Assembly: GCA_014762625.1 (NCBI GenBank)
Contig: JABURQ010000107.1
Location: forward strand, 1 to 58,630
DNA length: 58,630 bases
Source of the DNA: Planctomycetaceae bacterium
GTDB taxonomy: Bacteria; Planctomycetota; Planctomycetia; Planctomycetales; Planctomycetaceae
Direction of reading: 5' to 3'
Made by a program: the position numbers and the translations under genes. The notes beneath the pieces were generated by a model that was given only the letters and a program-made list of their open reading frames with translations, was not told the DNA's origin and did not search any database. This document shows, piece after piece, positions 1-58,630 of the stretch (position 1 is the stretch's first letter; each line of letters opens with the position of its first letter).

Positions 1-288
1 TCGCGAGTCCAACTCGTTTTGAACCACAATTCACGGCAGGTTTTGAAATCGTGCTCTGCTCCGTTGCTCTCGCTCCAAGCCTCATTCGATCGACTGGTTT
101 CCGAGGCGGCCTCAGAAGAAATCTTGCGCACCCAGCCGGACGCGGCGCAGGTTGCTTTACCAGCTCCTCATCTGTTGTTGCAAACGGAACCAGACCGAGC
201 GTGGAAAGTAATTGCAGACTGGGCTCATCAAACGAGCAAAGAAAGCTCACAACAAATCTCTAAGGACCGACGCCCCCCGCGGGAATGA
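1..288 (+). CDS. alpha/beta hydrolase, C-terminal end (5' partial)
   Basis: The reading frame is already open at base 1, so the gene starts before the window and only about 95 C-terminal residues are visible. They read like the last third of an alpha/beta hydrolase fold: a hydrophobic strand (APLLSLQ) followed by DRLV, where the Asp at bases 88-90 would be the acid of the triad, and then PHLLLQ, where the His at bases 169-171 would be the catalytic base. A TrpXXIXXWA helix follows, as at the end of many lipases and peptidases of this fold. The nucleophile elbow lies outside the window, so substrate cannot be guessed. The last 29 bases overlap the convergent gene on the other strand, so the two stops cross. 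Confidence 0.6.
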   Translation, partial: SRVQLVLNHNSRQVLKSCSAPLLSLQASFDRLVSEAASEEILRTQPDAAQVALPAPHLLLQTEPDRAWKVIADWAHQTSKESSQQISKDRRPPRE

Positions 289-1462
289 TGTTCCCCGTCG
301 TCGGTTGTTGCTCTTGTAGACGGTATTGCAATCGGGGATAGAGATAACGCGCCAGCAAGGTCGCGTAGACTTCATGGCCCCGCGCGGAAAGCCACGGTTC
401 CGAGTGCAAAAATAATTCGTCCGGATTACCGACTCCTGTAAAGTCGGTCGAATTATCCAGATATTCCAAGCCGACGGAAGTGGCAAACTCCGAGAGCTGC
501 TCGAACGGTTGGCGGTTGGTATACACGACATCGGGAGCCACTCCATACTTTTTGCGAGTGGTGGGATCGCTGGTCGCCGATGAAGAAACCTGCCAGGGCG
601 CGGGCAGGACGGAGAAGATCACCCCAGTCTCCTGTTCTGCTCCGAGATTGACCAACTGCTCGACAGGTTGAAGAGTATTCTTGAGATAAGGACGCCAATC
701 AACCTGATTATCGCGAATCCAGGCGTAACGTCCGGTGGAGTGGTCGATCTGATCGATTGAGTCGTAGGTCGCTTCTGTCTTCCAACCATCTGCTTTCTGT
801 TTCAGCCAGTTGACCATGACGAACTGATCCTGAAGCTTCTTGAGTTCGGACTCTTGTCCCAGACGAGGGTTTCGACACCCCAGTGGGATGCCATGTTCGT
901 CGTGAGTGGTAAAACTGCGGACCCGATAATCATCGGCGACATCTCCCATTTCAAACGTCACGACGATCACATCAGGATCGAGGGAGCGAAGCCGATGCCG
1001 ATATTGCAGAAACGACAAGAGCGGGCAATAACCAGGAACGCCGGCATTGATGACCTCCAAGCGCTTCGGAAGATAGTCTTTCAGCATCTCTTCCAATCGC
1101 GAAGTGAAGAGCTGATCGCGGGAGAGACCGGGGCCGAACGTCATCTCATCTCCCAGGCAGAGAATGCGGATGACATCATCCGGCTTGGTCAACTCGGGCT
1201 CGGGACCGCGGAGACCGAAGGAATTCAGTGATTCGGTCGATTGTTCGTGGGTGTCGGGATTGGTCAGCGTGATCTGTCCCAGCGGTTCGAGTTGATGGTG
1301 AACCTGATGGCAGGCCACCGTCTCGATTTCCGCACGTTCGGTGAGCGGTTTTTCCGCCAGAAATGTATGAACCCTCAGCCCAACCTCGGTACAGCAAATC
1401 AAACTGATCAGCCACACGAAGGCCCAGAGAAAATTCTTGATGAAACTAAGCCGTATCTTCAT
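260..1462 (-). CDS. SGNH/GDSL-hydrolase-fold protein with degenerate catalytic residues
   Basis: About 400 residues. It has an N-terminal membrane anchor (LWAFVWLISLICC, residues about 11-25) and then an SGNH fold that presumably lies in the periplasm. The block I position reads LCLGDEMTFG where the family has GDSxTxG, so the nucleophile Ser is Glu (codon 1145-1147). Block II is present as NAGVPGY. Block III reads MGDVADD, with Asp in place of the usual Asn. The C-terminal DxxH site reads SEPWLSARGH, so Asp and His appear as Ser and Trp. Family knowledge says all of these residues are needed for esterase activity, so this is probably a non-catalytic or binding relative. An upstream GTG at 1489 is possible; ATG 1462 is preferred because the signal anchor begins there. 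Confidence 0.7.
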   Translation of the reverse strand: MKIRLSFIKNFLWAFVWLISLICCTEVGLRVHTFLAEKPLTERAEIETVACHQVHHQLEPLGQITLTNPDTHEQSTESLNSFGLRGPEPELTKPDDVIRILCLGDEMTFGPGLSRDQLFTSRLEEMLKDYLPKRLEVINAGVPGYCPLLSFLQYRHRLRSLDPDVIVVTFEMGDVADDYRVRSFTTHDEHGIPLGCRNPRLGQESELKKLQDQFVMVNWLKQKADGWKTEATYDSIDQIDHSTGRYAWIRDNQVDWRPYLKNTLQPVEQLVNLGAEQETGVIFSVLPAPWQVSSSATSDPTTRKKYGVAPDVVYTNRQPFEQLSEFATSVGLEYLDNSTDFTGVGNPDELFLHSEPWLSARGHEVYATLLARYLYPRLQYRLQEQQPTTGNIIPAGGVGP

Positions 1463-1784
1463 ACAAGGAAGACTCGTCCTTGAGGTCACCCTGGAATTGG
1501 CCGGAATCCTATTAAAACAGAGGGGTTACAGCAAGAGTGGATCGAGCAGGCAAATACGAGACTCCAGCGGAAACCTTCCTGAAATTCAAGAGAGGGGCAG
1601 CTTGGAAATCGAAATGCCGATATTTGTGTGCCCCTCAGGAGTTCTACTTTCGTATCTCACACAGATGAAATCCTATCGAAAACGGTATTTGCTCGCGAGA
1701 CCTTCTCCAGAATCGTACCCTCTCTTCGGGCACAGGGCCCTTCCGGATCGCCGTTTCGATGCGACACGTACTCTTCGACAACGT

Positions 1785-2024
1785 TCACCAACTCATCCAC
1801 GCTCCGGGACACCCCGCGCACAGCCGCAGTTGATTTGAATATACGTCGCGCAGCTGATCGTGATTCTCTTCAACGGTCTCTGGAGGAGTCGTCTCTACGT
1901 CTGAGAAATCGGAATTCGTGGATTGGCCATCGCCCCCAAATCTGACGACCATCGGCAAGGTCATTAGGATAGCGATCGTCGATAATTGAAAATGATTCCA
2001 TAGATGTCGCCTGGTTAAGATCAA
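1785..2024 (-). CDS. small membrane-anchored protein at the end of metal efflux module 1
   Basis: This 79-residue frame starts at a TTG that overlaps the TGA of the RND pump gene, an arrangement typical of translational coupling. It begins with a basic stretch and one hydrophobic helix (LSTIAILMTLPMVV), followed by an acidic, Thr/Glu-rich tail. I recognise no family. The last dozen residues look unnatural, while a different minus-strand frame stays open with coding-like codons from about 1845 to a TGA at 1657-1659. The gene may therefore be frameshifted, with the complete product running to about 1657. It could instead be a fortuitous frame. From 1463 to 1656 I see no other gene. Confidence 0.35.
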   Translation of the reverse strand: MILTRRHLWNHFQLSTIAILMTLPMVVRFGGDGQSTNSDFSDVETTPPETVEENHDQLRDVYSNQLRLCAGCPGAWMSW

Positions 2025-5000
2025 GTAGTTTGGCCCGCCAACTGCGGCGGTGAAGGTTGAGAATGATCGGCGTGTTCATCGACCAGCGGCACTTCAGTTT
2101 GAGATTCGTTCACGACGCGCTCGGCCTCTTTGATTCCAAACAACAGGAACAATGCCGGATGCACGAAGAAGTCGAGCATCGTGGAACTGATCAATCCTCC
2201 CAGGATCACCGTCGCCACCGGATAGAGAATTTCTTTCCCCGGTTCGCCGGCGGCGAGTGCCAAGGGGACGAGGCCGATTCCTGTCGTCAGAGCAGTCATC
2301 AGCACGGGCGCAAGACGTTCGAGTCCGGCGCGAACGATCATCGATTGGGTCCAGTCCTCCCCTTCATACCGGACCAAATGCAAATAATGATTCAGCAACA
2401 AAATTCCGTTGCGCGAAGCTATTCCCGTCAACGAGATGAAACCGACCATCGCCGCGATTGTGAGCGTCTGCCCCGTGAGGACCAGAGCTGCAACCGAACC
2501 AATAAAGGCCATGGGTAAGGCTGCCATGACTTGCAGCGAGAGATTGACGGAACGGAACATCGTAAACAACACGAGAAACACTCCGGTCATGGAGACGAAG
2601 AACAGGATCGTCAACATCTGCGAAGCTGACTGCTGGCTCTCGAACTGACCGCTGTATTCCACGAAATAACCGGATGGTAACGACTCGACCACCGGCCGGA
2701 CATTGTTTTGAATATCTTGAACCACATCGACGACGCCTCGGTCGGAGACGTTACACTGCACCACGATCCGACGTCGAACATTTTCGCGATTGATGGTGTT
2801 CGGGCCTCCCGAGACATACACCTTCGCTACCGACTCCAGGGGGATTTGGCCCCCTTCCGGGAGGTCGATCACAAGTCGCTTCATTCGATCGATATCCTCC
2901 CGGTAGTCCTCTTTGAGTCGAACCAGCAAATCAAAGGTTCGCTGCCCGTCTAGAACTTGCGAGACGACCTGGCCGTTCATCGCTGTTTCCACAAACTCGT
3001 TCACATCGGCGACCGTCAAGCCGTTCAGCAGAAGTTGATCGCGATTGATCTCGATTCTCAATTGAGGAATGATCACCTGAGGTTCCACCAACAGGTCCGT
3101 CACCCCCGGCACCGTCTCCATCTCGGCTTTGAACTGCTCGGCTTTTTGTCTCAGAATATCTAGATCGTCGCCGTAGATTTTGATTCCGATCTGAGCTTTC
3201 ACCCCGGAGAGCATGTGCGAAATCAGGTGAGCAATCGGCTGTTCGACCGCGGTGACGATACCGGGAATATCCTCCATGGCGTGTCGAATTTCTTCGAGTT
3301 GATCCTCGCGGGATCGCGGAGAATCGGGGTCGAGTTCGAGGATCATCTCGCTCATATTGACCCCTTCGGCGTGTTCGTCGAGTTCCGCTCGCCCCGTTCT
3401 TCTGACGAAGCCCACGATGTCGGTAATCTCCATCAGTTTCTCTTCGACTGTCCCGGCGATCTCATTCGAAGTCGTGAGTGAGGTTCCCGGAGGCAAGACG
3501 ACATTTAATTGCACGGATCCTTCATTAAACGGGGGGAGAAAGTCGCGATCCAGATTCAGGACGAACAGCCCCGCGAACGCCACAGCGATCGTCGTGAGTG
3601 TGAGATTCAGTCGCGGAAAGCTGAGGCTGAAGCGGATCACTTTTTGTCCGCCCCATTTCAAACACCGCAAAAAGAGTCCGTCGCGTTCCTCATGAGATTC
3701 CCCTTCGGTGTACGAGGAAGGTTTTCCCAACAACCAATACGAAAGCACAGGCGTGACTGTGAGTGAGACCAGCAATGAAGAAAGGATCGAAACGATGTAG
3801 GCCACTCCCAACGGCGCGAATAAGCGTCCTTCCATGCCTGAGAGACCAAACAGCGGAATAAACACCAGGATCACAATAATCGTCCCGAAGACGATGGAGT
3901 TACGAACTTCCACGCTGGCTTGAAACACAACCAGCAGAGGATGCTTCGGTGCCCCCGCCGCTCGGTTCTCCTTGAGACGCCGAAAAATATTTTCGATATC
4001 CACGATCGCGTCGTCCACGAGTTCGCCGATCGCCACCGCCAGTCCCCCCAAAGTCATGGTGTTGATGGAGAGTCCGAAGAAGTGAAAGACGATCGCAGTC
4101 ATAACGATCGAGAGTGGGATCGCGGTCAACGTGATCATAGTCACGCGAAAATTCATCAGGAAGAGGAACAGGATAATCACCACCAGTGCTCCGCCGTCCC
4201 GAAGCGCCTCAATGACGTTCTCGACCGCCCGATCGATGAAGGATTTTTGTGAGTAGACAGGCACAATCCGAATATCCTCGCCCAGAGTTTCCTGGAGATC
4301 TTCGACAGCCTCCATGATTTCTTCCGTGACGACGACAGTATCGGCGTTCGGCTGCTTATTGATGGTCAACACGACGGCATCGCCACCTGAGAATGTTCCG
4401 TTACCTTCCCGCAGAAAGGCAGAACTGTCGCCCCGTTTGACTTGAGGGCCTTCCTGAATATGAGCAATTTCCGCGAGCGCGACCGGTCTTCCTTCCCGGA
4501 TCGTCACCACAACCTTCTCAAGATCTTCCACGGTTTGAACCCGACCGAGTGCTCTGACCAGAAGCTCGTTGGGGCCTTGTTGGTCGAGGTATCCTCCAGT
4601 GTCGTTTCGGTTACTTTCACTGACGGCTTGTTTCACTTCGTGCAACGTGACTCCATAGCGCAACATCGCGTCAGGATCGATGAGCACCTGAAACTGTTTC
4701 CGCCCGCCTCCCATCGTGAAAATCTGAGACACGCCCGGAATGGTCAATAACCGTTGTCGAACGATCCAATCGGCTTTCGTGCGTAAGTCGAGAGGGCTGA
4801 CATCAGGATCATCACTCCACATTCCCAGCATCAGAATTTGGCCCATAATGGATGAGATCGGCGCAAGAGTCGGCTTGATTCCGGTGGGGAGTCGATCAGA
4901 CACCAGTTGCAGGCGTTCGGCGACGATTTGACGGTCGTCGTAGATGTCCGTCCCCCATTCGAATTCGACATAAATCACCGAAATCCCTACGCCGGACGAA

Positions 5001-5251
5001 CTGCGGACATCCATCACTCCATTCGCTCCGTTGAGCGTTGTTTCGATGGGGAACGTAATGAGGGTTTCGACCTCTTCCGGAGCTAGACCGGGAGCTTCCG
5101 TCATAACCACAACACGCGGTCGATTCAGATTGGGAAAGACATCGATCGGCATTTGCGATGCTTTCCAGGAACCATATCCCGTGAAAAACAGCGCAACGGC
5201 AATAATTAACAAACGCTGTCTCAGCGCAAATCGGATGACTGCATTTAACAT
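2021..5251 (-). CDS. heavy-metal efflux RND permease, CzcA/CusA family
   Basis: A 1076-residue inner-membrane proton antiporter of the resistance-nodulation-division superfamily, of usual length. The start follows an AGGAGGG site. The N-terminal helix leads into SQMPIDVFPNLNRPRVVV, and the central membrane helix carries the metal-RND signature GELVDDAIVDIENIF (Asp 413/414 and the following Glu, the proton-relay residues). The porter domains and the second six-helix block follow. The periplasmic position that reads YMP in copper CusA reads FLPPFNEG here, and the other two CusA methionines are not evident. That argues against copper and for another cation such as zinc, cobalt, nickel or cadmium, though the exact ion is inference. 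It is the third gene of module 1, nine bases after the adaptor gene. No outer-membrane CzcC/TolC gene is adjacent. Confidence 0.9.
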   Translation of the reverse strand: MLNAVIRFALRQRLLIIAVALFFTGYGSWKASQMPIDVFPNLNRPRVVVMTEAPGLAPEEVETLITFPIETTLNGANGVMDVRSSSGVGISVIYVEFEWGTDIYDDRQIVAERLQLVSDRLPTGIKPTLAPISSIMGQILMLGMWSDDPDVSPLDLRTKADWIVRQRLLTIPGVSQIFTMGGGRKQFQVLIDPDAMLRYGVTLHEVKQAVSESNRNDTGGYLDQQGPNELLVRALGRVQTVEDLEKVVVTIREGRPVALAEIAHIQEGPQVKRGDSSAFLREGNGTFSGGDAVVLTINKQPNADTVVVTEEIMEAVEDLQETLGEDIRIVPVYSQKSFIDRAVENVIEALRDGGALVVIILFLFLMNFRVTMITLTAIPLSIVMTAIVFHFFGLSINTMTLGGLAVAIGELVDDAIVDIENIFRRLKENRAAGAPKHPLLVVFQASVEVRNSIVFGTIIVILVFIPLFGLSGMEGRLFAPLGVAYIVSILSSLLVSLTVTPVLSYWLLGKPSSYTEGESHEERDGLFLRCLKWGGQKVIRFSLSFPRLNLTLTTIAVAFAGLFVLNLDRDFLPPFNEGSVQLNVVLPPGTSLTTSNEIAGTVEEKLMEITDIVGFVRRTGRAELDEHAEGVNMSEMILELDPDSPRSREDQLEEIRHAMEDIPGIVTAVEQPIAHLISHMLSGVKAQIGIKIYGDDLDILRQKAEQFKAEMETVPGVTDLLVEPQVIIPQLRIEINRDQLLLNGLTVADVNEFVETAMNGQVVSQVLDGQRTFDLLVRLKEDYREDIDRMKRLVIDLPEGGQIPLESVAKVYVSGGPNTINRENVRRRIVVQCNVSDRGVVDVVQDIQNNVRPVVESLPSGYFVEYSGQFESQQSASQMLTILFFVSMTGVFLVLFTMFRSVNLSLQVMAALPMAFIGSVAALVLTGQTLTIAAMVGFISLTGIASRNGILLLNHYLHLVRYEGEDWTQSMIVRAGLERLAPVLMTALTTGIGLVPLALAAGEPGKEILYPVATVILGGLISSTMLDFFVHPALFLLFGIKEAERVVNESQTEVPLVDEHADHSQPSPPQLAGQTT

Positions 5252-5260
5252 AATACCCTC

Positions 5261-6724
5261 CTAGTGTGAGTGGCCGGCATGCGGATCGACTCCACCCCCG
5301 GATTTGTTCTTGAGGGCCATTTGCATCTGATGCGCGCCTCGTCGCGCGACAATATCGCCTGGAAACAAAGAACCATCATTCTCAATCACGGCTGAACGCT
5401 GGTCTTTGTATTTCACATGCACGGGAATTCTGTCGAAATGCTCTCCATTCTGCTGAAACACGAATGATTCAGCCCCTTCCTGGGTAACGGCATCGACCGG
5501 GAGGACGAATTGATTTTTCCACTCTTCGATGGGAACCAGAAGTTGTAGTCGCTGCCCCGGACGATATTTCCACGAAAGAAATCGCTGTCCTTGGGAATTC
5601 GCTTCGTCTCGAACGATTTTGTTGGGAAGATCCACGAAGAATGAGAGAGTTCGGGAGTTCTGGTCAACACGGTTCGCGATATAAGCGAACGGCAGGTTTT
5701 CCACTTCCTGATAACCATCGGTGCTTTCAAACAATGCCGTCACCGTCCAGTTTCGTCGGGCTGCCTCCGTAACCGCGTTCGCGTCACGCTCAAATGCTCG
5801 CCCCTCGATGAACAGTTGCCCTAAGTCAACCAGTTCGCAAAGCGATTGTCCCGCCTGGACAGATTGTCCTTTCTTCACGTGCAAGTCCTGAATCACAAGC
5901 GGAGAGTAAGGCTCTTCCGAGTGTGAGACCTGCACGACCTTGCGTCCTGTCAGCTTGAATTCCTCTTCACCGTGACTGTCAGTCGACGGGGCGAATATCT
6001 GTAGCGACTTGAGTAAACTTCGAGTCTTAGCCACTTGCTCGATCTGTTCGTCGCTCAGTCCATGTAGCCTCAGGGATTCGCGTTGGGCGTTAATCAGGGC
6101 CGTCAACTTGTCGATGGCATATTCGCGTTCGAGAACGAGCTTGCGGGCAACCGCCCCCGAACTGACAACTCCTTCGAGACGGTTCAGTTCGCGTTTTTCG
6201 ACATCCAGTTCACCGAGCGTTCGAACAAATTCCGTTTGTGTTTTGACGAGATCCTCGTGTGTCAAACGTAATTCAAACAGTAACGTTCCCGGCTGGACCG
6301 CTTCTCCCGACACGGAATGCACATGGGTTACGGTCCCAGTGAGTGGAGTCGAGACTTCAATCCGCGTTCGTCCGGGACGTTCGACAATCACTGACGGAAT
6401 CGAGATTGTTTTTTGAAAAGTCTGGAGTTGAATCGGCTGCAAATACTCGGAAGTCAGGCCGATATTCAATCTTGCCTGATTGGAGAGTGCCAGTGAACTC
6501 GACTCGTCGTGTGCGTGACCGTCGCCATGGTCATGTTCGGCATCGTGATCGTGGCTGGCATGATCGTCTTCAGCAACAGAGCGGCTTGACTCAACCGTCC
6601 CTGAAATCCAATCTGTGAGCGGCAACCACCAGAGATTCCGAGTGAACACTGCGGTAGCAACCACCAGACAAACGAAGGCGGGAAAACCCCATTGCGTCAT
6701 CAGTTGTTTGATTTTGGAAAACAT
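5261..6724 (-). CDS. His-rich RND efflux adaptor (membrane fusion protein, CzcB/CusB type)
   Basis: A 487-residue periplasmic adaptor linking the pump to an outer-membrane channel. It has one N-terminal membrane helix, then a histidine/aspartate-rich segment (residues about 53-76, with DHDAEHDHGDGHAHDE) typical of metal-binding adaptors. A beta-barrel/lipoyl/coiled-coil core follows, with the lipoyl halves around SGEAVQPGTLLFEL and VKKGQSVQAGQSLCEL. The C-terminus ends in a second short His cluster (DPHAGHSH). A GAGGAG ribosome site precedes ATG 6724. Transcription would run from the His/Cys-rich gene at 7331 through this gene into the pump. The two His clusters probably capture divalent metal in the periplasm and hand it to the pump; that role is inferred. 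Confidence 0.88.
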   Translation of the reverse strand: MFSKIKQLMTQWGFPAFVCLVVATAVFTRNLWWLPLTDWISGTVESSRSVAEDDHASHDHDAEHDHGDGHAHDESSSLALSNQARLNIGLTSEYLQPIQLQTFQKTISIPSVIVERPGRTRIEVSTPLTGTVTHVHSVSGEAVQPGTLLFELRLTHEDLVKTQTEFVRTLGELDVEKRELNRLEGVVSSGAVARKLVLEREYAIDKLTALINAQRESLRLHGLSDEQIEQVAKTRSLLKSLQIFAPSTDSHGEEEFKLTGRKVVQVSHSEEPYSPLVIQDLHVKKGQSVQAGQSLCELVDLGQLFIEGRAFERDANAVTEAARRNWTVTALFESTDGYQEVENLPFAYIANRVDQNSRTLSFFVDLPNKIVRDEANSQGQRFLSWKYRPGQRLQLLVPIEEWKNQFVLPVDAVTQEGAESFVFQQNGEHFDRIPVHVKYKDQRSAVIENDGSLFPGDIVARRGAHQMQMALKNKSGGGVDPHAGHSH

Positions 6725-6866
6725 GAGTAAACTCCTCGCGCAGCCCCGATCGGGGCGCGAATCGCGGGTGAATGATGAATCTCATCAACAGTCCAAGTGA
6801 GCGTTATGAATTGCTCGAGGGAGATTCAATCGAGCAGACGCGATCGAAATCGCGTTGGAATCGTGG

Positions 6867-7331
6867 TTAAAGCAGCCACGACTGAAAGAGCGCGCAATGC
6901 TGTTGCGCGGAGGAGATCCCAATATTGCTAGCGACCCCACAGGCTGGAATGAGGAATTTTCTCCCCGAATCGAGTTCAGCAACGTCTTGACTTGCGGAGA
7001 CGAAGAGAACTTGTGCGTGAGAGAGAGCAGTGAGATCGAGCGAGATCGTTTTCAGATACACACAACCCACGGTCCCGCAATGCTGAGTATGATTGCAAGG
7101 CTCTGGGGCATGAGAATCATCGTCCTGACTTTCGAGGTGATGATGCCCGTCATGATCGTGTGCACAATGTTCCGAAGCAGGATCACATTGAGTGATTTCA
7201 CTCGACGAGCCCGAACCGAGACACTCAGAATGATCGTGATGCCAGCAGCACCCCACCACTGTATGCCACAGCATCGTCAGGCAAGTCAGAATGGAGATTG
7301 TGTAGGCAAACATAGTGTTTTGCTGGGCCAA
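6867..7331 (-). CDS. exported His/Cys-rich protein leading metal efflux module 1
   Basis: 154 residues with an N-terminal hydrophobic segment (YTISILTCLTMLWHTVV) that should act as a signal or anchor. Next is a dense His/Cys/Asp region (CCWHHDHSEC, HCAHDHDGHHHLE, CNHTQHC), then a less biased half ending in LFQSWLL. I know no named family. Its composition and its place as first gene before adaptor and pump suggest a periplasmic metal buffer or sensor. The Cys-rich protein at 35343-35804 has the same length, the same position in its operon and a near-identical C-terminal tail (LFCSWLI). An AT-rich stretch just upstream offers TTGATA (7371-7366) and TACTGA (7348-7343) 17 bases apart, a weak promoter candidate that would leave almost no leader. 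No ribosome site is obvious. Confidence 0.65.
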   Translation of the reverse strand: MAQQNTMFAYTISILTCLTMLWHTVVGCCWHHDHSECLGSGSSSEITQCDPASEHCAHDHDGHHHLESQDDDSHAPEPCNHTQHCGTVGCVYLKTISLDLTALSHAQVLFVSASQDVAELDSGRKFLIPACGVASNIGISSAQQHCALFQSWLL

Positions 7332-7543
7332 AAGTGGTGAAGTCAGTAAATCCTTATATTTTTTATATCAAGATATTTCGGCGATTCGGTCAAGCCTAGT
7401 TGACTTTTTACGCATATTTACCAGATTCTGGATAGCAATTGACGAAAGACGTTTCACTACGATCGCGGACTCAGAGCTTGTTTTTAGGAGGCTTTTCTCG
7501 ACCAGTATCATATTTGAAGCCAGACCCCATAGGCCCACTTTGT

Positions 7544-8734
7544 TCATCGATTGGCTTGACGGATTCTGGCCAGAATGACGCGATTGTTGTCACCTTTTCG
7601 CTGTCCGTGGCTGACACGCCCCTCGGCCACAGTCACCCAGACTTCCTCGTCATTGATGTGACAGACTCCGGAATTCCCCAGTGTGGCATGGTTTTCCGGA
7701 ACCAGAATCTGTTCCAACTCTTTAAGAACGACCATTCTCTCAGAATCGACTTCCCCAATGAACAAGGGGGCACGATGCCGCATGATATGATCGTTGTCAG
7801 CTCCGCGACGTGTATAAATGAGATACAAATGCTTGCCAATGATGGCCCAATGTTGCTGCGTGTTGTAACTCCCGAGCGACGAGCCGTCGTTAAACATCCA
7901 TGGTATCTGCTCAGAATAGGTGAGTCCATCTTCGCTTTTCGAGACCCACGCCCCATCATCCGCCCGCATCGTCAGGAAATAATGATCGTCAAATTGTGCG
8001 ATTGACGGTTCGTACAATCCTCGATTCGTCGGAACAGAGTGCTCCGAGCCATGCTCAAGATACGTCAGCGTTTCTCCGTCAAAACGGCAGCGGGCGACAA
8101 TCGTCACGTATATACGTCGAGACTCGCTCCGTTGATATCGAATCGGCAACAGAATCTCTCCGTTCGGCAAATCGACTCTTTGATGGCAACCAGCGTTAGG
8201 AGCGATGATCGGCTGATTCGAATGATCCCGCTCCGGGAGCCTGAGCGTTTGTAAAACCCCGCATTTTCCTGTTTCGGGGTCGAGAACGGCGTAGGAGACC
8301 TGTTCGCGCAGGATGTTTTCTTTGGTCCCGCCGGCAAAATTGAATGTTTTTCCGGTTATGAGAATTTTCCCGCTGGGGGCATGACATTGAGGACAGAGAT
8401 CCCCGGCAACCACTTCGTATCCATCTGCCCGCCGTTCGCGTTTCAATTCCGGAATCACTCGCGGAGTGGCCCATGATTGCCCCCGATCCTTGCTGACGGA
8501 CAAATAAATGTCGTGATACCCATGCGATCCGACTTTTGCCGTTCGCGACATCGTCGTCACACAATACTTCGGAGCGACAAAAGCAGTCCTCGCTTGCGTC
8601 CAGTCCCATTTCGAATCTCCTTTCACAATCACCGATCTTTCAATCGATAAACGAGTCTGCCCCGAGCTCGAAGCAGGGACGGACATAATTACAATCAATG
8701 TGAAGCATATGAAGTGTCGAAATATTCGAATCAT
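7544..8734 (-). CDS. exported sialidase-like (BNR/Asp-box) beta-propeller protein
   Basis: 396 residues with a signal peptide (ICFTLIVIMSVPASSSGQ) and a six-bladed sialidase-type propeller. One clear Asp-box (SVSKDRGQSW, residues 79-88) supports the assignment, and a second, looser repeat (VSKSEDGLTYSEQIPW) lies in the C-terminal half. The family includes exo-sialidases and other glycan-acting or glycan-binding enzymes. I do not see a full arginine triad that would prove neuraminidase activity. Planctomycetes carry many secreted propellers of this kind, generally thought to handle algal or animal polysaccharides. The gene stands alone, divergent from the DUF2071 gene and separated from metal module 1 by about 210 bases in which I see no gene. 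Confidence 0.75.
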   Translation of the reverse strand: MIRIFRHFICFTLIVIMSVPASSSGQTRLSIERSVIVKGDSKWDWTQARTAFVAPKYCVTTMSRTAKVGSHGYHDIYLSVSKDRGQSWATPRVIPELKRERRADGYEVVAGDLCPQCHAPSGKILITGKTFNFAGGTKENILREQVSYAVLDPETGKCGVLQTLRLPERDHSNQPIIAPNAGCHQRVDLPNGEILLPIRYQRSESRRIYVTIVARCRFDGETLTYLEHGSEHSVPTNRGLYEPSIAQFDDHYFLTMRADDGAWVSKSEDGLTYSEQIPWMFNDGSSLGSYNTQQHWAIIGKHLYLIYTRRGADNDHIMRHRAPLFIGEVDSERMVVLKELEQILVPENHATLGNSGVCHINDEEVWVTVAEGRVSHGQRKGDNNRVILARIRQANR

Positions 8735-8928
8735 TGCTTAAAACTCCCCGCAGAAGACCTCTGGAATTTCTCCAGCAGACTCCAAACCCAATGACAAGGC
8801 AAGATATTCTTTCAAAACCCCATCAGGTTTCACATCTCACTGAATGGAACAGTGCGTCTACGATGTATCTTCGAGAGCCCGTATAATCTGGTGGTCACAT
8901 TTTCTGAACGCGGCTACAGTTCAGCGGC

Positions 8929-9711
8929 ATGAATCAACCTCCGGACAATATCGATCGGATCGCTCCCACCCGCCAGCCGGAGGGTTCGCCGATCGGATAT
9001 CAATCGTGGCGGGATCTCACCTTTATTCACTGGCGAATGGCAGCGGACGAAATTCAACAATGTCTCCCCAACTCGCTCACGGTGGATACTTTTGACGGCT
9101 CGGCGTGGGTTGGACTGGTCCCTTTTGCGATGCGCGACGTGCGTCCCTGGTGGTCTCCTGTCGTGCCCGGTATTTCTCACTTTCTGGAGACCAATGTCCG
9201 CACCTACGTCCATAAAGATGGGGCCGATCCGGGAGTCTGGTTTTTCTCGCTGGAGGCCTCGAAAGCTCTCGCAGTTCGGGTCGCCCGCTATTTCTGGAGG
9301 CTCAATTATTTCTATGCTGAAATGGACCTTCTTAAACAAGATCGACAAATCCACTATCGATCTGACCGTCGCTGGCCTCAGCCCATTCCTGCAAAATCAC
9401 GAGTGAGTGTCCAGTTTGAACAGGAGGCGTCACAGCGTTCCTTCCAGGCCGCCAAACCGGGAACCCTCGATCATTTTCTGGTCGAACGATATTACCTCTA
9501 CACAACCGACACGCTCGATAATCCTCCTGCTGGACGCCTCTATCGTGGACAGGTTCATCACGAACCTTACGAATTCTGTCACGTCGAATTGATGGATTGC
9601 CAGGATGAATTGCTCAAACAGGCCGGCATCGCAATCACGAGCGAACCGGAACACATTGCCTATTCTCCGGGGGTGGATGTCGATATACATCCACTGATTC
9701 TGCTGGATTGA
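8929..9711 (+). CDS. DUF2071 (YqjF-like) protein
   Basis: 260 residues without signal peptide, so probably cytoplasmic. The layout fits DUF2071: an early W-R-D-L-T-F-I-H-W segment, LPNSLTVDTFDGSAWVGLV, a middle segment with MRDVRPWW and ETNVRTYV, GVWFFSLEASKALAVRVAR, and a final W-HxxY-type end. The family is related in fold to acetoacetate decarboxylase, but its biochemical role is unknown. No ribosome site is clear before ATG 8929. The gene ends about 160 bases before the flagellar operon and may be unrelated to it. Confidence 0.8.
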   Translation: MNQPPDNIDRIAPTRQPEGSPIGYQSWRDLTFIHWRMAADEIQQCLPNSLTVDTFDGSAWVGLVPFAMRDVRPWWSPVVPGISHFLETNVRTYVHKDGADPGVWFFSLEASKALAVRVARYFWRLNYFYAEMDLLKQDRQIHYRSDRRWPQPIPAKSRVSVQFEQEASQRSFQAAKPGTLDHFLVERYYLYTTDTLDNPPAGRLYRGQVHHEPYEFCHVELMDCQDELLKQAGIAITSEPEHIAYSPGVDVDIHPLILLD

Positions 9712-9873
9712 GCTCGAAACCCACCAAGCGGATAAAAATGGGGAGTCTGAGTAGTCCGGGAGTCTCGCGTCATCTTGACGATTTTCGCTTTGAGAACTAT
9801 ACATCTCGTCGATTCCCGAGTCATTTTCGGGGATTTCAATGCGCGTCTCTCTTGATCTCGAGGAACTGTCGGT

Positions 9874-10188
9874 ATGGATGCCGCCCCCAACTCGACCGAA
9901 TCGACGAAACGGTTTGCCCTGCCCCAGCTCACGCGTCCGACTCCCGAAACGCAACAGCAACCGCTACGGGTCATTTTTGGTCGGGCCGGAATGACGAATC
10001 GAGATCTGGAGAACATCGAAGTCGGACACATTATCGAACTCCTCGAAACGGCGGAAGCTCCCCTAGATGTTGTGCGTAATAACAGATTGGTAGCCCGGGC
10101 AATCCCTGTGGAGCGAGATGGTCAACTCGCCTGGCAAGTGACCGAAGTCCTCGAAGAGACGCCGCGATTCCGAAGGAGGACATCATGA
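9874..10188 (+). CDS. FliN-like SpoA-domain protein, flagellar switch or export component
   Basis: A short protein (104 residues) made of a Pro/Thr-rich N-terminus and one SpoA (FliM/FliN C-terminal) domain: LRVIFGRAGMTNRDLENIEV, then a GHIIEL beta turn and the VVRNNRLVARAIPVERDG part that in FliN reads like VDVYVNGKLIARGEVVVVDG. FliN sits in the C-ring at the cytoplasmic face of the motor and also helps deliver export cargo. The stop overlaps the start of fliO, so it is the first visible gene of the operon. The sequence is divergent for FliN and it could be a specialised paralogue. A GAGGA motif lies nine bases before the ATG. Confidence 0.7.
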   Translation: MDAAPNSTESTKRFALPQLTRPTPETQQQPLRVIFGRAGMTNRDLENIEVGHIIELLETAEAPLDVVRNNRLVARAIPVERDGQLAWQVTEVLEETPRFRRRTS

Positions 10189-10739
10189 AATTACGTTTTG
10201 CCAACATTATTTTGTTACTTCTCTTTTGCATGTGCTCTGCGGGAATCGTCTCGGCTGAATCAACCAACAATCTTCCGGCTCGGAGAATTACTCCTCCCGA
10301 AGCATCTCAGGATCGAGAGAGCGATATCTCAGGAACTCCTTTGAACGGAAGCTCGATCGGAACCACCATCGCGGCATTGGGAGCCATCTTGTTGCTGTTT
10401 CTCGGTCTGGTTCAGGTCTGGCGAAAATACACCCCGCAGGCGAATCAATCGTTACCGGAATCCGCTTGGCAGATTCTCGGCACAGTTCCTCTCAACCAAA
10501 AACATCAACTCTGCGTTGTTCGCATTGGCTCGCGATTGCTGGTCTTGGGACAATCCGAGCAGGGATTGCAGACGCTCTCTGAAATCACCAACGGGGAGGA
10601 AGTCGCCCAATTGATGGCTCTTTGTCAGACACCGCCAAAAAACTCCGACAATGTTTCCTTTGGCGACCTGCTGAGCAAGTTTCGCGATCGTAGCGAGAGC
10701 TTTTCCGTCTCCTCCTCCGAGGAGGCGAAACGTGCGTGA
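10185..10739 (+). CDS. fliO: flagellar biosynthetic protein FliO
   Basis: 184 residues. There is an N-terminal signal-like helix (IILLLLFCMCSAGIVSA), a periplasmic linker, one membrane helix (TIAALGAILLLFLGLVQVW), and a cytoplasmic FliO domain with the typical LGTVPLNQKHQLCVVRIGSR and LLVLGQSEQGLQTLSEI segment. FliO assists assembly of the FliP ring in the export gate. A strong GGAGG site lies within the end of the upstream gene. The stop overlaps the fliP start by eight bases, which points to coupled translation. Confidence 0.85.
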   Translation: MKLRFANIILLLLFCMCSAGIVSAESTNNLPARRITPPEASQDRESDISGTPLNGSSIGTTIAALGAILLLFLGLVQVWRKYTPQANQSLPESAWQILGTVPLNQKHQLCVVRIGSRLLVLGQSEQGLQTLSEITNGEEVAQLMALCQTPPKNSDNVSFGDLLSKFRDRSESFSVSSSEEAKRA

Positions 10740-11649
10740 ATTCGTCCTACTGCAAAATCCGATCCTTATCTTGTGCCTAGTGCTTTCTGTTTCTGTCACG
10801 TCCCAAAGCAACGCACAGGAGCCGAGCCTTTTCGGCCAGACGAATCGACTCCCCGCGATCGAAGAATCAGCAACCGCAGAGGGTCTGGACATTGAAAACC
10901 CGGCCATCGTGGCGACCGCTCCGGATCAGGAATCGACAACGACTCGCGAGATTCCAAATTCTCTGAAGCTGATGCTAACTCTGTCGGTCTTCAGTCTGGC
11001 TCCGGCACTCTTAATGATGACCACCTGCTTCGTCCGTTTCACGATTGTCACCAGTTTGTTGAAACAGGCGATCGGCACCCCCAACATCCCCCCCGCGCAG
11101 GTAATGACATCTCTGAGCCTGTTTTTGACATTTCTGGTCATGGCTCCAGTCTGGAAACAGGGATACGAATCTGGAGTCAAACCGTATCTCGAACCACCCG
11201 CCGACCAAACTCCACTGACAGAGATGCAGGCGTTCGAACGAACAATGGTACCGGTTCGCGAATTCATGGGAGGGCAAATCGAACAAACCAGCAATCAGGA
11301 CGCCGTCTGGATGTTCTATGAATATCAACAACAAACCGATCCCACCCAGTCGGTTTCTCTCGCCGAGACGGAAACCCCACAAACTTATCAGGAATTGCCT
11401 CTGTCCGTTCTGCTGCCGGCCTACCTGGTGAGCGAACTGAAAACGGCGTTTCTGATTGGTGTGCAGATTTTTTTGCCGTTTCTAGTGATCGACCTCGTCG
11501 TCGCATCCGTGCTGACAAGCAGCGGCATGATGATGCTTCCCCCGGCGATGGTTTCTCTGCCGATGAAGTTATTACTGTTTGTATTAATTGATGGCTGGCA
11601 TCTGATTGTCGGCATGTTGTTGGAAAGTGTTCGTCCATTAACCGGTTAA
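10732..11649 (+). CDS. fliP: flagellar export gate protein FliP
   Basis: 305 residues with a long N-terminal export signal and low-complexity region (about 80 residues). The FliP core then begins with SLAPALLMMTTCFVRFTIV, followed by LLKQAIGTPNIPPAQVM, LFLTFLVMAPVW, and the C-terminal helices with VLLPAYLVSELKTAFLIGVQ and SSGMMMLPPAMVSLPMKLLL. These are the most conserved FliP segments. FliP forms the pentameric pore of the flagellar type III export gate with FliQ and FliR. Start GTG 10732 overlaps fliO. Confidence 0.95.
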   Translation: MREFVLLQNPILILCLVLSVSVTSQSNAQEPSLFGQTNRLPAIEESATAEGLDIENPAIVATAPDQESTTTREIPNSLKLMLTLSVFSLAPALLMMTTCFVRFTIVTSLLKQAIGTPNIPPAQVMTSLSLFLTFLVMAPVWKQGYESGVKPYLEPPADQTPLTEMQAFERTMVPVREFMGGQIEQTSNQDAVWMFYEYQQQTDPTQSVSLAETETPQTYQELPLSVLLPAYLVSELKTAFLIGVQIFLPFLVIDLVVASVLTSSGMMMLPPAMVSLPMKLLLFVLIDGWHLIVGMLLESVRPLTG

Positions 11650-11680
11650 TTGGAATCCCTACTGAGCAAGCCTGACACTG

Positions 11681-11947
11681 ATGACTTTTGAGACTGCCAT
11701 CGATCTAGGTCGCGATACGTTGCTTCTGGCTTTCAAGCTGGGAGCTCCGCTGTTGCTCGTTGCGCTGGCTGTGGGCTTGATCGTCAGTGTCTTCCAGGCG
11801 GTGACTCAGATTCAGGATCAAACCGTCTCCCACGTCCCCAAGCTGATCGCAACGCTCCTCGCGACCTTGATGCTGATGCCCTGGGCGTTGGGAGAGCTTG
11901 TTGATTTTGCGACGCGACTGATCACCAACATCCCCGGTTCTCTCTAA
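11681..11947 (+). CDS. fliQ: flagellar export gate protein FliQ
   Basis: 88 residues, the normal FliQ length, with two membrane helices: AFKLGAPLLLVALAVGLIVS and LIATLLATLMLMPWALGEL. The loop holds the family hallmark VFQAVTQIQDQTVSHVPK. Four FliQ copies wrap the FliP/FliR core of the export gate. It sits 31 bases after fliP and 7 bases before fliR. Confidence 0.95.
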   Translation: MTFETAIDLGRDTLLLAFKLGAPLLLVALAVGLIVSVFQAVTQIQDQTVSHVPKLIATLLATLMLMPWALGELVDFATRLITNIPGSL

Positions 11948-11954
11948 TTGCCGT

Positions 11955-12815
11955 ATGCTCGAATCGCTGCACGATCTCTGGAACCAATTATCCTCCATCG
12001 AGGGTTCGGATTGGCTTGCGCGGTTGGCATCCGGATATCTGCAGACCTTTTCATTCGTCGCCGCCCGACTTGCGGGATTTGTCTTGTTGCTTCCCTATGC
12101 GACGGGAGGGAAAATGGCTCGACACCTGCAAGTGCTGCTGGTTCTTACGCTTTCGCTGGTACTGACTCCAGCCATTGTCGCGATCTCTCCCGCGAACGCA
12201 CAGCCGGCTCCCTTTGATGTGAACTGGCTGTGGGTAACGTTAATGGAATTTGCCCTGGGAGCCGCGATCGGTCTCGGCGTCGTGCTGTGCCTGTCCGCGT
12301 TTCAAATGGCCGGGGAACTGATCGATCAACAAATGGGACTCCGACCGCAACAGATCTTGTTACAAACGGGAACCTCCGCGCAATCGGTCACGGGACAGTT
12401 TCTGTTTCTCGTTGGTACCGCCGCGTTTCTGACTTTACCCGCTGTGGGACAGGGAAATCGAGGCGGCTTGCTGCTGTTTGTCGACACGCTGATGCAAACG
12501 TTCCAGACACTCCCTGCTGGTTTTGGGACTCTCCCCGACAGACTGGGAGTGGTTGTCGTCGGCTGGGTGCAACATTCGGTCTCCCTGTCTTTACTGGTCG
12601 CGGCTCCGATTCTGGCCTGTGCCATGTTGGTGGCGATGTTCGTGTCGGTTGTGAATCGATCGGTCCCGGATGCTAACACGCTGATGATCGGTTTTCCGTT
12701 ACGGACCCTGGTTTGTCTCACCGTTTTGTTAGTGACTCTTTCGGGAATCACAACGCGGATCACCGACGAAATCCCACGACTCCTCGACGATTTCACTCAC
12801 CGTTTGAACGGATAG
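11955..12815 (+). CDS. fliR: flagellar export gate protein FliR
   Basis: 286 residues, slightly longer than typical FliR, with about six hydrophobic helices. Recognisable pieces are VAARLAGFVLLLP near the N-terminus, LGAAIGLGVVLCLSAFQMAGE, DQQMGLRPQQ (the conserved AGxxIxxQMG region) and the C-terminal VNRSVPDANTLMIGFPLR, close to the family's P-x-x-N-x-F-x-x-G-x-P-L-K/R. FliR is the single-copy component that completes the gate. It follows fliQ by 7 bases and precedes flhB by 12. Confidence 0.92.
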   Translation: MLESLHDLWNQLSSIEGSDWLARLASGYLQTFSFVAARLAGFVLLLPYATGGKMARHLQVLLVLTLSLVLTPAIVAISPANAQPAPFDVNWLWVTLMEFALGAAIGLGVVLCLSAFQMAGELIDQQMGLRPQQILLQTGTSAQSVTGQFLFLVGTAAFLTLPAVGQGNRGGLLLFVDTLMQTFQTLPAGFGTLPDRLGVVVVGWVQHSVSLSLLVAAPILACAMLVAMFVSVVNRSVPDANTLMIGFPLRTLVCLTVLLVTLSGITTRITDEIPRLLDDFTHRLNG

Positions 12816-12827
12816 GAATGCCCGCGC

Positions 12828-13931
12828 ATGAACGATCCGCACGAACAAAAATTCTTTCCCGCCTCTTCGCGCAAACGGCGACAGGCACGCGACAACGGAC
12901 AGGTCGTCGTGAGTCCCGATTTACTGGCGGGAGTCTTTCTACTGGCTGTTACCCTGATCCTTCAGATTTCCGGACACCAACTCCTTGACGATACCGGAAC
13001 TTATCTGCGGGGATCACTCGACCAAATCCAGACGACTTCTCCCGAGAATCCTTCTGACTTAAGCGAACAGTTACTGGGCTTATTCGGTTCCTCGGCCAGA
13101 TATTTCCTCGGGAAGTTATGGCCGATATGGAGTTTGTCCCTGCTCGCCGTGGTTGTAGTCCTCATGCAGACGCGCGGACTCATCCACTGGGCCACACTCA
13201 AGCCAGACCTTCAAAGGATTTCTCCCGCAAATGGACTACAAAAATATTCGCCTGCCGAAATCTGGCGTCGCACACTGACCGTGAGTATCAAGCTGACGGG
13301 ACTTTCGTTGATCGCCTGGACATGGGGCGTTAAACAGCACGAACTCGAATCGCAGGCAACTCTCTCGCAACAAACGAGCGCGGGATTCGAACAGGCCATC
13401 AGTTTTCTGGGGGCGCTGGCTGGAGGCATGATTGTGTGGGGTGTTGTCGATTACATCTGGAGAAGAATTCGATTTGAACGCCAACTGCGGATGTCAGCCC
13501 GGGAAGTCGCCGACGAACAACAACAATTCGATCCCGATCCCAATATCCGACAGAATTCGCAACGATTGCGTGAAAAGTTTTCGTCCAGTCTCAGCTTGAA
13601 CCCGGAGACCGATCTGTTCATTACTAACGGCATGGCAGAGGGAGTCCTGCTGCGATATCAGCCAGAGATTCACGCCGTTCCGATGATTCTGGTCAGGGAA
13701 AGTGGATCGGCGGGAGTGATCCTGCTTCAACGCTGTTTGCAACGTCGCATTCCGATACACGAATCGACAAGTCTGCAGCAATCCCTGTTCCAGCCAGCGG
13801 ATTCATTGTTACCCCAAGATTTGTGGCCCGAAGTTGCAAATATCTACGCAAAATATGCTTCCACAATGAGATCGCAGCCCTTCTCCGCCGAACCTGTCAG
13901 CAGGGAACGTGTCGAAGAATCAGAGGTCTGA
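12828..13931 (+). CDS. flhB: flagellar export switch protein FlhB lacking the NPTH cleavage motif
   Basis: 367 residues with the FlhB plan: a basic N-terminus (PASSRKRRQARDNGQVVVSP), four membrane helices up to about residue 215, a cytoplasmic linker and a C-terminal domain. In canonical FlhB that domain is cut between Asn and Pro of NPTH, which switches export from rod/hook to filament substrates. Here the matching stretch reads LFITNGMAEGVLLRY, so residues 267-270 are Asn-Gly-Met-Ala, with neither the Pro nor the catalytic Thr-His pair. The surrounding pattern (GVLLRY, AVPMILVRESGSAG, QRRIPIHEST) still aligns with FlhB. It is last in the operon. flhA does not follow; two tRNA genes do. Confidence 0.85.
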   Translation: MNDPHEQKFFPASSRKRRQARDNGQVVVSPDLLAGVFLLAVTLILQISGHQLLDDTGTYLRGSLDQIQTTSPENPSDLSEQLLGLFGSSARYFLGKLWPIWSLSLLAVVVVLMQTRGLIHWATLKPDLQRISPANGLQKYSPAEIWRRTLTVSIKLTGLSLIAWTWGVKQHELESQATLSQQTSAGFEQAISFLGALAGGMIVWGVVDYIWRRIRFERQLRMSAREVADEQQQFDPDPNIRQNSQRLREKFSSSLSLNPETDLFITNGMAEGVLLRYQPEIHAVPMILVRESGSAGVILLQRCLQRRIPIHESTSLQQSLFQPADSLLPQDLWPEVANIYAKYASTMRSQPFSAEPVSRERVEESEV

Positions 13932-14012
13932 TTGAGGTATGATCGCCACCTGATTTCGTGGCAATCTTTCGGTTGCAGAAAGAGGCCCGGAACGACTACA
14001 ATCTGCCTTCAC

Positions 14013-14089
<77 letters not shown>

Positions 14090-14102
14090 GAGAGGACAAA
14101 AG

Positions 14103-14134
14103 GCCCTTCGGCAAGCATGTCGAAGGGCTTTTCT
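14103..14134 (+). terminator. intrinsic terminator after tRNA-Pro
   Basis: Perfect 8-bp stem GCCCTTCG (14103-14110) / CGAAGGGC (14121-14128) with a 10-base loop, followed at once by TTTTCT. It probably ends transcription of tRNA-Pro and perhaps of the flagellar operon before it. Confidence 0.75.
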
Positions 14135-14182
14135 ACAATCAGATTTGGAGCCAGCTCTTATTTGAGAGAGTGTGGCTGCTCC

Positions 14183-15103
<921 letters not shown>

Positions 15104-17041
15104 TTACAGCTTAGGCAGCGGTATGCCACCTTCGCCGTTTCCAAAGAATCGATACAGAGGACTGCGGTGGACATCGATGAACCGAATTCCAAAACCACGA
15201 TTCTTTTCGTGTTGCGCACGAATGGCCCAGGGAGTTCGAGGATGGGTGTCAATAATCTGCTGTAGTAGTCTGGTGGCCTCTTTTTCCTCGATCTCCAATT
15301 CTGCGAGATATTCTTCACGAGTCATTTTCAGGTTAAACGTTTTTGCCAGTCGATCGTACTGACTCTGATCGGGAATAATCGTCTTCTTGACTCGTTGAGC
15401 ACTCCAATGATTTGAAGGTTTATCGTCACTGAAAGCTTCTTTTCGTTTGGGTTTGGGGTTCGCCACCAGCTGGTCCACGGCAAGTAGATACTGAAAGTGT
15501 CGAATTCTGAAGGTCTTCAACTGAGCATATGCTAAATCGTAATTAGCGCGCCAACGCATGGAGGGTTCCGTATCGCGTAAAGGTCGAATTTGATCGAGCA
15601 TTGCCAGTGCTTGCTCAGTGAGCCCCATCGCCTGGACTACCTTGGAAACTTCTTTGTATGCAACCGATTGAAACGCCGATATCTCAAAAGGGAACAAACC
15701 GACCTTGATCTCCAACTCCTTATGTAACAGTGGATTCAACCGTTCGATCACATCAAACAAGACTCTACGAAACTCTTGATTATCGCGGTCGATGATATAT
15801 TGCCTGCGATCTTCGAGACTGGGTTGGTATTCCCTCATATCCAAAAATTCATACTTGCGATTCGTGAGATCGCGTCGTTTGTATAAATCGGCTTCATCAT
15901 TGGGAAGGATAAAATAGATTCCTCCCGACTCCCGAGCCATTCGAACTTGAGTGTACGGGCCAAAACCAGCAAGTTGAGTATCCCCCCAACGACTCCGCAG
16001 GCCGTCCCACTGTAGAGACTCGACCATCGGTGTTTCCGGACCACGACGAATTTGCAACCAGTGTGGCAATTTGTATTTGGGGTCGATCCAACGAACGCGG
16101 GCATACGGATAACCGAACATCGATTCCCGCCCCATAAAATATGTGGGAACTCGCCCCTGTTTCAACTTGGAAACCGTCGTTTCCAAAACCTGCGCATTAT
16201 CTCCGTCATCCCCAGACTCATCAGAAACCACAATCACAACCAACCGACGATTGGTACCTCGTGCCGAGGCAATAAACTTATCGACCGTCGCGTTGATGCT
16301 CTGGCACATATTTTCCAATCCGCTCTTATCGACGGGAATCTTCTGGATGGAATCTTTGATCTCCTGCAGATCATTCGTCGGCTCGGTGTGCTGGTGGATC
16401 GTCTCACCGAAAGAAAGAATGATCGAAAGAATAGGAGTATCCCGCTTTTTTAACTCTTGGTCCTGTTGAGTCAGCACGCCCAGCTCTTCATAGGTCTTAT
16501 AGAAATTGTCTGCGATTTCCTGCTGGTCATCTTTCATACTCCCCGACTCATCGAACAACCAGACCACCAGAACTTTCTCTTTCCGCATCAAGCGGATCAG
16601 TTCAGCCGTCATGCGGCTCATCGCCGCACCATATCCATCGACAGCAGCTCCGGTTTCTCCTTTAATTTCTCCTTCACCAAAGTCTTTTCCAATGGTCTCA
16701 TCACTGGGTAAAGTGACGTCCCTCAAAGAGACTTCGATCTCGGGATCCTCCAACGTTTCCGATCTTTCAATTTTATTACTGGTGACGACCGGGGCTGTAG
16801 ACGATCCAATCTCTCCCGTCACTGCTCCCCCAGGCTGCGTATTAAAGGTTTGCGCGATGGAGGTCTCGATGTTTAATTCCTGGGTGAACTCTTCCTGAGT
16901 CCTCTCCGGCTCGAAGACGGTTTCGAGATCCAACTGCATGTTCGGGTCGATCACTGTCAGCTTGATCAAATAGAGAGCAGCCAGCACGAGAACATGTGTC
17001 AGAAGAGAAACCCCCAAAGCTGGTATATCACGAGTTTTCAT
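15104..17041 (-). CDS. membrane-anchored von Willebrand factor A domain protein
   Basis: 645 residues. One N-terminal membrane helix (SLLTHVLVLAALYLIKLTV) is followed by an acidic linker of about 120 residues and a VWA domain beginning VLVVWLFDESGSMKDD. The DESGS (residues 164-168) is the MIDAS metal site, and a later VVIVVSDESGDDGDN supplies further metal-site residues. The C-terminal 250 residues are mostly helical with no family I know. VWA domains bind protein partners through a divalent cation. Planctomycetes have many such proteins, function unassigned. The gene appears to be monocistronic, with a 726-base gap upstream. Confidence 0.8.
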   Translation of the reverse strand: MKTRDIPALGVSLLTHVLVLAALYLIKLTVIDPNMQLDLETVFEPERTQEEFTQELNIETSIAQTFNTQPGGAVTGEIGSSTAPVVTSNKIERSETLEDPEIEVSLRDVTLPSDETIGKDFGEGEIKGETGAAVDGYGAAMSRMTAELIRLMRKEKVLVVWLFDESGSMKDDQQEIADNFYKTYEELGVLTQQDQELKKRDTPILSIILSFGETIHQHTEPTNDLQEIKDSIQKIPVDKSGLENMCQSINATVDKFIASARGTNRRLVVIVVSDESGDDGDNAQVLETTVSKLKQGRVPTYFMGRESMFGYPYARVRWIDPKYKLPHWLQIRRGPETPMVESLQWDGLRSRWGDTQLAGFGPYTQVRMARESGGIYFILPNDEADLYKRRDLTNRKYEFLDMREYQPSLEDRRQYIIDRDNQEFRRVLFDVIERLNPLLHKELEIKVGLFPFEISAFQSVAYKEVSKVVQAMGLTEQALAMLDQIRPLRDTEPSMRWRANYDLAYAQLKTFRIRHFQYLLAVDQLVANPKPKRKEAFSDDKPSNHWSAQRVKKTIIPDQSQYDRLAKTFNLKMTREEYLAELEIEEKEATRLLQQIIDTHPRTPWAIRAQHEKNRGFGIRFIDVHRSPLYRFFGNGEGGIPLPKL

Positions 17042-17767
17042 GGAAATAGGACCGCCGCGAAAAAAGCGATTCGGCTTCTTCGAAAATGTAACTTAGTGGA
17101 TCCGGGATTTCCCAGATAGAATTTTCGGTGGCACTGACACAGCACCATCGTTTTGCTTCATGGTCATCATAACCGGTGATTCGATTAAATTCGACATTTT
17201 TTGTCCGTTGTCGTTCTATTCCCGTTGAGGGCCGAGTGTTTGCAAAAATCGGGACTACGCGCAGACGCTGGCCGGAGAAGACTTGTCGATATGTCGATAA
17301 CCTTTTGCAAATTCGTGGAGTATCGGGACTCCGAGGAGCGGTATCGGGCTGCGTAAGTCCGTGCTTGCCTGCCTTTAATCGCCCCACGCATCGCCCTGAT
17401 TTCCGTGCGAGATACGCACAGAATGGCCGCCCAGTAGTGCCATCTCACAGAGAAGCTGACCGGGAGGCGGTCAGCGATGTGGATCTCAGTTTCCGCACTC
17501 AACCGACGCTCCGGTTGAGCGTGTTCATTCATCAGTTACATGTTGAATGCTACAGTTGATTCCCCTCAGACACCAGCAAAACTAAATCACACCCTTTGAA
17601 GCCCACCTACTGCATTTGAGGATTCCCCACTTCCGCAGGTGGTCTGAGCGACATCAAAGGAAAGGCAAGAGCCGCATCAAGTCATGTAAAAATCAGAGCT
17701 AGCCTGCTAACGTTGGAACTCGCTATACTAGAAACTCTCGCATTTCTTAGTTCAGGAGACATCTCCG
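17042..17767. other. intergenic region between divergent genes
   Basis: No supported gene; frames of 115-127 codons on both strands overlap each other and have Arg/Cys-rich products of the kind that shadow frames give. It should hold the promoters of the VWA gene (minus) and of the gene at 17768 (plus). A TATACT at 17724-17729, about 40 bases before ATG 17768, is a candidate -10 box, but no good -35 lies upstream. An AGGAG ribosome site precedes that ATG. Confidence 0.4.
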
Positions 17768-18700
17768 ATGCGCTGTGCTCCCTGTTTATTCCTTCTACTC
17801 TCATTGATGATCGCTCCCGCTACTGCTGAAGATACGATCTTCTCCGGCCCTCAACCCGGAGAAAAACTCCCCGGCTTTACCGTCAAAGGTGTCTTTGGAG
17901 AACATGCTGGGAAGGAATTTGACCCTATTCAAATCGCAGGTGAAAAGCCGGTTCTGATTATTTTTGTACACGCCCGCACGCGTCCCGCATTCGGCCTGAC
18001 GAATGCTGTGATGAAATACGCGGCTCAGCGAAAGAAAGACGGTTTGACCTCTATAATGGTTTGGTTGACAGCCGATGCGACAGAGACCGAGAAATGGTTG
18101 AAGGTCGTTGAGAAGCATATGCCTGATGGCGTCGAAATTGGTTACTCACCAGATGGCATCGAAGGTCCCGGCGCTTATGGCCTCAATCGAAATGTGACAA
18201 TGACGGTTCTGGTCGGCAAAGAAAATAAGACGACTGCCAACTTTGCTCTCGTCCAGCCGAGTCTGCAAGCCGACGGTCCCTTGATACTGAAAGAGATTGT
18301 TGCGGCGGTCGGGAGCGGAGAAGTCCCCGATATCTCCGAGTTAGGGGGACCGCGATATCGGGCAATGCAACGTCCGAACTCAAAGACAGACACCGTTCCT
18401 AATATGCGCCCCGTTTTGAGCCCTCTGCTCAACAAGGAGGCCTCGAAGGATGAGATTGACGCAGCCGCAAAAAAAGTGGAGGAGTTTGCGAAAAATAATC
18501 CGGCTGCCGCAAAGGAACTGGGGCGAATCACAAATACCATTATTAATGCCGGCAAGCTGGAAAACTACGGCACCTCGGTGACCCAAGAGTATTTCAAGAA
18601 ATGGGCTACGAAATACAAAGACGCCAATCTGAACGAGAGGGCTCGTCCCAACGGACAGAGAACAGGCGAGAAGAAACCTGAAGAGAAATCAGAACGTTGA
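17768..18700 (+). CDS. exported thioredoxin-fold (redoxin-like) protein without CxxC
   Basis: 310 residues with a signal peptide (CLFLLLSLMIAPATAED). The first half resembles peroxiredoxin/redoxin folds: GEKLPGFTVKGVFG, then a strand KPVLIIFVHARTRPAFGL at the place where active members have their Cys or CxxC. No Cys is there, so redox catalysis by the usual route is unlikely. A LNRNVTMTVLVGKE segment corresponds to the cis-Pro region strand. The C-terminal 100 residues are Ala/Lys/Glu-rich and charged, ending in a basic/acidic tail. The gene lies 30 bases before the DUF1549 gene and could be co-transcribed with it. Confidence 0.65.
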   Translation: MRCAPCLFLLLSLMIAPATAEDTIFSGPQPGEKLPGFTVKGVFGEHAGKEFDPIQIAGEKPVLIIFVHARTRPAFGLTNAVMKYAAQRKKDGLTSIMVWLTADATETEKWLKVVEKHMPDGVEIGYSPDGIEGPGAYGLNRNVTMTVLVGKENKTTANFALVQPSLQADGPLILKEIVAAVGSGEVPDISELGGPRYRAMQRPNSKTDTVPNMRPVLSPLLNKEASKDEIDAAAKKVEEFAKNNPAAAKELGRITNTIINAGKLENYGTSVTQEYFKKWATKYKDANLNERARPNGQRTGEKKPEEKSER

Positions 18701-18730
18701 TCGCTTAGGGAGTGCGAGAAGAGAATCGTC

Positions 18731-20866
18731 GTGAGATATTTCTTCCTACTGTCGTTGCTTACTTTGGCCCGAGCAGACGCTCTCGGGGGAGAGTCGGGGT
18801 TCGTCGACTTCGACACTCAAATTGTTCCCATTCTGACGAAATCGGGATGCAATACCGGAGCGTGTCATGGAGCCGCTGCCGGTCGCGGGGAATTTCATCT
18901 CTCGCTGTACGGTGGCGATCGTGCGTTTGATTACCATTCGATTGCATTGGAACTCGAAAGCCGGCGTGTCAATCTCGCGCGTCCCGAGCAGAGTTTGTTG
19001 TTGCTGAAAGCCACGGAAAGCATCAATCACGGCGGCGGCCCACGTTTGGAGTACGAGGGTGCTGACATGAAGACGATCCAGAAATGGATTGAAGAGGGTG
19101 CGCGACGTCACAAAATGAGACTACTCGTTGACTTTAAACTTGAGCCGCGCCAACGAATTACACAACTCAATGGCGAACCGATATTGATCAGGTCAATTGC
19201 CCAGTTCAGCGATGGTTCCACTCACGATGTCACCGCCTGGACTGTCTTAACCGCAGAAGACCCAGCCGCAGTTCAGGTCAACAGCCAACAGAACACGGTC
19301 CGAGTCCTGCGAACTGGTCGACACATTGTGATCGCCCGCTACCTCGATCGCGTTGTTCCCATGATCTTGCTTGTGCCCCAGAAGCATGACGAGATTGCGA
19401 TTCCCGATGGCGTCAACCGGAATCTGATCGACAAGCATGTCAATTCCCTGCTGGAAACATTGCGGATCCCTCTTTCCCCTCAAGCCAACGATGCGACGTT
19501 TCTCCGCCGTGCGACACTTGATTTTACGGGACGTCTTCCAACTTTAGAGCAGGTCGTCGCGTTCGAGAACGATTCGAGGCAGAATAAACGCGAACAACTC
19601 ATCGATTCGCTGCTCAACTCAGAAGCTTTCATCGATTACTGGACTTACAAATTTGCCAAGCTGTTACGGATTCACCCACAGGGGCAGGACCGGACTGGGG
19701 CTCAAGCTTATCACAACTGGTTACGGACACAAATCACTCAAGACACACCGTACGACGAGATCGCTCAAACGCTTTTGACGGCCACCGGAGATTCGCATAC
19801 TGTCGGCCCCGCAAACTTCTATCGCACGGTTGGAGGTCCGAGGGAACAAGCCGAGTTCGTGAGTGAATTGTTTATGGGGAGCCGATTGCGATGCGCGAAT
19901 TGCCACAATCATCCACTCGATCGCTGGACTCAGGACGATTATCACGGCCTCTCTGCCATCTTTGCGAAACTGGACAGAGGACGCGTGGTCAAAGTGATCG
20001 AGAATGGAACCGTCATTCATCTTCGTACCGGAGAGCCTGCCGTCCCCCGCATTCCGGGCGAACAGTTTCTCTCAGACGAGGGAGACTCGCGCGCACAGTT
20101 CGCAAGTTGGCTGACCGATGCCGAAAATCCCTTTTTTGCCAAGGCCATCGTCAACCGTTTGTGGAAAGAACTGATGGGACGCGGACTTGTTGAGCCGACC
20201 GACGACCTGAGATCAACTAACCCGGCTACCCATCCCACGTTGCTGGAACAATTGGCCGAGGAGTTTGTAGATCGCGATTACAGTTTAAAACATATCCTCC
20301 GACAGATCGCCACCAGCGCGGCATATGCCCGGAGCGCGTCGACGCGTGCAACGAATGAGCACGATGATCGCTTTTACTCACACGCGATCATCCGTCCTCT
20401 CGAACCCGAAGTGCTGGCAGATGCGATTGCCGATGTCACTGGAGTGCCAATCACGTATGGCCAGGAACCGCGAGGCACAAGAGCAGTGAACCTGTTCGAC
20501 CCACAGACACCTTCTCCGGAATTGGAGATTCTCGGACGCTGTTCTCGGGAAGACTCCTGCGAAAGCAAACTGTCGACGACGGGAGATCTCCCTCGTATGC
20601 TGCACCAGTTTACCGGCCCACTGATTAATTCACGCATCACGAACTCCGATGGCCGGCTCGAAAAAATGTTGAACAAGAATCAAAAACCGGATCAGATCAT
20701 CTTTGAGTTTTACCGGGTCGCTCTCAGTCGCTCACCCTCAAGCGACGAAACGCAGTTCTGGCAAAAGCAACTGACCGCCGGACGGTCACTACGAGAACGA
20801 CGAGAAATCCTGCAGGACTTTGTCTGGTCGCTTTGTACCTGCCAGGAATTTATCACCAATCATTAA
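18731..20866 (+). CDS. exported PSCyt1-like / Big2 / DUF1549 / DUF1553 protein
   Basis: 711 residues, GTG start and signal peptide. Order of domains: a cytochrome-like PSCyt1 module (DFDTQIVPILTKSGCNTGACHG, then GEFHLSLYGGDRAFDY), an Ig-like Big2 segment (about residues 145-220), DUF1549 (IDKHVNSLLETLRIPLSP through DFTGRLPT), and DUF1553 at the C-terminus (AKAIVNRLWKELMGRGLV, YSLKHILRQIATSAAYARS). Its haem-like site is CX4CH, as usual for this subfamily, rather than CX2CH. The proteins are a planctomycete hallmark and are almost always paired with DUF1501; experimental roles are few. Downstream DUF1501 and WD40 genes form the rest of the operon. Confidence 0.9.
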   Translation: MRYFFLLSLLTLARADALGGESGFVDFDTQIVPILTKSGCNTGACHGAAAGRGEFHLSLYGGDRAFDYHSIALELESRRVNLARPEQSLLLLKATESINHGGGPRLEYEGADMKTIQKWIEEGARRHKMRLLVDFKLEPRQRITQLNGEPILIRSIAQFSDGSTHDVTAWTVLTAEDPAAVQVNSQQNTVRVLRTGRHIVIARYLDRVVPMILLVPQKHDEIAIPDGVNRNLIDKHVNSLLETLRIPLSPQANDATFLRRATLDFTGRLPTLEQVVAFENDSRQNKREQLIDSLLNSEAFIDYWTYKFAKLLRIHPQGQDRTGAQAYHNWLRTQITQDTPYDEIAQTLLTATGDSHTVGPANFYRTVGGPREQAEFVSELFMGSRLRCANCHNHPLDRWTQDDYHGLSAIFAKLDRGRVVKVIENGTVIHLRTGEPAVPRIPGEQFLSDEGDSRAQFASWLTDAENPFFAKAIVNRLWKELMGRGLVEPTDDLRSTNPATHPTLLEQLAEEFVDRDYSLKHILRQIATSAAYARSASTRATNEHDDRFYSHAIIRPLEPEVLADAIADVTGVPITYGQEPRGTRAVNLFDPQTPSPELEILGRCSREDSCESKLSTTGDLPRMLHQFTGPLINSRITNSDGRLEKMLNKNQKPDQIIFEFYRVALSRSPSSDETQFWQKQLTAGRSLRERREILQDFVWSLCTCQEFITNH

Positions 20867-20882
20867 CCGGGGCCCATCTGCC

Positions 20883-22223
20883 ATGACTCATCAAAGCCCA
20901 CAGCGAAACTTGAATCGTCGGGAGATTCTCCGAATTGGCGGATTGTCGGCTCTCGGTCTCGGCTTGGAAGATCTGTTTCGTACGAGACGTGCGAATGCCT
21001 CTGATACCCCTATTGTCAAGCCAGCCGCTAAATCGTGCATTTTGATCTGGCTCGATGGTGGAGCCAGTCATCTGGAGACATTCGACCTGAAGCCCGACGC
21101 ACCCGCCGAGATTCGTGGTCCTCTGGAGGCCATTTCCACCAATCTCCCTGGTGTGCATATCAGTGAATGCATGCCGGAAACTTCAAAAATACTCGATCGT
21201 ATCGCAGTTGTCCGCTCGGTCACTTCTCCACTGGGCGAACACAATTTCGGTACACACTATATGCTGACGGGCTACAAGCCAACACCCGTTCTCGAGTATC
21301 CCGTCTATGGCGGAGTGAAAGCACATCTCACAACTCGTGAAGATGTGCTGCCTCCTCATATCGCCGTCCCCAACTTTCGTGTTGGCGGCGGACGTCTCAC
21401 GGGAGGAGGTTATCTTCCTCCGCAAACTCGTCCATTTGCTGTTGGTGGGGATCCTTCCAAACCGGAATTCCAGGTTCGCGATTTGGAATTGACGAACGGT
21501 TTGGACGTGACCCGACTCGACCGCCGTCGCCGTTTCACGCAACAGATGGATCGTTTGGGCCAGCTTGGAGAAAATGCCTCTTCTTCCGATCCCAATCTGG
21601 ACCGAGCGTTTCAGTTAATCACATCACCCGAAGCACAGCAGGCATTTCGGCTTGAAGAGGAGCCGACGCAAGTCAGGAATCGCTACGGTCGAAAGACAAT
21701 CGGGCAGAGTTGTTTGCTTGCCCGTCGTCTTGTCGAACGCGGAGTCCCCTTCGTGACCGTCAATAACCGTGGTTGGGACACTCATCAGGATCTCTATACG
21801 CGACTGAAAGAGGGTTATACCGGAGCGAAGAATCCTGTCGGTTTGATTCCTTCTCTCGATCTTGCTCTGTCGGGGTTGATTACCGATCTGGAAGATCGTG
21901 GCATGTTGGAGGAAACCCTGGTTTTAGTCATGAGTGAGTTCGGTCGGACTCCCAAACTCAACACATCGGGAGGACGGGACCATTGGCCACGCGTCTTCAG
22001 TGTGGCTCTTGCGGGAGGCGGTGTTCAGGGAGGACAGGTGATTGGAGGCAGCGATTCATCGGGAGAAAGCCCCGCCGATCGTCCGGTGACGCCATCAGAT
22101 TTGTCCGCCACCATTTATCAGTTGCTCGGAATCAATCCCCAGCGCGAACTTCACACACCAGATGGTCGACCTGTTCGCATTGCTCCGCCGACTGCGGAAG
22201 TCATTGAGGAATTGATCGCATGA
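20883..22223 (+). CDS. DUF1501 Tat-exported protein
   Basis: About 446 residues from ATG 20883, 16 bases after the DUF1549 gene. The N-terminus has a twin-arginine signal (LNRREILRIGGLSALGLGL). The DUF1501 core follows: CILIWLDGGASHLETFDLKP, PGVHISECMPETSKILDRIA, GEHNFGTHYMLTGYKP, and the C-terminal VLVMSEFGRTPKLNTSGGRD HW motif. The fold is related to alkaline phosphatase/sulfatase metalloenzymes and the conserved Asp/His residues could bind metals. The family is paired with DUF1549/DUF1553 across planctomycetes. A longer in-frame start at 20820 would lie inside the previous gene and is rejected. Confidence 0.9.
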   Translation: MTHQSPQRNLNRREILRIGGLSALGLGLEDLFRTRRANASDTPIVKPAAKSCILIWLDGGASHLETFDLKPDAPAEIRGPLEAISTNLPGVHISECMPETSKILDRIAVVRSVTSPLGEHNFGTHYMLTGYKPTPVLEYPVYGGVKAHLTTREDVLPPHIAVPNFRVGGGRLTGGGYLPPQTRPFAVGGDPSKPEFQVRDLELTNGLDVTRLDRRRRFTQQMDRLGQLGENASSSDPNLDRAFQLITSPEAQQAFRLEEEPTQVRNRYGRKTIGQSCLLARRLVERGVPFVTVNNRGWDTHQDLYTRLKEGYTGAKNPVGLIPSLDLALSGLITDLEDRGMLEETLVLVMSEFGRTPKLNTSGGRDHWPRVFSVALAGGGVQGGQVIGGSDSSGESPADRPVTPSDLSATIYQLLGINPQRELHTPDGRPVRIAPPTAEVIEELIA

Positions 22224-23158
22224 GATTCTTCTCGATGTGCGTGCTTGCTCTCATCGTCGCAGCGAAGAGTCTCTCCGCTGCCGAGCCTCCAATCGTCGCT
22301 ATCGCGACAGCTCCCGATGGCGAAACCGTGCTGACCGGTTCAAATCGTGGAGTCGATATTCATAAGCACTCGGATTTAATATTCGGGGAGCGGTATGATC
22401 TCGAATTCGCTAACGTTCACGATCTCGCTTTCTCATCCGACGGAACTTCTCTCGCTATTGCGGGAGGTAATCCTGCCGAAGTCGGAATCATCAAAATTTT
22501 GACTTGGCCAGAGAAGAAGCAGATCTCCCGGTTGAAACAACATACAGATGTGGTCTTCGACGTTGCCTGGAGTTCTGATGGAAAACAAATCATTTCCGGC
22601 GGTCTCGATCAACAGGTGCTACTCTGGAATGTTGAACAAGGAACCGTTGACAAGAAGTTCATAGGACACTCGAAGGGAGTGACCTCTGTATGCTTGTTGG
22701 ATCAGCAGCAATTGCTCGTCAGTGCCGGTCTTGACCAAAGCCTTCGCGTCTGGGACCTCTCCACCGGGGAGCTTGTGCGAACGCTCGACAATCACACGGC
22801 AGCAATTAATGATTTGGCGTTACGTCCTTCCGATGAAGGATTACCGATGGTTGTTTCCTGTGGTAATGACCGCACGCTCCGATTCTGGCAACCTTCAATT
22901 GGTCGACTGGTCCGCTTCGCCCAACTCGATGAGATTCCGTTGGCGGCTGTTTGGCTGCCAGGAAAACCACAGGTCGCGGTCGCCACGACGAAAGGAAACA
23001 TCCTGATTGTTGATGCCGAAACTACCGATGTAACTAGCAGGATTGAGGTCGACGACGAGCGACTCTATAGCCTCGAAATCAGCAACGATGGGACGACATT
23101 CTTTGCTGGAAACCGCAGAGGTTTTCTCGAACGGGTTGTCGCTCAAAAAGAGAAATGA
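22220..23158 (+). CDS. exported WD40-repeat protein
   Basis: 312 residues. ATG overlaps the DUF1501 stop (ATGA), so translation is coupled. A signal peptide (MCVLALIVAAKSLSAAE) is followed by about seven WD40 blades; the clearest are HTDVVFDVAWSSDGKQIISG with VLLWNVE, HSKGVTSVCLL with LRVWDLSTGE, and the blade ending LRFWQPS. It should be a periplasmic propeller that binds the DUF1549/DUF1501 partners; this is inferred from operon structure only. Confidence 0.85.
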   Translation: MRFFSMCVLALIVAAKSLSAAEPPIVAIATAPDGETVLTGSNRGVDIHKHSDLIFGERYDLEFANVHDLAFSSDGTSLAIAGGNPAEVGIIKILTWPEKKQISRLKQHTDVVFDVAWSSDGKQIISGGLDQQVLLWNVEQGTVDKKFIGHSKGVTSVCLLDQQQLLVSAGLDQSLRVWDLSTGELVRTLDNHTAAINDLALRPSDEGLPMVVSCGNDRTLRFWQPSIGRLVRFAQLDEIPLAAVWLPGKPQVAVATTKGNILIVDAETTDVTSRIEVDDERLYSLEISNDGTTFFAGNRRGFLERVVAQKEK

Positions 23159-23418
23159 GGCGGTCTACATACCAGCAAAGCAATGCGAATCTGGTTATGT
23201 CGGGCGTTATAAAGCTTCTGAAATCTTCCGTCTTAGGCCATGCAGCGAGAATTTCGTTGTGCGCAGCGGTCGTTCAGACGAATGGCACGTAAATTTTCAG
23301 TAACTTCCTCTGCACAAAAGATATGGGCAAAAGGCCTCATTTGCTAAAGTAATCTTGTCTACGGATTCACCATCAAGCAAGGAGGCCTCAAGATGCGACA
23401 TTGTAAACAGGGACGGTT

Positions 23419-23685
23419 TCAGCAAGAACAGGAACAATAGTGTGAACGCGTGGTTTGGGTGAAGTTCACCTTCCAGCCTTCGCTTCGCAGTAGTCGAGTG
23501 ATCTGACGGTATCCATACCGAAGAGATTCACGAACCAACTCCAGGATGCGAGCGAGTAACAACGGTACATCGCCCTTCACCTTGGGCTCATATCTTTGCG
23601 TGCTCCGAGGTTGACCAAGAACCTCACAAGCCCGATGCTCCGACACCTCACACGTCGACTGAACATGCGAGACGGCATGACGTCC
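23419..23685 (-). pseudogene. IS3-family orfB transposase, N-terminal fragment
   Basis: In the second frame the sequence reads VSEHRACEVLGQPRSTQRY followed by RYGYRQITRLLRSEGWKVN, the start of an IS3 OrfB transposase. It then loses homology and stops. The DDE catalytic domain (about 200 residues) is missing. Confidence 0.7.
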
Positions 23686-23977
23686 TCTGGTCGGGCATAG
23701 TAGTTTCTCTCAAGGGCCTCTTTCAGAATCCGCTTGTCGAGTTCCGACTCAGCCAGCAACTCCTTGAGACGACGGTTCTCAAGTTCAAGTTCTTTGAGTC
23801 TCTTGGCCTCGTCTGACTTCATCCCTCCATACTGCTTCTGCCATCGCACCCAGGTCGATTCTTTGACCTCCAGCTTCTGCAACACTTCTCCCAAAGTCTT
23901 GCCTGCTGAAAGCATGGCTTCCCCCTCCTGAAGCAGCTTCACAATCTGCTCAGCTTACGTCGTCGTCGCTTCGGCAT
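23577..23977 (-). pseudogene. IS3-family orfA (frameshifted)
   Basis: The product contains EQIVKLLQEGEAML, then the helix-turn-helix segment and a leucine-zipper coiled coil (ELENRRLKELLAESELDKR), typical of IS3 OrfA. Its natural start, ATG 23977 (MPKRRRR), is out of frame with the EQIVKLL part: reading from it hits TGA after about 12 codons. An indel near 23955 has broken the gene. The C-terminal end runs out of frame over the orfB start, as in active IS3 elements that use programmed frameshifting. Confidence 0.7.
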
Positions 23978-24045
23978 GAGAGTCTCCTTGACCATCATCG
24001 GTCGGTTAGACTCTCATAACACACGGACCAGAAAAAGGGGAGCAC

Positions 24046-24077
24046 GCCATTCCGGGTACTCTGCGAATGGCTTTTTT
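24046..24077 (+). terminator. intrinsic terminator, plus strand
   Basis: Perfect 7-bp stem GCCATTC (24046-24052) / GAATGGC (24065-24071), a 12-base loop and TTTTTT (24072-24077). No intact plus-strand gene lies close upstream, so it may be the original terminator of the DUF1549-DUF1501-WD40 operon, pushed away by the IS insertion, or it may protect the minus-strand cluster from read-through. Confidence 0.65.
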
Positions 24078-24198
24078 ACAGGGTTTTCAGAGAGCGTGTT
24101 GAAGGTTCAATAGCAACACGAACCTCAAAAGTGAGGTACAGATTTCCCAAGTCTATCCACCTTACAACCGTACAGCTCCGCTTCTTAGATTATTTCAG

Positions 24199-27100
24199 TC
24201 AAGGATGTGTGAAGACTTTTCCGCCCTCAACAATTATGTAGCGCTTGTCAACATTGAGATTTGAGATCGTTTGTATTTTACCGTTTGACCACTCAACATG
24301 AATTTCATTAATTCGCTGATCCTGACCAAGACCGAAATGCATAATTCGCTCATTCGAGACTTGATAGCCATCTCCTGCCGTAAGCTGTTGACGATGAGTA
24401 CTAAGTTCTGTCTTGATCACGACATTTGCCCCAATCGCATTACGAGAGACGCTTGTTCCTATAAGCGCCAAATCTATCCAGTGTTGTTTGCTTGTTGACT
24501 CATTTGCTAATAACACGAAATTATCATCCAACGGAGAGATCACGAAATCAGTCAACCCGTCACGATTGAAATCGAGGACAGCCAAACTACGTCCTGAAAT
24601 TTTACTTTCAAAAAATCGCCCCACAGCACTTGGTGACAATTCATCAAACTGCTTCCCTCCCAAATTCATAAAAATTTGAGTGGGCATGCGATACAGGACT
24701 CCTTCTTTTTTGAAGTCTCCGACGTGTCCATTGGTGACAACCAGATCAAGCCACCCGTTATTCTGAAGATCGATAAATTGAGTTCCCCACCCCACATAGG
24801 GAAGCCCTTTGAAAAATAAGTTTGAAGCTCCGATGTCATCCATGAACACCCCCCCATCTCCCTGAAGATAGAGACTGTTCGCTTCGTCCATATAATTCGT
24901 TACAAAAAAGTCAATAAAACCATCAGCGTTGACATCACCTGACGCGACCCCCATACAAGCGGATGTGCTTCCATTGCGGTTCAACGCGAGTCCGGAAAGA
25001 AAGGATTGGTCTAGAAATTCGATGTCGAGAGCGTTGGAACTCGGAGTAGAGTTCAGAAAAAAATTCGGCTCCTGATCGTTGGCGATAAATAATGAAAGAC
25101 GATTGTCAACTTTGCCATTCAGTTTTGCCTGTAACAATTCATCATGAGGTGAATCGGTTTTTGAGACATGCGGGGTTGAATGAGGCAATCGATTTTGACG
25201 AAAGGCAACAATTCCAAGCCCCGCGCCAACACGACCATCCGGTTTCAATTCAATCAAGCTGGTCCGGCCATTCCCGAGTGAGATACGTGCGTGATCTGCA
25301 GAACTCTGATAAGCTTCTGGAGAGCATTCGTTTTCGTTACAGATTTTTTGGAAAAGCTCTTCACCTTCCACATAATTTACGTCAAATAGATCAGGATTTC
25401 CGTCGTTGTTCAGATCTGCCATGAGAACACTGGTGGTCCATGATTCCTGGTCAAGACCTGCCACTTCAGATTGATCGACGAAGGTGCCATCACCATTGTT
25501 AATTAACAACTGGTTGTTGCCAATGTTGGCGACGTAGATGTCAGTAAACCCATCGTTGTTAAAATCTCCACACGCACATCCTTGCCCAAATCCATCTTCG
25601 ATAGAAAGCCCAGCAGCCTTAGAGATGTTTAGAAAATGTCCACCTCTGTTCCAAAAGAGAGAATCATGGTATTGGGAAGAACCTTTGGGACTCGCAGAAC
25701 CACTCGGCCAATCTTCTCCCTGCGTCAGAAAGAGATCCGGTCGGCCATCGTGGTCATAGTCGAGAACTCCCACACCACCTCCTGTTGACTCTTGCATGCG
25801 AACTCCCTCGAACTCGGATTCTCTCCCTTTATGATAACTGAAAACGAGTCCCAGTTTGCTCGCCAGATTTTGGAAGCGTATTGATTCGGAAGCGAGACTG
25901 TCTGCTTTAGAGGGAGTTTCCGGCGTGAATTCTCGTTCAAAGGAGGAAAAATCAGGGTAATGGCCAAGATCGTGAATGAGGCAGAGATTTCGATCTTCCC
26001 TGATCCGAGGCAATGAAAGATCTGGGTATTTAGCCAATTCGTTCAGTTGTTTTTGAATCCATGGGGAACGTTGATTCTGGCCATGTGCGAGAATTAACCA
26101 ACTCCATGCTTCCCATTCACGACCAGTGTCAAGCAGCAATTGAACCATTTCACTAAACGCCTGTTGGTCGTTGCCTCCGGAATCCAAAACATCAGAAAGT
26201 AGCCTTTGGATTTGATGCAAACTTTCCGCACGTTCCGTGAATGCTTTGCCGGCTTGAGGATCGATTTCAGACAGGACTCGTCCCAGTTGATGCATCGAGC
26301 GATAGGCAGTGGGGGCCACTAAAGAGCTTTTCCAGAAGCATTTGGCTGCAATTTCATGATTGCCCTGCTGCTTCGCCCACAAGCCTCGAAAAAACCAAAT
26401 CGCCGGAGTGTCGCTGAGAGATGGGGGTAATTCTTCATACCATCTCACCAAAGACTCCTGATCTCCCGTCAAAAGCAAAATTTCTCCATAGAGAGCTTGC
26501 GCCATGGCGTGATCGGGGGCCGTTTGAAGAACGAATTCAAGACGTTTCAATGCTTCTGAATAATGCTCTTCTCGAAAGTCCTCCAGCGCGAGCCCCATTT
26601 GAACAGTTGGATCCTCAGGCTCAAGGCGTTCGCATCGCTCCAATTCGTTCCGATACCCCTTCCGTCGACGCTCAAAATCGGTCAGGAGGACTAATTGTTC
26701 GAAGCCAAGATCGGGGGTCTTTAGTACTTTGCTGAGTATTCTCTCTGCCTTCCATCTTTGCCCGGTTAAAACATACAGATTGGCGAGAGCTTCTAACGCT
26801 TCCCAATTGTCAGGGGCATTAGAGAGTATGTACTCATACGATTCGATGGCTTGACTAATTTTCCCTTCAATCTCTTGCGCTCGTCCCATCATGACCGCTG
26901 CATCTAACGAGAGCGGTGAACTGTCTCTTGGGATCTTCCTCAAATGCGTCAGCCCCACTTCTGTGGAACCGAGTTTGATTTCTGCCCTTCCGAGTATCAG
27001 GCGTGATTCCAGCCATTTCGGATCGTTTCTGGTAATTTTTGAAGAGAGAGAAATCGCCTCTTCGTAGTTTCCGACACGAATGGCCTGTCTGCTTTTCTCT

Positions 27101-27297
27101 AGCAATGATTCCGACACAGGTTGCAAATCCTCGTCCTCGGACAAACAACCATTAAGGCACAGAGCAATCAGAAGAGAGGAAACGACGGCGAGAGCGGAAT
27201 TCTTGAGCCGAGACTGAGAGCGTTTCAGTTCGGAGGCAATTGCTCCTTTTTTTGCGGTAAAATTCTCACCGGATGTGAAAAACTTTTTTCGGTGCAA
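24199..27297 (-). CDS. TPR plus CRTAC1 (FG-GAP/ASPIC-UnbV) lipoprotein
   Basis: 1032 residues. TTG 27297 is preferred as start because AGGAG lies nine bases upstream. The signal ends in LCLNGC, a lipobox, so the protein is probably a lipoprotein. Residues about 70-430 are TPR-like helices (NPAPDNWEALEALANLY-type repeats). Then FG-GAP/VCBS calcium-binding repeats occur (DYDHDGRPDLFL, DFNNDGFTDIYVANIG, DLNNDGNPDLFD, DVNADGFIDFFVTNY, DFNRDGLTDFVIS), and an ASPIC/UnbV domain closes the protein (GYQVSNERIMHFGLGQ, IHVEWSNGK). FG-GAP propellers bind Ca2+ and protein or glycan ligands. It is the last gene of the minus-strand cluster. Confidence 0.85.
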   Translation of the reverse strand: MHRKKFFTSGENFTAKKGAIASELKRSQSRLKNSALAVVSSLLIALCLNGCLSEDEDLQPVSESLLEKSRQAIRVGNYEEAISLSSKITRNDPKWLESRLILGRAEIKLGSTEVGLTHLRKIPRDSSPLSLDAAVMMGRAQEIEGKISQAIESYEYILSNAPDNWEALEALANLYVLTGQRWKAERILSKVLKTPDLGFEQLVLLTDFERRRKGYRNELERCERLEPEDPTVQMGLALEDFREEHYSEALKRLEFVLQTAPDHAMAQALYGEILLLTGDQESLVRWYEELPPSLSDTPAIWFFRGLWAKQQGNHEIAAKCFWKSSLVAPTAYRSMHQLGRVLSEIDPQAGKAFTERAESLHQIQRLLSDVLDSGGNDQQAFSEMVQLLLDTGREWEAWSWLILAHGQNQRSPWIQKQLNELAKYPDLSLPRIREDRNLCLIHDLGHYPDFSSFEREFTPETPSKADSLASESIRFQNLASKLGLVFSYHKGRESEFEGVRMQESTGGGVGVLDYDHDGRPDLFLTQGEDWPSGSASPKGSSQYHDSLFWNRGGHFLNISKAAGLSIEDGFGQGCACGDFNNDGFTDIYVANIGNNQLLINNGDGTFVDQSEVAGLDQESWTTSVLMADLNNDGNPDLFDVNYVEGEELFQKICNENECSPEAYQSSADHARISLGNGRTSLIELKPDGRVGAGLGIVAFRQNRLPHSTPHVSKTDSPHDELLQAKLNGKVDNRLSLFIANDQEPNFFLNSTPSSNALDIEFLDQSFLSGLALNRNGSTSACMGVASGDVNADGFIDFFVTNYMDEANSLYLQGDGGVFMDDIGASNLFFKGLPYVGWGTQFIDLQNNGWLDLVVTNGHVGDFKKEGVLYRMPTQIFMNLGGKQFDELSPSAVGRFFESKISGRSLAVLDFNRDGLTDFVISPLDDNFVLLANESTSKQHWIDLALIGTSVSRNAIGANVVIKTELSTHRQQLTAGDGYQVSNERIMHFGLGQDQRINEIHVEWSNGKIQTISNLNVDKRYIIVEGGKVFTHP

Positions 27298-27347
27298 TTG
27301 GTCTGTCTCCTGAAAAACGACTAGAGGTACGTCTCGAATCAGCCTGT

Positions 27348-29264
27348 CTAATCTTTCTCCAATGCTTCACCACGAGGCCTTGTCGCTTCATAGAGGATAC
27401 GATGATATTCCGCCTTCTCCGGTTGGTTCGTGAGGCGGTAGGCTTCGGTTAACCAACCCTGAATCTGAAAGTTCCACGGTTGAAGTTCCGCGGCTTTGGC
27501 TCCATATTTGATCGCCTCGTCCATACGCTTGAGACGCCCCAGAATATGGGCCATTCGACCGAGATATTGATATTCACTATCATTTAACCCGAGAAGCTTC
27601 TCGCCATAGGCAGCTGCAGTTTCCAAATCACCCAGATCGTGAAACAAGTAAGTGAGTTGCCGCAACGTATATTCGGATTGTGAATTAAATTTCAGCGCCT
27701 TCTCCAACGCAATAATGGCTTCCGTGTTATTGACTCCGGTGATCGCATAAGCTGTCCCCAAAATTGACAGGGTTTCTGCATCCTGCGGATGTTCGTCAAC
27801 CCAGGAGACGAGCTTGGGAATGGTCAGATTTGCGAGGACCTTGTCGTTGATCGCCTCGGCTTGACGAACCATGAACACGGCACTGTCTCTGTCAATCACT
27901 TCGGGTGCGAGTCTCGACTCCTGATACACGGAGATTTCTGAGTCTACGTCACTTTGAGAAGTCTGTGACGGCTGTCGTAAGATGCGATGATCGGTTTGTG
28001 CCGTGTGGGGAACGTCGTTCGCTTCAAGCTTGGGCATATGACAATTTATGCAGGAATCAGCACTGTCGATTTCGAGTCGCTGAGGCCGAGGTAAAGAACA
28101 TTCGACTGTCCCACCATCTTGATGGCAGTGGAGGCATTTCGATCGATAAAATTCAATTCGATTCTCTGCTGTGGGCAAGGAGTGTGGATCGTGGCAAGAC
28201 GTGCAACTCATCTCTCCCTGGCTCTCCATAAAACAGCGACTAGAGAGCATCTGTTCGGATTGTCCGACAGCTTGGGTTGTTTTCCCCTCTACTTTCGTAC
28301 CTTTAAGGAAGACGGTCCAGATGTCCGAAAGCGCCTGGCCAGCCCGAAAATCATAGTCCTTTTTGTCAGCATGCGTCACTCTGGACACTCCTTGCAAGTG
28401 ACATTGAAAACAAACGTCATTGCGATAGGGTTGATCCAGTTTTGAAGGGTTGAGGATCGGATCGCGAGAAGTGCCGGTTGTGAGTTCGCCCCGATGGAAG
28501 GCAATATGATCTTCTCCCGGACCGTGACAACGTTCGCAACTGATGCTCAACTCGATGATCGGGTTAGGTTGAAATACGTGTGGTCTACTCGCCACGTGAG
28601 CGGCCCGCCCGACATGACAATTGATGCAGCCGTCCAATATTTTACGTTCAAAATGCAAATTCTCTTTCTCATAACCCGGCGAGAGACCCCAGGTCTCTGA
28701 TCCTGAATACCATGTAATCGGGGACATATATAAATGTCCGTCAGCATAGTAAACGTAGGAATGCCCCCTTTGTCCCGATCCAATGGCAAAATCCATCTCC
28801 ACCTCTCGACGACACAATTCATTTCCTTCTGAGGAAAGAGCTTGTTCCGTGTGAAAAACTTTTCGATCCTCTTCTTGAACCTCATAGGCTAATCGAACGT
28901 CATAGGATGAAGCATAAGGAGCAAGAAAAAGTTCTTCATCAGTTGAAGACGGATTCTCGGGAAAGTTTTCCGCAAGACCGGCGGAACGTCCCATCGGATG
29001 AGTTGAATAAGCTTGCGAGATCTCTGGATGGCACTCCACACAATGGTTACTCCCCACAAAACCTTGATAAGGGGGGATAGCATCATGATCGGCGACTTCT
29101 CGTGCCTCGCTCTCACTCAGAGAAGTGTCAAGTTTATTCAGGGTTTTGTCCAGTTCCGCGATTGGATCTTGAAACAGTTCGTGAATCGCGATACGCCCCA
29201 AAATGACCGTCAACCCAATCACAAGAAGCGACAAGGTAATTGTTTTTGCGCGAAGATGTCTCAT
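27348..29264 (-). CDS. heptahaem cytochrome c with C-terminal TPRs
   Basis: 638 residues with an N-terminal membrane helix. Seven CxxCH haem sites are visible: CVECH (residues 75-79), CINCH, CERCH, CFQCH, CTSCH, CLHCH and a second CINCH; distal His residues abound. The arrangement resembles the cytochrome c554/nitrite-reductase-like multihaem group. From about residue 470 the protein turns into TPR helices. A periplasmic or surface electron carrier is the likely role, donor and acceptor unknown. Its ATG overlaps the stop of the upstream CRTAC1 gene, so the two are translationally coupled, and another CRTAC1 gene follows. Confidence 0.88.
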   Translation of the reverse strand: MRHLRAKTITLSLLVIGLTVILGRIAIHELFQDPIAELDKTLNKLDTSLSESEAREVADHDAIPPYQGFVGSNHCVECHPEISQAYSTHPMGRSAGLAENFPENPSSTDEELFLAPYASSYDVRLAYEVQEEDRKVFHTEQALSSEGNELCRREVEMDFAIGSGQRGHSYVYYADGHLYMSPITWYSGSETWGLSPGYEKENLHFERKILDGCINCHVGRAAHVASRPHVFQPNPIIELSISCERCHGPGEDHIAFHRGELTTGTSRDPILNPSKLDQPYRNDVCFQCHLQGVSRVTHADKKDYDFRAGQALSDIWTVFLKGTKVEGKTTQAVGQSEQMLSSRCFMESQGEMSCTSCHDPHSLPTAENRIEFYRSKCLHCHQDGGTVECSLPRPQRLEIDSADSCINCHMPKLEANDVPHTAQTDHRILRQPSQTSQSDVDSEISVYQESRLAPEVIDRDSAVFMVRQAEAINDKVLANLTIPKLVSWVDEHPQDAETLSILGTAYAITGVNNTEAIIALEKALKFNSQSEYTLRQLTYLFHDLGDLETAAAYGEKLLGLNDSEYQYLGRMAHILGRLKRMDEAIKYGAKAAELQPWNFQIQGWLTEAYRLTNQPEKAEYHRILYEATRPRGEALEKD

Positions 29265-31069
29265 GGAGTGATCATCGCCTCCTGAATCAGGATTTCCTGA
29301 TCCACCGGCACCGCATCAACGACGCTCTTCAGTCCAGATGGCCACCGTACTTCAATCGAGGTATTTGAATCGGATTCCCCCAGGCCGAAGAAGAGAGAAT
29401 GTTCGTGAGAGGCGCAGTAGCTGGTCCCTCCCGGTAGCTGGCCGTAGAGATGCTGGTCACCCTGTACGATCTTGACCAAAGCGCCGATACCGTTTCTGTT
29501 ACTCGTCGTCCCCAGGAGATTAACCTTCAGCCAATGACCGGTTCGTTTGTCATTTCTTAGGATGGCCGCATCATCGAGCTGATGGCTGATCGCCAGATCA
29601 ATATCTCCATCGCGATCAAAGTCACCTTTCGCAACGCCCCGTCCCAGGAGCTCTCGGTTGAAATATTCTCCGCTTTCAGTCGAAGAACATTCCGTCCAAC
29701 GTGAACCGGAACTGGTGAAGAGCTGCGGTTGCATTTTAAATGCGTCTCCACTCTCCGTAAAAGAATCGTCGATGTGACCGTTGGCGACGAAAATATCTTC
29801 TGAGCCGTTACAGTCGAAATCCGCAATGATCGTGCCGAATCCAAGAGACTTAAGAGTGGGGAGATGGAGCCCGCAATCTTGAGTGACATCCGTAAACATG
29901 CCGTTGCCGAGTCCACGATACAGCGTATTAAAATCGGATGTAAAGTGGGTCAGATATAAGTCGGGATGACCATCGTGATTGACGTCTCCGAAGCCCACCC
30001 CCATGCTGGCTTGATAGAGTCCTTTGCCGCTAACGGCAGCCCCGGCCAGGATGGCAGTCTCCTCGAATACAAGATCCCCTTTGTTGATAAATAAATGGTT
30101 GGCAGTTGTATCATTGGCGACATAAATGTCGGCGTGTCGATCTCCATTGAAGTCGGCAATCACAACCCCCAACGATTTACTTCCGGGAGCGTCCAATCCC
30201 GATTCAGATAATTTTTCGGTAAAGGTTCCATCACCGCCATTAACGAAAAACCGATTCACTTGGGGATCGACGTCCTTTGGATGACAGATTCCGGGTTTGC
30301 CACTCGCACGGAAGCACTGTATGGGAGATGAAGGGTCGTAGACCGTATAATTGCAGACGAATAGGTCAACACTACCATCTTCGTTCAAATCGCCCCAAGC
30401 AGCGCTCGCTCCCCAATCTCTGTTAACGAGATTGGACGCAAGCGTCGCTTCAGCAAATGTGCCGTCTCCCATGTTTCTATAAAACGTGTCCAAGCCGACA
30501 TTCGTAATGTAAATGTCATCGAAACCGTCGTTATCGTAATCAGCAACGGCAACCCCCTGGCTATAACCGTTTTCCCGCAGTCCTGCTTGGTTCGTGACGT
30601 TTATGAATCTTTCACCTTCGAGATTCCGATAAAGTTGGTCGATGGGGTTCGTTGCGCGATCTTCCTGGAGGGGGCTACCGCCTTGTCCTAAGAGAAGATC
30701 AATGTAACCATCTCGGTCATAATCGACCCATGCCACACTGCCGCCGGTCGCTTGGGTCATCAACTTTTCAGCGGATTCGCCATTGTCGTATTGAAAGTTG
30801 ACCCCCAATTCTTGCGCAACATCCTGAAAATGAGGACATGAATAATCGGAACTGTCATCTGGATGTTGCGACAACTTCTCTAGCTCTAGACCGGAGAGTA
30901 AGGACTCGTTGGGTTCCAATTCTTCGTTTTGAGAGTCAACAGGTGCGATCGTTTCAGCCTGTCCTGTCGAGGACTTATGAGAATCTGTGCAGCCGGTAAA
31001 AGCGATGGTGGCGGCATTTGCCAACACGAATAGATGAGTCACGTATCTGTTCAAGCTGCGCATTGCCAT
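29261..31069 (-). CDS. CRTAC1 (FG-GAP/ASPIC-UnbV) lipoprotein
   Basis: About 602 residues from ATG 31069, chosen because GGAGGG lies about 11 bases upstream and the signal peptide with lipobox (IAFTGC) follows directly; an upstream frame to 31189 has no such features. Seven or more FG-GAP repeats are readable (DYDRDGYIDLLLGQGG, DYDNDGFDDIYITNVG, DLNEDGSVDLFVCNYT, DFNGDRHADIYVANDT, DVNHDGHPDLYLTHFT, DFDCNGSEDIFVANGH, DFDRDGDIDLAI), each with Asp ligands for Ca2+. An ASPIC/UnbV domain closes the protein (HEHSLFFGLGE, VRWPSGLKS). It is coupled to the heptahaem cytochrome downstream. Confidence 0.88.
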   Translation of the reverse strand: MAMRSLNRYVTHLFVLANAATIAFTGCTDSHKSSTGQAETIAPVDSQNEELEPNESLLSGLELEKLSQHPDDSSDYSCPHFQDVAQELGVNFQYDNGESAEKLMTQATGGSVAWVDYDRDGYIDLLLGQGGSPLQEDRATNPIDQLYRNLEGERFINVTNQAGLRENGYSQGVAVADYDNDGFDDIYITNVGLDTFYRNMGDGTFAEATLASNLVNRDWGASAAWGDLNEDGSVDLFVCNYTVYDPSSPIQCFRASGKPGICHPKDVDPQVNRFFVNGGDGTFTEKLSESGLDAPGSKSLGVVIADFNGDRHADIYVANDTTANHLFINKGDLVFEETAILAGAAVSGKGLYQASMGVGFGDVNHDGHPDLYLTHFTSDFNTLYRGLGNGMFTDVTQDCGLHLPTLKSLGFGTIIADFDCNGSEDIFVANGHIDDSFTESGDAFKMQPQLFTSSGSRWTECSSTESGEYFNRELLGRGVAKGDFDRDGDIDLAISHQLDDAAILRNDKRTGHWLKVNLLGTTSNRNGIGALVKIVQGDQHLYGQLPGGTSYCASHEHSLFFGLGESDSNTSIEVRWPSGLKSVVDAVPVDQEILIQEAMITP

Positions 31070-31343
31070 GACCGAGAAATCCCTCCTTCGACATTCAGTC
31101 GTGGAACGGAGACCGTCGCCACAAACTGGCTTTCCCTCTGAGAGACTGCTTTCTATCTCTAGTCTCCTTGCGAACAAAAAGACAACCAATCGCTATTCGC
31201 TGGTCACATTGCCGAGCTTTTGGGATCTGGCGGGGGTTGCCCTCGTTTCGGGAAAACAAATGAGAAACCCCGGCTCTCATTTTCGGAGCCAATCACCAAT
31301 CAATCAGCTAAAACAACGACTCATGACACTGCCATATCAACAT

Positions 31344-31386
31344 AAACAAACCACGATCCTCTTATGTCGAAAATCGTGGTTTGTTT
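31344..31386 (-). terminator. intrinsic terminator after the DUF1559 gene
   Basis: A perfect 14-bp stem (AAACAAACCACGAT at 31344-31357 with its complement at 31373-31386) and a 15-base loop. T-rich arms on both sides would let it act in either direction. It lies 30 bases after the stop of the DUF1559 gene and separates it from the CRTAC1/cytochrome genes, so the cluster may form at least two transcripts. Confidence 0.75.
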
Positions 31387-31415
31387 TGAGTCTTATGCTG
31401 AGAAGCTGCAAGAGA

Positions 31416-32540
31416 TCAGAACTCTCCAGCCACATCACCACCACCAGCAGTCATCAGCGATCGTAAAGTTCCCTGACGAGCAGGTTGTGACCCTTCGGGA
31501 CCGAGTCCTGTGTCAATATTTTCGCTAATAAAGTGCACAGAACCGTCGCCCATCATCGCATGAGCCCCCCCGGTGTGGATACTGGAGAAGCCGGTACAGC
31601 GCGGATCACCCCAATCAGTAGGTGTGAGTGCATTGATGGACTCTCCGGAACTGATCGGTCCATAGGGAGCAATCCACAAAGCATCTCGGTTGATTTTCCC
31701 TGGATTCAATTCACCAGTAACAGAATCTCTTCCTACCCAATGGTGGTTTTCAAAGACAGCAATGGTATTGGATGCCCCGTCGCTCAACTGTGCAAGTCGA
31801 GCGGAACCACGCCCCCAGAAAACCCCACGATGGCGGGGATAGTTGTCCCAATCGTGACTGTAGTGTTCCACCCAATGATTGTGCGACCATGCAGCTTGAT
31901 TTCGTTGGCCAGCGTCGCCGCAATCTTTCCAACCCGTCCAGACAAACCCCATATTTCCGACGTAGTCAGTGCGTCCTCCTTCGTAATAGGGGCCACTAGA
32001 AAAGCCACCTCCAAGGGCATTTCCCTCGTAAGTCAGTACACCCCGAGTAATTTTGGATTGCGGATTGCTGGGACAAATCAGGTTTGGAATCACGGTTGCA
32101 GCCCCAGCTCGAACAACAGGATGGTCATAACCCTGACCACTGCCGGAGGGATTTGTCAGATGCTGGATCATCTGATTATAGAGAGGTGCCTGATCCATGT
32201 AGGGAAGAACCCCTGTAATCCAAGACAGACCGAGCCACTGTTGAGGTTGGTTTTGCGAAGGGTCTCTTCCGGTTTGATTTTGGCTGGTCGGATAAGGCAA
32301 TGTTCCGTCATAACACATCGGAAACATCTGAAAAGTGTCGTGGTAATTGTGAAGCGCCAACCCAATCTGCTTCATATTGTTCTTGCAGGATGATCGGCGG
32401 GCAGCTTCACGGGCCTGCTGTACGGCAGGCAACAAGAGCGCCACCAGCACAGCAATAATGGCAATCACGACCAACAGCTCAATCAGCGTGAAGGCACGCC
32501 TCACTCGCGTAAATGAGCGGGATAATCTCGGGACAAGCAT
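31416..32540 (-). CDS. DUF1559 prepilin-like protein
   Basis: 374 residues from ATG 32540, which follows a GAGGAG site. It has a type IV prepilin-like leader, RRAFTLIELLVVIAIIAVLV, followed by LLPAVQQAREAARRSSCKNN. The DUF1559 body follows, and the family's C-terminal H-x9-DG element appears (GGAHAMMGDGSVHFISE). These proteins are pseudopilin-like and extremely common in planctomycetes, usually many per genome. A prepilin peptidase would cut before Phe-Thr-Leu. A small lipoprotein gene upstream is a common partner. Confidence 0.92.
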   Translation of the reverse strand: MLVPRLSRSFTRVRRAFTLIELLVVIAIIAVLVALLLPAVQQAREAARRSSCKNNMKQIGLALHNYHDTFQMFPMCYDGTLPYPTSQNQTGRDPSQNQPQQWLGLSWITGVLPYMDQAPLYNQMIQHLTNPSGSGQGYDHPVVRAGAATVIPNLICPSNPQSKITRGVLTYEGNALGGGFSSGPYYEGGRTDYVGNMGFVWTGWKDCGDAGQRNQAAWSHNHWVEHYSHDWDNYPRHRGVFWGRGSARLAQLSDGASNTIAVFENHHWVGRDSVTGELNPGKINRDALWIAPYGPISSGESINALTPTDWGDPRCTGFSSIHTGGAHAMMGDGSVHFISENIDTGLGPEGSQPARQGTLRSLMTAGGGDVAGEF

Positions 32541-32703
32541 AGAGCACTCCTCAGAAAGAGAAAAAACGAAATGAAACAAGTACCAGAAGAAAGGGCCACT
32601 CCTTGAAAGAGGTGGCTACCTTCATTGAAGTTGAATATGTGATTTACGGATTCAGATGAGGAAATTGGAAACCATCGATTCGATGATCATCTGAAGGATT
32701 CTA

Positions 32704-32898
32704 CTATTGTGAATCATCCGCAGGGGGACCTTTACGACCATATTTTTCGTATTCTGCCGCTGCTTTTGCAGCTTCTTGTTCAGCTTCATCGGTCTCTAAG
32801 TGAGAAGTATCAGCCGGGATCTCATCGCCGCCTCCACAACCTGTCAAAACGACTGGAAAGAAGGCGAAGAAGAGAAGTGGCAAAAGCGTCTTTTTCAT
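32704..32898 (-). CDS. small lipoprotein next to the DUF1559 gene
   Basis: 64 residues: a short signal peptide ending in VVLTGCGGG (lipobox), then a charged Ala/Glu-rich helix (EAEQEAAKAAAEYEKY) and a hydrophilic end. Such tiny lipoproteins often sit beside DUF1559 genes in planctomycetes. Function is unknown; its place suggests it assists or anchors the pseudopilin. Confidence 0.75.
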   Translation of the reverse strand: MKKTLLPLLFFAFFPVVLTGCGGGDEIPADTSHLETDEAEQEAAKAAAEYEKYGRKGPPADDSQ

Positions 32899-33118
32899 TG
32901 TGTGGGGCCCATTTACGATAAATACTCAAACCATGTAATCTTTGAAGATTCCACGAGATAACCACTAAATGTGTGTGTGAGGTTTAGAAGAATAAGCCTT
33001 TACTGAATGTCAAGCAATAAAAAAACACATTTTTTGCAAGAAATTTCAAAGAAACGAGCCTTAAAACCCTTGATTTATGCCAACGCGATGGACAATGAAT
33101 GCTCCTCAACAAACTCCA

Positions 33119-34495
33119 TCAGGGGCTCTGGTCAAACACCTGTTTCATTCTGCCTTTTAAGCTGTGAGGCTGTTTCCCAGGATCTTCGGGACCGGAATCA
33201 CTGATCATACTTTCCCCTCCTTGGCTCCGTATACGATAATTCAGTGAGGAAAGCACCTCCGTTTGCCCTAACTGCTCGATGTAACCATGCATTTCCATCA
33301 CCAAACCCCATTTCAGGGCGCGGCCGTCGGTTTTGTAAAGTTTTTCCTCCAGGAGCTTCCCAGCAATTGCTAATTCTTGAGTCTCAATCGCCTCTTGTTC
33401 TCTCCCAAGTTGTCGTAGAATTTCGGCTTTTAACCAACGAGAACGCCAGGAAAAAGGGTCTATTTCCAGCGATTTTTCCAACGCTTCCAGTCCTTTTTGT
33501 TGCTGCTGGGTTTGTCTGAGCAACCAAGCCCGATGCCTCCAGAATCGAGCATCTTTCATGGCCTCGGGCGGGGCTTTCTGGAGAAGCTCGATCACCCGAT
33601 CCGTTTTACCGAAGTAAGCATTCAGCTCGAGATGAAATGCCAGAATTTCAATATTTTGAGGATACTTCTTAAGACAATCATTGATCAAAGTTTGATTGCC
33701 GGGGGCGATCGGTGATTTTTCGAATTCATCATCGGCTTTTGATCGGTTTTCATATTTCGCTTTGTAAATCGCTTCTGCAACTTCGAATGTTTCGTCTTCC
33801 GGATAATGCTTTCTCCAATTTTGAACCTGAACGAGACCGGAGGTGAATCCCATGGCGTTCGTCAAAATCAGATAGGCATAAGCCTCTGGCGGCTCGGCAT
33901 TTCTTTTCATCGACTCTCGAATCTGATCGACCATTTTTTGACGCTGAATGGAGAGAGCGTAGAAAGTAATCAATCGCTGATGAGCGTGAGTATTTTCAGG
34001 ATCCAACTCCAGAATTCGTTTCCAGGTGCTTTCGGCTTCATAGGCTAGATGCAGATCGCTTGATAGTATTTCACCGCGGTAGGACAGCGCAGCGATGGCG
34101 GCTTGATAGCCGTCACTCACTCTTCCCAATGTATCGGCCGCCTCAGCAAGCTCACCAGATTGGAGTTGTGCTTCCGCCAGAAACATCAGAGCGTCATTAT
34201 TATCGGCATCCCAGTCCAGCCACTTCTGAGCTACGATCTCCAGACGCCCCCACTCTTCCTTGTTGACCGCTTCAGAGCTTAGAGCACGGAATTGTTCCTG
34301 TTGTTTTTCCGCACGATTCTGAAGACTGACGAAAACTCCCAAGCCGGCCCCCACAAGCAGAAAGACCAACGTAATCAAAAGCAGCCGACCAAGACCGTTT
34401 TTTTGGGGGGGTGAAGGATCAATTTCCGATGAAGTATCATTAGAGTCATCAGAACCAGATTTTTCTTGATTTACTACCTGATCGGCGGTCATCAA
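33119..34495 (-). CDS. membrane-anchored TPR protein
   Basis: 458 residues. A Ser/Asp-rich cytoplasmic N-terminus, one membrane helix (LLLITLVFLLVGAGLGVFV, about residues 38-56), then about eight TPR-like helical pairs over the rest (WLDWDADNNDALMFLAEAQL, LELDPENTHAHQRLI, LEIDPFSWRSRWLKAE). TPR arrays bind proteins, so this may organise the products of the downstream cluster. An AAGG site precedes ATG 34495, and it is the first gene of the minus-strand cluster. Confidence 0.82.
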   Translation of the reverse strand: MMTADQVVNQEKSGSDDSNDTSSEIDPSPPQKNGLGRLLLITLVFLLVGAGLGVFVSLQNRAEKQQEQFRALSSEAVNKEEWGRLEIVAQKWLDWDADNNDALMFLAEAQLQSGELAEAADTLGRVSDGYQAAIAALSYRGEILSSDLHLAYEAESTWKRILELDPENTHAHQRLITFYALSIQRQKMVDQIRESMKRNAEPPEAYAYLILTNAMGFTSGLVQVQNWRKHYPEDETFEVAEAIYKAKYENRSKADDEFEKSPIAPGNQTLINDCLKKYPQNIEILAFHLELNAYFGKTDRVIELLQKAPPEAMKDARFWRHRAWLLRQTQQQQKGLEALEKSLEIDPFSWRSRWLKAEILRQLGREQEAIETQELAIAGKLLEEKLYKTDGRALKWGLVMEMHGYIEQLGQTEVLSSLNYRIRSQGGESMISDSGPEDPGKQPHSLKGRMKQVFDQSP

Positions 34496-35342
34496 TACCT
34501 TCCCCGAGGCGAAATTATTGAATGGATAAGAAGTCCAAATTAATTGTATCCTAAGTCCTCCCCCAACTCATCATCAATCTACCAAGACTCAAGGCCGATT
34601 GAGGAAGCTCTCGGGAAGAGTATCGCATCCTTCATCTAATCACTGTACGTGATAAAACTGCCGAAAACGCTGAGGGCAGGATCGGCATCGCGGAGAGGAT
34701 CATCAAACCAAAAACACTGGGAGATAGGGCGGAGCCAGCAACTCTCCAGAGGTTGAAATCGAAGCTATTGGCGAGTGATCATAGCCGCAGAAAATGGCCG
34801 AAGTCCCTTCGGTTCAGCCGACGAAACACGATTTCGTCGGAAAACAGCCTCGGCGCGGTTCCGTCTTGAATGAGGACAGGTGGTGAGGATAGTACCATAG
34901 CCTTTGGTAAAGTCGGCAGCACTACCTCTGAATTCCTAGTCGATACTGGTCACGATGTAACGCTCTGAACCGACTGCCGTTGCGGTCAATGATCAGATGG
35001 ATGCGACAACAGGCCCGACTGTTTGTCCGTGTCGATCATTGGCTGGTTAATGGAAACCAGACGGATGTTTCGTCGAAACCCTTTGATCGCTGCTTGCAGA
35101 GCCTGAACTACTAGAATCGAACCCGGATGACGAAATGCTTCAGGCGACATGAGATTTCGGAAAATTTTGTTGGTATCTGCATTGTTGCTTGTTCGACACA
35201 AACTTCTATTCGATGTACCCAGAAGACTGATCTTCATAAAGACACAAAAAGCACTGTCCCAATTTCCCTGAAGAGCCATCGACAATTCTTCCGATATCAA
35301 CTATAGACGTCGCGTTTCAACTCCAAAGCTGTCACGTAATCT
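34496..35342. other. intergenic region with hairpin and possible transposase relic
   Basis: No confident gene. A perfect 9-bp inverted repeat CCGACGAAA (34818-34826) / TTTCGTCGG (34832-34840) with a 5-base loop is present. On the minus strand around 35015-34945 a frame reads RIHLIIDRNGSRFRALH, which resembles the KIHL-x-x-D-x-x-G segment of IS5-type transposases but is too short to be sure. A 104-codon minus-strand frame at 34986-35300 has no recognisable features. The region should contain the promoters for the TPR gene (minus) and the Cys-rich gene (plus). Confidence 0.35.
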
Positions 35343-35804
35343 ATGTGGTATCGAACTGTCAAACCCTGGTTGACTGTGCTGCTTGTGCTTTCACAAGTTG
35401 TTGCGACCACTCCTCTTCATGCGAATAGCAGTCATTTTGGGGCGAAATGCTGTTGTACGGAGAAGTCCCCTTCCAATTCCTGTTGCTGCCATCATCAAGA
35501 AGCCCCTGCTTCAAAGTCCTGTTGCCATTCTGCTAAGGCGGAACGCTCGAAAGCTTCGTCGGCCAATCACGGCTGCCAGTCGATTTGCGGGTGTGGATGC
35601 CAGCAGACGACGCAGCAGAAAGCTCCGCTCTCTTCCTCCTCAGATCCAGACGAACTGGTCCAACGCTCGACCGAATTCACAGGCGAGCAAATCGTGGACG
35701 AGGCTGTGAATGCCGGGATTCCCACACGACCGGAGGCACTCGAACGTCACACGTTCTTCTTTGAATTGCCTCAAGAACTGCTTTTCTGTTCCTGGCTGAT
35801 TTAA
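35343..35804 (+). CDS. exported Cys-rich protein leading metal efflux module 2
   Basis: 153 residues. The signal peptide (WLTVLLVLSQVVATTPLHA) is followed by a Cys/His-rich stretch (residues about 36-82) with CCC, SCCCHH, SCCH and CQSICGCGC, giving twelve cysteines in under 50 residues. The second half is less biased and ends in LFCSWLI. It lies about 195 bases before the CusB-like adaptor. The composition resembles a metallothionein-like binder, and a copper-buffering role before export is inferred. Compare the 154-residue His/Cys-rich protein at 6867-7331, with the same operon position and a matching tail. Confidence 0.68.
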   Translation: MWYRTVKPWLTVLLVLSQVVATTPLHANSSHFGAKCCCTEKSPSNSCCCHHQEAPASKSCCHSAKAERSKASSANHGCQSICGCGCQQTTQQKAPLSSSSDPDELVQRSTEFTGEQIVDEAVNAGIPTRPEALERHTFFFELPQELLFCSWLI

Positions 35805-35870
35805 ATCAGCACCTTCTTCCGATCGCTGCTGCGCCGGCGATGAGGAACAGAATTCGCTCACGACCTGACT

Positions 35871-35886
35871 CCACCGAAAGCGGTGG
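35871..35886 (+). repeat. short hairpin between Cys-rich gene and adaptor gene
   Basis: CCACCG, loop AAAG, CGGTGG: a perfect 6-bp stem with a tetraloop in the leader of the adaptor gene. No T-run follows, so it is not a clear terminator; it might set the ratio of the two products. Confidence 0.3.
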
Positions 35887-35999
35887 TCTACTCCGATTGT
35901 TGATCCGCTCAGACTCGATCTCTCAGCGATTTCCACGATCGACAGCAATAGGCTCGTGACTCCCGTTTTCCCGGTCACCCATTAAGGAGGATCCGGCCC

Positions 36000-37847
36000 A
36001 TGGTGCCATCTTCCCATCAAGATCCCAGCCCGAATAACAAACAGGACGATTCCACTCGAAACCAGAGTTCCCCGAGGGTGCAAACTGACGCTCCCTCAGC
36101 AACGCCTCCAAAGGGGCGCTGGAGAGTGATGCCTGTCCTGAGTTATCTCACCCGACCTTTGTTGTATGTATCGGTCGTGATGATCGTGCTCGGCGCGATC
36201 GGATTGGCCCAGAGAGTGGGCTGGATTGAGAAACCTCAATCGAGTCCGACCGGAACAACGGCCCATACGTCCGAGGCCAGTCCTGATTACATTTGTCCCA
36301 TGATGTGTACGCCTCCTCAAAAAGAGCCGGGAAGGTGTCCGGTCTGTGCGATGGAACTGGTACCGGCGAGTTCCGACTCCAATGGGGGCGACGAACGCTC
36401 GATCGTGATCGATCCGGCTTCGCGGCGCGTGGCCAACATTCAGACGGTGGAAGCGAGAGCCCATTCGGCGGAACAGATCATTCATGCGGTCGGCGAAATT
36501 CACTACGACGAAAGTCGTCTCAAGACGATCTCGGCGTACACGGATGGTCGCTTCGATCGTCTCCACATCGATTTTACCGGCGCCGTCGTCACGCGAGGGG
36601 AGCCGTTGGCCACCTTCTACTCACCCGAATTGTATTCCGCTCAGGTGGAGTATCTGCAAGCCTCCCAATCGGTCACTCGACTTTCGGGCCAGGCGCTGGC
36701 GTCGGTCGCGGAATCCAATCGACGTTTGCGCGATAACGCCCGGCAAAGATTGATTGAACTCGGGATGACCGAGGATCAAATCAAATCACTAACCGAAAAC
36801 GGAGCCGCGCTCAGCCGAATGGAAATTGTGGCTCCGATGAGCGGCACCGTGATTGAGAAGCTTGCGGTCGAAGGAGAATACGTCAAAGAGGGCGAGCCGA
36901 TCTTCAAGTTGGCCGACTTATCGACCGTCTGGTTAATGTTGGAGCTGTTCCCCGCTGAGGCCGCGTTATTGGAAAACGGTCAGGCGGTGGCGACGAAGCT
37001 CAAGTCGCTCCCCGATCAGGTATTTCCGGGCGAAATCACTTTTATCTCACCCGAGGTGGATCCGCAGTCCCGCACTGTCAGCGTACGGGTGGCGATGAAA
37101 AACGAGAAAGGCAAATTACGAATCGGCGAATATGCCAAAGCCTCGATCCGGGTTCCCCAGAGTGACTTCGACTCGATCGTCATCCCTCGGAATGCGGTGT
37201 TAATGGCGGCGGACCATTGTGTGGTGTATGTCGAAACCGAGCCGGGACGTTTTGAAATCCGACGCATCGAAACCGGGGCCGTCTGCGGCGATGAAGTCGT
37301 GGTCGTCAAGGGGTTGTCGGTCGGCGAACTCGTCGCCACCAAAGGGAACTTTTTACTCGACTCACAAATGCAACTGGTCGGCAATCCGTCGCTGATTGAC
37401 CCGACCCGAGCCGTCGCTCCACGCGAACTTTATCCCGGTTTCACACCCGAGATGCTGGCCGAAATCGATCAGCTTTCGGCGGCCGATCAAAAGCTGGCCC
37501 TGGAACAGGTCATCTGTCCGGTGACCGATTTCAAACTGGGGTCGATGGGAGTTCCACCCAAAGTCGTGGTGGACGGCAAGCCGGTTTTTCTGTGTTGCGA
37601 AGGTTGCCGTGAGAGCCTGCTGGAGAACGCCGAGGATCATCTGAAGAAACTTCAGGAATACACCCCCGAGACCGAGGGCAAACAACATGAGACGCTCGAA
37701 GAGAATGACGGGCTCCCGCCTCTGGGAGGGATGAGTCTCACGGAAGAAGACGCCACCTTGCCTCCTCTCGGGGAGATGCAATTGATGGCTCCCGAGAAAC
37801 CTCGCACGACTGATGCGCAATCTGACTCAGGGAGAATTCTGCGATGA
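36000..37847 (+). CDS. cusB: CusB-like RND adaptor with N- and C-terminal metal-binding modules
   Basis: 615 residues, longer than usual adaptors (about 400-450). AAGGAGG precedes the ATG. One membrane helix near residues 48-68 is followed by a heavy-metal-binding domain (DYICPM then EPGRCPVCAMELVP; the usual MHP is MMC here). The adaptor core comes next, with the lipoyl element IEKLAVEGEYVKEGEPIFKL. After about residue 500 there is an added Cys module (ICPVTDFKLGSMG, VFLCCEGC), then a tail with two copies of LPPLGxMxL. Such Cys/Met elements bind copper in relatives. The stop overlaps the pump start (ATGA), so the two are made together. Confidence 0.9.
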   Translation: MVPSSHQDPSPNNKQDDSTRNQSSPRVQTDAPSATPPKGRWRVMPVLSYLTRPLLYVSVVMIVLGAIGLAQRVGWIEKPQSSPTGTTAHTSEASPDYICPMMCTPPQKEPGRCPVCAMELVPASSDSNGGDERSIVIDPASRRVANIQTVEARAHSAEQIIHAVGEIHYDESRLKTISAYTDGRFDRLHIDFTGAVVTRGEPLATFYSPELYSAQVEYLQASQSVTRLSGQALASVAESNRRLRDNARQRLIELGMTEDQIKSLTENGAALSRMEIVAPMSGTVIEKLAVEGEYVKEGEPIFKLADLSTVWLMLELFPAEAALLENGQAVATKLKSLPDQVFPGEITFISPEVDPQSRTVSVRVAMKNEKGKLRIGEYAKASIRVPQSDFDSIVIPRNAVLMAADHCVVYVETEPGRFEIRRIETGAVCGDEVVVVKGLSVGELVATKGNFLLDSQMQLVGNPSLIDPTRAVAPRELYPGFTPEMLAEIDQLSAADQKLALEQVICPVTDFKLGSMGVPPKVVVDGKPVFLCCEGCRESLLENAEDHLKKLQEYTPETEGKQHETLEENDGLPPLGGMSLTEEDATLPPLGEMQLMAPEKPRTTDAQSDSGRILR

Positions 37848-40800
37848 AATGGTTAATTGAATTCTGCCTTCGAGAACGATTGTTGATTTCCATTCTGTCG
37901 GTCGGACTGATTGGCTACGGCTGGTACGCAGCACAAAAAGTTCCCGTCGATGCGATCCCGAACGTCGGTGAGAACCAGGTGATCGTGTTGACGAAATGGG
38001 AAGGCCGTTCTCCGAAAGATATTGAAGATCAGGTCACCTACCCGCTTTCGATCGCGCTACAGGCCGTTCCCGGTTCGAAAAGTGTTCGTGGCAAAAGTAT
38101 GTTCGGATTCAGTTTCGTCCAGGTGACCTTCGACGATGACGTCGATTTCTACTGGGCTCGATCCCGAGTCGCGGAACAGCTGACGACGGTCTCCAATTCT
38201 CTGCCGAAAGATGTCACGCCGACGCTCGCTCCGGACGCGACCGCATTGGGACAAATTTACTATTACGTTCTGGATCCTCCCGCCGGAATGGATCTGGCCG
38301 AGTTGCGTTCCCGGCAGGAGTTCTTCATCAAATACGCGTTGCAATCCGTGGATGGCGTGGCGGAAGTCGCTTCGATTGGCGGCTACCTGCGGCAGTATCA
38401 AATTGAAATCGACCCCGATGAACTCCGCTATCACAGCATCCCTCTTAGCCAGGTCATTGAAGCGGTCGAAGCCTCCAATATCGATGTCGGCGCAAAAACC
38501 GTTGAACAAGGGGGCATGGAGTATATCGTTCGCGGGAAAGGTTTTATCGGTGTCGAGAAAACCGAAGCGGAGACCATCGAACAAATCGAAGACACCGTGA
38601 TCGAAACGCAGGACGGCGTTCCCATCACGATCGGGGAACTCGCCACCGTTCAGGTCGGCCCCGCGTTTCGACGCGGTGCGCTCGACTTTAACGGGCAGGA
38701 AGCGGTTGGTGGCGTCGTCGTCATGCGTTACGGCGAGAATCCGAGTGACGTCATCCAGCGGGTCAAAGCCAAGATCAGCTCGCTGGAATCGGAACTCGAC
38801 GGTATCCAGATTGTGGGCGTTTACGACCGCACACAATTGATCGACGAAACGATCTCGACGTTAACAACGGCTCTGTCCGAAGAGACGGTCATTACGATCG
38901 CCGTCGTGGTGCTCTTTCTGCTGCATTTTCGAGCCAGTCTGATCATCGCCATCACCCTCCCGATGGCGGTACTGATGTCGTTTATCGCTATGCATTTCTT
39001 TCACGTTGATGCCAACATCATGTCGCTGGCCGGCATTGCGATCGCGATTGGAACAATGGTCGATATGGGGATCATTATTCTGGAAAGTATCTACGACCAT
39101 TTGGCGGAGTGGGAGGCCGAAGGTTCGCCGGGAGGGGATGAAGGACGACTGGAAGTGATTCGAGATTCCGCCAATGAAGTGGTTCCAGCGGTGATGACGG
39201 CGGTCACTACAACGATTGTGAGTTTTCTGCCGGTCTTCTTTTTGACGGGACGGGATCATCGTCTGTTCGCGCCGCTGGCGTGGACGAAAACCTTTGCCCT
39301 GGCTTCGAGTCTGATCGTGGCGGTCATCGTCGTGCCGATGCTGTGCCGGGTCTTGCTGAAAAGCTCTATATCGTCCACTCCGTTCCGTCTGATATCAGCA
39401 GGGGGACTGGGTCTGCTGGCGGGAGTCCTGTGCCAATTTGTCTGGAGGGACGAAATCCGGACGTTGACGGGGTGTCCGGCAATGTTGAATTCGTTTCTAA
39501 GCCTTTTGATCGGAGCGTTTGCAGGCTACTGGCTTTCCTCGGAGCGGATCCGTCCCTTACAACGCAACCCGGTCAGTCGTCTAGTGCTCTGGCTGTATGG
39601 GGGACGATTGAAATTTGCCCTGAAACACAAAGTCTTCAGTCTCTCTTTTCCGGCGATCATTTTTCTGATCGGCCTCGGAGCCTGGATTGGGTTGCCGACC
39701 GTGCTGCGTCCGTTAGAGAAAGCCGCCAATGTCATGGGAGCCGAGCTGAACGATTTCCCGGGCTACGTTTCGGCCAAACATCTCTTTACCGGACTCCCCA
39801 CCGACGACTGGATCGCCCTGGATGAGGGAAGCTGGTTCTACATGCCGAGTCTCTATCCCGCCTCCAGTTTCAATCAGGCGATGGAGACGTTGCAAACTCA
39901 GGACGCCATGATCAAGCAGATCCCCGAAGTCTCCGATGTGCTGGGGAAAATCGGACGTGTCGATTCCGCTCTCGATCCGGCACCGGCCGCCATGGTGGAA
40001 ACCTACGTCATGCTGAAGCCGAAATCCGAATGGAGAGAGGGGATGACCGAACGGAAGATCTGGGACGAGATCAATGCAGTCGCCACCCTCCCCGGCATCA
40101 CGCCCGCTTCCGCGTTACAGCCGATCGAAGGTCGGGTTGTCATGCTGCAAAGCGGGATCAAAGCCTCGATGGCCGTGCGAATTTACGGTGACGATCTGCA
40201 AGGGCTCTCCGACGCGGCGAAGGCTGTCGCCGAGCATTTGAAAACTCACCATCTGGTGAATCCGGGAACGGTGAATCCCGACATCGTGATGGGGAAACCG
40301 TACGTCGAATTTGAGATTGACCGGAAAGACGCGGCTCGTTACGGCATGAATACCCGCATGGTGAATCAGATTGTGGCGGCGGGATTGGGAGGTGTCGATG
40401 TGACCGAGACGGTCGAAGGCCGGGAACGTTATCCGATTCAAGTACGTTACGAACGTAGCGTGCGGAAGCATTTGGACGACCTACAGGACGTTCCGGTAGT
40501 CACGCATACCAACGAAGTCGTGAAACTGGGAGAGTTGGCCGATGTGGTCACAACGTGGGGCCCGGGAGCGATCAACAGTGAAGACGCGCGTCTCGTGGCG
40601 CATGTCTCGTTCTCTCCGGCAGGCAGTGCGGGCGATCTGGAAACGGTCGATTCCGTTATGAACTCGTTACGGGAAGCACGCGAGAGTGGAGAACTGGTCT
40701 TTCCGGACGGAAATTTCGAACTTCAACCGGTCGGCTCGTTTGAAAATCAGATCGAAGCCAATCGTCGTCTCATGTGGATTGTGCCGGTGGTCATCCTCAT

Positions 40801-41338
40801 CAATTTGCTGCTGCACTATCTCCATTTCCGCAATCTACCGATCTCGCTCGTCGTCTTCTCGGGGATCCCCGTCGCGGCGGCAGGAGGGATGATTCTGGTA
40901 GCCGTGATGGGAGTCGAGATGAATACGGCGATGTGGGTCGGCTTCATTGCACTGTTTGGATTAGCCGCGGATGACGGAATTGTGATGGCGACCTATATGC
41001 GGGACTCTCTTCGGCGGAAAACGATTCATTCGGTCGACGATATCCGGAACGCGATCTATGAGGCAGGCCTCAAACGCATTCGTCCGTGTGTGATGACGAC
41101 GATGACCACCCTGATTGCCTTGATTCCGGTGTTGATATCCACCGGTCGGGGAGCCGACGTCGCTCGGGCGATGGCTTTACCCGTCTTTGGGGGGATGATG
41201 ATCGAACCGTTTACCACCTTCATCGTCCCCACACTTTATTGTGCTTATATGGAATTCAAAATGCAGGTCGGGGCCTCTGACGAAGTCTTCGCTATCGACG
41301 ATCATCAGGATCCGTCGCAAACTTCCGTGGCCGCCTGA
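37844..41338 (+). CDS. cusA: CusA-type copper/silver efflux RND permease with extra membrane insert
   Basis: 1164 residues against about 1045 for typical CusA. The N-terminus (QKVPVDAIPNVGENQVIVL) and the helix IGTMVDMGIIILESIY (Asp 407, Glu 414) mark a metal RND pump. The three methionines that bind Cu(I)/Ag(I) in E. coli CusA are all in place: Met 667 (FYMPSLYP), Met 717 (APAAMVET) and Met 767 (VVMLQSGIK). This supports copper or silver as substrate. Residues about 504-572 form an insertion that includes two more hydrophobic helices (SAGGLGLLAGVLCQFVW and SFLSLLIGAFAGYWL). It is coupled to the adaptor and followed by a secreted Cys-module protein. Confidence 0.93.
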   Translation: MKWLIEFCLRERLLISILSVGLIGYGWYAAQKVPVDAIPNVGENQVIVLTKWEGRSPKDIEDQVTYPLSIALQAVPGSKSVRGKSMFGFSFVQVTFDDDVDFYWARSRVAEQLTTVSNSLPKDVTPTLAPDATALGQIYYYVLDPPAGMDLAELRSRQEFFIKYALQSVDGVAEVASIGGYLRQYQIEIDPDELRYHSIPLSQVIEAVEASNIDVGAKTVEQGGMEYIVRGKGFIGVEKTEAETIEQIEDTVIETQDGVPITIGELATVQVGPAFRRGALDFNGQEAVGGVVVMRYGENPSDVIQRVKAKISSLESELDGIQIVGVYDRTQLIDETISTLTTALSEETVITIAVVVLFLLHFRASLIIAITLPMAVLMSFIAMHFFHVDANIMSLAGIAIAIGTMVDMGIIILESIYDHLAEWEAEGSPGGDEGRLEVIRDSANEVVPAVMTAVTTTIVSFLPVFFLTGRDHRLFAPLAWTKTFALASSLIVAVIVVPMLCRVLLKSSISSTPFRLISAGGLGLLAGVLCQFVWRDEIRTLTGCPAMLNSFLSLLIGAFAGYWLSSERIRPLQRNPVSRLVLWLYGGRLKFALKHKVFSLSFPAIIFLIGLGAWIGLPTVLRPLEKAANVMGAELNDFPGYVSAKHLFTGLPTDDWIALDEGSWFYMPSLYPASSFNQAMETLQTQDAMIKQIPEVSDVLGKIGRVDSALDPAPAAMVETYVMLKPKSEWREGMTERKIWDEINAVATLPGITPASALQPIEGRVVMLQSGIKASMAVRIYGDDLQGLSDAAKAVAEHLKTHHLVNPGTVNPDIVMGKPYVEFEIDRKDAARYGMNTRMVNQIVAAGLGGVDVTETVEGRERYPIQVRYERSVRKHLDDLQDVPVVTHTNEVVKLGELADVVTTWGPGAINSEDARLVAHVSFSPAGSAGDLETVDSVMNSLREARESGELVFPDGNFELQPVGSFENQIEANRRLMWIVPVVILINLLLHYLHFRNLPISLVVFSGIPVAAAGGMILVAVMGVEMNTAMWVGFIALFGLAADDGIVMATYMRDSLRRKTIHSVDDIRNAIYEAGLKRIRPCVMTTMTTLIALIPVLISTGRGADVARAMALPVFGGMMIEPFTTFIVPTLYCAYMEFKMQVGASDEVFAIDDHQDPSQTSVAA

Positions 41339-41457
41339 TGACGAAAAACGGATCAACAAAACAAACGAAACAGGAGTTCGACGTGAACTTCCTCGTCAGC
41401 AGAGACAACGGATTGAACCTGCTGGATTTTATGATGTATCGAATTAGGAGAAGAATC

Positions 41458-41916
41458 ATGAAAACTCTCTTCACATTAACAGTGATCCCCTGCCTGGGAC
41501 TGATCGCCGCAGCCTTCCACGCCGAAGGCCAGGAACCCAAACAGCTCTCGCAACGCGATCAATTGAGAGCCGCCGCACAACAGATTTGTCCCGTCTCGGG
41601 GCAACAACTGGGCGAGCATGGAACTCCCGTTAAAGTGACGGTCGGCAAGCAAAAGGAAGAAGTCTTCCTCTGTTGTCAGGCGTGTCTGAAAGGACAACTG
41701 AATCGCAAACACTGGGGAACCATTCATGCGAACTTTGCGAAGGCGCAGGCAATTTGTCCGGTGATGGAGCAGAAACTTCCCGCAAATCCAAAGTGGACGA
41801 TTGCGGATGGAAAAATTATTTACGTCTGCTGCCCTCCCTGTACGAAAAAGATCGCGGCTGAGGAGGAGAAGTACCTCAGTAAGCTCGACCAGTTGTACGC
41901 AAAGTCTGTGAAGTAG
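41458..41916 (+). CDS. exported protein with two CPV...CCxxC metal-binding modules
   Basis: 152 residues from ATG 41458, chosen for its AGGAGAAG site and the signal peptide that follows (LTVIPCLGLIAAAFHAEG). The mature part has two related modules: ICPVSGQQLGEHG with VFLCCQAC, and ICPVMEQKLP with IYVCCPPC. Both resemble the C-terminal module of the adaptor at about 37505-37645 and the TRASH/YHS-type metal sites. A copper-binding periplasmic chaperone is plausible. The gene follows the pump by about 120 bases in the same direction. Confidence 0.78.
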   Translation: MKTLFTLTVIPCLGLIAAAFHAEGQEPKQLSQRDQLRAAAQQICPVSGQQLGEHGTPVKVTVGKQKEEVFLCCQACLKGQLNRKHWGTIHANFAKAQAICPVMEQKLPANPKWTIADGKIIYVCCPPCTKKIAAEEEKYLSKLDQLYAKSVK

Positions 41917-42008
41917 AAATAAGGGCTTTTCTTCTTACTCACTATTGGTCTTGAAAATGGAATTTGAAGACGGACACCAAGGGCTCGGTTCTCGCCCCGC
42001 GAACTGGT

Positions 42009-42041
42009 CCGCTTCGGAGTGGATACGTTCCTCCGAAGCGG
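42009..42041 (+). repeat. strong hairpin between metal module 2 and APC permease
   Basis: Perfect 10-bp stem CCGCTTCGGA (42009-42018) / TCCGAAGCGG (42032-42041), 13-base loop. There is no T-run, so it is either a weak terminator or an RNA-stability element at the end of the copper operon. Confidence 0.5.
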
Positions 42042-42150
42042 GCGCAGATTCGTGTTTCTATAGGTTCATCAACATGCCCCGGAAGATTCTGTTACACTGA
42101 CGAACGAGTAATACTTTATTTCGTCATCAGATAGGACTTCATATTCATTT

Positions 42151-43503
42151 ATGAATCATTCTCAGGACGACCATTCGAGCCAGTATCGCGAAGATAGTCT
42201 CACCCTTCCCGGAGCCATCGCCATGGGCACCGGCGTCATGATCGGTGCCGGTATTTTTGCTCTGACGGGGCAAATGGCCGAGCAGGCTGGGAGTCTGTTC
42301 CCGTTAGCATTTCTTTCCGCGGCTCTGGTCACAGCGTTCAGTGCATACACCTACGTCAAGATGTCCAACACGCATCCTTCGGCGGGCGGAATCGCCATGT
42401 ATCTGAAGCTGGCCTACGGCGAAGGGACCATGACCGCCGGTTGCTCGTTGTTGATGTATTTCTCGATGGTGATCAACGAAAGCCTCGTAGCCCGAACCTT
42501 TAGTAACTACGCCTTACAGCTGTTTGACGTGCCTGATGACACTTGGTTAATTCCGGTGCTCGCGGTGGGCCTGCTCGTTTTCGCCTTCATCGTAAATATT
42601 CTCGGCAACGAATTCATCGGCGGAATGTCGCTCGTCACCGCTTTCATCAAGATCGGAGGGGTCGCCATTTTTGCGGGAGTCGGATTGTGGTTGTCGGGGG
42701 GCTCTTTCCGCAGTTTTTCCCTCCAGCCGGAATCGGCGGGCGGTGGTTTCCTGGCGGCGACCGCTTTGGGAATTCTGGCCTACAAAGGATTCACGACCAT
42801 TACCAACAGCGGCGGTGAACTCGAGAATCCCCAAAAAAATGTCAGTCGAGCCATCATCATCTCCATCTCGATTTGCGTCGTCATCTATCTGCTGGTGGCG
42901 TTTGCGGTCGCGGGAAACCTGAGCCTCGAAGAAATCATTCAGGCGCGCGATTATTCCCTCGCGGAAGCCGCTCGACCCGCACTGGGAGAATATGCCGTCT
43001 GGTTTACCGTCGCGATGGCCATCGTGGCAACCATCTCGGGTGTCATCGCGAGTGCGTTTGCGGTCTCTCGCATGCTGGCCATGTTGAGCGAAATGGGACT
43101 CGTCCCGCATCGGCATTTCGGAATGCCGGGAGACATTCAGAAACACACGCTGGTCTATACCATCGTGTTGGCGATTGCCCTGGCGGCCTTTTTCGATTTG
43201 AGCCGCATCGCGTCGTTGGGAGCGATTTTCTACATCATCATGGATGCCGCCATGCATTGGGGAGTCTATCGCCATCTTCGCGAAGAGATTGGTGCTAACG
43301 GCCTGATTCTAATCACGGCCATCATGCTTGATGCGGTGATTCTGGCGGCCTTGATTTACGTCAAAGGAATTGCGGATCCGTTGCTGCTGATTGTGGCGGC
43401 CGTAGGGCTGTTGTTAATCTTCTCCGGCGAGAAATGGTTCCTGACTTGGAAACCTGCTTATTTGACGGAATCGGATTTAGGAACTCACGAGCATGACGAC
43501 TGA
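42151..43503 (+). CDS. APC-family amino acid permease
   Basis: 450 residues with about twelve membrane helices. The N-terminal helix bears GTGVMIGAGIFALTG, the glycine-rich substrate-binding signature of APC transporters. SAGGIAMYLKLAYGE and GGELENPQKNVSRAI are further conserved places. Members move amino acids or cationic amines by proton symport or exchange. The substrate cannot be read from sequence. It lies 235 bases after the copper operon, separated by a strong hairpin, so a functional link to metal export is doubtful. Confidence 0.88.
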   Translation: MNHSQDDHSSQYREDSLTLPGAIAMGTGVMIGAGIFALTGQMAEQAGSLFPLAFLSAALVTAFSAYTYVKMSNTHPSAGGIAMYLKLAYGEGTMTAGCSLLMYFSMVINESLVARTFSNYALQLFDVPDDTWLIPVLAVGLLVFAFIVNILGNEFIGGMSLVTAFIKIGGVAIFAGVGLWLSGGSFRSFSLQPESAGGGFLAATALGILAYKGFTTITNSGGELENPQKNVSRAIIISISICVVIYLLVAFAVAGNLSLEEIIQARDYSLAEAARPALGEYAVWFTVAMAIVATISGVIASAFAVSRMLAMLSEMGLVPHRHFGMPGDIQKHTLVYTIVLAIALAAFFDLSRIASLGAIFYIIMDAAMHWGVYRHLREEIGANGLILITAIMLDAVILAALIYVKGIADPLLLIVAAVGLLLIFSGEKWFLTWKPAYLTESDLGTHEHDD

Positions 43504-43566
43504 TCTTGTCGCGGTCACTTTTTTAGAGAGCCCATCATTCCTGCAAAAGGATATCTCCACAGCCAA

Positions 43567-43794
43567 TTACTTCCTCTCTTGCTTCATTCCCATAGAAGCG
43601 CTTTCATAATTGTCGGGTGTTCCAAAGCGATTCACGATTTCCGCGAAGATCGCCCCTTTTTCGATCGGTTCCTCGGTTTCCATCACTTTGTGATATAGAT
43701 CATTCGACAGGACGTGAAGTGCCCCCCTTGCCTCTGATCTTTCTAAGTCACCAAACCAGATTGTTTCCAACCTGGCAAGAGGTGCTCGTCTCAT
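43567..43794 (-). CDS. small hypothetical protein overlapping the beta-helix gene
   Basis: 75 codons with coding-like codon choice (GAAACCGAGGAACCG-type) and a sensible hydrophilic product containing ALHVLSNDLYHKVMETEEP and FGTPDNYES. The N-terminal 15 codons overlap the end of the beta-helix gene in another frame, so initiation may be a TTG further in. No family is known to me. It would be the third gene of a PQQ-propeller/beta-helix group. Confidence 0.4.
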   Translation of the reverse strand: MRRAPLARLETIWFGDLERSEARGALHVLSNDLYHKVMETEEPIEKGAIFAEIVNRFGTPDNYESASMGMKQERK

Positions 43795-45031
43795 CGGCGA
43801 TCACCCCCGTGCTCTGTTCTTGGCCTCCGAGCGAAATCAGGTTACTTTCAACAAGGCAGGATCGGCTTGCTGTTAGACTGATGCCGGGACTGTTCCGGGA
43901 ATCCATCTGATTGCCGCCAATATTCACTCCCTGACAATTCTTGAGCAGCAGCCCGGCTCCCTGTTCCGATTTGCCAGCACGACAATCGTTAAACGTATTG
44001 CCGTTGACGACTCCATGATCGCAGTTTTCGAGCGTGACGCCATCGGTGGCGGTGCTGTCCCAACGCACGGGACGTGTGCCGATGCTGTTCGATGAGAGCA
44101 CGAAATTCTGACACCGCTTCAAAATCACATTTCGCTGAATACCGTCATAGATGGTATTGCCGGTAATCGAAAGTCGGGCTGCGTCTTCGACGATGATCGA
44201 ATGCTGTCGGCTACCGATCACATTTCCCGTGATGGCGATCAATTTGCAAAGCAATTTCGAACGCTCCTGAGAACCACGAATCCAGATGTTGGCCCCGGGG
44301 GAAGGCCTCGTCGCCTGAATCGTATTCGACGAAATCGTGAATTCGCTCACCTGTTCGGTAGGAGCTTCCAGAAGAATCTCCGCGCTGATTTCACCGAATC
44401 CCGAATTGTATTCAATGTCGTTCCCGGTAATCTGAACATTGTGAACGTCGCCGTCATCCTGCCGAATACCGGCCTGCTTGCAATAGCTGATATGATTGCC
44501 GGTGATGATGACCTGATGCAGGTTGCAGTGATCGAAGAAGACTCCCGTCGCATGGCAGTCGTAGATGTGTGAATTCGCCAGCAGAAAATTACGGTTTCGT
44601 TCGACCAGATGGATGGCGTGACGACATTGACGGACCAGGACATTCTGAATCGTTGTCTGCATCGTTTTGACGAGTTCGATGCCGTCCGCTTCTGGGTGAC
44701 TGCCGAGAATCTCCAGGTTGCCGATGGTCGGAAATCGCTCGTCATTCCAGACCGGCGGTTTGACCGTAGGTGGAGACGCAGTCCCTTCGTGAGTCCCCAC
44801 GAGGCGGAACGCCGGCCCGGCGGCTTCCATCACGATTCTCGCAGTCCCCTGCTCTCCCGTTAGCCCAGCAAACCCGGTTCGACTTAACGTCACCGTGATC
44901 GGTTTTCGCAACCGATACGTTCCTTTGGGAAAGTATAGAACCCCTTCAGTTTCGCGGACGGCATGTTCAATCGCGGCCGTATCATCAGCGATGCCATCGC
45001 CGACGGCGCCGAACTCTTTGACAGTGCGCAT
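43748..45031 (-). CDS. right-handed parallel beta-helix (pectate lyase-like) protein
   Basis: 427 residues without a clear signal peptide. The N-terminus is the pectate-lyase-3 entry motif (VKEFGAVGDGIADDTAAIEH, then VLYFPKGTYRLRKPI), followed by many beta-helix turns rich in N-x-I and G-N (VIITGNHISYCKQAGI, VQITGNDIEYNSG, LSITGNTIYDGIQ). This fold is used by polysaccharide lyases, hydrolases and epimerases; catalytic residues are not obvious. AGGTGG precedes its ATG. It lies 40 bases after the PQQ-propeller gene. Confidence 0.82.
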   Translation of the reverse strand: MRTVKEFGAVGDGIADDTAAIEHAVRETEGVLYFPKGTYRLRKPITVTLSRTGFAGLTGEQGTARIVMEAAGPAFRLVGTHEGTASPPTVKPPVWNDERFPTIGNLEILGSHPEADGIELVKTMQTTIQNVLVRQCRHAIHLVERNRNFLLANSHIYDCHATGVFFDHCNLHQVIITGNHISYCKQAGIRQDDGDVHNVQITGNDIEYNSGFGEISAEILLEAPTEQVSEFTISSNTIQATRPSPGANIWIRGSQERSKLLCKLIAITGNVIGSRQHSIIVEDAARLSITGNTIYDGIQRNVILKRCQNFVLSSNSIGTRPVRWDSTATDGVTLENCDHGVVNGNTFNDCRAGKSEQGAGLLLKNCQGVNIGGNQMDSRNSPGISLTASRSCLVESNLISLGGQEQSTGVIADETSTSCQVGNNLVW

Positions 45032-45071
45032 GATATTCCACCTGTAAGCAGAAGATTGTCTGAGGAATCGA

Positions 45072-46331
45072 TCACTTGATCCGATAGAGAGCGTCGGCAG
45101 AGCGGATCAGAAGATGGTTATCAATGACTCCATAGGAAGCCAACGTTCGTTCTCCCAGATCGTTTTTGGCCACTTCGTTGTACTCCTTACCCGGCTTGAT
45201 GACCGTCGCCACACCGGATTCGGAGAGGAAATAAATGTGACCTGCTCCGTAAATCGGGGACGCGGAATAATTCCCGCCGATTCGCTCTTGCCAATGTTGT
45301 TCGCCCGTTTTGGCGTTGTGGCATGTGGCGATGCCTTTGTCGTTCACCATATAAAGTTCATTCCCCACCACCAGTGGTGAGGGTGTGTGGGGCGCCACCT
45401 TGGGAGCGCTCCAGGCTTCGTGAGTTTCCGTGACATTTCCTTTGCCGTCTGGACGTATGACGTGCAGCTTGGAATTGTTGTAGCTCGTGCACAGAAAGAC
45501 CAGACCGTGAGCATACACCGGTTTGGGGATCACCGAATAACCGTCGTAATTAAACCACCAGAGTTCATCTCCTGTTTGAGGTTCGAAGGCGGTAATGATG
45601 TCGGAACCTTGCGAGAGAATTTGCCGGCCCCCGTTAATTTCTATCACCAGCGGTGTATTGAACGAGAAGGTCCGTGGGTTTTCGACGGGGGGACGTTCTT
45701 TCGTCCAACGAGTTTCGCCAGTCATTTTGTCGAGAGCGATAACGAAGGCCTTATCGCTCCCATCGCAACTAAAAAACAAAATGTCATCCACGATCACCGG
45801 AGAGCCGCCGTTACCGTGCTGCATGCGGTAACGAATGTCGTTTCGTTTCCAGATGAGGTTCCCCTCCACCGTTAAGCACGCCGTACCCTGGGCGCCGAAA
45901 TGAACCCAGACGTACTGCCCATCGACAATCGGTGTCGGGCTGGCGTGGCTGTTTTTCTGGTGAATTTTCTGGGCGAGTTCCGGCGTCTGAGAGAAGACTT
46001 TCTCGTCCCACAACGTCTTACCAGTCTCCGCATCAATACAGAGGGCAAACAAATCGCGAGTATTCCGATTTTCCTCGGTCACTTCCGATTCATCCAACGG
46101 ACGAGCGCAAGTCAGATAAATGCGGTTCCCCCAGACGACTGGAGAGGACCAGCCTTCGCCAACATTTTCGTTCTTCCAGACAACATTCTCCGTCGCCGAC
46201 CACTTCAGCGGCAACGATTCCGCAGAGGAATGACCGTTGCCTTCCGGGCCACGAAACTGGGGCCAGTTTTCGGCGGAGACCAAAGTCGTCGAAAGACATA
46301 ACAGAATCGTCAGCATCCAGCGTTGAAACAT
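45072..46331 (-). CDS. exported PQQ-like beta-propeller protein
   Basis: 419 residues with a signal peptide (LTILLCLSTTLVSAENW) then WPQFRGPEGNGHS, a start shared by planctomycete outer-membrane-biogenesis-BamB-like propellers. Repeats carry the AxDxxTGxxxW pattern (CIDAETGKTLWDEKVF, ALDKMTGETRWTKE, AFEPQTGDELWWF). Without an alcohol-dehydrogenase active site it is a binding propeller. An AGGAGAG site precedes the ATG. A homologous gene lies at 52972-54258 on the other strand. Confidence 0.85.
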   Translation of the reverse strand: MFQRWMLTILLCLSTTLVSAENWPQFRGPEGNGHSSAESLPLKWSATENVVWKNENVGEGWSSPVVWGNRIYLTCARPLDESEVTEENRNTRDLFALCIDAETGKTLWDEKVFSQTPELAQKIHQKNSHASPTPIVDGQYVWVHFGAQGTACLTVEGNLIWKRNDIRYRMQHGNGGSPVIVDDILFFSCDGSDKAFVIALDKMTGETRWTKERPPVENPRTFSFNTPLVIEINGGRQILSQGSDIITAFEPQTGDELWWFNYDGYSVIPKPVYAHGLVFLCTSYNNSKLHVIRPDGKGNVTETHEAWSAPKVAPHTPSPLVVGNELYMVNDKGIATCHNAKTGEQHWQERIGGNYSASPIYGAGHIYFLSESGVATVIKPGKEYNEVAKNDLGERTLASYGVIDNHLLIRSADALYRIK

Positions 46332-46466
46332 CGGCTCTCTCCTGAGGAAGGAAGGCGGGAACGAGATCGAGCGACGTATCTCTCGTAATCTGTCCGGGTT
46401 TGAGGCTTACATCATTGAACCTCGACGGCACTCAAATATCCAGAAGATATTCGTCGTACAGATCGA

Positions 46467-46946
46467 TTATTCATGGTCCAGAATTTCCGTCACTTCGAGT
46501 TTCATCGTTCCCGAGGGAACTTCCACTTCCACCTGATCGCCGACTTTTTTATTGAGCAGCGATTGTGCCAGCGGGCTGTTGGTCAGGACTTTCATCGGAT
46601 CGGACATGTAATCTTCCTCTCCGGGCCCCACAAATTCGTATCGTTCGTCCAAACCATCGTCCAGATTTTTAACGGTCACAGTCGCCCCGAACGTCACCAC
46701 CCCTTTCGGCATGTCGGACTTATCGACGATGTAACAACTCGCGAGAACGCCTTTCAATTGATTGATTTTGGCCTGAATATGTCCCTGGCGTTCACGTTGA
46801 CCGTGATACTCGGCGTTTTCTTTCAAGTCGCCTTCTTCACGGGCTTCTTTAACCCGCTCGGTGCATTCATCGAGATCGGCTTCGAGAGCTTCGATTTCCG
46901 CGAGTTTTTTGTCGTAACCTTCGCGTGTGATGGGTTGGCGATCCAC
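46467..46946 (-). CDS. greA: transcription elongation factor GreA
   Basis: 159 residues from GTG 46946, which gives the normal GreA length; an AGGGGGAG site lies four bases upstream. A longer frame to 47084 adds 46 residues unlike GreA and is better read as leader. The N-terminal coiled coil includes [20 protein letters not shown] and [17 protein letters not shown], with the acidic tip that enters the RNA polymerase channel. The C-terminal domain has [13 protein letters not shown] and [18 protein letters not shown]. GreA rescues backtracked polymerase by stimulating RNA cleavage. It is probably transcribed from a TATAAT promoter near 47093 with a leader that carries a perfect hairpin. Confidence 0.95.
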
Positions 46947-47002
46947 GATCTCCCCCTTTTCTAAATTGTGATCGACGAACGAATTCGTGTCAGGTATCTC
47001 GG

Positions 47003-47030
47003 TTGTGCTTGTCGATTTCGACAAGCACAA
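47003..47030 (-). repeat. perfect 12-bp hairpin in the greA leader
   Basis: TTGTGCTTGTCG (47003-47014), loop ATTT, CGACAAGCACAA (47019-47030). On the minus strand a T7 run lies before, not after, the stem, so it is not an ordinary terminator. It sits about 57 bases before the greA GTG, within the leader predicted from the TATAAT box, and could act in control of greA or as a protein operator. Confidence 0.7.
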
Positions 47031-47092
47031 AAAAAGACGGGCGACTCGAACGTGAAGTCCGAGTCGACCGTATGAAATTTTCATTGGCTCGT

Positions 47093-47098
47093 ATTATA
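47093..47098 (-). promoter_or_regulatory. greA: candidate -10 box of the greA promoter
   Basis: TATAAT on the minus strand. The -35 region is poor: ATAGGA at 17-base spacing, or TTGATA at 47124-47119 with 20-base spacing. Transcription would start near 47085 and give a leader of about 140 bases. A 7-bp inverted repeat (CTCGT...ACGAG) brackets the box. Confidence 0.4.
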
Positions 47099-47120
47099 CA
47101 CACACGAGCGGTAATTCCTA

Positions 47121-48254
47121 TCAAATCCCGATCCAGGACTTATCTGCGGCGGATTTTAGAACCGCGTCGCAGACTTTCTGGGTTTCCAGGGCATCGCGGA
47201 AAGTCGGTCCACAAGGCTTGCCTTCGGAAAGAGCTTGCAGGAAGTCGGCGACCTGATGGATGAAAGTGTGTTCGTAACCGATTTGCAAACCGGGGACCCA
47301 CCAGTGATCCATATAGGGCTGATCTCCGTCGGTGACATGCACGCTTCGCCAGCCGCGAACTACGGAATCATCACCGTGGTCGAAGTACTCCAGGCGATGC
47401 AGGTCGTGGAGATCCCAGCGTATCGATGCATGCTCTCCGTTAATTTCCAACGTGTAAAGGGCTTTGTGGCCGCGAGCGTAACGCGTCGATTCAAACAGCC
47501 CGAGTGAGCCGTTCGAGAAGTGACACATAAAGGAACAGGCGTCATCGATCGTCACTTCCTGTTTCTCTCCGGTTTCCTGGTGAACGCGTTCCTTGATGAA
47601 CGTCTCAGTCATGGCGTTGACGTCGGCAATACCGCCGTTGAGCCAGATAGCAGTATCGATACAGTGAGCGAGCAAGTCACCCGTAACACCGGAACCAGCG
47701 GCCTTGGCATCAAGTCGCCAGAGGGCTTCCCCCCCCTGTGGGAGTTCTTCGGAAATTGTCCAGTCTTGCAGAAAATTAGCACGATAATGGAATATTCGAC
47801 CGAGGCGACCTTCGTCGATTAAGTTCTTGGCGAGGGTGACGGCAGGAACACGGCGATAATTGTACCAGACGGTATTCGGGACGCCAGCTTCTTCAACCGC
47901 CTGACACATTTCCTCACCTTCCGCCACATCCATCGCGAGCGGTTTTTCGCACAGAATCGTTTTTCCGGCTTTGGCAGCCGCGATAGCGATTTCTTTATGG
48001 AGATTATTGGGAGTGCAAATATCGACGGCGTCGATATCATCCCGTTCGATCAGTTTTTTCCAGTCGGTTTCATACGACTCGTAGCCCCAGTTTTCCGCAA
48101 ACGCTTTGATCTTTTCTTCATTACGGGCACAGCAGGCTTTCAAAACCGGTTTAACGTCGCATTCAAAAAACTGCGGGGCCTGACGATAGGCATTGGAGTG
48201 TGTCCGGCCCATAAAGCCGTAGCCGATAAGACCGATATTGAGTGGTTTAGACAT
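47121..48254 (-). CDS. Gfo/Idh/MocA-family NAD(P)-dependent oxidoreductase
   Basis: 377 residues. The Rossmann domain starts [16 protein letters not shown] (GxGxxG-type dinucleotide site). The catalytic-region motif appears as [10 protein letters not shown], with Lys of EKP. The C-terminal alpha/beta domain contains [15 protein letters not shown], the Asp/His pair that in relatives binds substrate. Substrates are typically sugars, inositols or sugar acids. It directly follows a sugar-isomerase-type TIM-barrel gene (61-base gap), a combination usual in inositol or rare-sugar catabolism. Confidence 0.9.
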
Positions 48255-48314
48255 GATGTGTGGTTCCTTGGTTGATCAAGTTTTTCGCTTTAACTTTTCC
48301 GCTCCGCTTTCGAT

Positions 48315-49340
48315 TCACTCCCAGCCGTGTGCCTCCCGGACTTTCAACATAACATCGAGAATAGTGTTCCAGGTTTCCTGGGTTTCCAGCATCTCGTTCG
48401 GGAACATACAACCGTCCCAGCAGATATGCTCGATTCCTCGATCGGCGGCTCCATCGAGCCAGTATTCCGAACACTTGACGATGTCGAGTTTTCCATTCGG
48501 ATCGTCGGCGGGGCAATGCTTACCGGTCTTGTCGTGAGATCCGGTCCCATGCACGTCTCCGTCGTTCTGAGCAACATGAAAATCGATCGTCCAGGGACGA
48601 AGCGCATCGGTCATGGTTTTATAGGCTTCCCAAAACTCTTCCTCGCTATAGCCTTCTTTCAAAAGCGCGTCTTCCGGAGCGTTGTAACCCATCAGATAGA
48701 GATAAGTATGGGCGAGATCGGCCTGAAAGCCGACGACATTTGGCATATCGACTTCCTCAAGCAGATTCACCATGTTCCTCCAGGAATGCATTCCGGCCCA
48801 GCAAATCTCCCCCTCGGCAGCGAGACGCTCTCCATGAGCGGAAGCTACCTCGGCGGCACGCCGAAATGTTTCGGCAATTTTTTTCGTGCCAGCTTCCGGA
48901 TCTTTGGCCCATTCAGCGGGCCCAGTTGCCGAATCGATGCGAATCACACCGTATTTACGCACGCCGTGATCGTTAAAAATTCGGGCAATCCGACACGCCT
49001 TCTCAACCGCCAGCACAAACTTGTCCTGAGCTTCCTGGTCCCCCATCGCGGAATCGCCGACCGTCCCCGGCCAGACCGGAGCGACGAGCGAACCGACAGC
49101 AAGATCGTGTGAGGCAATCAGATCGGCGATCCGCTTGATCTCATCGTCAGAGGCATCCGGATCGGTATGCGGCAAAAACAGGAAGTAATCGATCCCGTCG
49201 AATTTCTGCCCGTTAACTTCCGCATTTGCAGTGAGTTCGAGCATCCGTTCGAGACTGATCGGCGGGTGATCGGTTCCTTCTTCCTTACCGACCAGGCCGG
49301 GCCACATGGCGTTATGTAATTTGGGTTTTGTGTGTGACAT
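48315..49340 (-). CDS. sugar phosphate isomerase/epimerase-like TIM-barrel protein
   Basis: 341 residues of the AP-endonuclease-2-like TIM barrel (xylose isomerase-like) family. Metal-ligand-type residues fall in [26 protein letters not shown] (Asp/His) and [17 protein letters not shown] (His and Asp-x-His). No signal peptide. Relatives isomerise or epimerise ketoses and inositols. An AGGTAAC site precedes the ATG. It comes before the Gfo/Idh/MocA oxidoreductase and both probably act on one sugar. Confidence 0.85.
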
Positions 49341-49912
49341 TGATGTTACCTCAATAGCGTGAGTAAGTTGTATGTGAGTTCCGAGATGACGTCTCGCAGC
49401 AGAAACTTCTCGCCGTAATGGACACGATAAGAGAGTCCTTCATCTTCCTCTCGATTTTTGTTAGCGGTTTCCGTGGTAGAATCAAACCAATATTCGTCAA
49501 TTCCACCACGGTGCATGCCCATTGCGTAAAATCATTCGGATGTAGCTTCAAACGGCGTCCGGGTTGCAGAAACGAGCGAAGAATCCAAGTCGGAGCCGGT
49601 CGAAGAATTCCGTTGCCCGCGGAGAATGCGTCAGCTGCGAGTTGCGCGCTGTCAGCCACGGTGTCTCAGTCTTTCATAAATCAGTGGTGCGGGAAGAGGG
49701 CTCTCGACGAGCCCGACAAAAAAACGAAACCGGCCTGAAATGGAATTCTTTCAACCGGTCCGGGAAACCGCATTGTGACGGGTCGCGCGCTGTTTGCAAA
49801 GCATTTGTCCGGTGGAATCGGGCCTTTTTGCGAATCAGTCAGACCGTCAGTCAGACCGACAGGGGACTGAGGAAAGAAGGACCTCTTCGATATTCCGGCA
49901 AAACCTGCGCAT
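49341..49912. other. intergenic region, no gene recognised
   Basis: Frames up to 116 codons are Arg/Ser/Cys-rich and have no start signals or domains, so I see no gene. A short direct repeat, CAGTCAGACCG twice in 23 bases (49836-49846 and 49848-49858), is present. The promoter of the isomerase/oxidoreductase pair should lie just upstream of 49340. Confidence 0.4.
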
Positions 49913-49947
49913 AAAAAATCAGCCGACCCGGATGAGAGTCGGCTGAC
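49913..49947 (-). terminator. intrinsic terminator of the acidic orphan gene
   Basis: On the minus strand GTCAGCCGAC pairs with GTCGGCTGA (stem arms 49938-49946 and 49919-49927, 9 perfect pairs, 10-base loop), followed by TTTTTT (49918-49913). It lies 28 bases after the stop at 49975. Confidence 0.85.
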
Positions 49948-49974
49948 TTAATTCGTGCAGCAAATTTCAGACGA

Positions 49975-50256
49975 TTATGCCTCGAATTTCAAACCGCTGA
50001 TAATAGATTGACCGGGTGCGTGATCGTAACGGTCACGATTGTGCCACAAGGGCAAACCGGCGGCATATCGAGCCGAAAGCATTAACACTTTTTCTTCCGA
50101 CCCTGGCTTAGCCTGGGTGGGAGTCTCCGGGTTAATTCCCAAAGCGCTAAAGTCGATGTCTTCGACGAATTCCCCTTCGTCCATGACAGCTTCGCTTTCC
50201 ACTTGTTCATTTTCGAACACGACATCCATTTCTTCGTTCATGAATTCCTCTGACAT
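49975..50256 (-). CDS. small acidic hypothetical protein
   Basis: 93 residues. A GGAGAAG site seven bases before ATG and a strong terminator after the stop make it a convincing single gene. The N-terminal half is very acidic (MNEEMDVVFENEQVESEA, then GEFVEDIDFSALGI); the C-terminal half is neutral (VLMLSARYAAGLPLWHNRDR). No signal peptide, membrane helix or known domain was seen. It could be an intrinsically disordered regulator or a phylum-specific structural protein. Confidence 0.65.
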   Translation of the reverse strand: MSEEFMNEEMDVVFENEQVESEAVMDEGEFVEDIDFSALGINPETPTQAKPGSEEKVLMLSARYAAGLPLWHNRDRYDHAPGQSIISGLKFEA

Positions 50257-50691
50257 ATCTTCTCCAAATCGTCTAATCGCGACAGTATTTTCGTTGCGGT
50301 TAAACCGCCTTCGGGATGTACGGTGATCCCGTCATTAAACTTTCATCTCTCTTCACGCCTCTTGCGTTGCTCTCGCTGGTAGAGCTTCGATTCTCGAAGC
50401 TTTGTCAGGCGACTGGTCGGCGTGGCAAGCGACATCTTTGCAGAAGGTCTGCGAATCCAGCGAGTGGATGTCCTAAACCAGTCATGTATGATTTTTTTCC
50501 AGATCCTCGAATATGTCAACGACTTTTTTTGAAAAAACAGGCACAAAACCCTAAATCTCACGGTTGACAAAAAATTCGTTCCCGAATCTGAAACCAAACG
50601 TTTCATTCCAGGCTCATTATTCTCTCAAAAACAGGAATCCTATACAATACGGTTTCAATTGACCGAAAATAGCCGGACTGTCCTGGCGGCA
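50257..50691. other. intergenic region, no gene recognised
   Basis: Only Arg/Lys-rich shadow frames up to 87 codons occur, on both strands. AT-rich tracts near 50521-50560 (including TTTTTTTGAAAAAA) could belong to a promoter for the acidic gene on the minus strand. Nothing else is supported. Confidence 0.4.
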
Positions 50692-52731
50692 TCATTTCTT
50701 CTTTTCCGGTCGGCTCACATTGTATTTCTTCAGCTTCCGATCCAACGTGGAACGCTCGATGCCCAGAATCTGGGCCGATTTCGATTTGTTCCAACCTGTT
50801 TCTTCCAAAACCGAGAGGATGTGTTGCTGTTCGATTTCTTCGAGAGACTGTTCCGGGTTGGTCACGACCGGCTCAGGGACGGAAAGTAACTCTTTCGGCA
50901 TCTCCAAGGCGGAAAGTTGAATGTCTTCGGCCTGAATTTCCTGTCCTCGCGTTAAAATCACCGTCCGTTCAACCGTATTCTGTAGCTCGCGAATATTGCC
51001 GGGCCAATGATACTTCATCAGCGTTCGGATCGCGTCGTCCGAGAGAGTTTTCAGTTCCTGGCTCGTGCGCGACGCGGCACGGGCCAGAAAGTAATTGGCG
51101 AGAAGAGGAATGTCTTCCAAGCGTTCACGTAACGAGGGAACATTAATCTGCACGACATGCAGTCGAAAGTAGAGATCCTTGCGGAAAGTGTTTTCATTGA
51201 CGGCGGTTTCCAGATCGCGGTTCGTCGCGGCCACAACCCGGACATCAACATCGATCCGCTCGCTCCCCCCAACGCGTTCAAAAGGATGCCCCTCAAGTAC
51301 GCGCAGGAATTTGGCTTGGATGGCGGCTCCCATTTCCCCCACCTCATCCAGGAACAAGGTGCCACCGTCCGCTTGCTCAAACTTGCCGATCTTTCTCCCG
51401 ATGGCCCCCGTAAAAGAGCCGCGTTCGTGACCGAATAATTCACTTTCGAGTAATGTTTCGCTCAAGGCGGCGCAGTTCATGGTGATGAATGGCTTCCCCT
51501 GTCGATTGGAGTGTTCGTGAATCCCGCGTGCCACCAGTTCTTTACCGACCCCGCTTTCCCCACGAATCAGAACGGTTGCTTCCGTAGGAGCGATGCGTTT
51601 GATCTGTTCGCGTAACAGCTCCACCTGCTGGCTATCGCCGACGATCTGTCCCTGTCGGGCGATTTGTTCTTTGAGCGTTTCAAATTCGTAGCGGGCATCT
51701 TCCAATCCCGCAGCGAGCGACTCTTTTTCATCCAGCGATACGAGTGCGGTCGCCATCTGGTCCGCGACCGCGAGCGTATATTCCAATTGGTCGTCGTCGA
51801 GTGAATTATCGGGGTTTGTCGAATACAAATGAACCAAACCGAAGAAGCGATCCCCCTGTCGAATCGGGGCACAAATCACGCTGTTGGCGTGGATACGTCC
51901 CAGAGAATCCCGCGTTGCCAGTTTTGAGTCGTCGGCGACATCCCGCGCCAGAATTGCCTCCTGCGTTTCAAAGGTCGTCTCCGACAAATAGCGAGATACT
52001 TTTTGATAAGGCTGTTCCACCTGACTCGTAAACGCAATCACCCGCAAGTCAGCAGGAGTGGGATTATTGAGTTCCGGCGGGATGAGCAGGATGGCTCCGA
52101 TGTCGGCGGAAGTGGCCGAGGTGAGCCCTTTCAAGACCACCTCCGAGAGACGTTGCGTGTTTTGCTGAGCGGCCATTTCCATCGCCAGGCGGTAGAGTCG
52201 AGCCACCTGCCGACTGGCATTTTGACTCTCATTTGAGGAATCCTGATCGACTTTTCGAAAACGTGATTCGCGACGACGGCTGATGATTTCAGGTTGCCCC
52301 TCGTGTTCTTCCTCAAAGACGAGATGAATCGCGGGGTCGGTATCACGTTCGAGATCCCCCAATTGAGCAAAGACGGTCACTTCCTGTTTCAAATCATACA
52401 CCAGAGCCAAGTCGCTGTTGCCGATTTCGATCAACTGCTCCGGTTCGATCTGGTGGTCGCCGTTAATCTGGACACCGTCCAGAAACGTTCCATTCCGGCT
52501 ATCGAGGTCGCGAATCATCCAGTGCCCTTCACTGGAAAAGACTTCGCAATGCGTGCGGCTGCAAAGGTCATCGGCTAAAACAATGCGATTTGTGGTGGAA
52601 CGACCGATGGTCGTGACCTGCCCCGGTGTCAATTGGTACGATTCCGACCATTCCGTCCCCTCGCGCAGGACGAGATAGGCGACGGGTGGTTCTGTCTTGC
52701 GGGAACTGGTGGATTCGTTTGTATGAGACAT
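50692..52731 (-). CDS. FHA-GAF sigma-54-dependent transcriptional activator
   Basis: About 679 residues from ATG 52731. Order: FHA domain ([30 protein letters not shown]; binds phosphothreonine), GAF domain (about residues 185-330), AAA+ ATPase with Walker A GESGVGKE, the sigma-54-contacting loop GSFTGA (usual GAFTGA), Walker [13 protein letters not shown] and arginine-finger region, and a Fis-type helix-turn-helix ([20 protein letters not shown]). This protein should bind upstream of -24/-12 promoters and remodel RNA polymerase-sigma54 in response to a phosphorylated partner. No kinase gene is adjacent. An alternative TTG start at 52764 adds 11 residues. Confidence 0.93.
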
Positions 52732-52971
52732 GAAAACGGGCAACAAATGGTCAAAAAGATTCAATTCTCAGAGGAAATCGACTAAGCACAGTTTCTTCTG
52801 TTTGCGGAGTGTATCAAAATTGAACAGCCAGAGTCTGCCCGGAAACTCAGGAATTTCCGAGTTTTGGTCGGAACAGACATTCCACAAGCTGCCTCTTGAT
52901 GTTCAATCGTCAGGGATCCATGCTATTTTGTGTGCATTCGTTCGAACTGATTTTTCTGGAAAGCTGCAACT

Positions 52972-54258
52972 ATGATTTTGGCATCGAAACTTCGAAGAAA
53001 CCAGGCGACGAAAATCGTGTGCCTGTTTTTCATGCTGATATTGACTGGAACCAGCACGGCGTTCCCTCAAGAAAACTGGACTCGTTTTCGTGGACCGAAC
53101 GGAACGGGAATCAGTCATCTCAAAGGTGTCCCTACAGAGTTCAGCGAAACCGATTTTGCCTGGAATCTCGAACTTCCCGGCAAAGGACACGGATCGCCGA
53201 TCATCTGGGAAGATCAGTTGTTTGTGACCTCCGCGACCGAGACCGGCGAACAGGACGGAGGAGAACAACGTTTGCTGTTCTGTCTCAATCCCGCCACCGG
53301 TCAGGAAATCTGGTCCCTGAAACTGGGTTTCAATACCAGCCATAAACACGTCAAAAACAGTTTTGCATCGAGCACTCCCTGCACCGATGGAGAGTTGCTC
53401 TATGTGGCCTTCGCCGACGAACAAAAGCTGACCCTCGATGCCTACACTCTGGATGGCGAACTCAAATGGCGACGTATACTGGGAGCCTTCACGAGTCAAC
53501 ACGGGTTCGGCGTCTCTCCCATCATCTATAAAAATCTGGTCATTCTTCCGAAGGACATGATGGGGACGAGTCGCATCATGGCCTTCGACAAGAAGACCGG
53601 AGACACTGTCTGGAGTATTCCCCGGGAGATCCGGCGGACTTCTTATGCGACTCCCATGATCCTCGAACGCCCCGGTCAGGACGACCAACTTATTACGGTC
53701 AGCGGCGCCTCCGGCATCACCGGCCACGATCCGCTCACCGGCGACGTGCTCTGGACAACCGCCGAGTTTCCCAAGCGAACCGTCGCTTCCCCGATCCTGG
53801 CGGGAGACTACATCATCGCTACGGATGGTGGTGGCGGGAAAGGATTCGATCTCTGGGCGGTCTCTCCCGACGGTTCGGGAGATATCACGGAGACGCATAT
53901 CAAATACAAACGGACCAAAGAACTTCCCTACGTCCCGACGCCGATCTACTTTAACGACCTGTTGTTCCTGTGGTCCGACAAAGGAGTGGTCAGTTGTGTC
54001 GATCCGAAAACGGGAGAAAACTTCTGGACCGAACGGGTGCAACGAACCGAAGTCAGTTCCTCGCCTGTCTGCATCGACGGTAAGATTTATTGTCCCGACG
54101 AAAACGGAAATGTCGCGGTGATTGCCGCCTCCAAAGAGTTCAAACATTTCGGAACCTCGCCGTTGGGTGAGCCGACACACGCCACACCCGCAGTCGCCGC
54201 GGGACGCGTCTTTTTCCGGACATTCAATCGCCTCATGTGTCTGGAAGCGGCCAAATGA
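52972..54258 (+). CDS. exported PQQ-like beta-propeller protein
   Basis: 428 residues with a signal peptide (VCLFFMLILTGTSTAFPQEN) and NWTRFRGPNGTGISHL, the same start as the propeller at 45072-46331. Repeats include FCLNPATGQEIWSL, AFDKKTGDTVWSI, HDPLTGDVLWTT and CVDPKTGENFWTE. It is a binding propeller of the BamB/PQQ-dehydrogenase superfamily, role unknown. The zinc-ribbon gene follows 43 bases later on the same strand. Confidence 0.85.
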   Translation: MILASKLRRNQATKIVCLFFMLILTGTSTAFPQENWTRFRGPNGTGISHLKGVPTEFSETDFAWNLELPGKGHGSPIIWEDQLFVTSATETGEQDGGEQRLLFCLNPATGQEIWSLKLGFNTSHKHVKNSFASSTPCTDGELLYVAFADEQKLTLDAYTLDGELKWRRILGAFTSQHGFGVSPIIYKNLVILPKDMMGTSRIMAFDKKTGDTVWSIPREIRRTSYATPMILERPGQDDQLITVSGASGITGHDPLTGDVLWTTAEFPKRTVASPILAGDYIIATDGGGGKGFDLWAVSPDGSGDITETHIKYKRTKELPYVPTPIYFNDLLFLWSDKGVVSCVDPKTGENFWTERVQRTEVSSSPVCIDGKIYCPDENGNVAVIAASKEFKHFGTSPLGEPTHATPAVAAGRVFFRTFNRLMCLEAAK

Positions 54259-54301
54259 TGCAGGTGATTCTTTCTTCGAGCCGTCAGATAAAGGGGATAC
54301 C

Positions 54302-54745
54302 ATGACCAGTTGGCCGGGGGGGCCTTGTCCGTCTTGTGGGGAAGACGTGCCAGCCAATGTGATTCGCTGCCGGGAGTGTGGCAAGTTACTAAACGACGAT
54401 CTGCAGGAACCGACCCCGGTGGAAATCCCCGAGTATCAGGCACTGCCGGAAGTGACTGTCTGCCCCTCGGCGTTTACGACCGGAGTTTATGTTCTCTGCC
54501 CTGTTTGCGACCGCGAGTTGCGGATCAATAACAAATATCGGAATCAGAATGTCCGCTGCAAATTCTGCGAAGCCTCCTTCGTGCTCGATCTCTCACAACC
54601 GATGATTGAACTGCAATCCTTTCTCACCAACTGTCCGCATTGTGAGAAGGAACTGCGTGCAGCTCCCAAGTACCTCAATCAAAAAGTCGAATGCAAATTC
54701 TGTCACGAACCTTTGCTGTTCAATGATTCAATTAAGCAGAACTAA
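54302..54745 (+). CDS. zinc-ribbon protein with three CxxC modules
   Basis: 147 residues from ATG 54302, preceded by AAAGGGGA. Modules: CPSCGEDVPANVIRCRECGK (a two-knuckle zinc ribbon), then CPVCDRELRINNKYRNQ with CKFC, and CPHCEKELRAAPKYLNQ with CKFCHEP. Each should hold a Zn2+ through four cysteines; the last two are clearly duplicates of each other. No signal peptide. Such ribbons are common in planctomycetes and probably bind protein or nucleic acid. Confidence 0.8.
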   Translation: MTSWPGGPCPSCGEDVPANVIRCRECGKLLNDDLQEPTPVEIPEYQALPEVTVCPSAFTTGVYVLCPVCDRELRINNKYRNQNVRCKFCEASFVLDLSQPMIELQSFLTNCPHCEKELRAAPKYLNQKVECKFCHEPLLFNDSIKQN

Positions 54746-54752
54746 GAGAAGA

Positions 54753-55214
54753 CTAACTTCCGTCTTCATCCGTCTTTAGAATCTCAGGTGAGGGAAATTC
54801 GTTCCAAGCTGTGCGCGAACTGCCATCTTGACGGACCAAAACCACATAATTGCCGCAATATCTCCCATGAGGTATGACCTCATCACTGAGAATCAAGTTT
54901 CCCTGCTCATCCAAAATAGAAACTTGCCCACTGAACCAAGCATTGTTGATTTCCGTACAAAAGAGGAATCTTCCCTGAACCGTGATGTCCGAATGGAATT
55001 TTTGGGACTAGTCCACTTCGCCGGAGAATTCAACTCTCGCAGGAATCGCTTCCAGTTGTCTTTCGCTGATAATTGTGAGTTGGTTTAGCTCACGTGGATT
55101 AAACACCCAATACAAAAACCACAAACTGAAACAACCAATGATGAGAAACAAAATTAATGACTTGAGATTTGCTCTGAGTGAGAAGTCCATAGCTTCGATT
55201 CTATCGGTATCCAT
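54753..55214 (-). pseudogene. small membrane-anchored gene interrupted by an in-frame TAG
   Basis: A frame from ATG 55214 (or ATG 55190) encodes one membrane helix (SLILFLIIGCFSLWFLYWVF) and a short periplasmic part ending SGEVD at a TAG (55008-55010). The same frame then continues without any stop for 84 more codons, reading SQKFHSDITVQGRFLFC, VSILDEQGNLILSDEV, GNYVVLVRQDGSSRTAWNEF to a TAG at 54753-54755. Codon use and amino acid make-up look natural across the stop. This is a recent nonsense mutation, a readthrough gene or a sequencing error. No family is recognised. Confidence 0.6.
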
Positions 55215-55231
55215 TGGTCAATGAGCTATCT

Positions 55232-56224
55232 TTAAGAGACTCCGTAGATCTTCAGGGCGTTGTCGTGGAACAGCTTCTTCCGAAATTCATCCGAGCGATC
55301 TTTCACGACCTCGAATAATGCCTCGGCCCATTGCTGATAAGTCGCCGAAAGCGTACAAACCGGCCAGTCGCCGCCGAAGACGATTTTGTCCTCACCAAAC
55401 GTGTCCATGCAGAAATTCATGTGTGGAGCGAGATCGTCCGCGGTCCAGTTCCCCTTCTCCGCCGTCACCACGATTCCCGAAATCTTACAGGCCACATTGT
55501 CGAGTTCAGCCGCCGCTTTCATGCTTTCCTGCCAGGATTTCAACAGTTCCGGTTCGAACCCCTGCACCGGCATATTGCCGCAATGGTCGATGATGAATTG
55601 CGTCTCGGGACATTGTTTGGCCAGTTTGACCCCATCGCCAATTTCTCCCGGTCGCATACAGAGATCGAACGTCAGCCCCAGCTCCCCCAGCAGTTTCATG
55701 TTCCTGACGAACGTCTCTTCCAGACACATTCCCTTCGGGCGGTCGGGATCGTGGAGCACATTCCGCACACCGCAGACGTATTTGCTTTGGGCATACTTGC
55801 GAGCGTAATCGGCGAATTCAGTTTGATGAGGCAGACCGCCGATGATCGCCGCCACCATCGGATTATCGTCCGCTTCCGCCAGACCGATCACATGGTCGGC
55901 CTCTTTCTCTTTTTCGTCTTCAGCAACATTCACCTCCATATAGATCGTTTTGGCGATATTGACGTTCCTGGTAGCGACGAGATAGTCGCTCATCAGGAAG
56001 CTGTGCTGGAGAGTTTCCGGAGCCCCTTCCAGCCAGGGCAAATCGAGTATCTCCAGATTCCAGAGGTGTTGATGGGTATCGACGATGGGTGTTTTCGATT
56101 TCTCGCTCACCGCATAAGTCTCCTGTGCGTGCGTCAGTTGAGGTGTGTGAACGAGCATCGATCCTGCAAGCGCCGCGGAGCCTGTTTGCAGAAATTGACG
56201 CCGGTTCAAATGGTTTTCTATCAT
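55232..56224 (-). CDS. Tat-exported metal-dependent amidohydrolase (amidohydrolase-2 family)
   Basis: 330 residues. Twin-arginine signal LNRRQFLQTGSAALAGSML, then PIVDTHQHLWNLE, the metal-binding HxH start of amidohydrolase-2 TIM barrels. Further sites are FIIDHCGN (His) and KIVFGGDWPVC (Asp). The group includes L-fucono-lactonases and 2-pyrone-4,6-dicarboxylate hydrolases; lactone hydrolysis is the best guess. The gene is just downstream of the interrupted small gene's promoter region but on the same strand with no close partner. Confidence 0.85.
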   Translation of the reverse strand: MIENHLNRRQFLQTGSAALAGSMLVHTPQLTHAQETYAVSEKSKTPIVDTHQHLWNLEILDLPWLEGAPETLQHSFLMSDYLVATRNVNIAKTIYMEVNVAEDEKEKEADHVIGLAEADDNPMVAAIIGGLPHQTEFADYARKYAQSKYVCGVRNVLHDPDRPKGMCLEETFVRNMKLLGELGLTFDLCMRPGEIGDGVKLAKQCPETQFIIDHCGNMPVQGFEPELLKSWQESMKAAAELDNVACKISGIVVTAEKGNWTADDLAPHMNFCMDTFGEDKIVFGGDWPVCTLSATYQQWAEALFEVVKDRSDEFRKKLFHDNALKIYGVS

Positions 56225-56335
56225 GGTGCGTTTCCTTGTGTCGGATCGAAACGATGGTAATCGCCCACTTCCTCAAACAACAGGTGATCTCTTAAATTTC
56301 TCGCGATCCTACCGGTATGGGGACGATTCATGCTC

Positions 56336-57061
56336 TCAGAAAACCGACTCCACACGTTCTTCAGAAAGTGACGGCAACGTCAGCAGGATTTCCCGTTTCC
56401 AGCCCGGTTCGTGAATCGGCCAGACTTCCAGACGCAATTGATCGTTCTCTGAATTCACCGGTCTTCCCGACTCGTGACACTCTTGCAAGGCGTTTCGTTC
56501 CGCCGGGAGAAGAGGCCCCGGACGTCGAGCATAACCGTTCCGGCGTGACGTCACTTCCTGCTGATCGACGACGGTCAGAATCATTTCGGGGGAGACGTCC
56601 TGAAGACGGCGGGCGATCAATTCGTGACTGGCGGTTCGGTATCGCTCTTTGAGAAGAAACAGATCCCGTCCCATAATTTTCAGATCGGACAGGAACCAGT
56701 CGGTCGGCAACAATAACTTCGAGGCAAACCGGTTCGCCAGTTGTTCCCGAAAGATGTCCGGAAGTTCCCGCCAATCCTCGTCGACGCGTTCGCAGATTTG
56801 CCAGGCCAGAATTTCTCCCAACTCGTGCGCGGTGGCCCACTGTAACCGTTCGGGACGATCGTCCGGCTTCAAGAGAACCGCCGGCTGCCCTTCAATCAGC
56901 TTCTGACGGGCGCGACCCGCCTGACTGTTATCAAAAGCAAGATCGCAACCAAGCGAACGCGCCACATGCAAAGCGTCGACGGGAGGCTCGTCAATCGCCA
57001 ACCGATACAGAATCTCGCCGACCCGTTCATCAATCGCCAAATCCCAGGCTTCCCAATGCAT
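56336..57061 (-). CDS. ImmA/IrrE-like metallopeptidase domain protein with HExxE site
   Basis: 241 residues from ATG 57061, chosen for the GAGGAGG site eight bases upstream; a frame to 57127 adds 22 unlikely residues. It matches the ImmA/IrrE (DUF955) pattern: AVLLKPDDRPERLQWATAHE, HELGEILAWQ, REQLANRFASKLLLPTDWFL. The metal site should be HExxH with a downstream Glu; here the second His is Glu (HELGE). Family members cut repressors in response to stress or mobile-element induction, usually with an adjacent helix-turn-helix repressor, which is not seen here. The last 100 residues are divergent. Confidence 0.72.
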   Translation of the reverse strand: MHWEAWDLAIDERVGEILYRLAIDEPPVDALHVARSLGCDLAFDNSQAGRARQKLIEGQPAVLLKPDDRPERLQWATAHELGEILAWQICERVDEDWRELPDIFREQLANRFASKLLLPTDWFLSDLKIMGRDLFLLKERYRTASHELIARRLQDVSPEMILTVVDQQEVTSRRNGYARRPGPLLPAERNALQECHESGRPVNSENDQLRLEVWPIHEPGWKREILLTLPSLSEERVESVF

Positions 57062-57345
57062 GTGATTAACCTCCTCAATACGGATCACTCGTCTAGTACC
57101 CCGAGGATAACTCAAGCATATCAGCATGTCCAGTACGTGGTGATGTTTTGGGAATCATGGGCGACTTTAACGATTCGGGAATCTTTGCCGGCTGTTCGGG
57201 AGTTGCCGCGTTTGTGGCGTCGGTCATGATCCGAAAGCGTGTCTAAGGTTGCTTGTCCTGAATCTGTGGGATTCCAGAGGCCGATAGCAGTAAAGGCCCC
57301 TCGCTCTGAATCCCATCGCTCGCACCATATTCTCCTGAGGACGGA

Positions 57346-58479
57346 ATGGACTCTCTCGATATGCCCCAGATTGCGGACGACACAACCTGTGAAGCTTTGC
57401 CGGCTCCGCGTCCGGTGATGATTGCAGTTTGTCTCTGTTCGCTCGTTTTCAGCCTGGGCATGACGAACTGGCTGGATGCGTCGGCAGATCAGGTCTGGAG
57501 GGGACGTTTGGAGACTGCGACCGAAGTGGTGGTCGCGCCGCTCGATTCCACCATCCTCTCGCTGGAACTTCAGGCGGGTGATGAAGTAGAGGTCCATCAG
57601 GCAATGCTGACTCTGGACACCTCCAGCCTCGACCGGCAGATCAACGAACAGCTCGAAACCATTCAACAGCTCGAACTGGAACTTCAGCAAATCGAAGCCA
57701 AATCCAACGTGGAAATCAGTTGGCGACTGAAGGAGATCGACGGCGACATCCACTCTAACAAGCTGAAGTCCGCCGACCTGCTCAAAGAGAAGTATCTGGC
57801 CGACTTCAGCAACGTCGCCTGGTCGAATGTGCTGAGAGACCGCTCCGGCATTCAAACCGCCGCCGCCAGCGGGCTCCAGCCGCTGGTCCATAGTTTCGAC
57901 GTTCCGAATGAGGTCCGGATTCAGGCGATGCTGCAACAGGAGGCGGCTCACAACGCCTCGGAAGTCTACTCGGCTCAAGTCGAACTGTTGGAACAACGCC
58001 TCGCCGAATTGAAGTCGATTCGGAGCGACTTGTCGGATCAAATCCGCAATGCCCATGGCATTCCCTTGCTCAAACATCGCATCGAACAGGCCCAAGCGGA
58101 AGCCGACCGACTGCAGGAACGTCGCGAACAGAGTGAGATTCTCTCCCCCGCATACGGCACGGTGGGACTGTTCCGGTCTCAGGTGGGACAAACGGTAACA
58201 GCGGGCCAGCCGCTGGTCGAAATCCTCGACCGGGCCCAGCAATACGTCACGATCAGCGTCCGCTCTCGCGATCTGCCGCTGTTCGAGATGGACCAGGAAG
58301 TGGCCGTCCGTTTTCCCGGAGAAGTGAACCGTCGCGGCATCGTCTCCGCCATTCCTCCCCAGGTCTCCGAAATCCGGGATGACGGAGAATCTTTCTCGGA
58401 ACTCCGCATCACGCCGACCGATAAGTCGTGGCCCCCCCTTCCCTTCGGCAGCAACGTCGAAGTCTCTCTGCTGCATTGA
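57346..58479 (+). CDS. HlyD-family efflux adaptor
   Basis: 377 residues: N-terminal cytoplasmic tail, one membrane helix (VMIAVCLCSLVFSLGMTNWL), first lipoyl half (STILSLELQAGDEVEVHQAM), a coiled coil of about 150 residues rich in Gln/Glu/Leu, the second lipoyl half (YGTVGLFRSQVGQTVTAGQPL) and a beta-barrel. GAGGACGGA precedes the ATG. Adaptors like this bridge an inner-membrane transporter and the outer membrane; the partner transporter must lie beyond the window if it is adjacent. The coiled coil contains an Ala/Ser-rich insert around residues 165-200. Confidence 0.8.
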   Translation: MDSLDMPQIADDTTCEALPAPRPVMIAVCLCSLVFSLGMTNWLDASADQVWRGRLETATEVVVAPLDSTILSLELQAGDEVEVHQAMLTLDTSSLDRQINEQLETIQQLELELQQIEAKSNVEISWRLKEIDGDIHSNKLKSADLLKEKYLADFSNVAWSNVLRDRSGIQTAAASGLQPLVHSFDVPNEVRIQAMLQQEAAHNASEVYSAQVELLEQRLAELKSIRSDLSDQIRNAHGIPLLKHRIEQAQAEADRLQERREQSEILSPAYGTVGLFRSQVGQTVTAGQPLVEILDRAQQYVTISVRSRDLPLFEMDQEVAVRFPGEVNRRGIVSAIPPQVSEIRDDGESFSELRITPTDKSWPPLPFGSNVEVSLLH

Positions 58480-58539
58480 TCCGGCTTTCTCAATTTGATG
58501 TCCGCGTTTGACAGCGATTCGTCTGTCTGGTTGCTGAAT

Positions 58540-58619
58540 CCCGAGAGTTTTCAAAGATGACAATTTTGCGAGTTGTCATCTTGTCAAGTTGTCATCTTGG
58601 AGCGAAACCCGAGAGTTTT
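58540..58619. repeat. nested direct and inverted repeats after the HlyD gene
   Basis: CCCGAGAGTTTT occurs at 58540-58551 and again at 58608-58619. Between them lie AAGATGACAA (58554-58563) and two copies of its reverse complement TTGTCATCTT (58573-58582 and 58589-58598). Either copy can form a perfect 10-bp hairpin with the first arm, so two mutually exclusive hairpins are possible. The element may be a terminator, attenuator or operator before the next gene. Confidence 0.6.
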
Positions 58620-58630
58620 GCCCGGTTTTG

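Follow-up and report, generated by a model that had tools for sequence, protein, structure and literature searches.

Two planctomycete protein families encoded ahead of heavy-metal RND efflux genes are candidate nascent-chain metal sensors

To explore the small proteins that head two metal-efflux modules in a planctomycete, we compared their genes with relatives across the phylum and with the genes that they precede. One of the two proteins is Cys-rich and the other His/Cys-rich, and our analysis indicates that both genes are probably upstream open reading frames (uORFs) whose products act as co-translational, nascent-chain metal sensors. We prefer this reading because each family keeps a fixed distance between its ligand motif and its C-terminal tail over a near-random linker, and because the genes are positioned before the genes that they would serve. 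The preliminary description of this DNA had proposed a single family whose ligand stretch is tuned to the metal of the pump and whose tail docks to a shared partner. That interpretation is partly supported, and the shared partner is likely to be the ribosome.

RESULTS

Two metal modules with small lead genes

The window, by which we mean the whole stretch of DNA analysed, comprises 58,630 nt of Planctomycetaceae bacterium (GCA_014762625.1, contig JABURQ010000107.1, positions 1-58,630, forward strand). Its two modules contain the following features.

Cys-type module
35343..35804, plus strand: Cys-type leader protein, 153 aa, ending CSWLI-stop (ORF translation; 24 hits in fetched regions)
35448..35600, plus strand: Cys-rich ligand stretch, C36 to the last conserved CxC (C86) (family alignment)
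35601..35801, plus strand: linker and tail, 67 residues, length kept and sequence variable
35787..35801, plus strand: Cys-type tail codons C-S-W-L-I
35795..35810, plus strand: candidate RNA hairpin with the stop codon within the loop, GCTGAT-TTAA-ATCAGC (a weak class, yet above swaps)
35805..35999, plus strand: 195-nt leader from the Cys-type gene to the adaptor (leader class A-poor and pyrimidine-rich)
36000..37847, plus strand: CusB-like adaptor (B type) with heavy-metal-binding domain (Pfam/NCBIfam)
37844..41338, plus strand: CusA-like RND pump, 3/3 CusA Met sites present (model match, alignment)
41338..41916, plus strand: small TRASH-like double-CxxC protein (weak match, E 0.0046, below cut-off)

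His-type module
6867..7313, minus strand: His/Cys-type leader protein, 148 aa (ATG 7313), ending QSWLL-stop (family alignment)
7062..7253, minus strand: His/Cys ligand stretch, G21-C22-C-W-H-H-x-H to C79-x4-C84 (family alignment)
6870..7061, minus strand: linker and tail, 64 residues
6870..6884, minus strand: His-type tail codons Q-S-W-L-L
6859..6883, minus strand: candidate RNA hairpin with the stop codon within the loop, AGTCGTGG-CTGCTTTAA-CCACGATT
6725..6866, minus strand: 142-nt leader from the His-type gene to the adaptor
5261..6724, minus strand: A-type adaptor (HlyD_D23), N-terminus His-rich (Pfam/NCBIfam)
2021..5251, minus strand: A-type heavy-metal RND pump, CusA Met sites N/M/H (model match, alignment)

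Both ORFs carry the tails originally noted for them (LFCSWLI and LFQSWLL), and the one at 6867-7331 lies on the minus strand. The length of 153 aa given for the Cys-type protein stands. The 154 aa given for the His-type protein does not, as this count rests on a TTG start at 7331 and the family alignment favours the ATG at 7313 (148 aa); the near-equal lengths of the two proteins are thus partly an accident of start-codon choice. The common plan is present in both proteins: a hydrophobic N-terminal helix, a ligand-rich stretch, an unbiased half and Trp at position -3 from the end.

Both window pumps matched the CusA/CzcA family model. When aligned to solved CusA, the B pump has Met at all three CusA sites and the A pump has Asn, Met and His; M573, M623 and M672 we take to be the copper sites of CusA. 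The A pump scored 520 bits against CusA and 493 bits against the zinc pump ZneA, clearly nearer to neither. The two pumps had been contrasted as copper and non-copper. The aligned Met sites support a copper-type B pump, whereas for the A pump the support extends only to its not being CusA-type. Flagellar export genes adjoin the His-type module at window positions 10185-13931, where Pfam identified FliO, FliP, FliR-type (Bac_export_1) and FlhB-type (Bac_export_2) genes.

The lead proteins form two separate families

The proposal that the two proteins belong to one family was not supported. BLASTP of the Cys-type against the His-type window protein gave a best E of 1.0, within the ligand stretches, and hhalign of the two family profiles aligned the last 16 columns only (E 0.077, probability 0.7%), leaving common ancestry of the families unsupported. 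Based on sequence comparison, each window protein is a member of its own planctomycete family. Among 150 genomes from the taxonomic family of the window organism, searched at E<=0.01, the Cys query matched in 25, many of its matches being weak or having internal stops, and the His query matched in 47. The His profile (A1) was built from 25 of 34 loci (L033-L066) and the Cys profile (A2) from 12 of 29 places; the latter left out five places with PPPPK-type tails (L010, L012, L016, L028, L031), two with no credible lead ORF (L022, L026) and also L015, L017-L020, L023-L025, L027 and L030. Of 392 genomes of the phylum, with nine or ten candidates scored per genome, at least 31 contained a match at E<=0.001 to the His profile and at least 19 to the Cys profile. 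A collection of named genomes yielded 23 His-type loci, including Rhodopirellula maiorica, R. solitaria and Lacipirellula limnantheis; the titles of all but one ('bacterium') are planctomycete, counting two MAGs labelled Kuenenia, which we take to be a planctomycete.

Neither window protein passed a cut-off in Pfam or NCBIfam (NCBIfam gave no match at E<=1), and Pfam gave no credible match to members of either family. All 41 His-type members examined have a hydrophobic helix followed by G-C, a candidate lipobox. An AlphaFold model from a shallow alignment of 23 sequences had a confident fold in the signal helix only (pLDDT 58.7, pTM 0.29; pLDDT <50 at residues 109-133), and a Foldseek search with this low-confidence model returned no match.

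Each family has a conserved C-terminal tail

The tails can be summarized as QVWx[LIV]-stop for the His type and CxWx[ITL]-stop for the Cys type. Among 41 His-type members, Q is found at -5 in 27, V at -4 in 33 and W at -3 in 31 (L in 7, F in 3), and the last residue is L, I or V in every case. Among 23 Cys-type members (L175 excluded), C is found at -5 in 22, W at -3 in 19 and I, T or L at -1 in all 23. The background frequency of W at -3 was 5/500 in mechanical ORFs of >=300 aa from the same regions, not all of which are genes. On whether the similarity of the tails is due to chance, the answer is therefore no within each family, given W at -3 against this background, while between the families common descent is unsupported. 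In more distant orders W is often swapped for L or F. We know of no arrest motif that ends in WxPhi; the nearest that we found are the '-stop' tails and a KYxIW motif.

A C-terminus of this kind could also be a degradation signal: a periplasmic PDZ protease might recognize W-x-[LIV]-COOH as a phi-x-phi ligand and, when the protein is metal-free, remove it or trigger an envelope response. The phi-x-phi C-terminus is the class II PDZ pattern, and the His-type members conform to it (W, L or F at -3 and L, I or V at -1 in 41/41). However, Cys-type tails found by the B-adaptor-anchored search described below are un-PDZ-like, with T as the last residue in 15/25 and C at -5 in 23/25, and a PDZ ligand leaves the fixed spacing of both families unaccounted for. 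We consider this explanation highly improbable.

The ligand motif lies at a fixed distance from the tail

In the His-type family, the last CxxxxC is 63.6 residues from the C-terminus (sd 1.64, range 59-66, n=41), with the ligand stretch varying more (sd 5.8, n=41). In the Cys-type family, the distance from the last CxC to the C-terminus is 66-70 residues in 23/24 members, the exception being L175, which has a PPPPQA tail. In sets with <50% identity, spacing was 63.4 (sd 1.88, n=28) for the His type and 67.7 (sd 1.18, n=15) for the Cys type, compared with ligand stretches of sd 4.92 and 5.76, respectively (Levene p 2e-4 and 9e-5). Leaders found by searching from the adaptors gave similar numbers: 63.6 (sd 1.17, n=23) for the A type, where n is 26 leaders minus three without an exact CxxxxC (L204 and L226 left out), and 67.1 (sd 1.94, range 62-70, n=25) for the B type. 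Three spacing outliers of the regex search (37-41 residues) were settled by alignment. In the named genomes, 21/22 full-length loci have an exact CxxxxC at 60-66 residues from the end, taking the last motif where two are present; L201 is without the exact pattern.

The sequence between motif and tail is nearly random. Among the adaptor-anchored leaders, ungapped identity within the linker was 10% (His) and 9% (Cys) compared with 7% for shuffled sequence, and the last five residues were 67% (His) and 50% (Cys) identical. Some pattern is present, as positions -45 and -46 of the A-set linker are hydrophobic in >80%. A nearly random chain of constant length that joins a ligand site to a conserved end looks like a tether rather than a domain.

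Leader type follows pump type

To examine the relationship between leaders and pumps, we first used a leader-found set of 60 fetched regions and the window, giving 41 His-type and 24 Cys-type genes from related, and hence non-independent, genomes. The regions cover 40/45 His-profile places, 18/26 Cys-profile places and five Cys-query places (L180 without a profile match); three further leads inside the fetched regions are included in the totals. The preliminary description had proposed counting how often relatives sit just before RND adaptors. For the His type, the next genes on the same strand are an A-type adaptor and pump in 34/41, one precedes another RND system (adaptor nearest B, at just 88 bits; pump nearest A) and six have no RND pump downstream; this weak 88-bit case aside, none of the 41 precedes a B pair. 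For the Cys type, 14/24 lie before a CusB-like adaptor (four with a small TRASH-like gene between, and one at the end of a contig), none precedes the A type and ten have neither adaptor in the stretch seen (one being 700 nt from the stretch end).

Since loci found through their leaders could bias this linkage, we also searched from the adaptors. Among A-type loci, taken as the best 30 of 100 matching genomes (53-100% identity, with many other adaptors at 34-50%), a His/Cys-type leader is present upstream in 28/30, of which 27 have the GCxHH signature; one of the two misses is at a contig start and the other has no leader found. Among B-type loci, taken as the best match in each of all 30 matching genomes, a Cys-type leader lies within 800 nt upstream in 25/30. 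At the remaining five loci, the contig is cut in L251 and L277, L276 offers just 680 nt of upstream sequence, and L274 and L275 have no leader found. Of the 25 leaders, 18 lie no more than 345 nt from the adaptor and six are separated from it by a TRASH-like gene; in L260 the distance is 788 nt. The A-type adaptor was matched in 100/120 family genomes (E<=1e-40), many of the matches being distant, and the B type in 30/120 (E<=1e-60). Overall, the association of ligand type with pump type has good support, as originally proposed: His-type leaders precede the A pair and Cys-type leaders precede the CusB-like adaptor.

The gene found between some Cys-type leaders and the CusB-like adaptor encodes a small lipoprotein-like TRASH protein (CPIMGG...GFCC.GC) and is present at L122, L164, L172, L178, L253, L261, L262, L266, L267 and L270 (L164 is the same as L266, and L178 the same as L262). 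At L256 and L258, two Cys-type leader-like ORFs precede one CusB-like adaptor.

Some leaders head genes other than pumps

Leaders with no pump behind them are also found before a likely target. Eight Cys-type leads of one genus that end in FCLWLI (L161, L162, L166-L170 and L177) are followed by the gene for a secreted protein (~145 residues) that contains two CxxC repeats; the one checked matched YHS (E 1e-5) and TRASH (4e-4), both below curated cut-offs. Four His-type leads (L126, L142, L153 and L158) are followed by the gene for a secreted protein (~260 residues) whose end is Cys-rich, CC.D.NCKH. Of two checked, one matched Thioredoxin_6 (E 5e-4, below cut-off) and the other had no match. 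Two more His-type leads are found before an ABC ATPase and before a permease, the latter identified by reading.

The main rival to a nascent-chain sensor follows the model of the preliminary description: the mature protein would be a periplasmic metal carrier or buffer (a lipoprotein in the His type) that passes metal to the adaptor or pump while its tail docks to a shared envelope partner. Carriers of the CusF/SilE type offer an analogy. Such a role would suit the agreement between ligand and pump type, and the invariant G-C past the helix in all 41 His types is lipobox-like, as expected of a stable lipoprotein. A docking tail, however, needs no set distance from the ligands, yet spacing in the non-redundant sets has an sd of 1.2-1.9 over a near-random linker. 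The carrier also leaves unexplained both the position of leaders ahead of targets without a pump and the composition of the leader RNA (see below). We regard it as unlikely, though less so than the other alternatives.

Leader RNA and the stop region

In a nascent-chain mechanism, the RNA past the leader's stop codon may also contribute to control. The first 130 nt past the stop in 87 non-redundant leaders have 17.8% A and 57.9% C+T, with C exceeding G in 87%. The corresponding values are 27.3% A and 48.6% C+T upstream of leads (n=53), and 25.6% and 51.1% after the stops of ORFs of >=900 aa (n=75). RNA that loads Rho is expected to be A-poor and pyrimidine-rich, with C over G. Leader composition would thus fit Rho control, as support rather than proof, because the lead-gene coding sequence is itself skewed in the same way, if less strongly (18-20% A, 54-56% C+T). 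A Rho-type leader should also have little structure, whereas folding directly past the stop is slightly more stable here than in shuffles (z about -0.7). Leaders measure 51-324 nt (median 158) for the A type and 18-788 nt (median 205) for the B type. The word TGCGC occurs in 38/58 leaders, for example at window 6725-6866, compared with 19.9 expected from shuffles and 7/58 upstream regions, which are less GC-rich. TGA is the stop codon of 7/65 leads and 15/50 next genes.

The codons flanking the stop could be kept as RNA, forming a regulatory hairpin or an anti-Shine-Dalgarno element to which the peptide is incidental. Pairing that straddles the stop is above swaps (3/1000 for all loci, 1/1000 for the Cys type and 80/1000 for the His type, n=50; 23/1000 in a smaller His set, n=34). 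In the FCLWLI group, conservation is higher in the tail codons than in the remainder of the gene (0.81 vs 0.56, 8 leads), and the same partly holds for six other Cys-type leads (0.60 vs 0.42, few data), so that RNA constraint may act in these two Cys-type groups. A consensus fold of the FCLWLI leaders (alifold, 7/8 leaders) pairs tail codons with the Shine-Dalgarno sequence and start of the next gene; these pairs are invariant, with no covariation, and the neighbouring W-L-I stem has one doubly compensated pair. On the other side, tail codons in eight His-type leads of that same genus vary synonymously like the rest (0.55 vs 0.57 identical codons), so in this His-type group the tail is kept as a peptide. 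Furthermore, the arms of the hairpin differ across loci and the amino-acid tail stays constant. We therefore give an RNA-only explanation little chance, comparable to that of a PDZ signal.

In most FCLWLI leads, a GGAT[TC].ACC-like stretch ~20 nt past the stop pairs with the W-L-I codons, and a CCGUUC/GAACGG stem comes next. As a universal element the stop-straddling hairpin was rejected, being weak though above swaps and non-significant in the His set at n=50. Two tests gave no support for a general role of the tail in masking the ribosome-binding site of the following gene; pairing of that kind was confined to the FCLWLI subgroup, in the consensus fold above. Complementarity between tail and site reached the native level in 80/300 permutations (mean percentile 0.47), and masking the stop region did not raise mean accessibility of the site (0.398 to 0.403, 54 loci). 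L175 (PPPPQA tail) was excluded from the swap, duplex and composition tests.

DISCUSSION

Relation to known nascent-chain regulators

CruR (bp2923 of Bordetella pertussis, DUF2946/PF11162) has CXXC and RAPP motifs 45 residues apart; this distance varies by no more than 1-2 residues among >2000 proteins, and the copper effect was strongly reduced when it was shifted by five. The CruR leader measures 162 bp (PMC9426467). Arrest by CruR has been demonstrated in vitro. The planctomycete genes resemble it in being small uORFs with a probable export signal before metal genes, with a fixed distance from motif to tail and a similar leader length (PMC9426467). CruR control is Rho-dependent, whereas the planctomycete leaders are Rho-like in composition alone (PMC9426467). 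In place of a RAPP tail and a spacing of 45, they have W-x-x-stop and a spacing of 64-70, without a DUF2946 match. With CruR copper lowers an importer, whereas the planctomycete leaders precede exporters, and CruR is reportedly independent of its signal peptide (PMC9426467).

CutF of Rhodobacter capsulatus (DUF2946-like) depends on both its Cys and C-terminal motifs as well as on export by Sec (PMC9973294), and the mature protein is reported to be undetectable in cells. Its layout is similar: an export-type sensor with metal and C-terminal motifs directly before a metal-detoxification gene (PMC9973294). Some relatives of CutF precede CusB, CusA or CzcA genes, and some are His-only (PMC9973294). 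The planctomycete leaders differ from its proline-rich tail and ~45-residue spacing, and the stem-loop that masks the Shine-Dalgarno sequence, shown for CutF (PMC9973294), is not general in them. Such masking is not common to all nascent-chain sensors, as CruR acts through Rho. The search for CutF relatives was restricted to proteins of <150 aa in which PP occurs among the 15 C-terminal residues (PMC9973294), a filter by which the W-tailed planctomycete families would be missed. CzcI of Cupriavidus, before czcCBA, is likewise the lead gene of a metal RND operon and a suggested metal-sensing regulator with no Pro tail, a likeness drawn by description alone (PMC9973294). SecM, VemP, MifM and the '-stop' peptides share an exported-type chain, a conserved C-terminus and control of the next gene, and arrest has been reported to depend on the residues just ahead of the stop, positions -1 to -5; these peptides, however, monitor secretion or insertion rather than metal, and their motifs differ (PMC10987492).

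Membership in DUF2946 (PF11162) was ruled out by the missing profile match and the missing RAPP/PP tail. P0001 gave no match and P0003 an E of 0.58 (11.4 bits vs a cut-off of 23.7). At E<=1, the profile matched 1/25 His and 0/12 Cys members; at E<=0.01 it found none in the organism's own genome. PP is absent from the last 15 residues of both window proteins. RAPP-tailed DUF2946 proteins do occur in Planctomycetota, apart from the W-tailed families (L234 over the cut-off, L236 and L237 below). Another Cys-rich family, with PPPPK- or PPPPQ-type tails, is found within ~120 nt of a pilin-like (GFTLIELLVVIAIIAIL...) gene in the loci inspected (L010, L012/L175, which are the same locus, L016, L028 and L031) and looks like a proline-tailed uORF of similar design.

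The preliminary description knew of no account of such a family. For these sequences that holds: no paper on them was found in literature listings or in PMC9973294, PMC9426467, PMC10987492 and PMC12992588, with many subscription papers and all bioRxiv preprints outside this search. The planctomycete uORFs with a conserved tail mentioned there are LPPP types before secA only. For the kind of system it does not hold, as CruR and CutF are metal-responsive nascent-chain uORFs (PMC9426467, PMC9973294). What is new are the planctomycete families and, possibly, their class of arrest tail.

A model for metal sensing by a nascent chain

The data establish the two families, their linkage to pump genes, the tail, its fixed spacing, selection on the tail peptide in one His-type group and the composition of the leader; from these we infer export during translation, pausing, metal binding, a Rho or hairpin step and the polarity of the response. 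In this model, the signal helix would route the growing chain into SecYEG during synthesis. When the W-x-x-stop codons reach the peptidyl-transferase centre, the Cys/His stretch, 64-70 residues earlier, would be just periplasmic. The authors of the CutF work place its motif, at a spacing of 45 residues, in the SecY vestibule; reckoned in the same way, a spacing of 64-70 would bring the ligands to a point just beyond the membrane, where they could read the periplasm. The hydrophobic aromatic tail would stall the ribosome on the stop codon or immediately ahead of it, and how long the pause lasts would change with metal bound outside. The parked ribosome would cover the tail together with the leader's first nucleotides and, as with CruR, could shield the A-poor, pyrimidine-rich RNA from Rho; alternatively, it could hold the stop-proximal hairpin open. 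As a result the adaptor and pump would be expressed, sometimes with a TRASH-like gene first. Since levels of an efflux pump should increase along with its metal, metal would be expected to lengthen the pause, the polarity of CutF. The choice of ligands would set the metal that is read, with Cys serving the CusA-like pump and His/Cys the A-type pump.

A more specific proposal is that the planctomycete leaders constitute a class of their own, with arrest at 'aromatic-x-hydrophobic-stop', a swappable ligand domain and a 64-70-residue tether to the periplasmic exit of SecYEG, which also heads TRASH/YHS-like and thioredoxin-like genes and evolved apart from the RAPP-type CruR/CutF. We put the chances of this slightly below even. 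If true, it would represent a second, apparently independent route by which a half-made protein senses extracytoplasmic metal, and would extend this kind of sensing from copper to non-copper pumps. It would also add a new class of arrest tail (WxPhi-stop) with its own spacing rule, and would mean that whole families escape the published search, which was confined to proline tails and <150 aa (PMC9973294).
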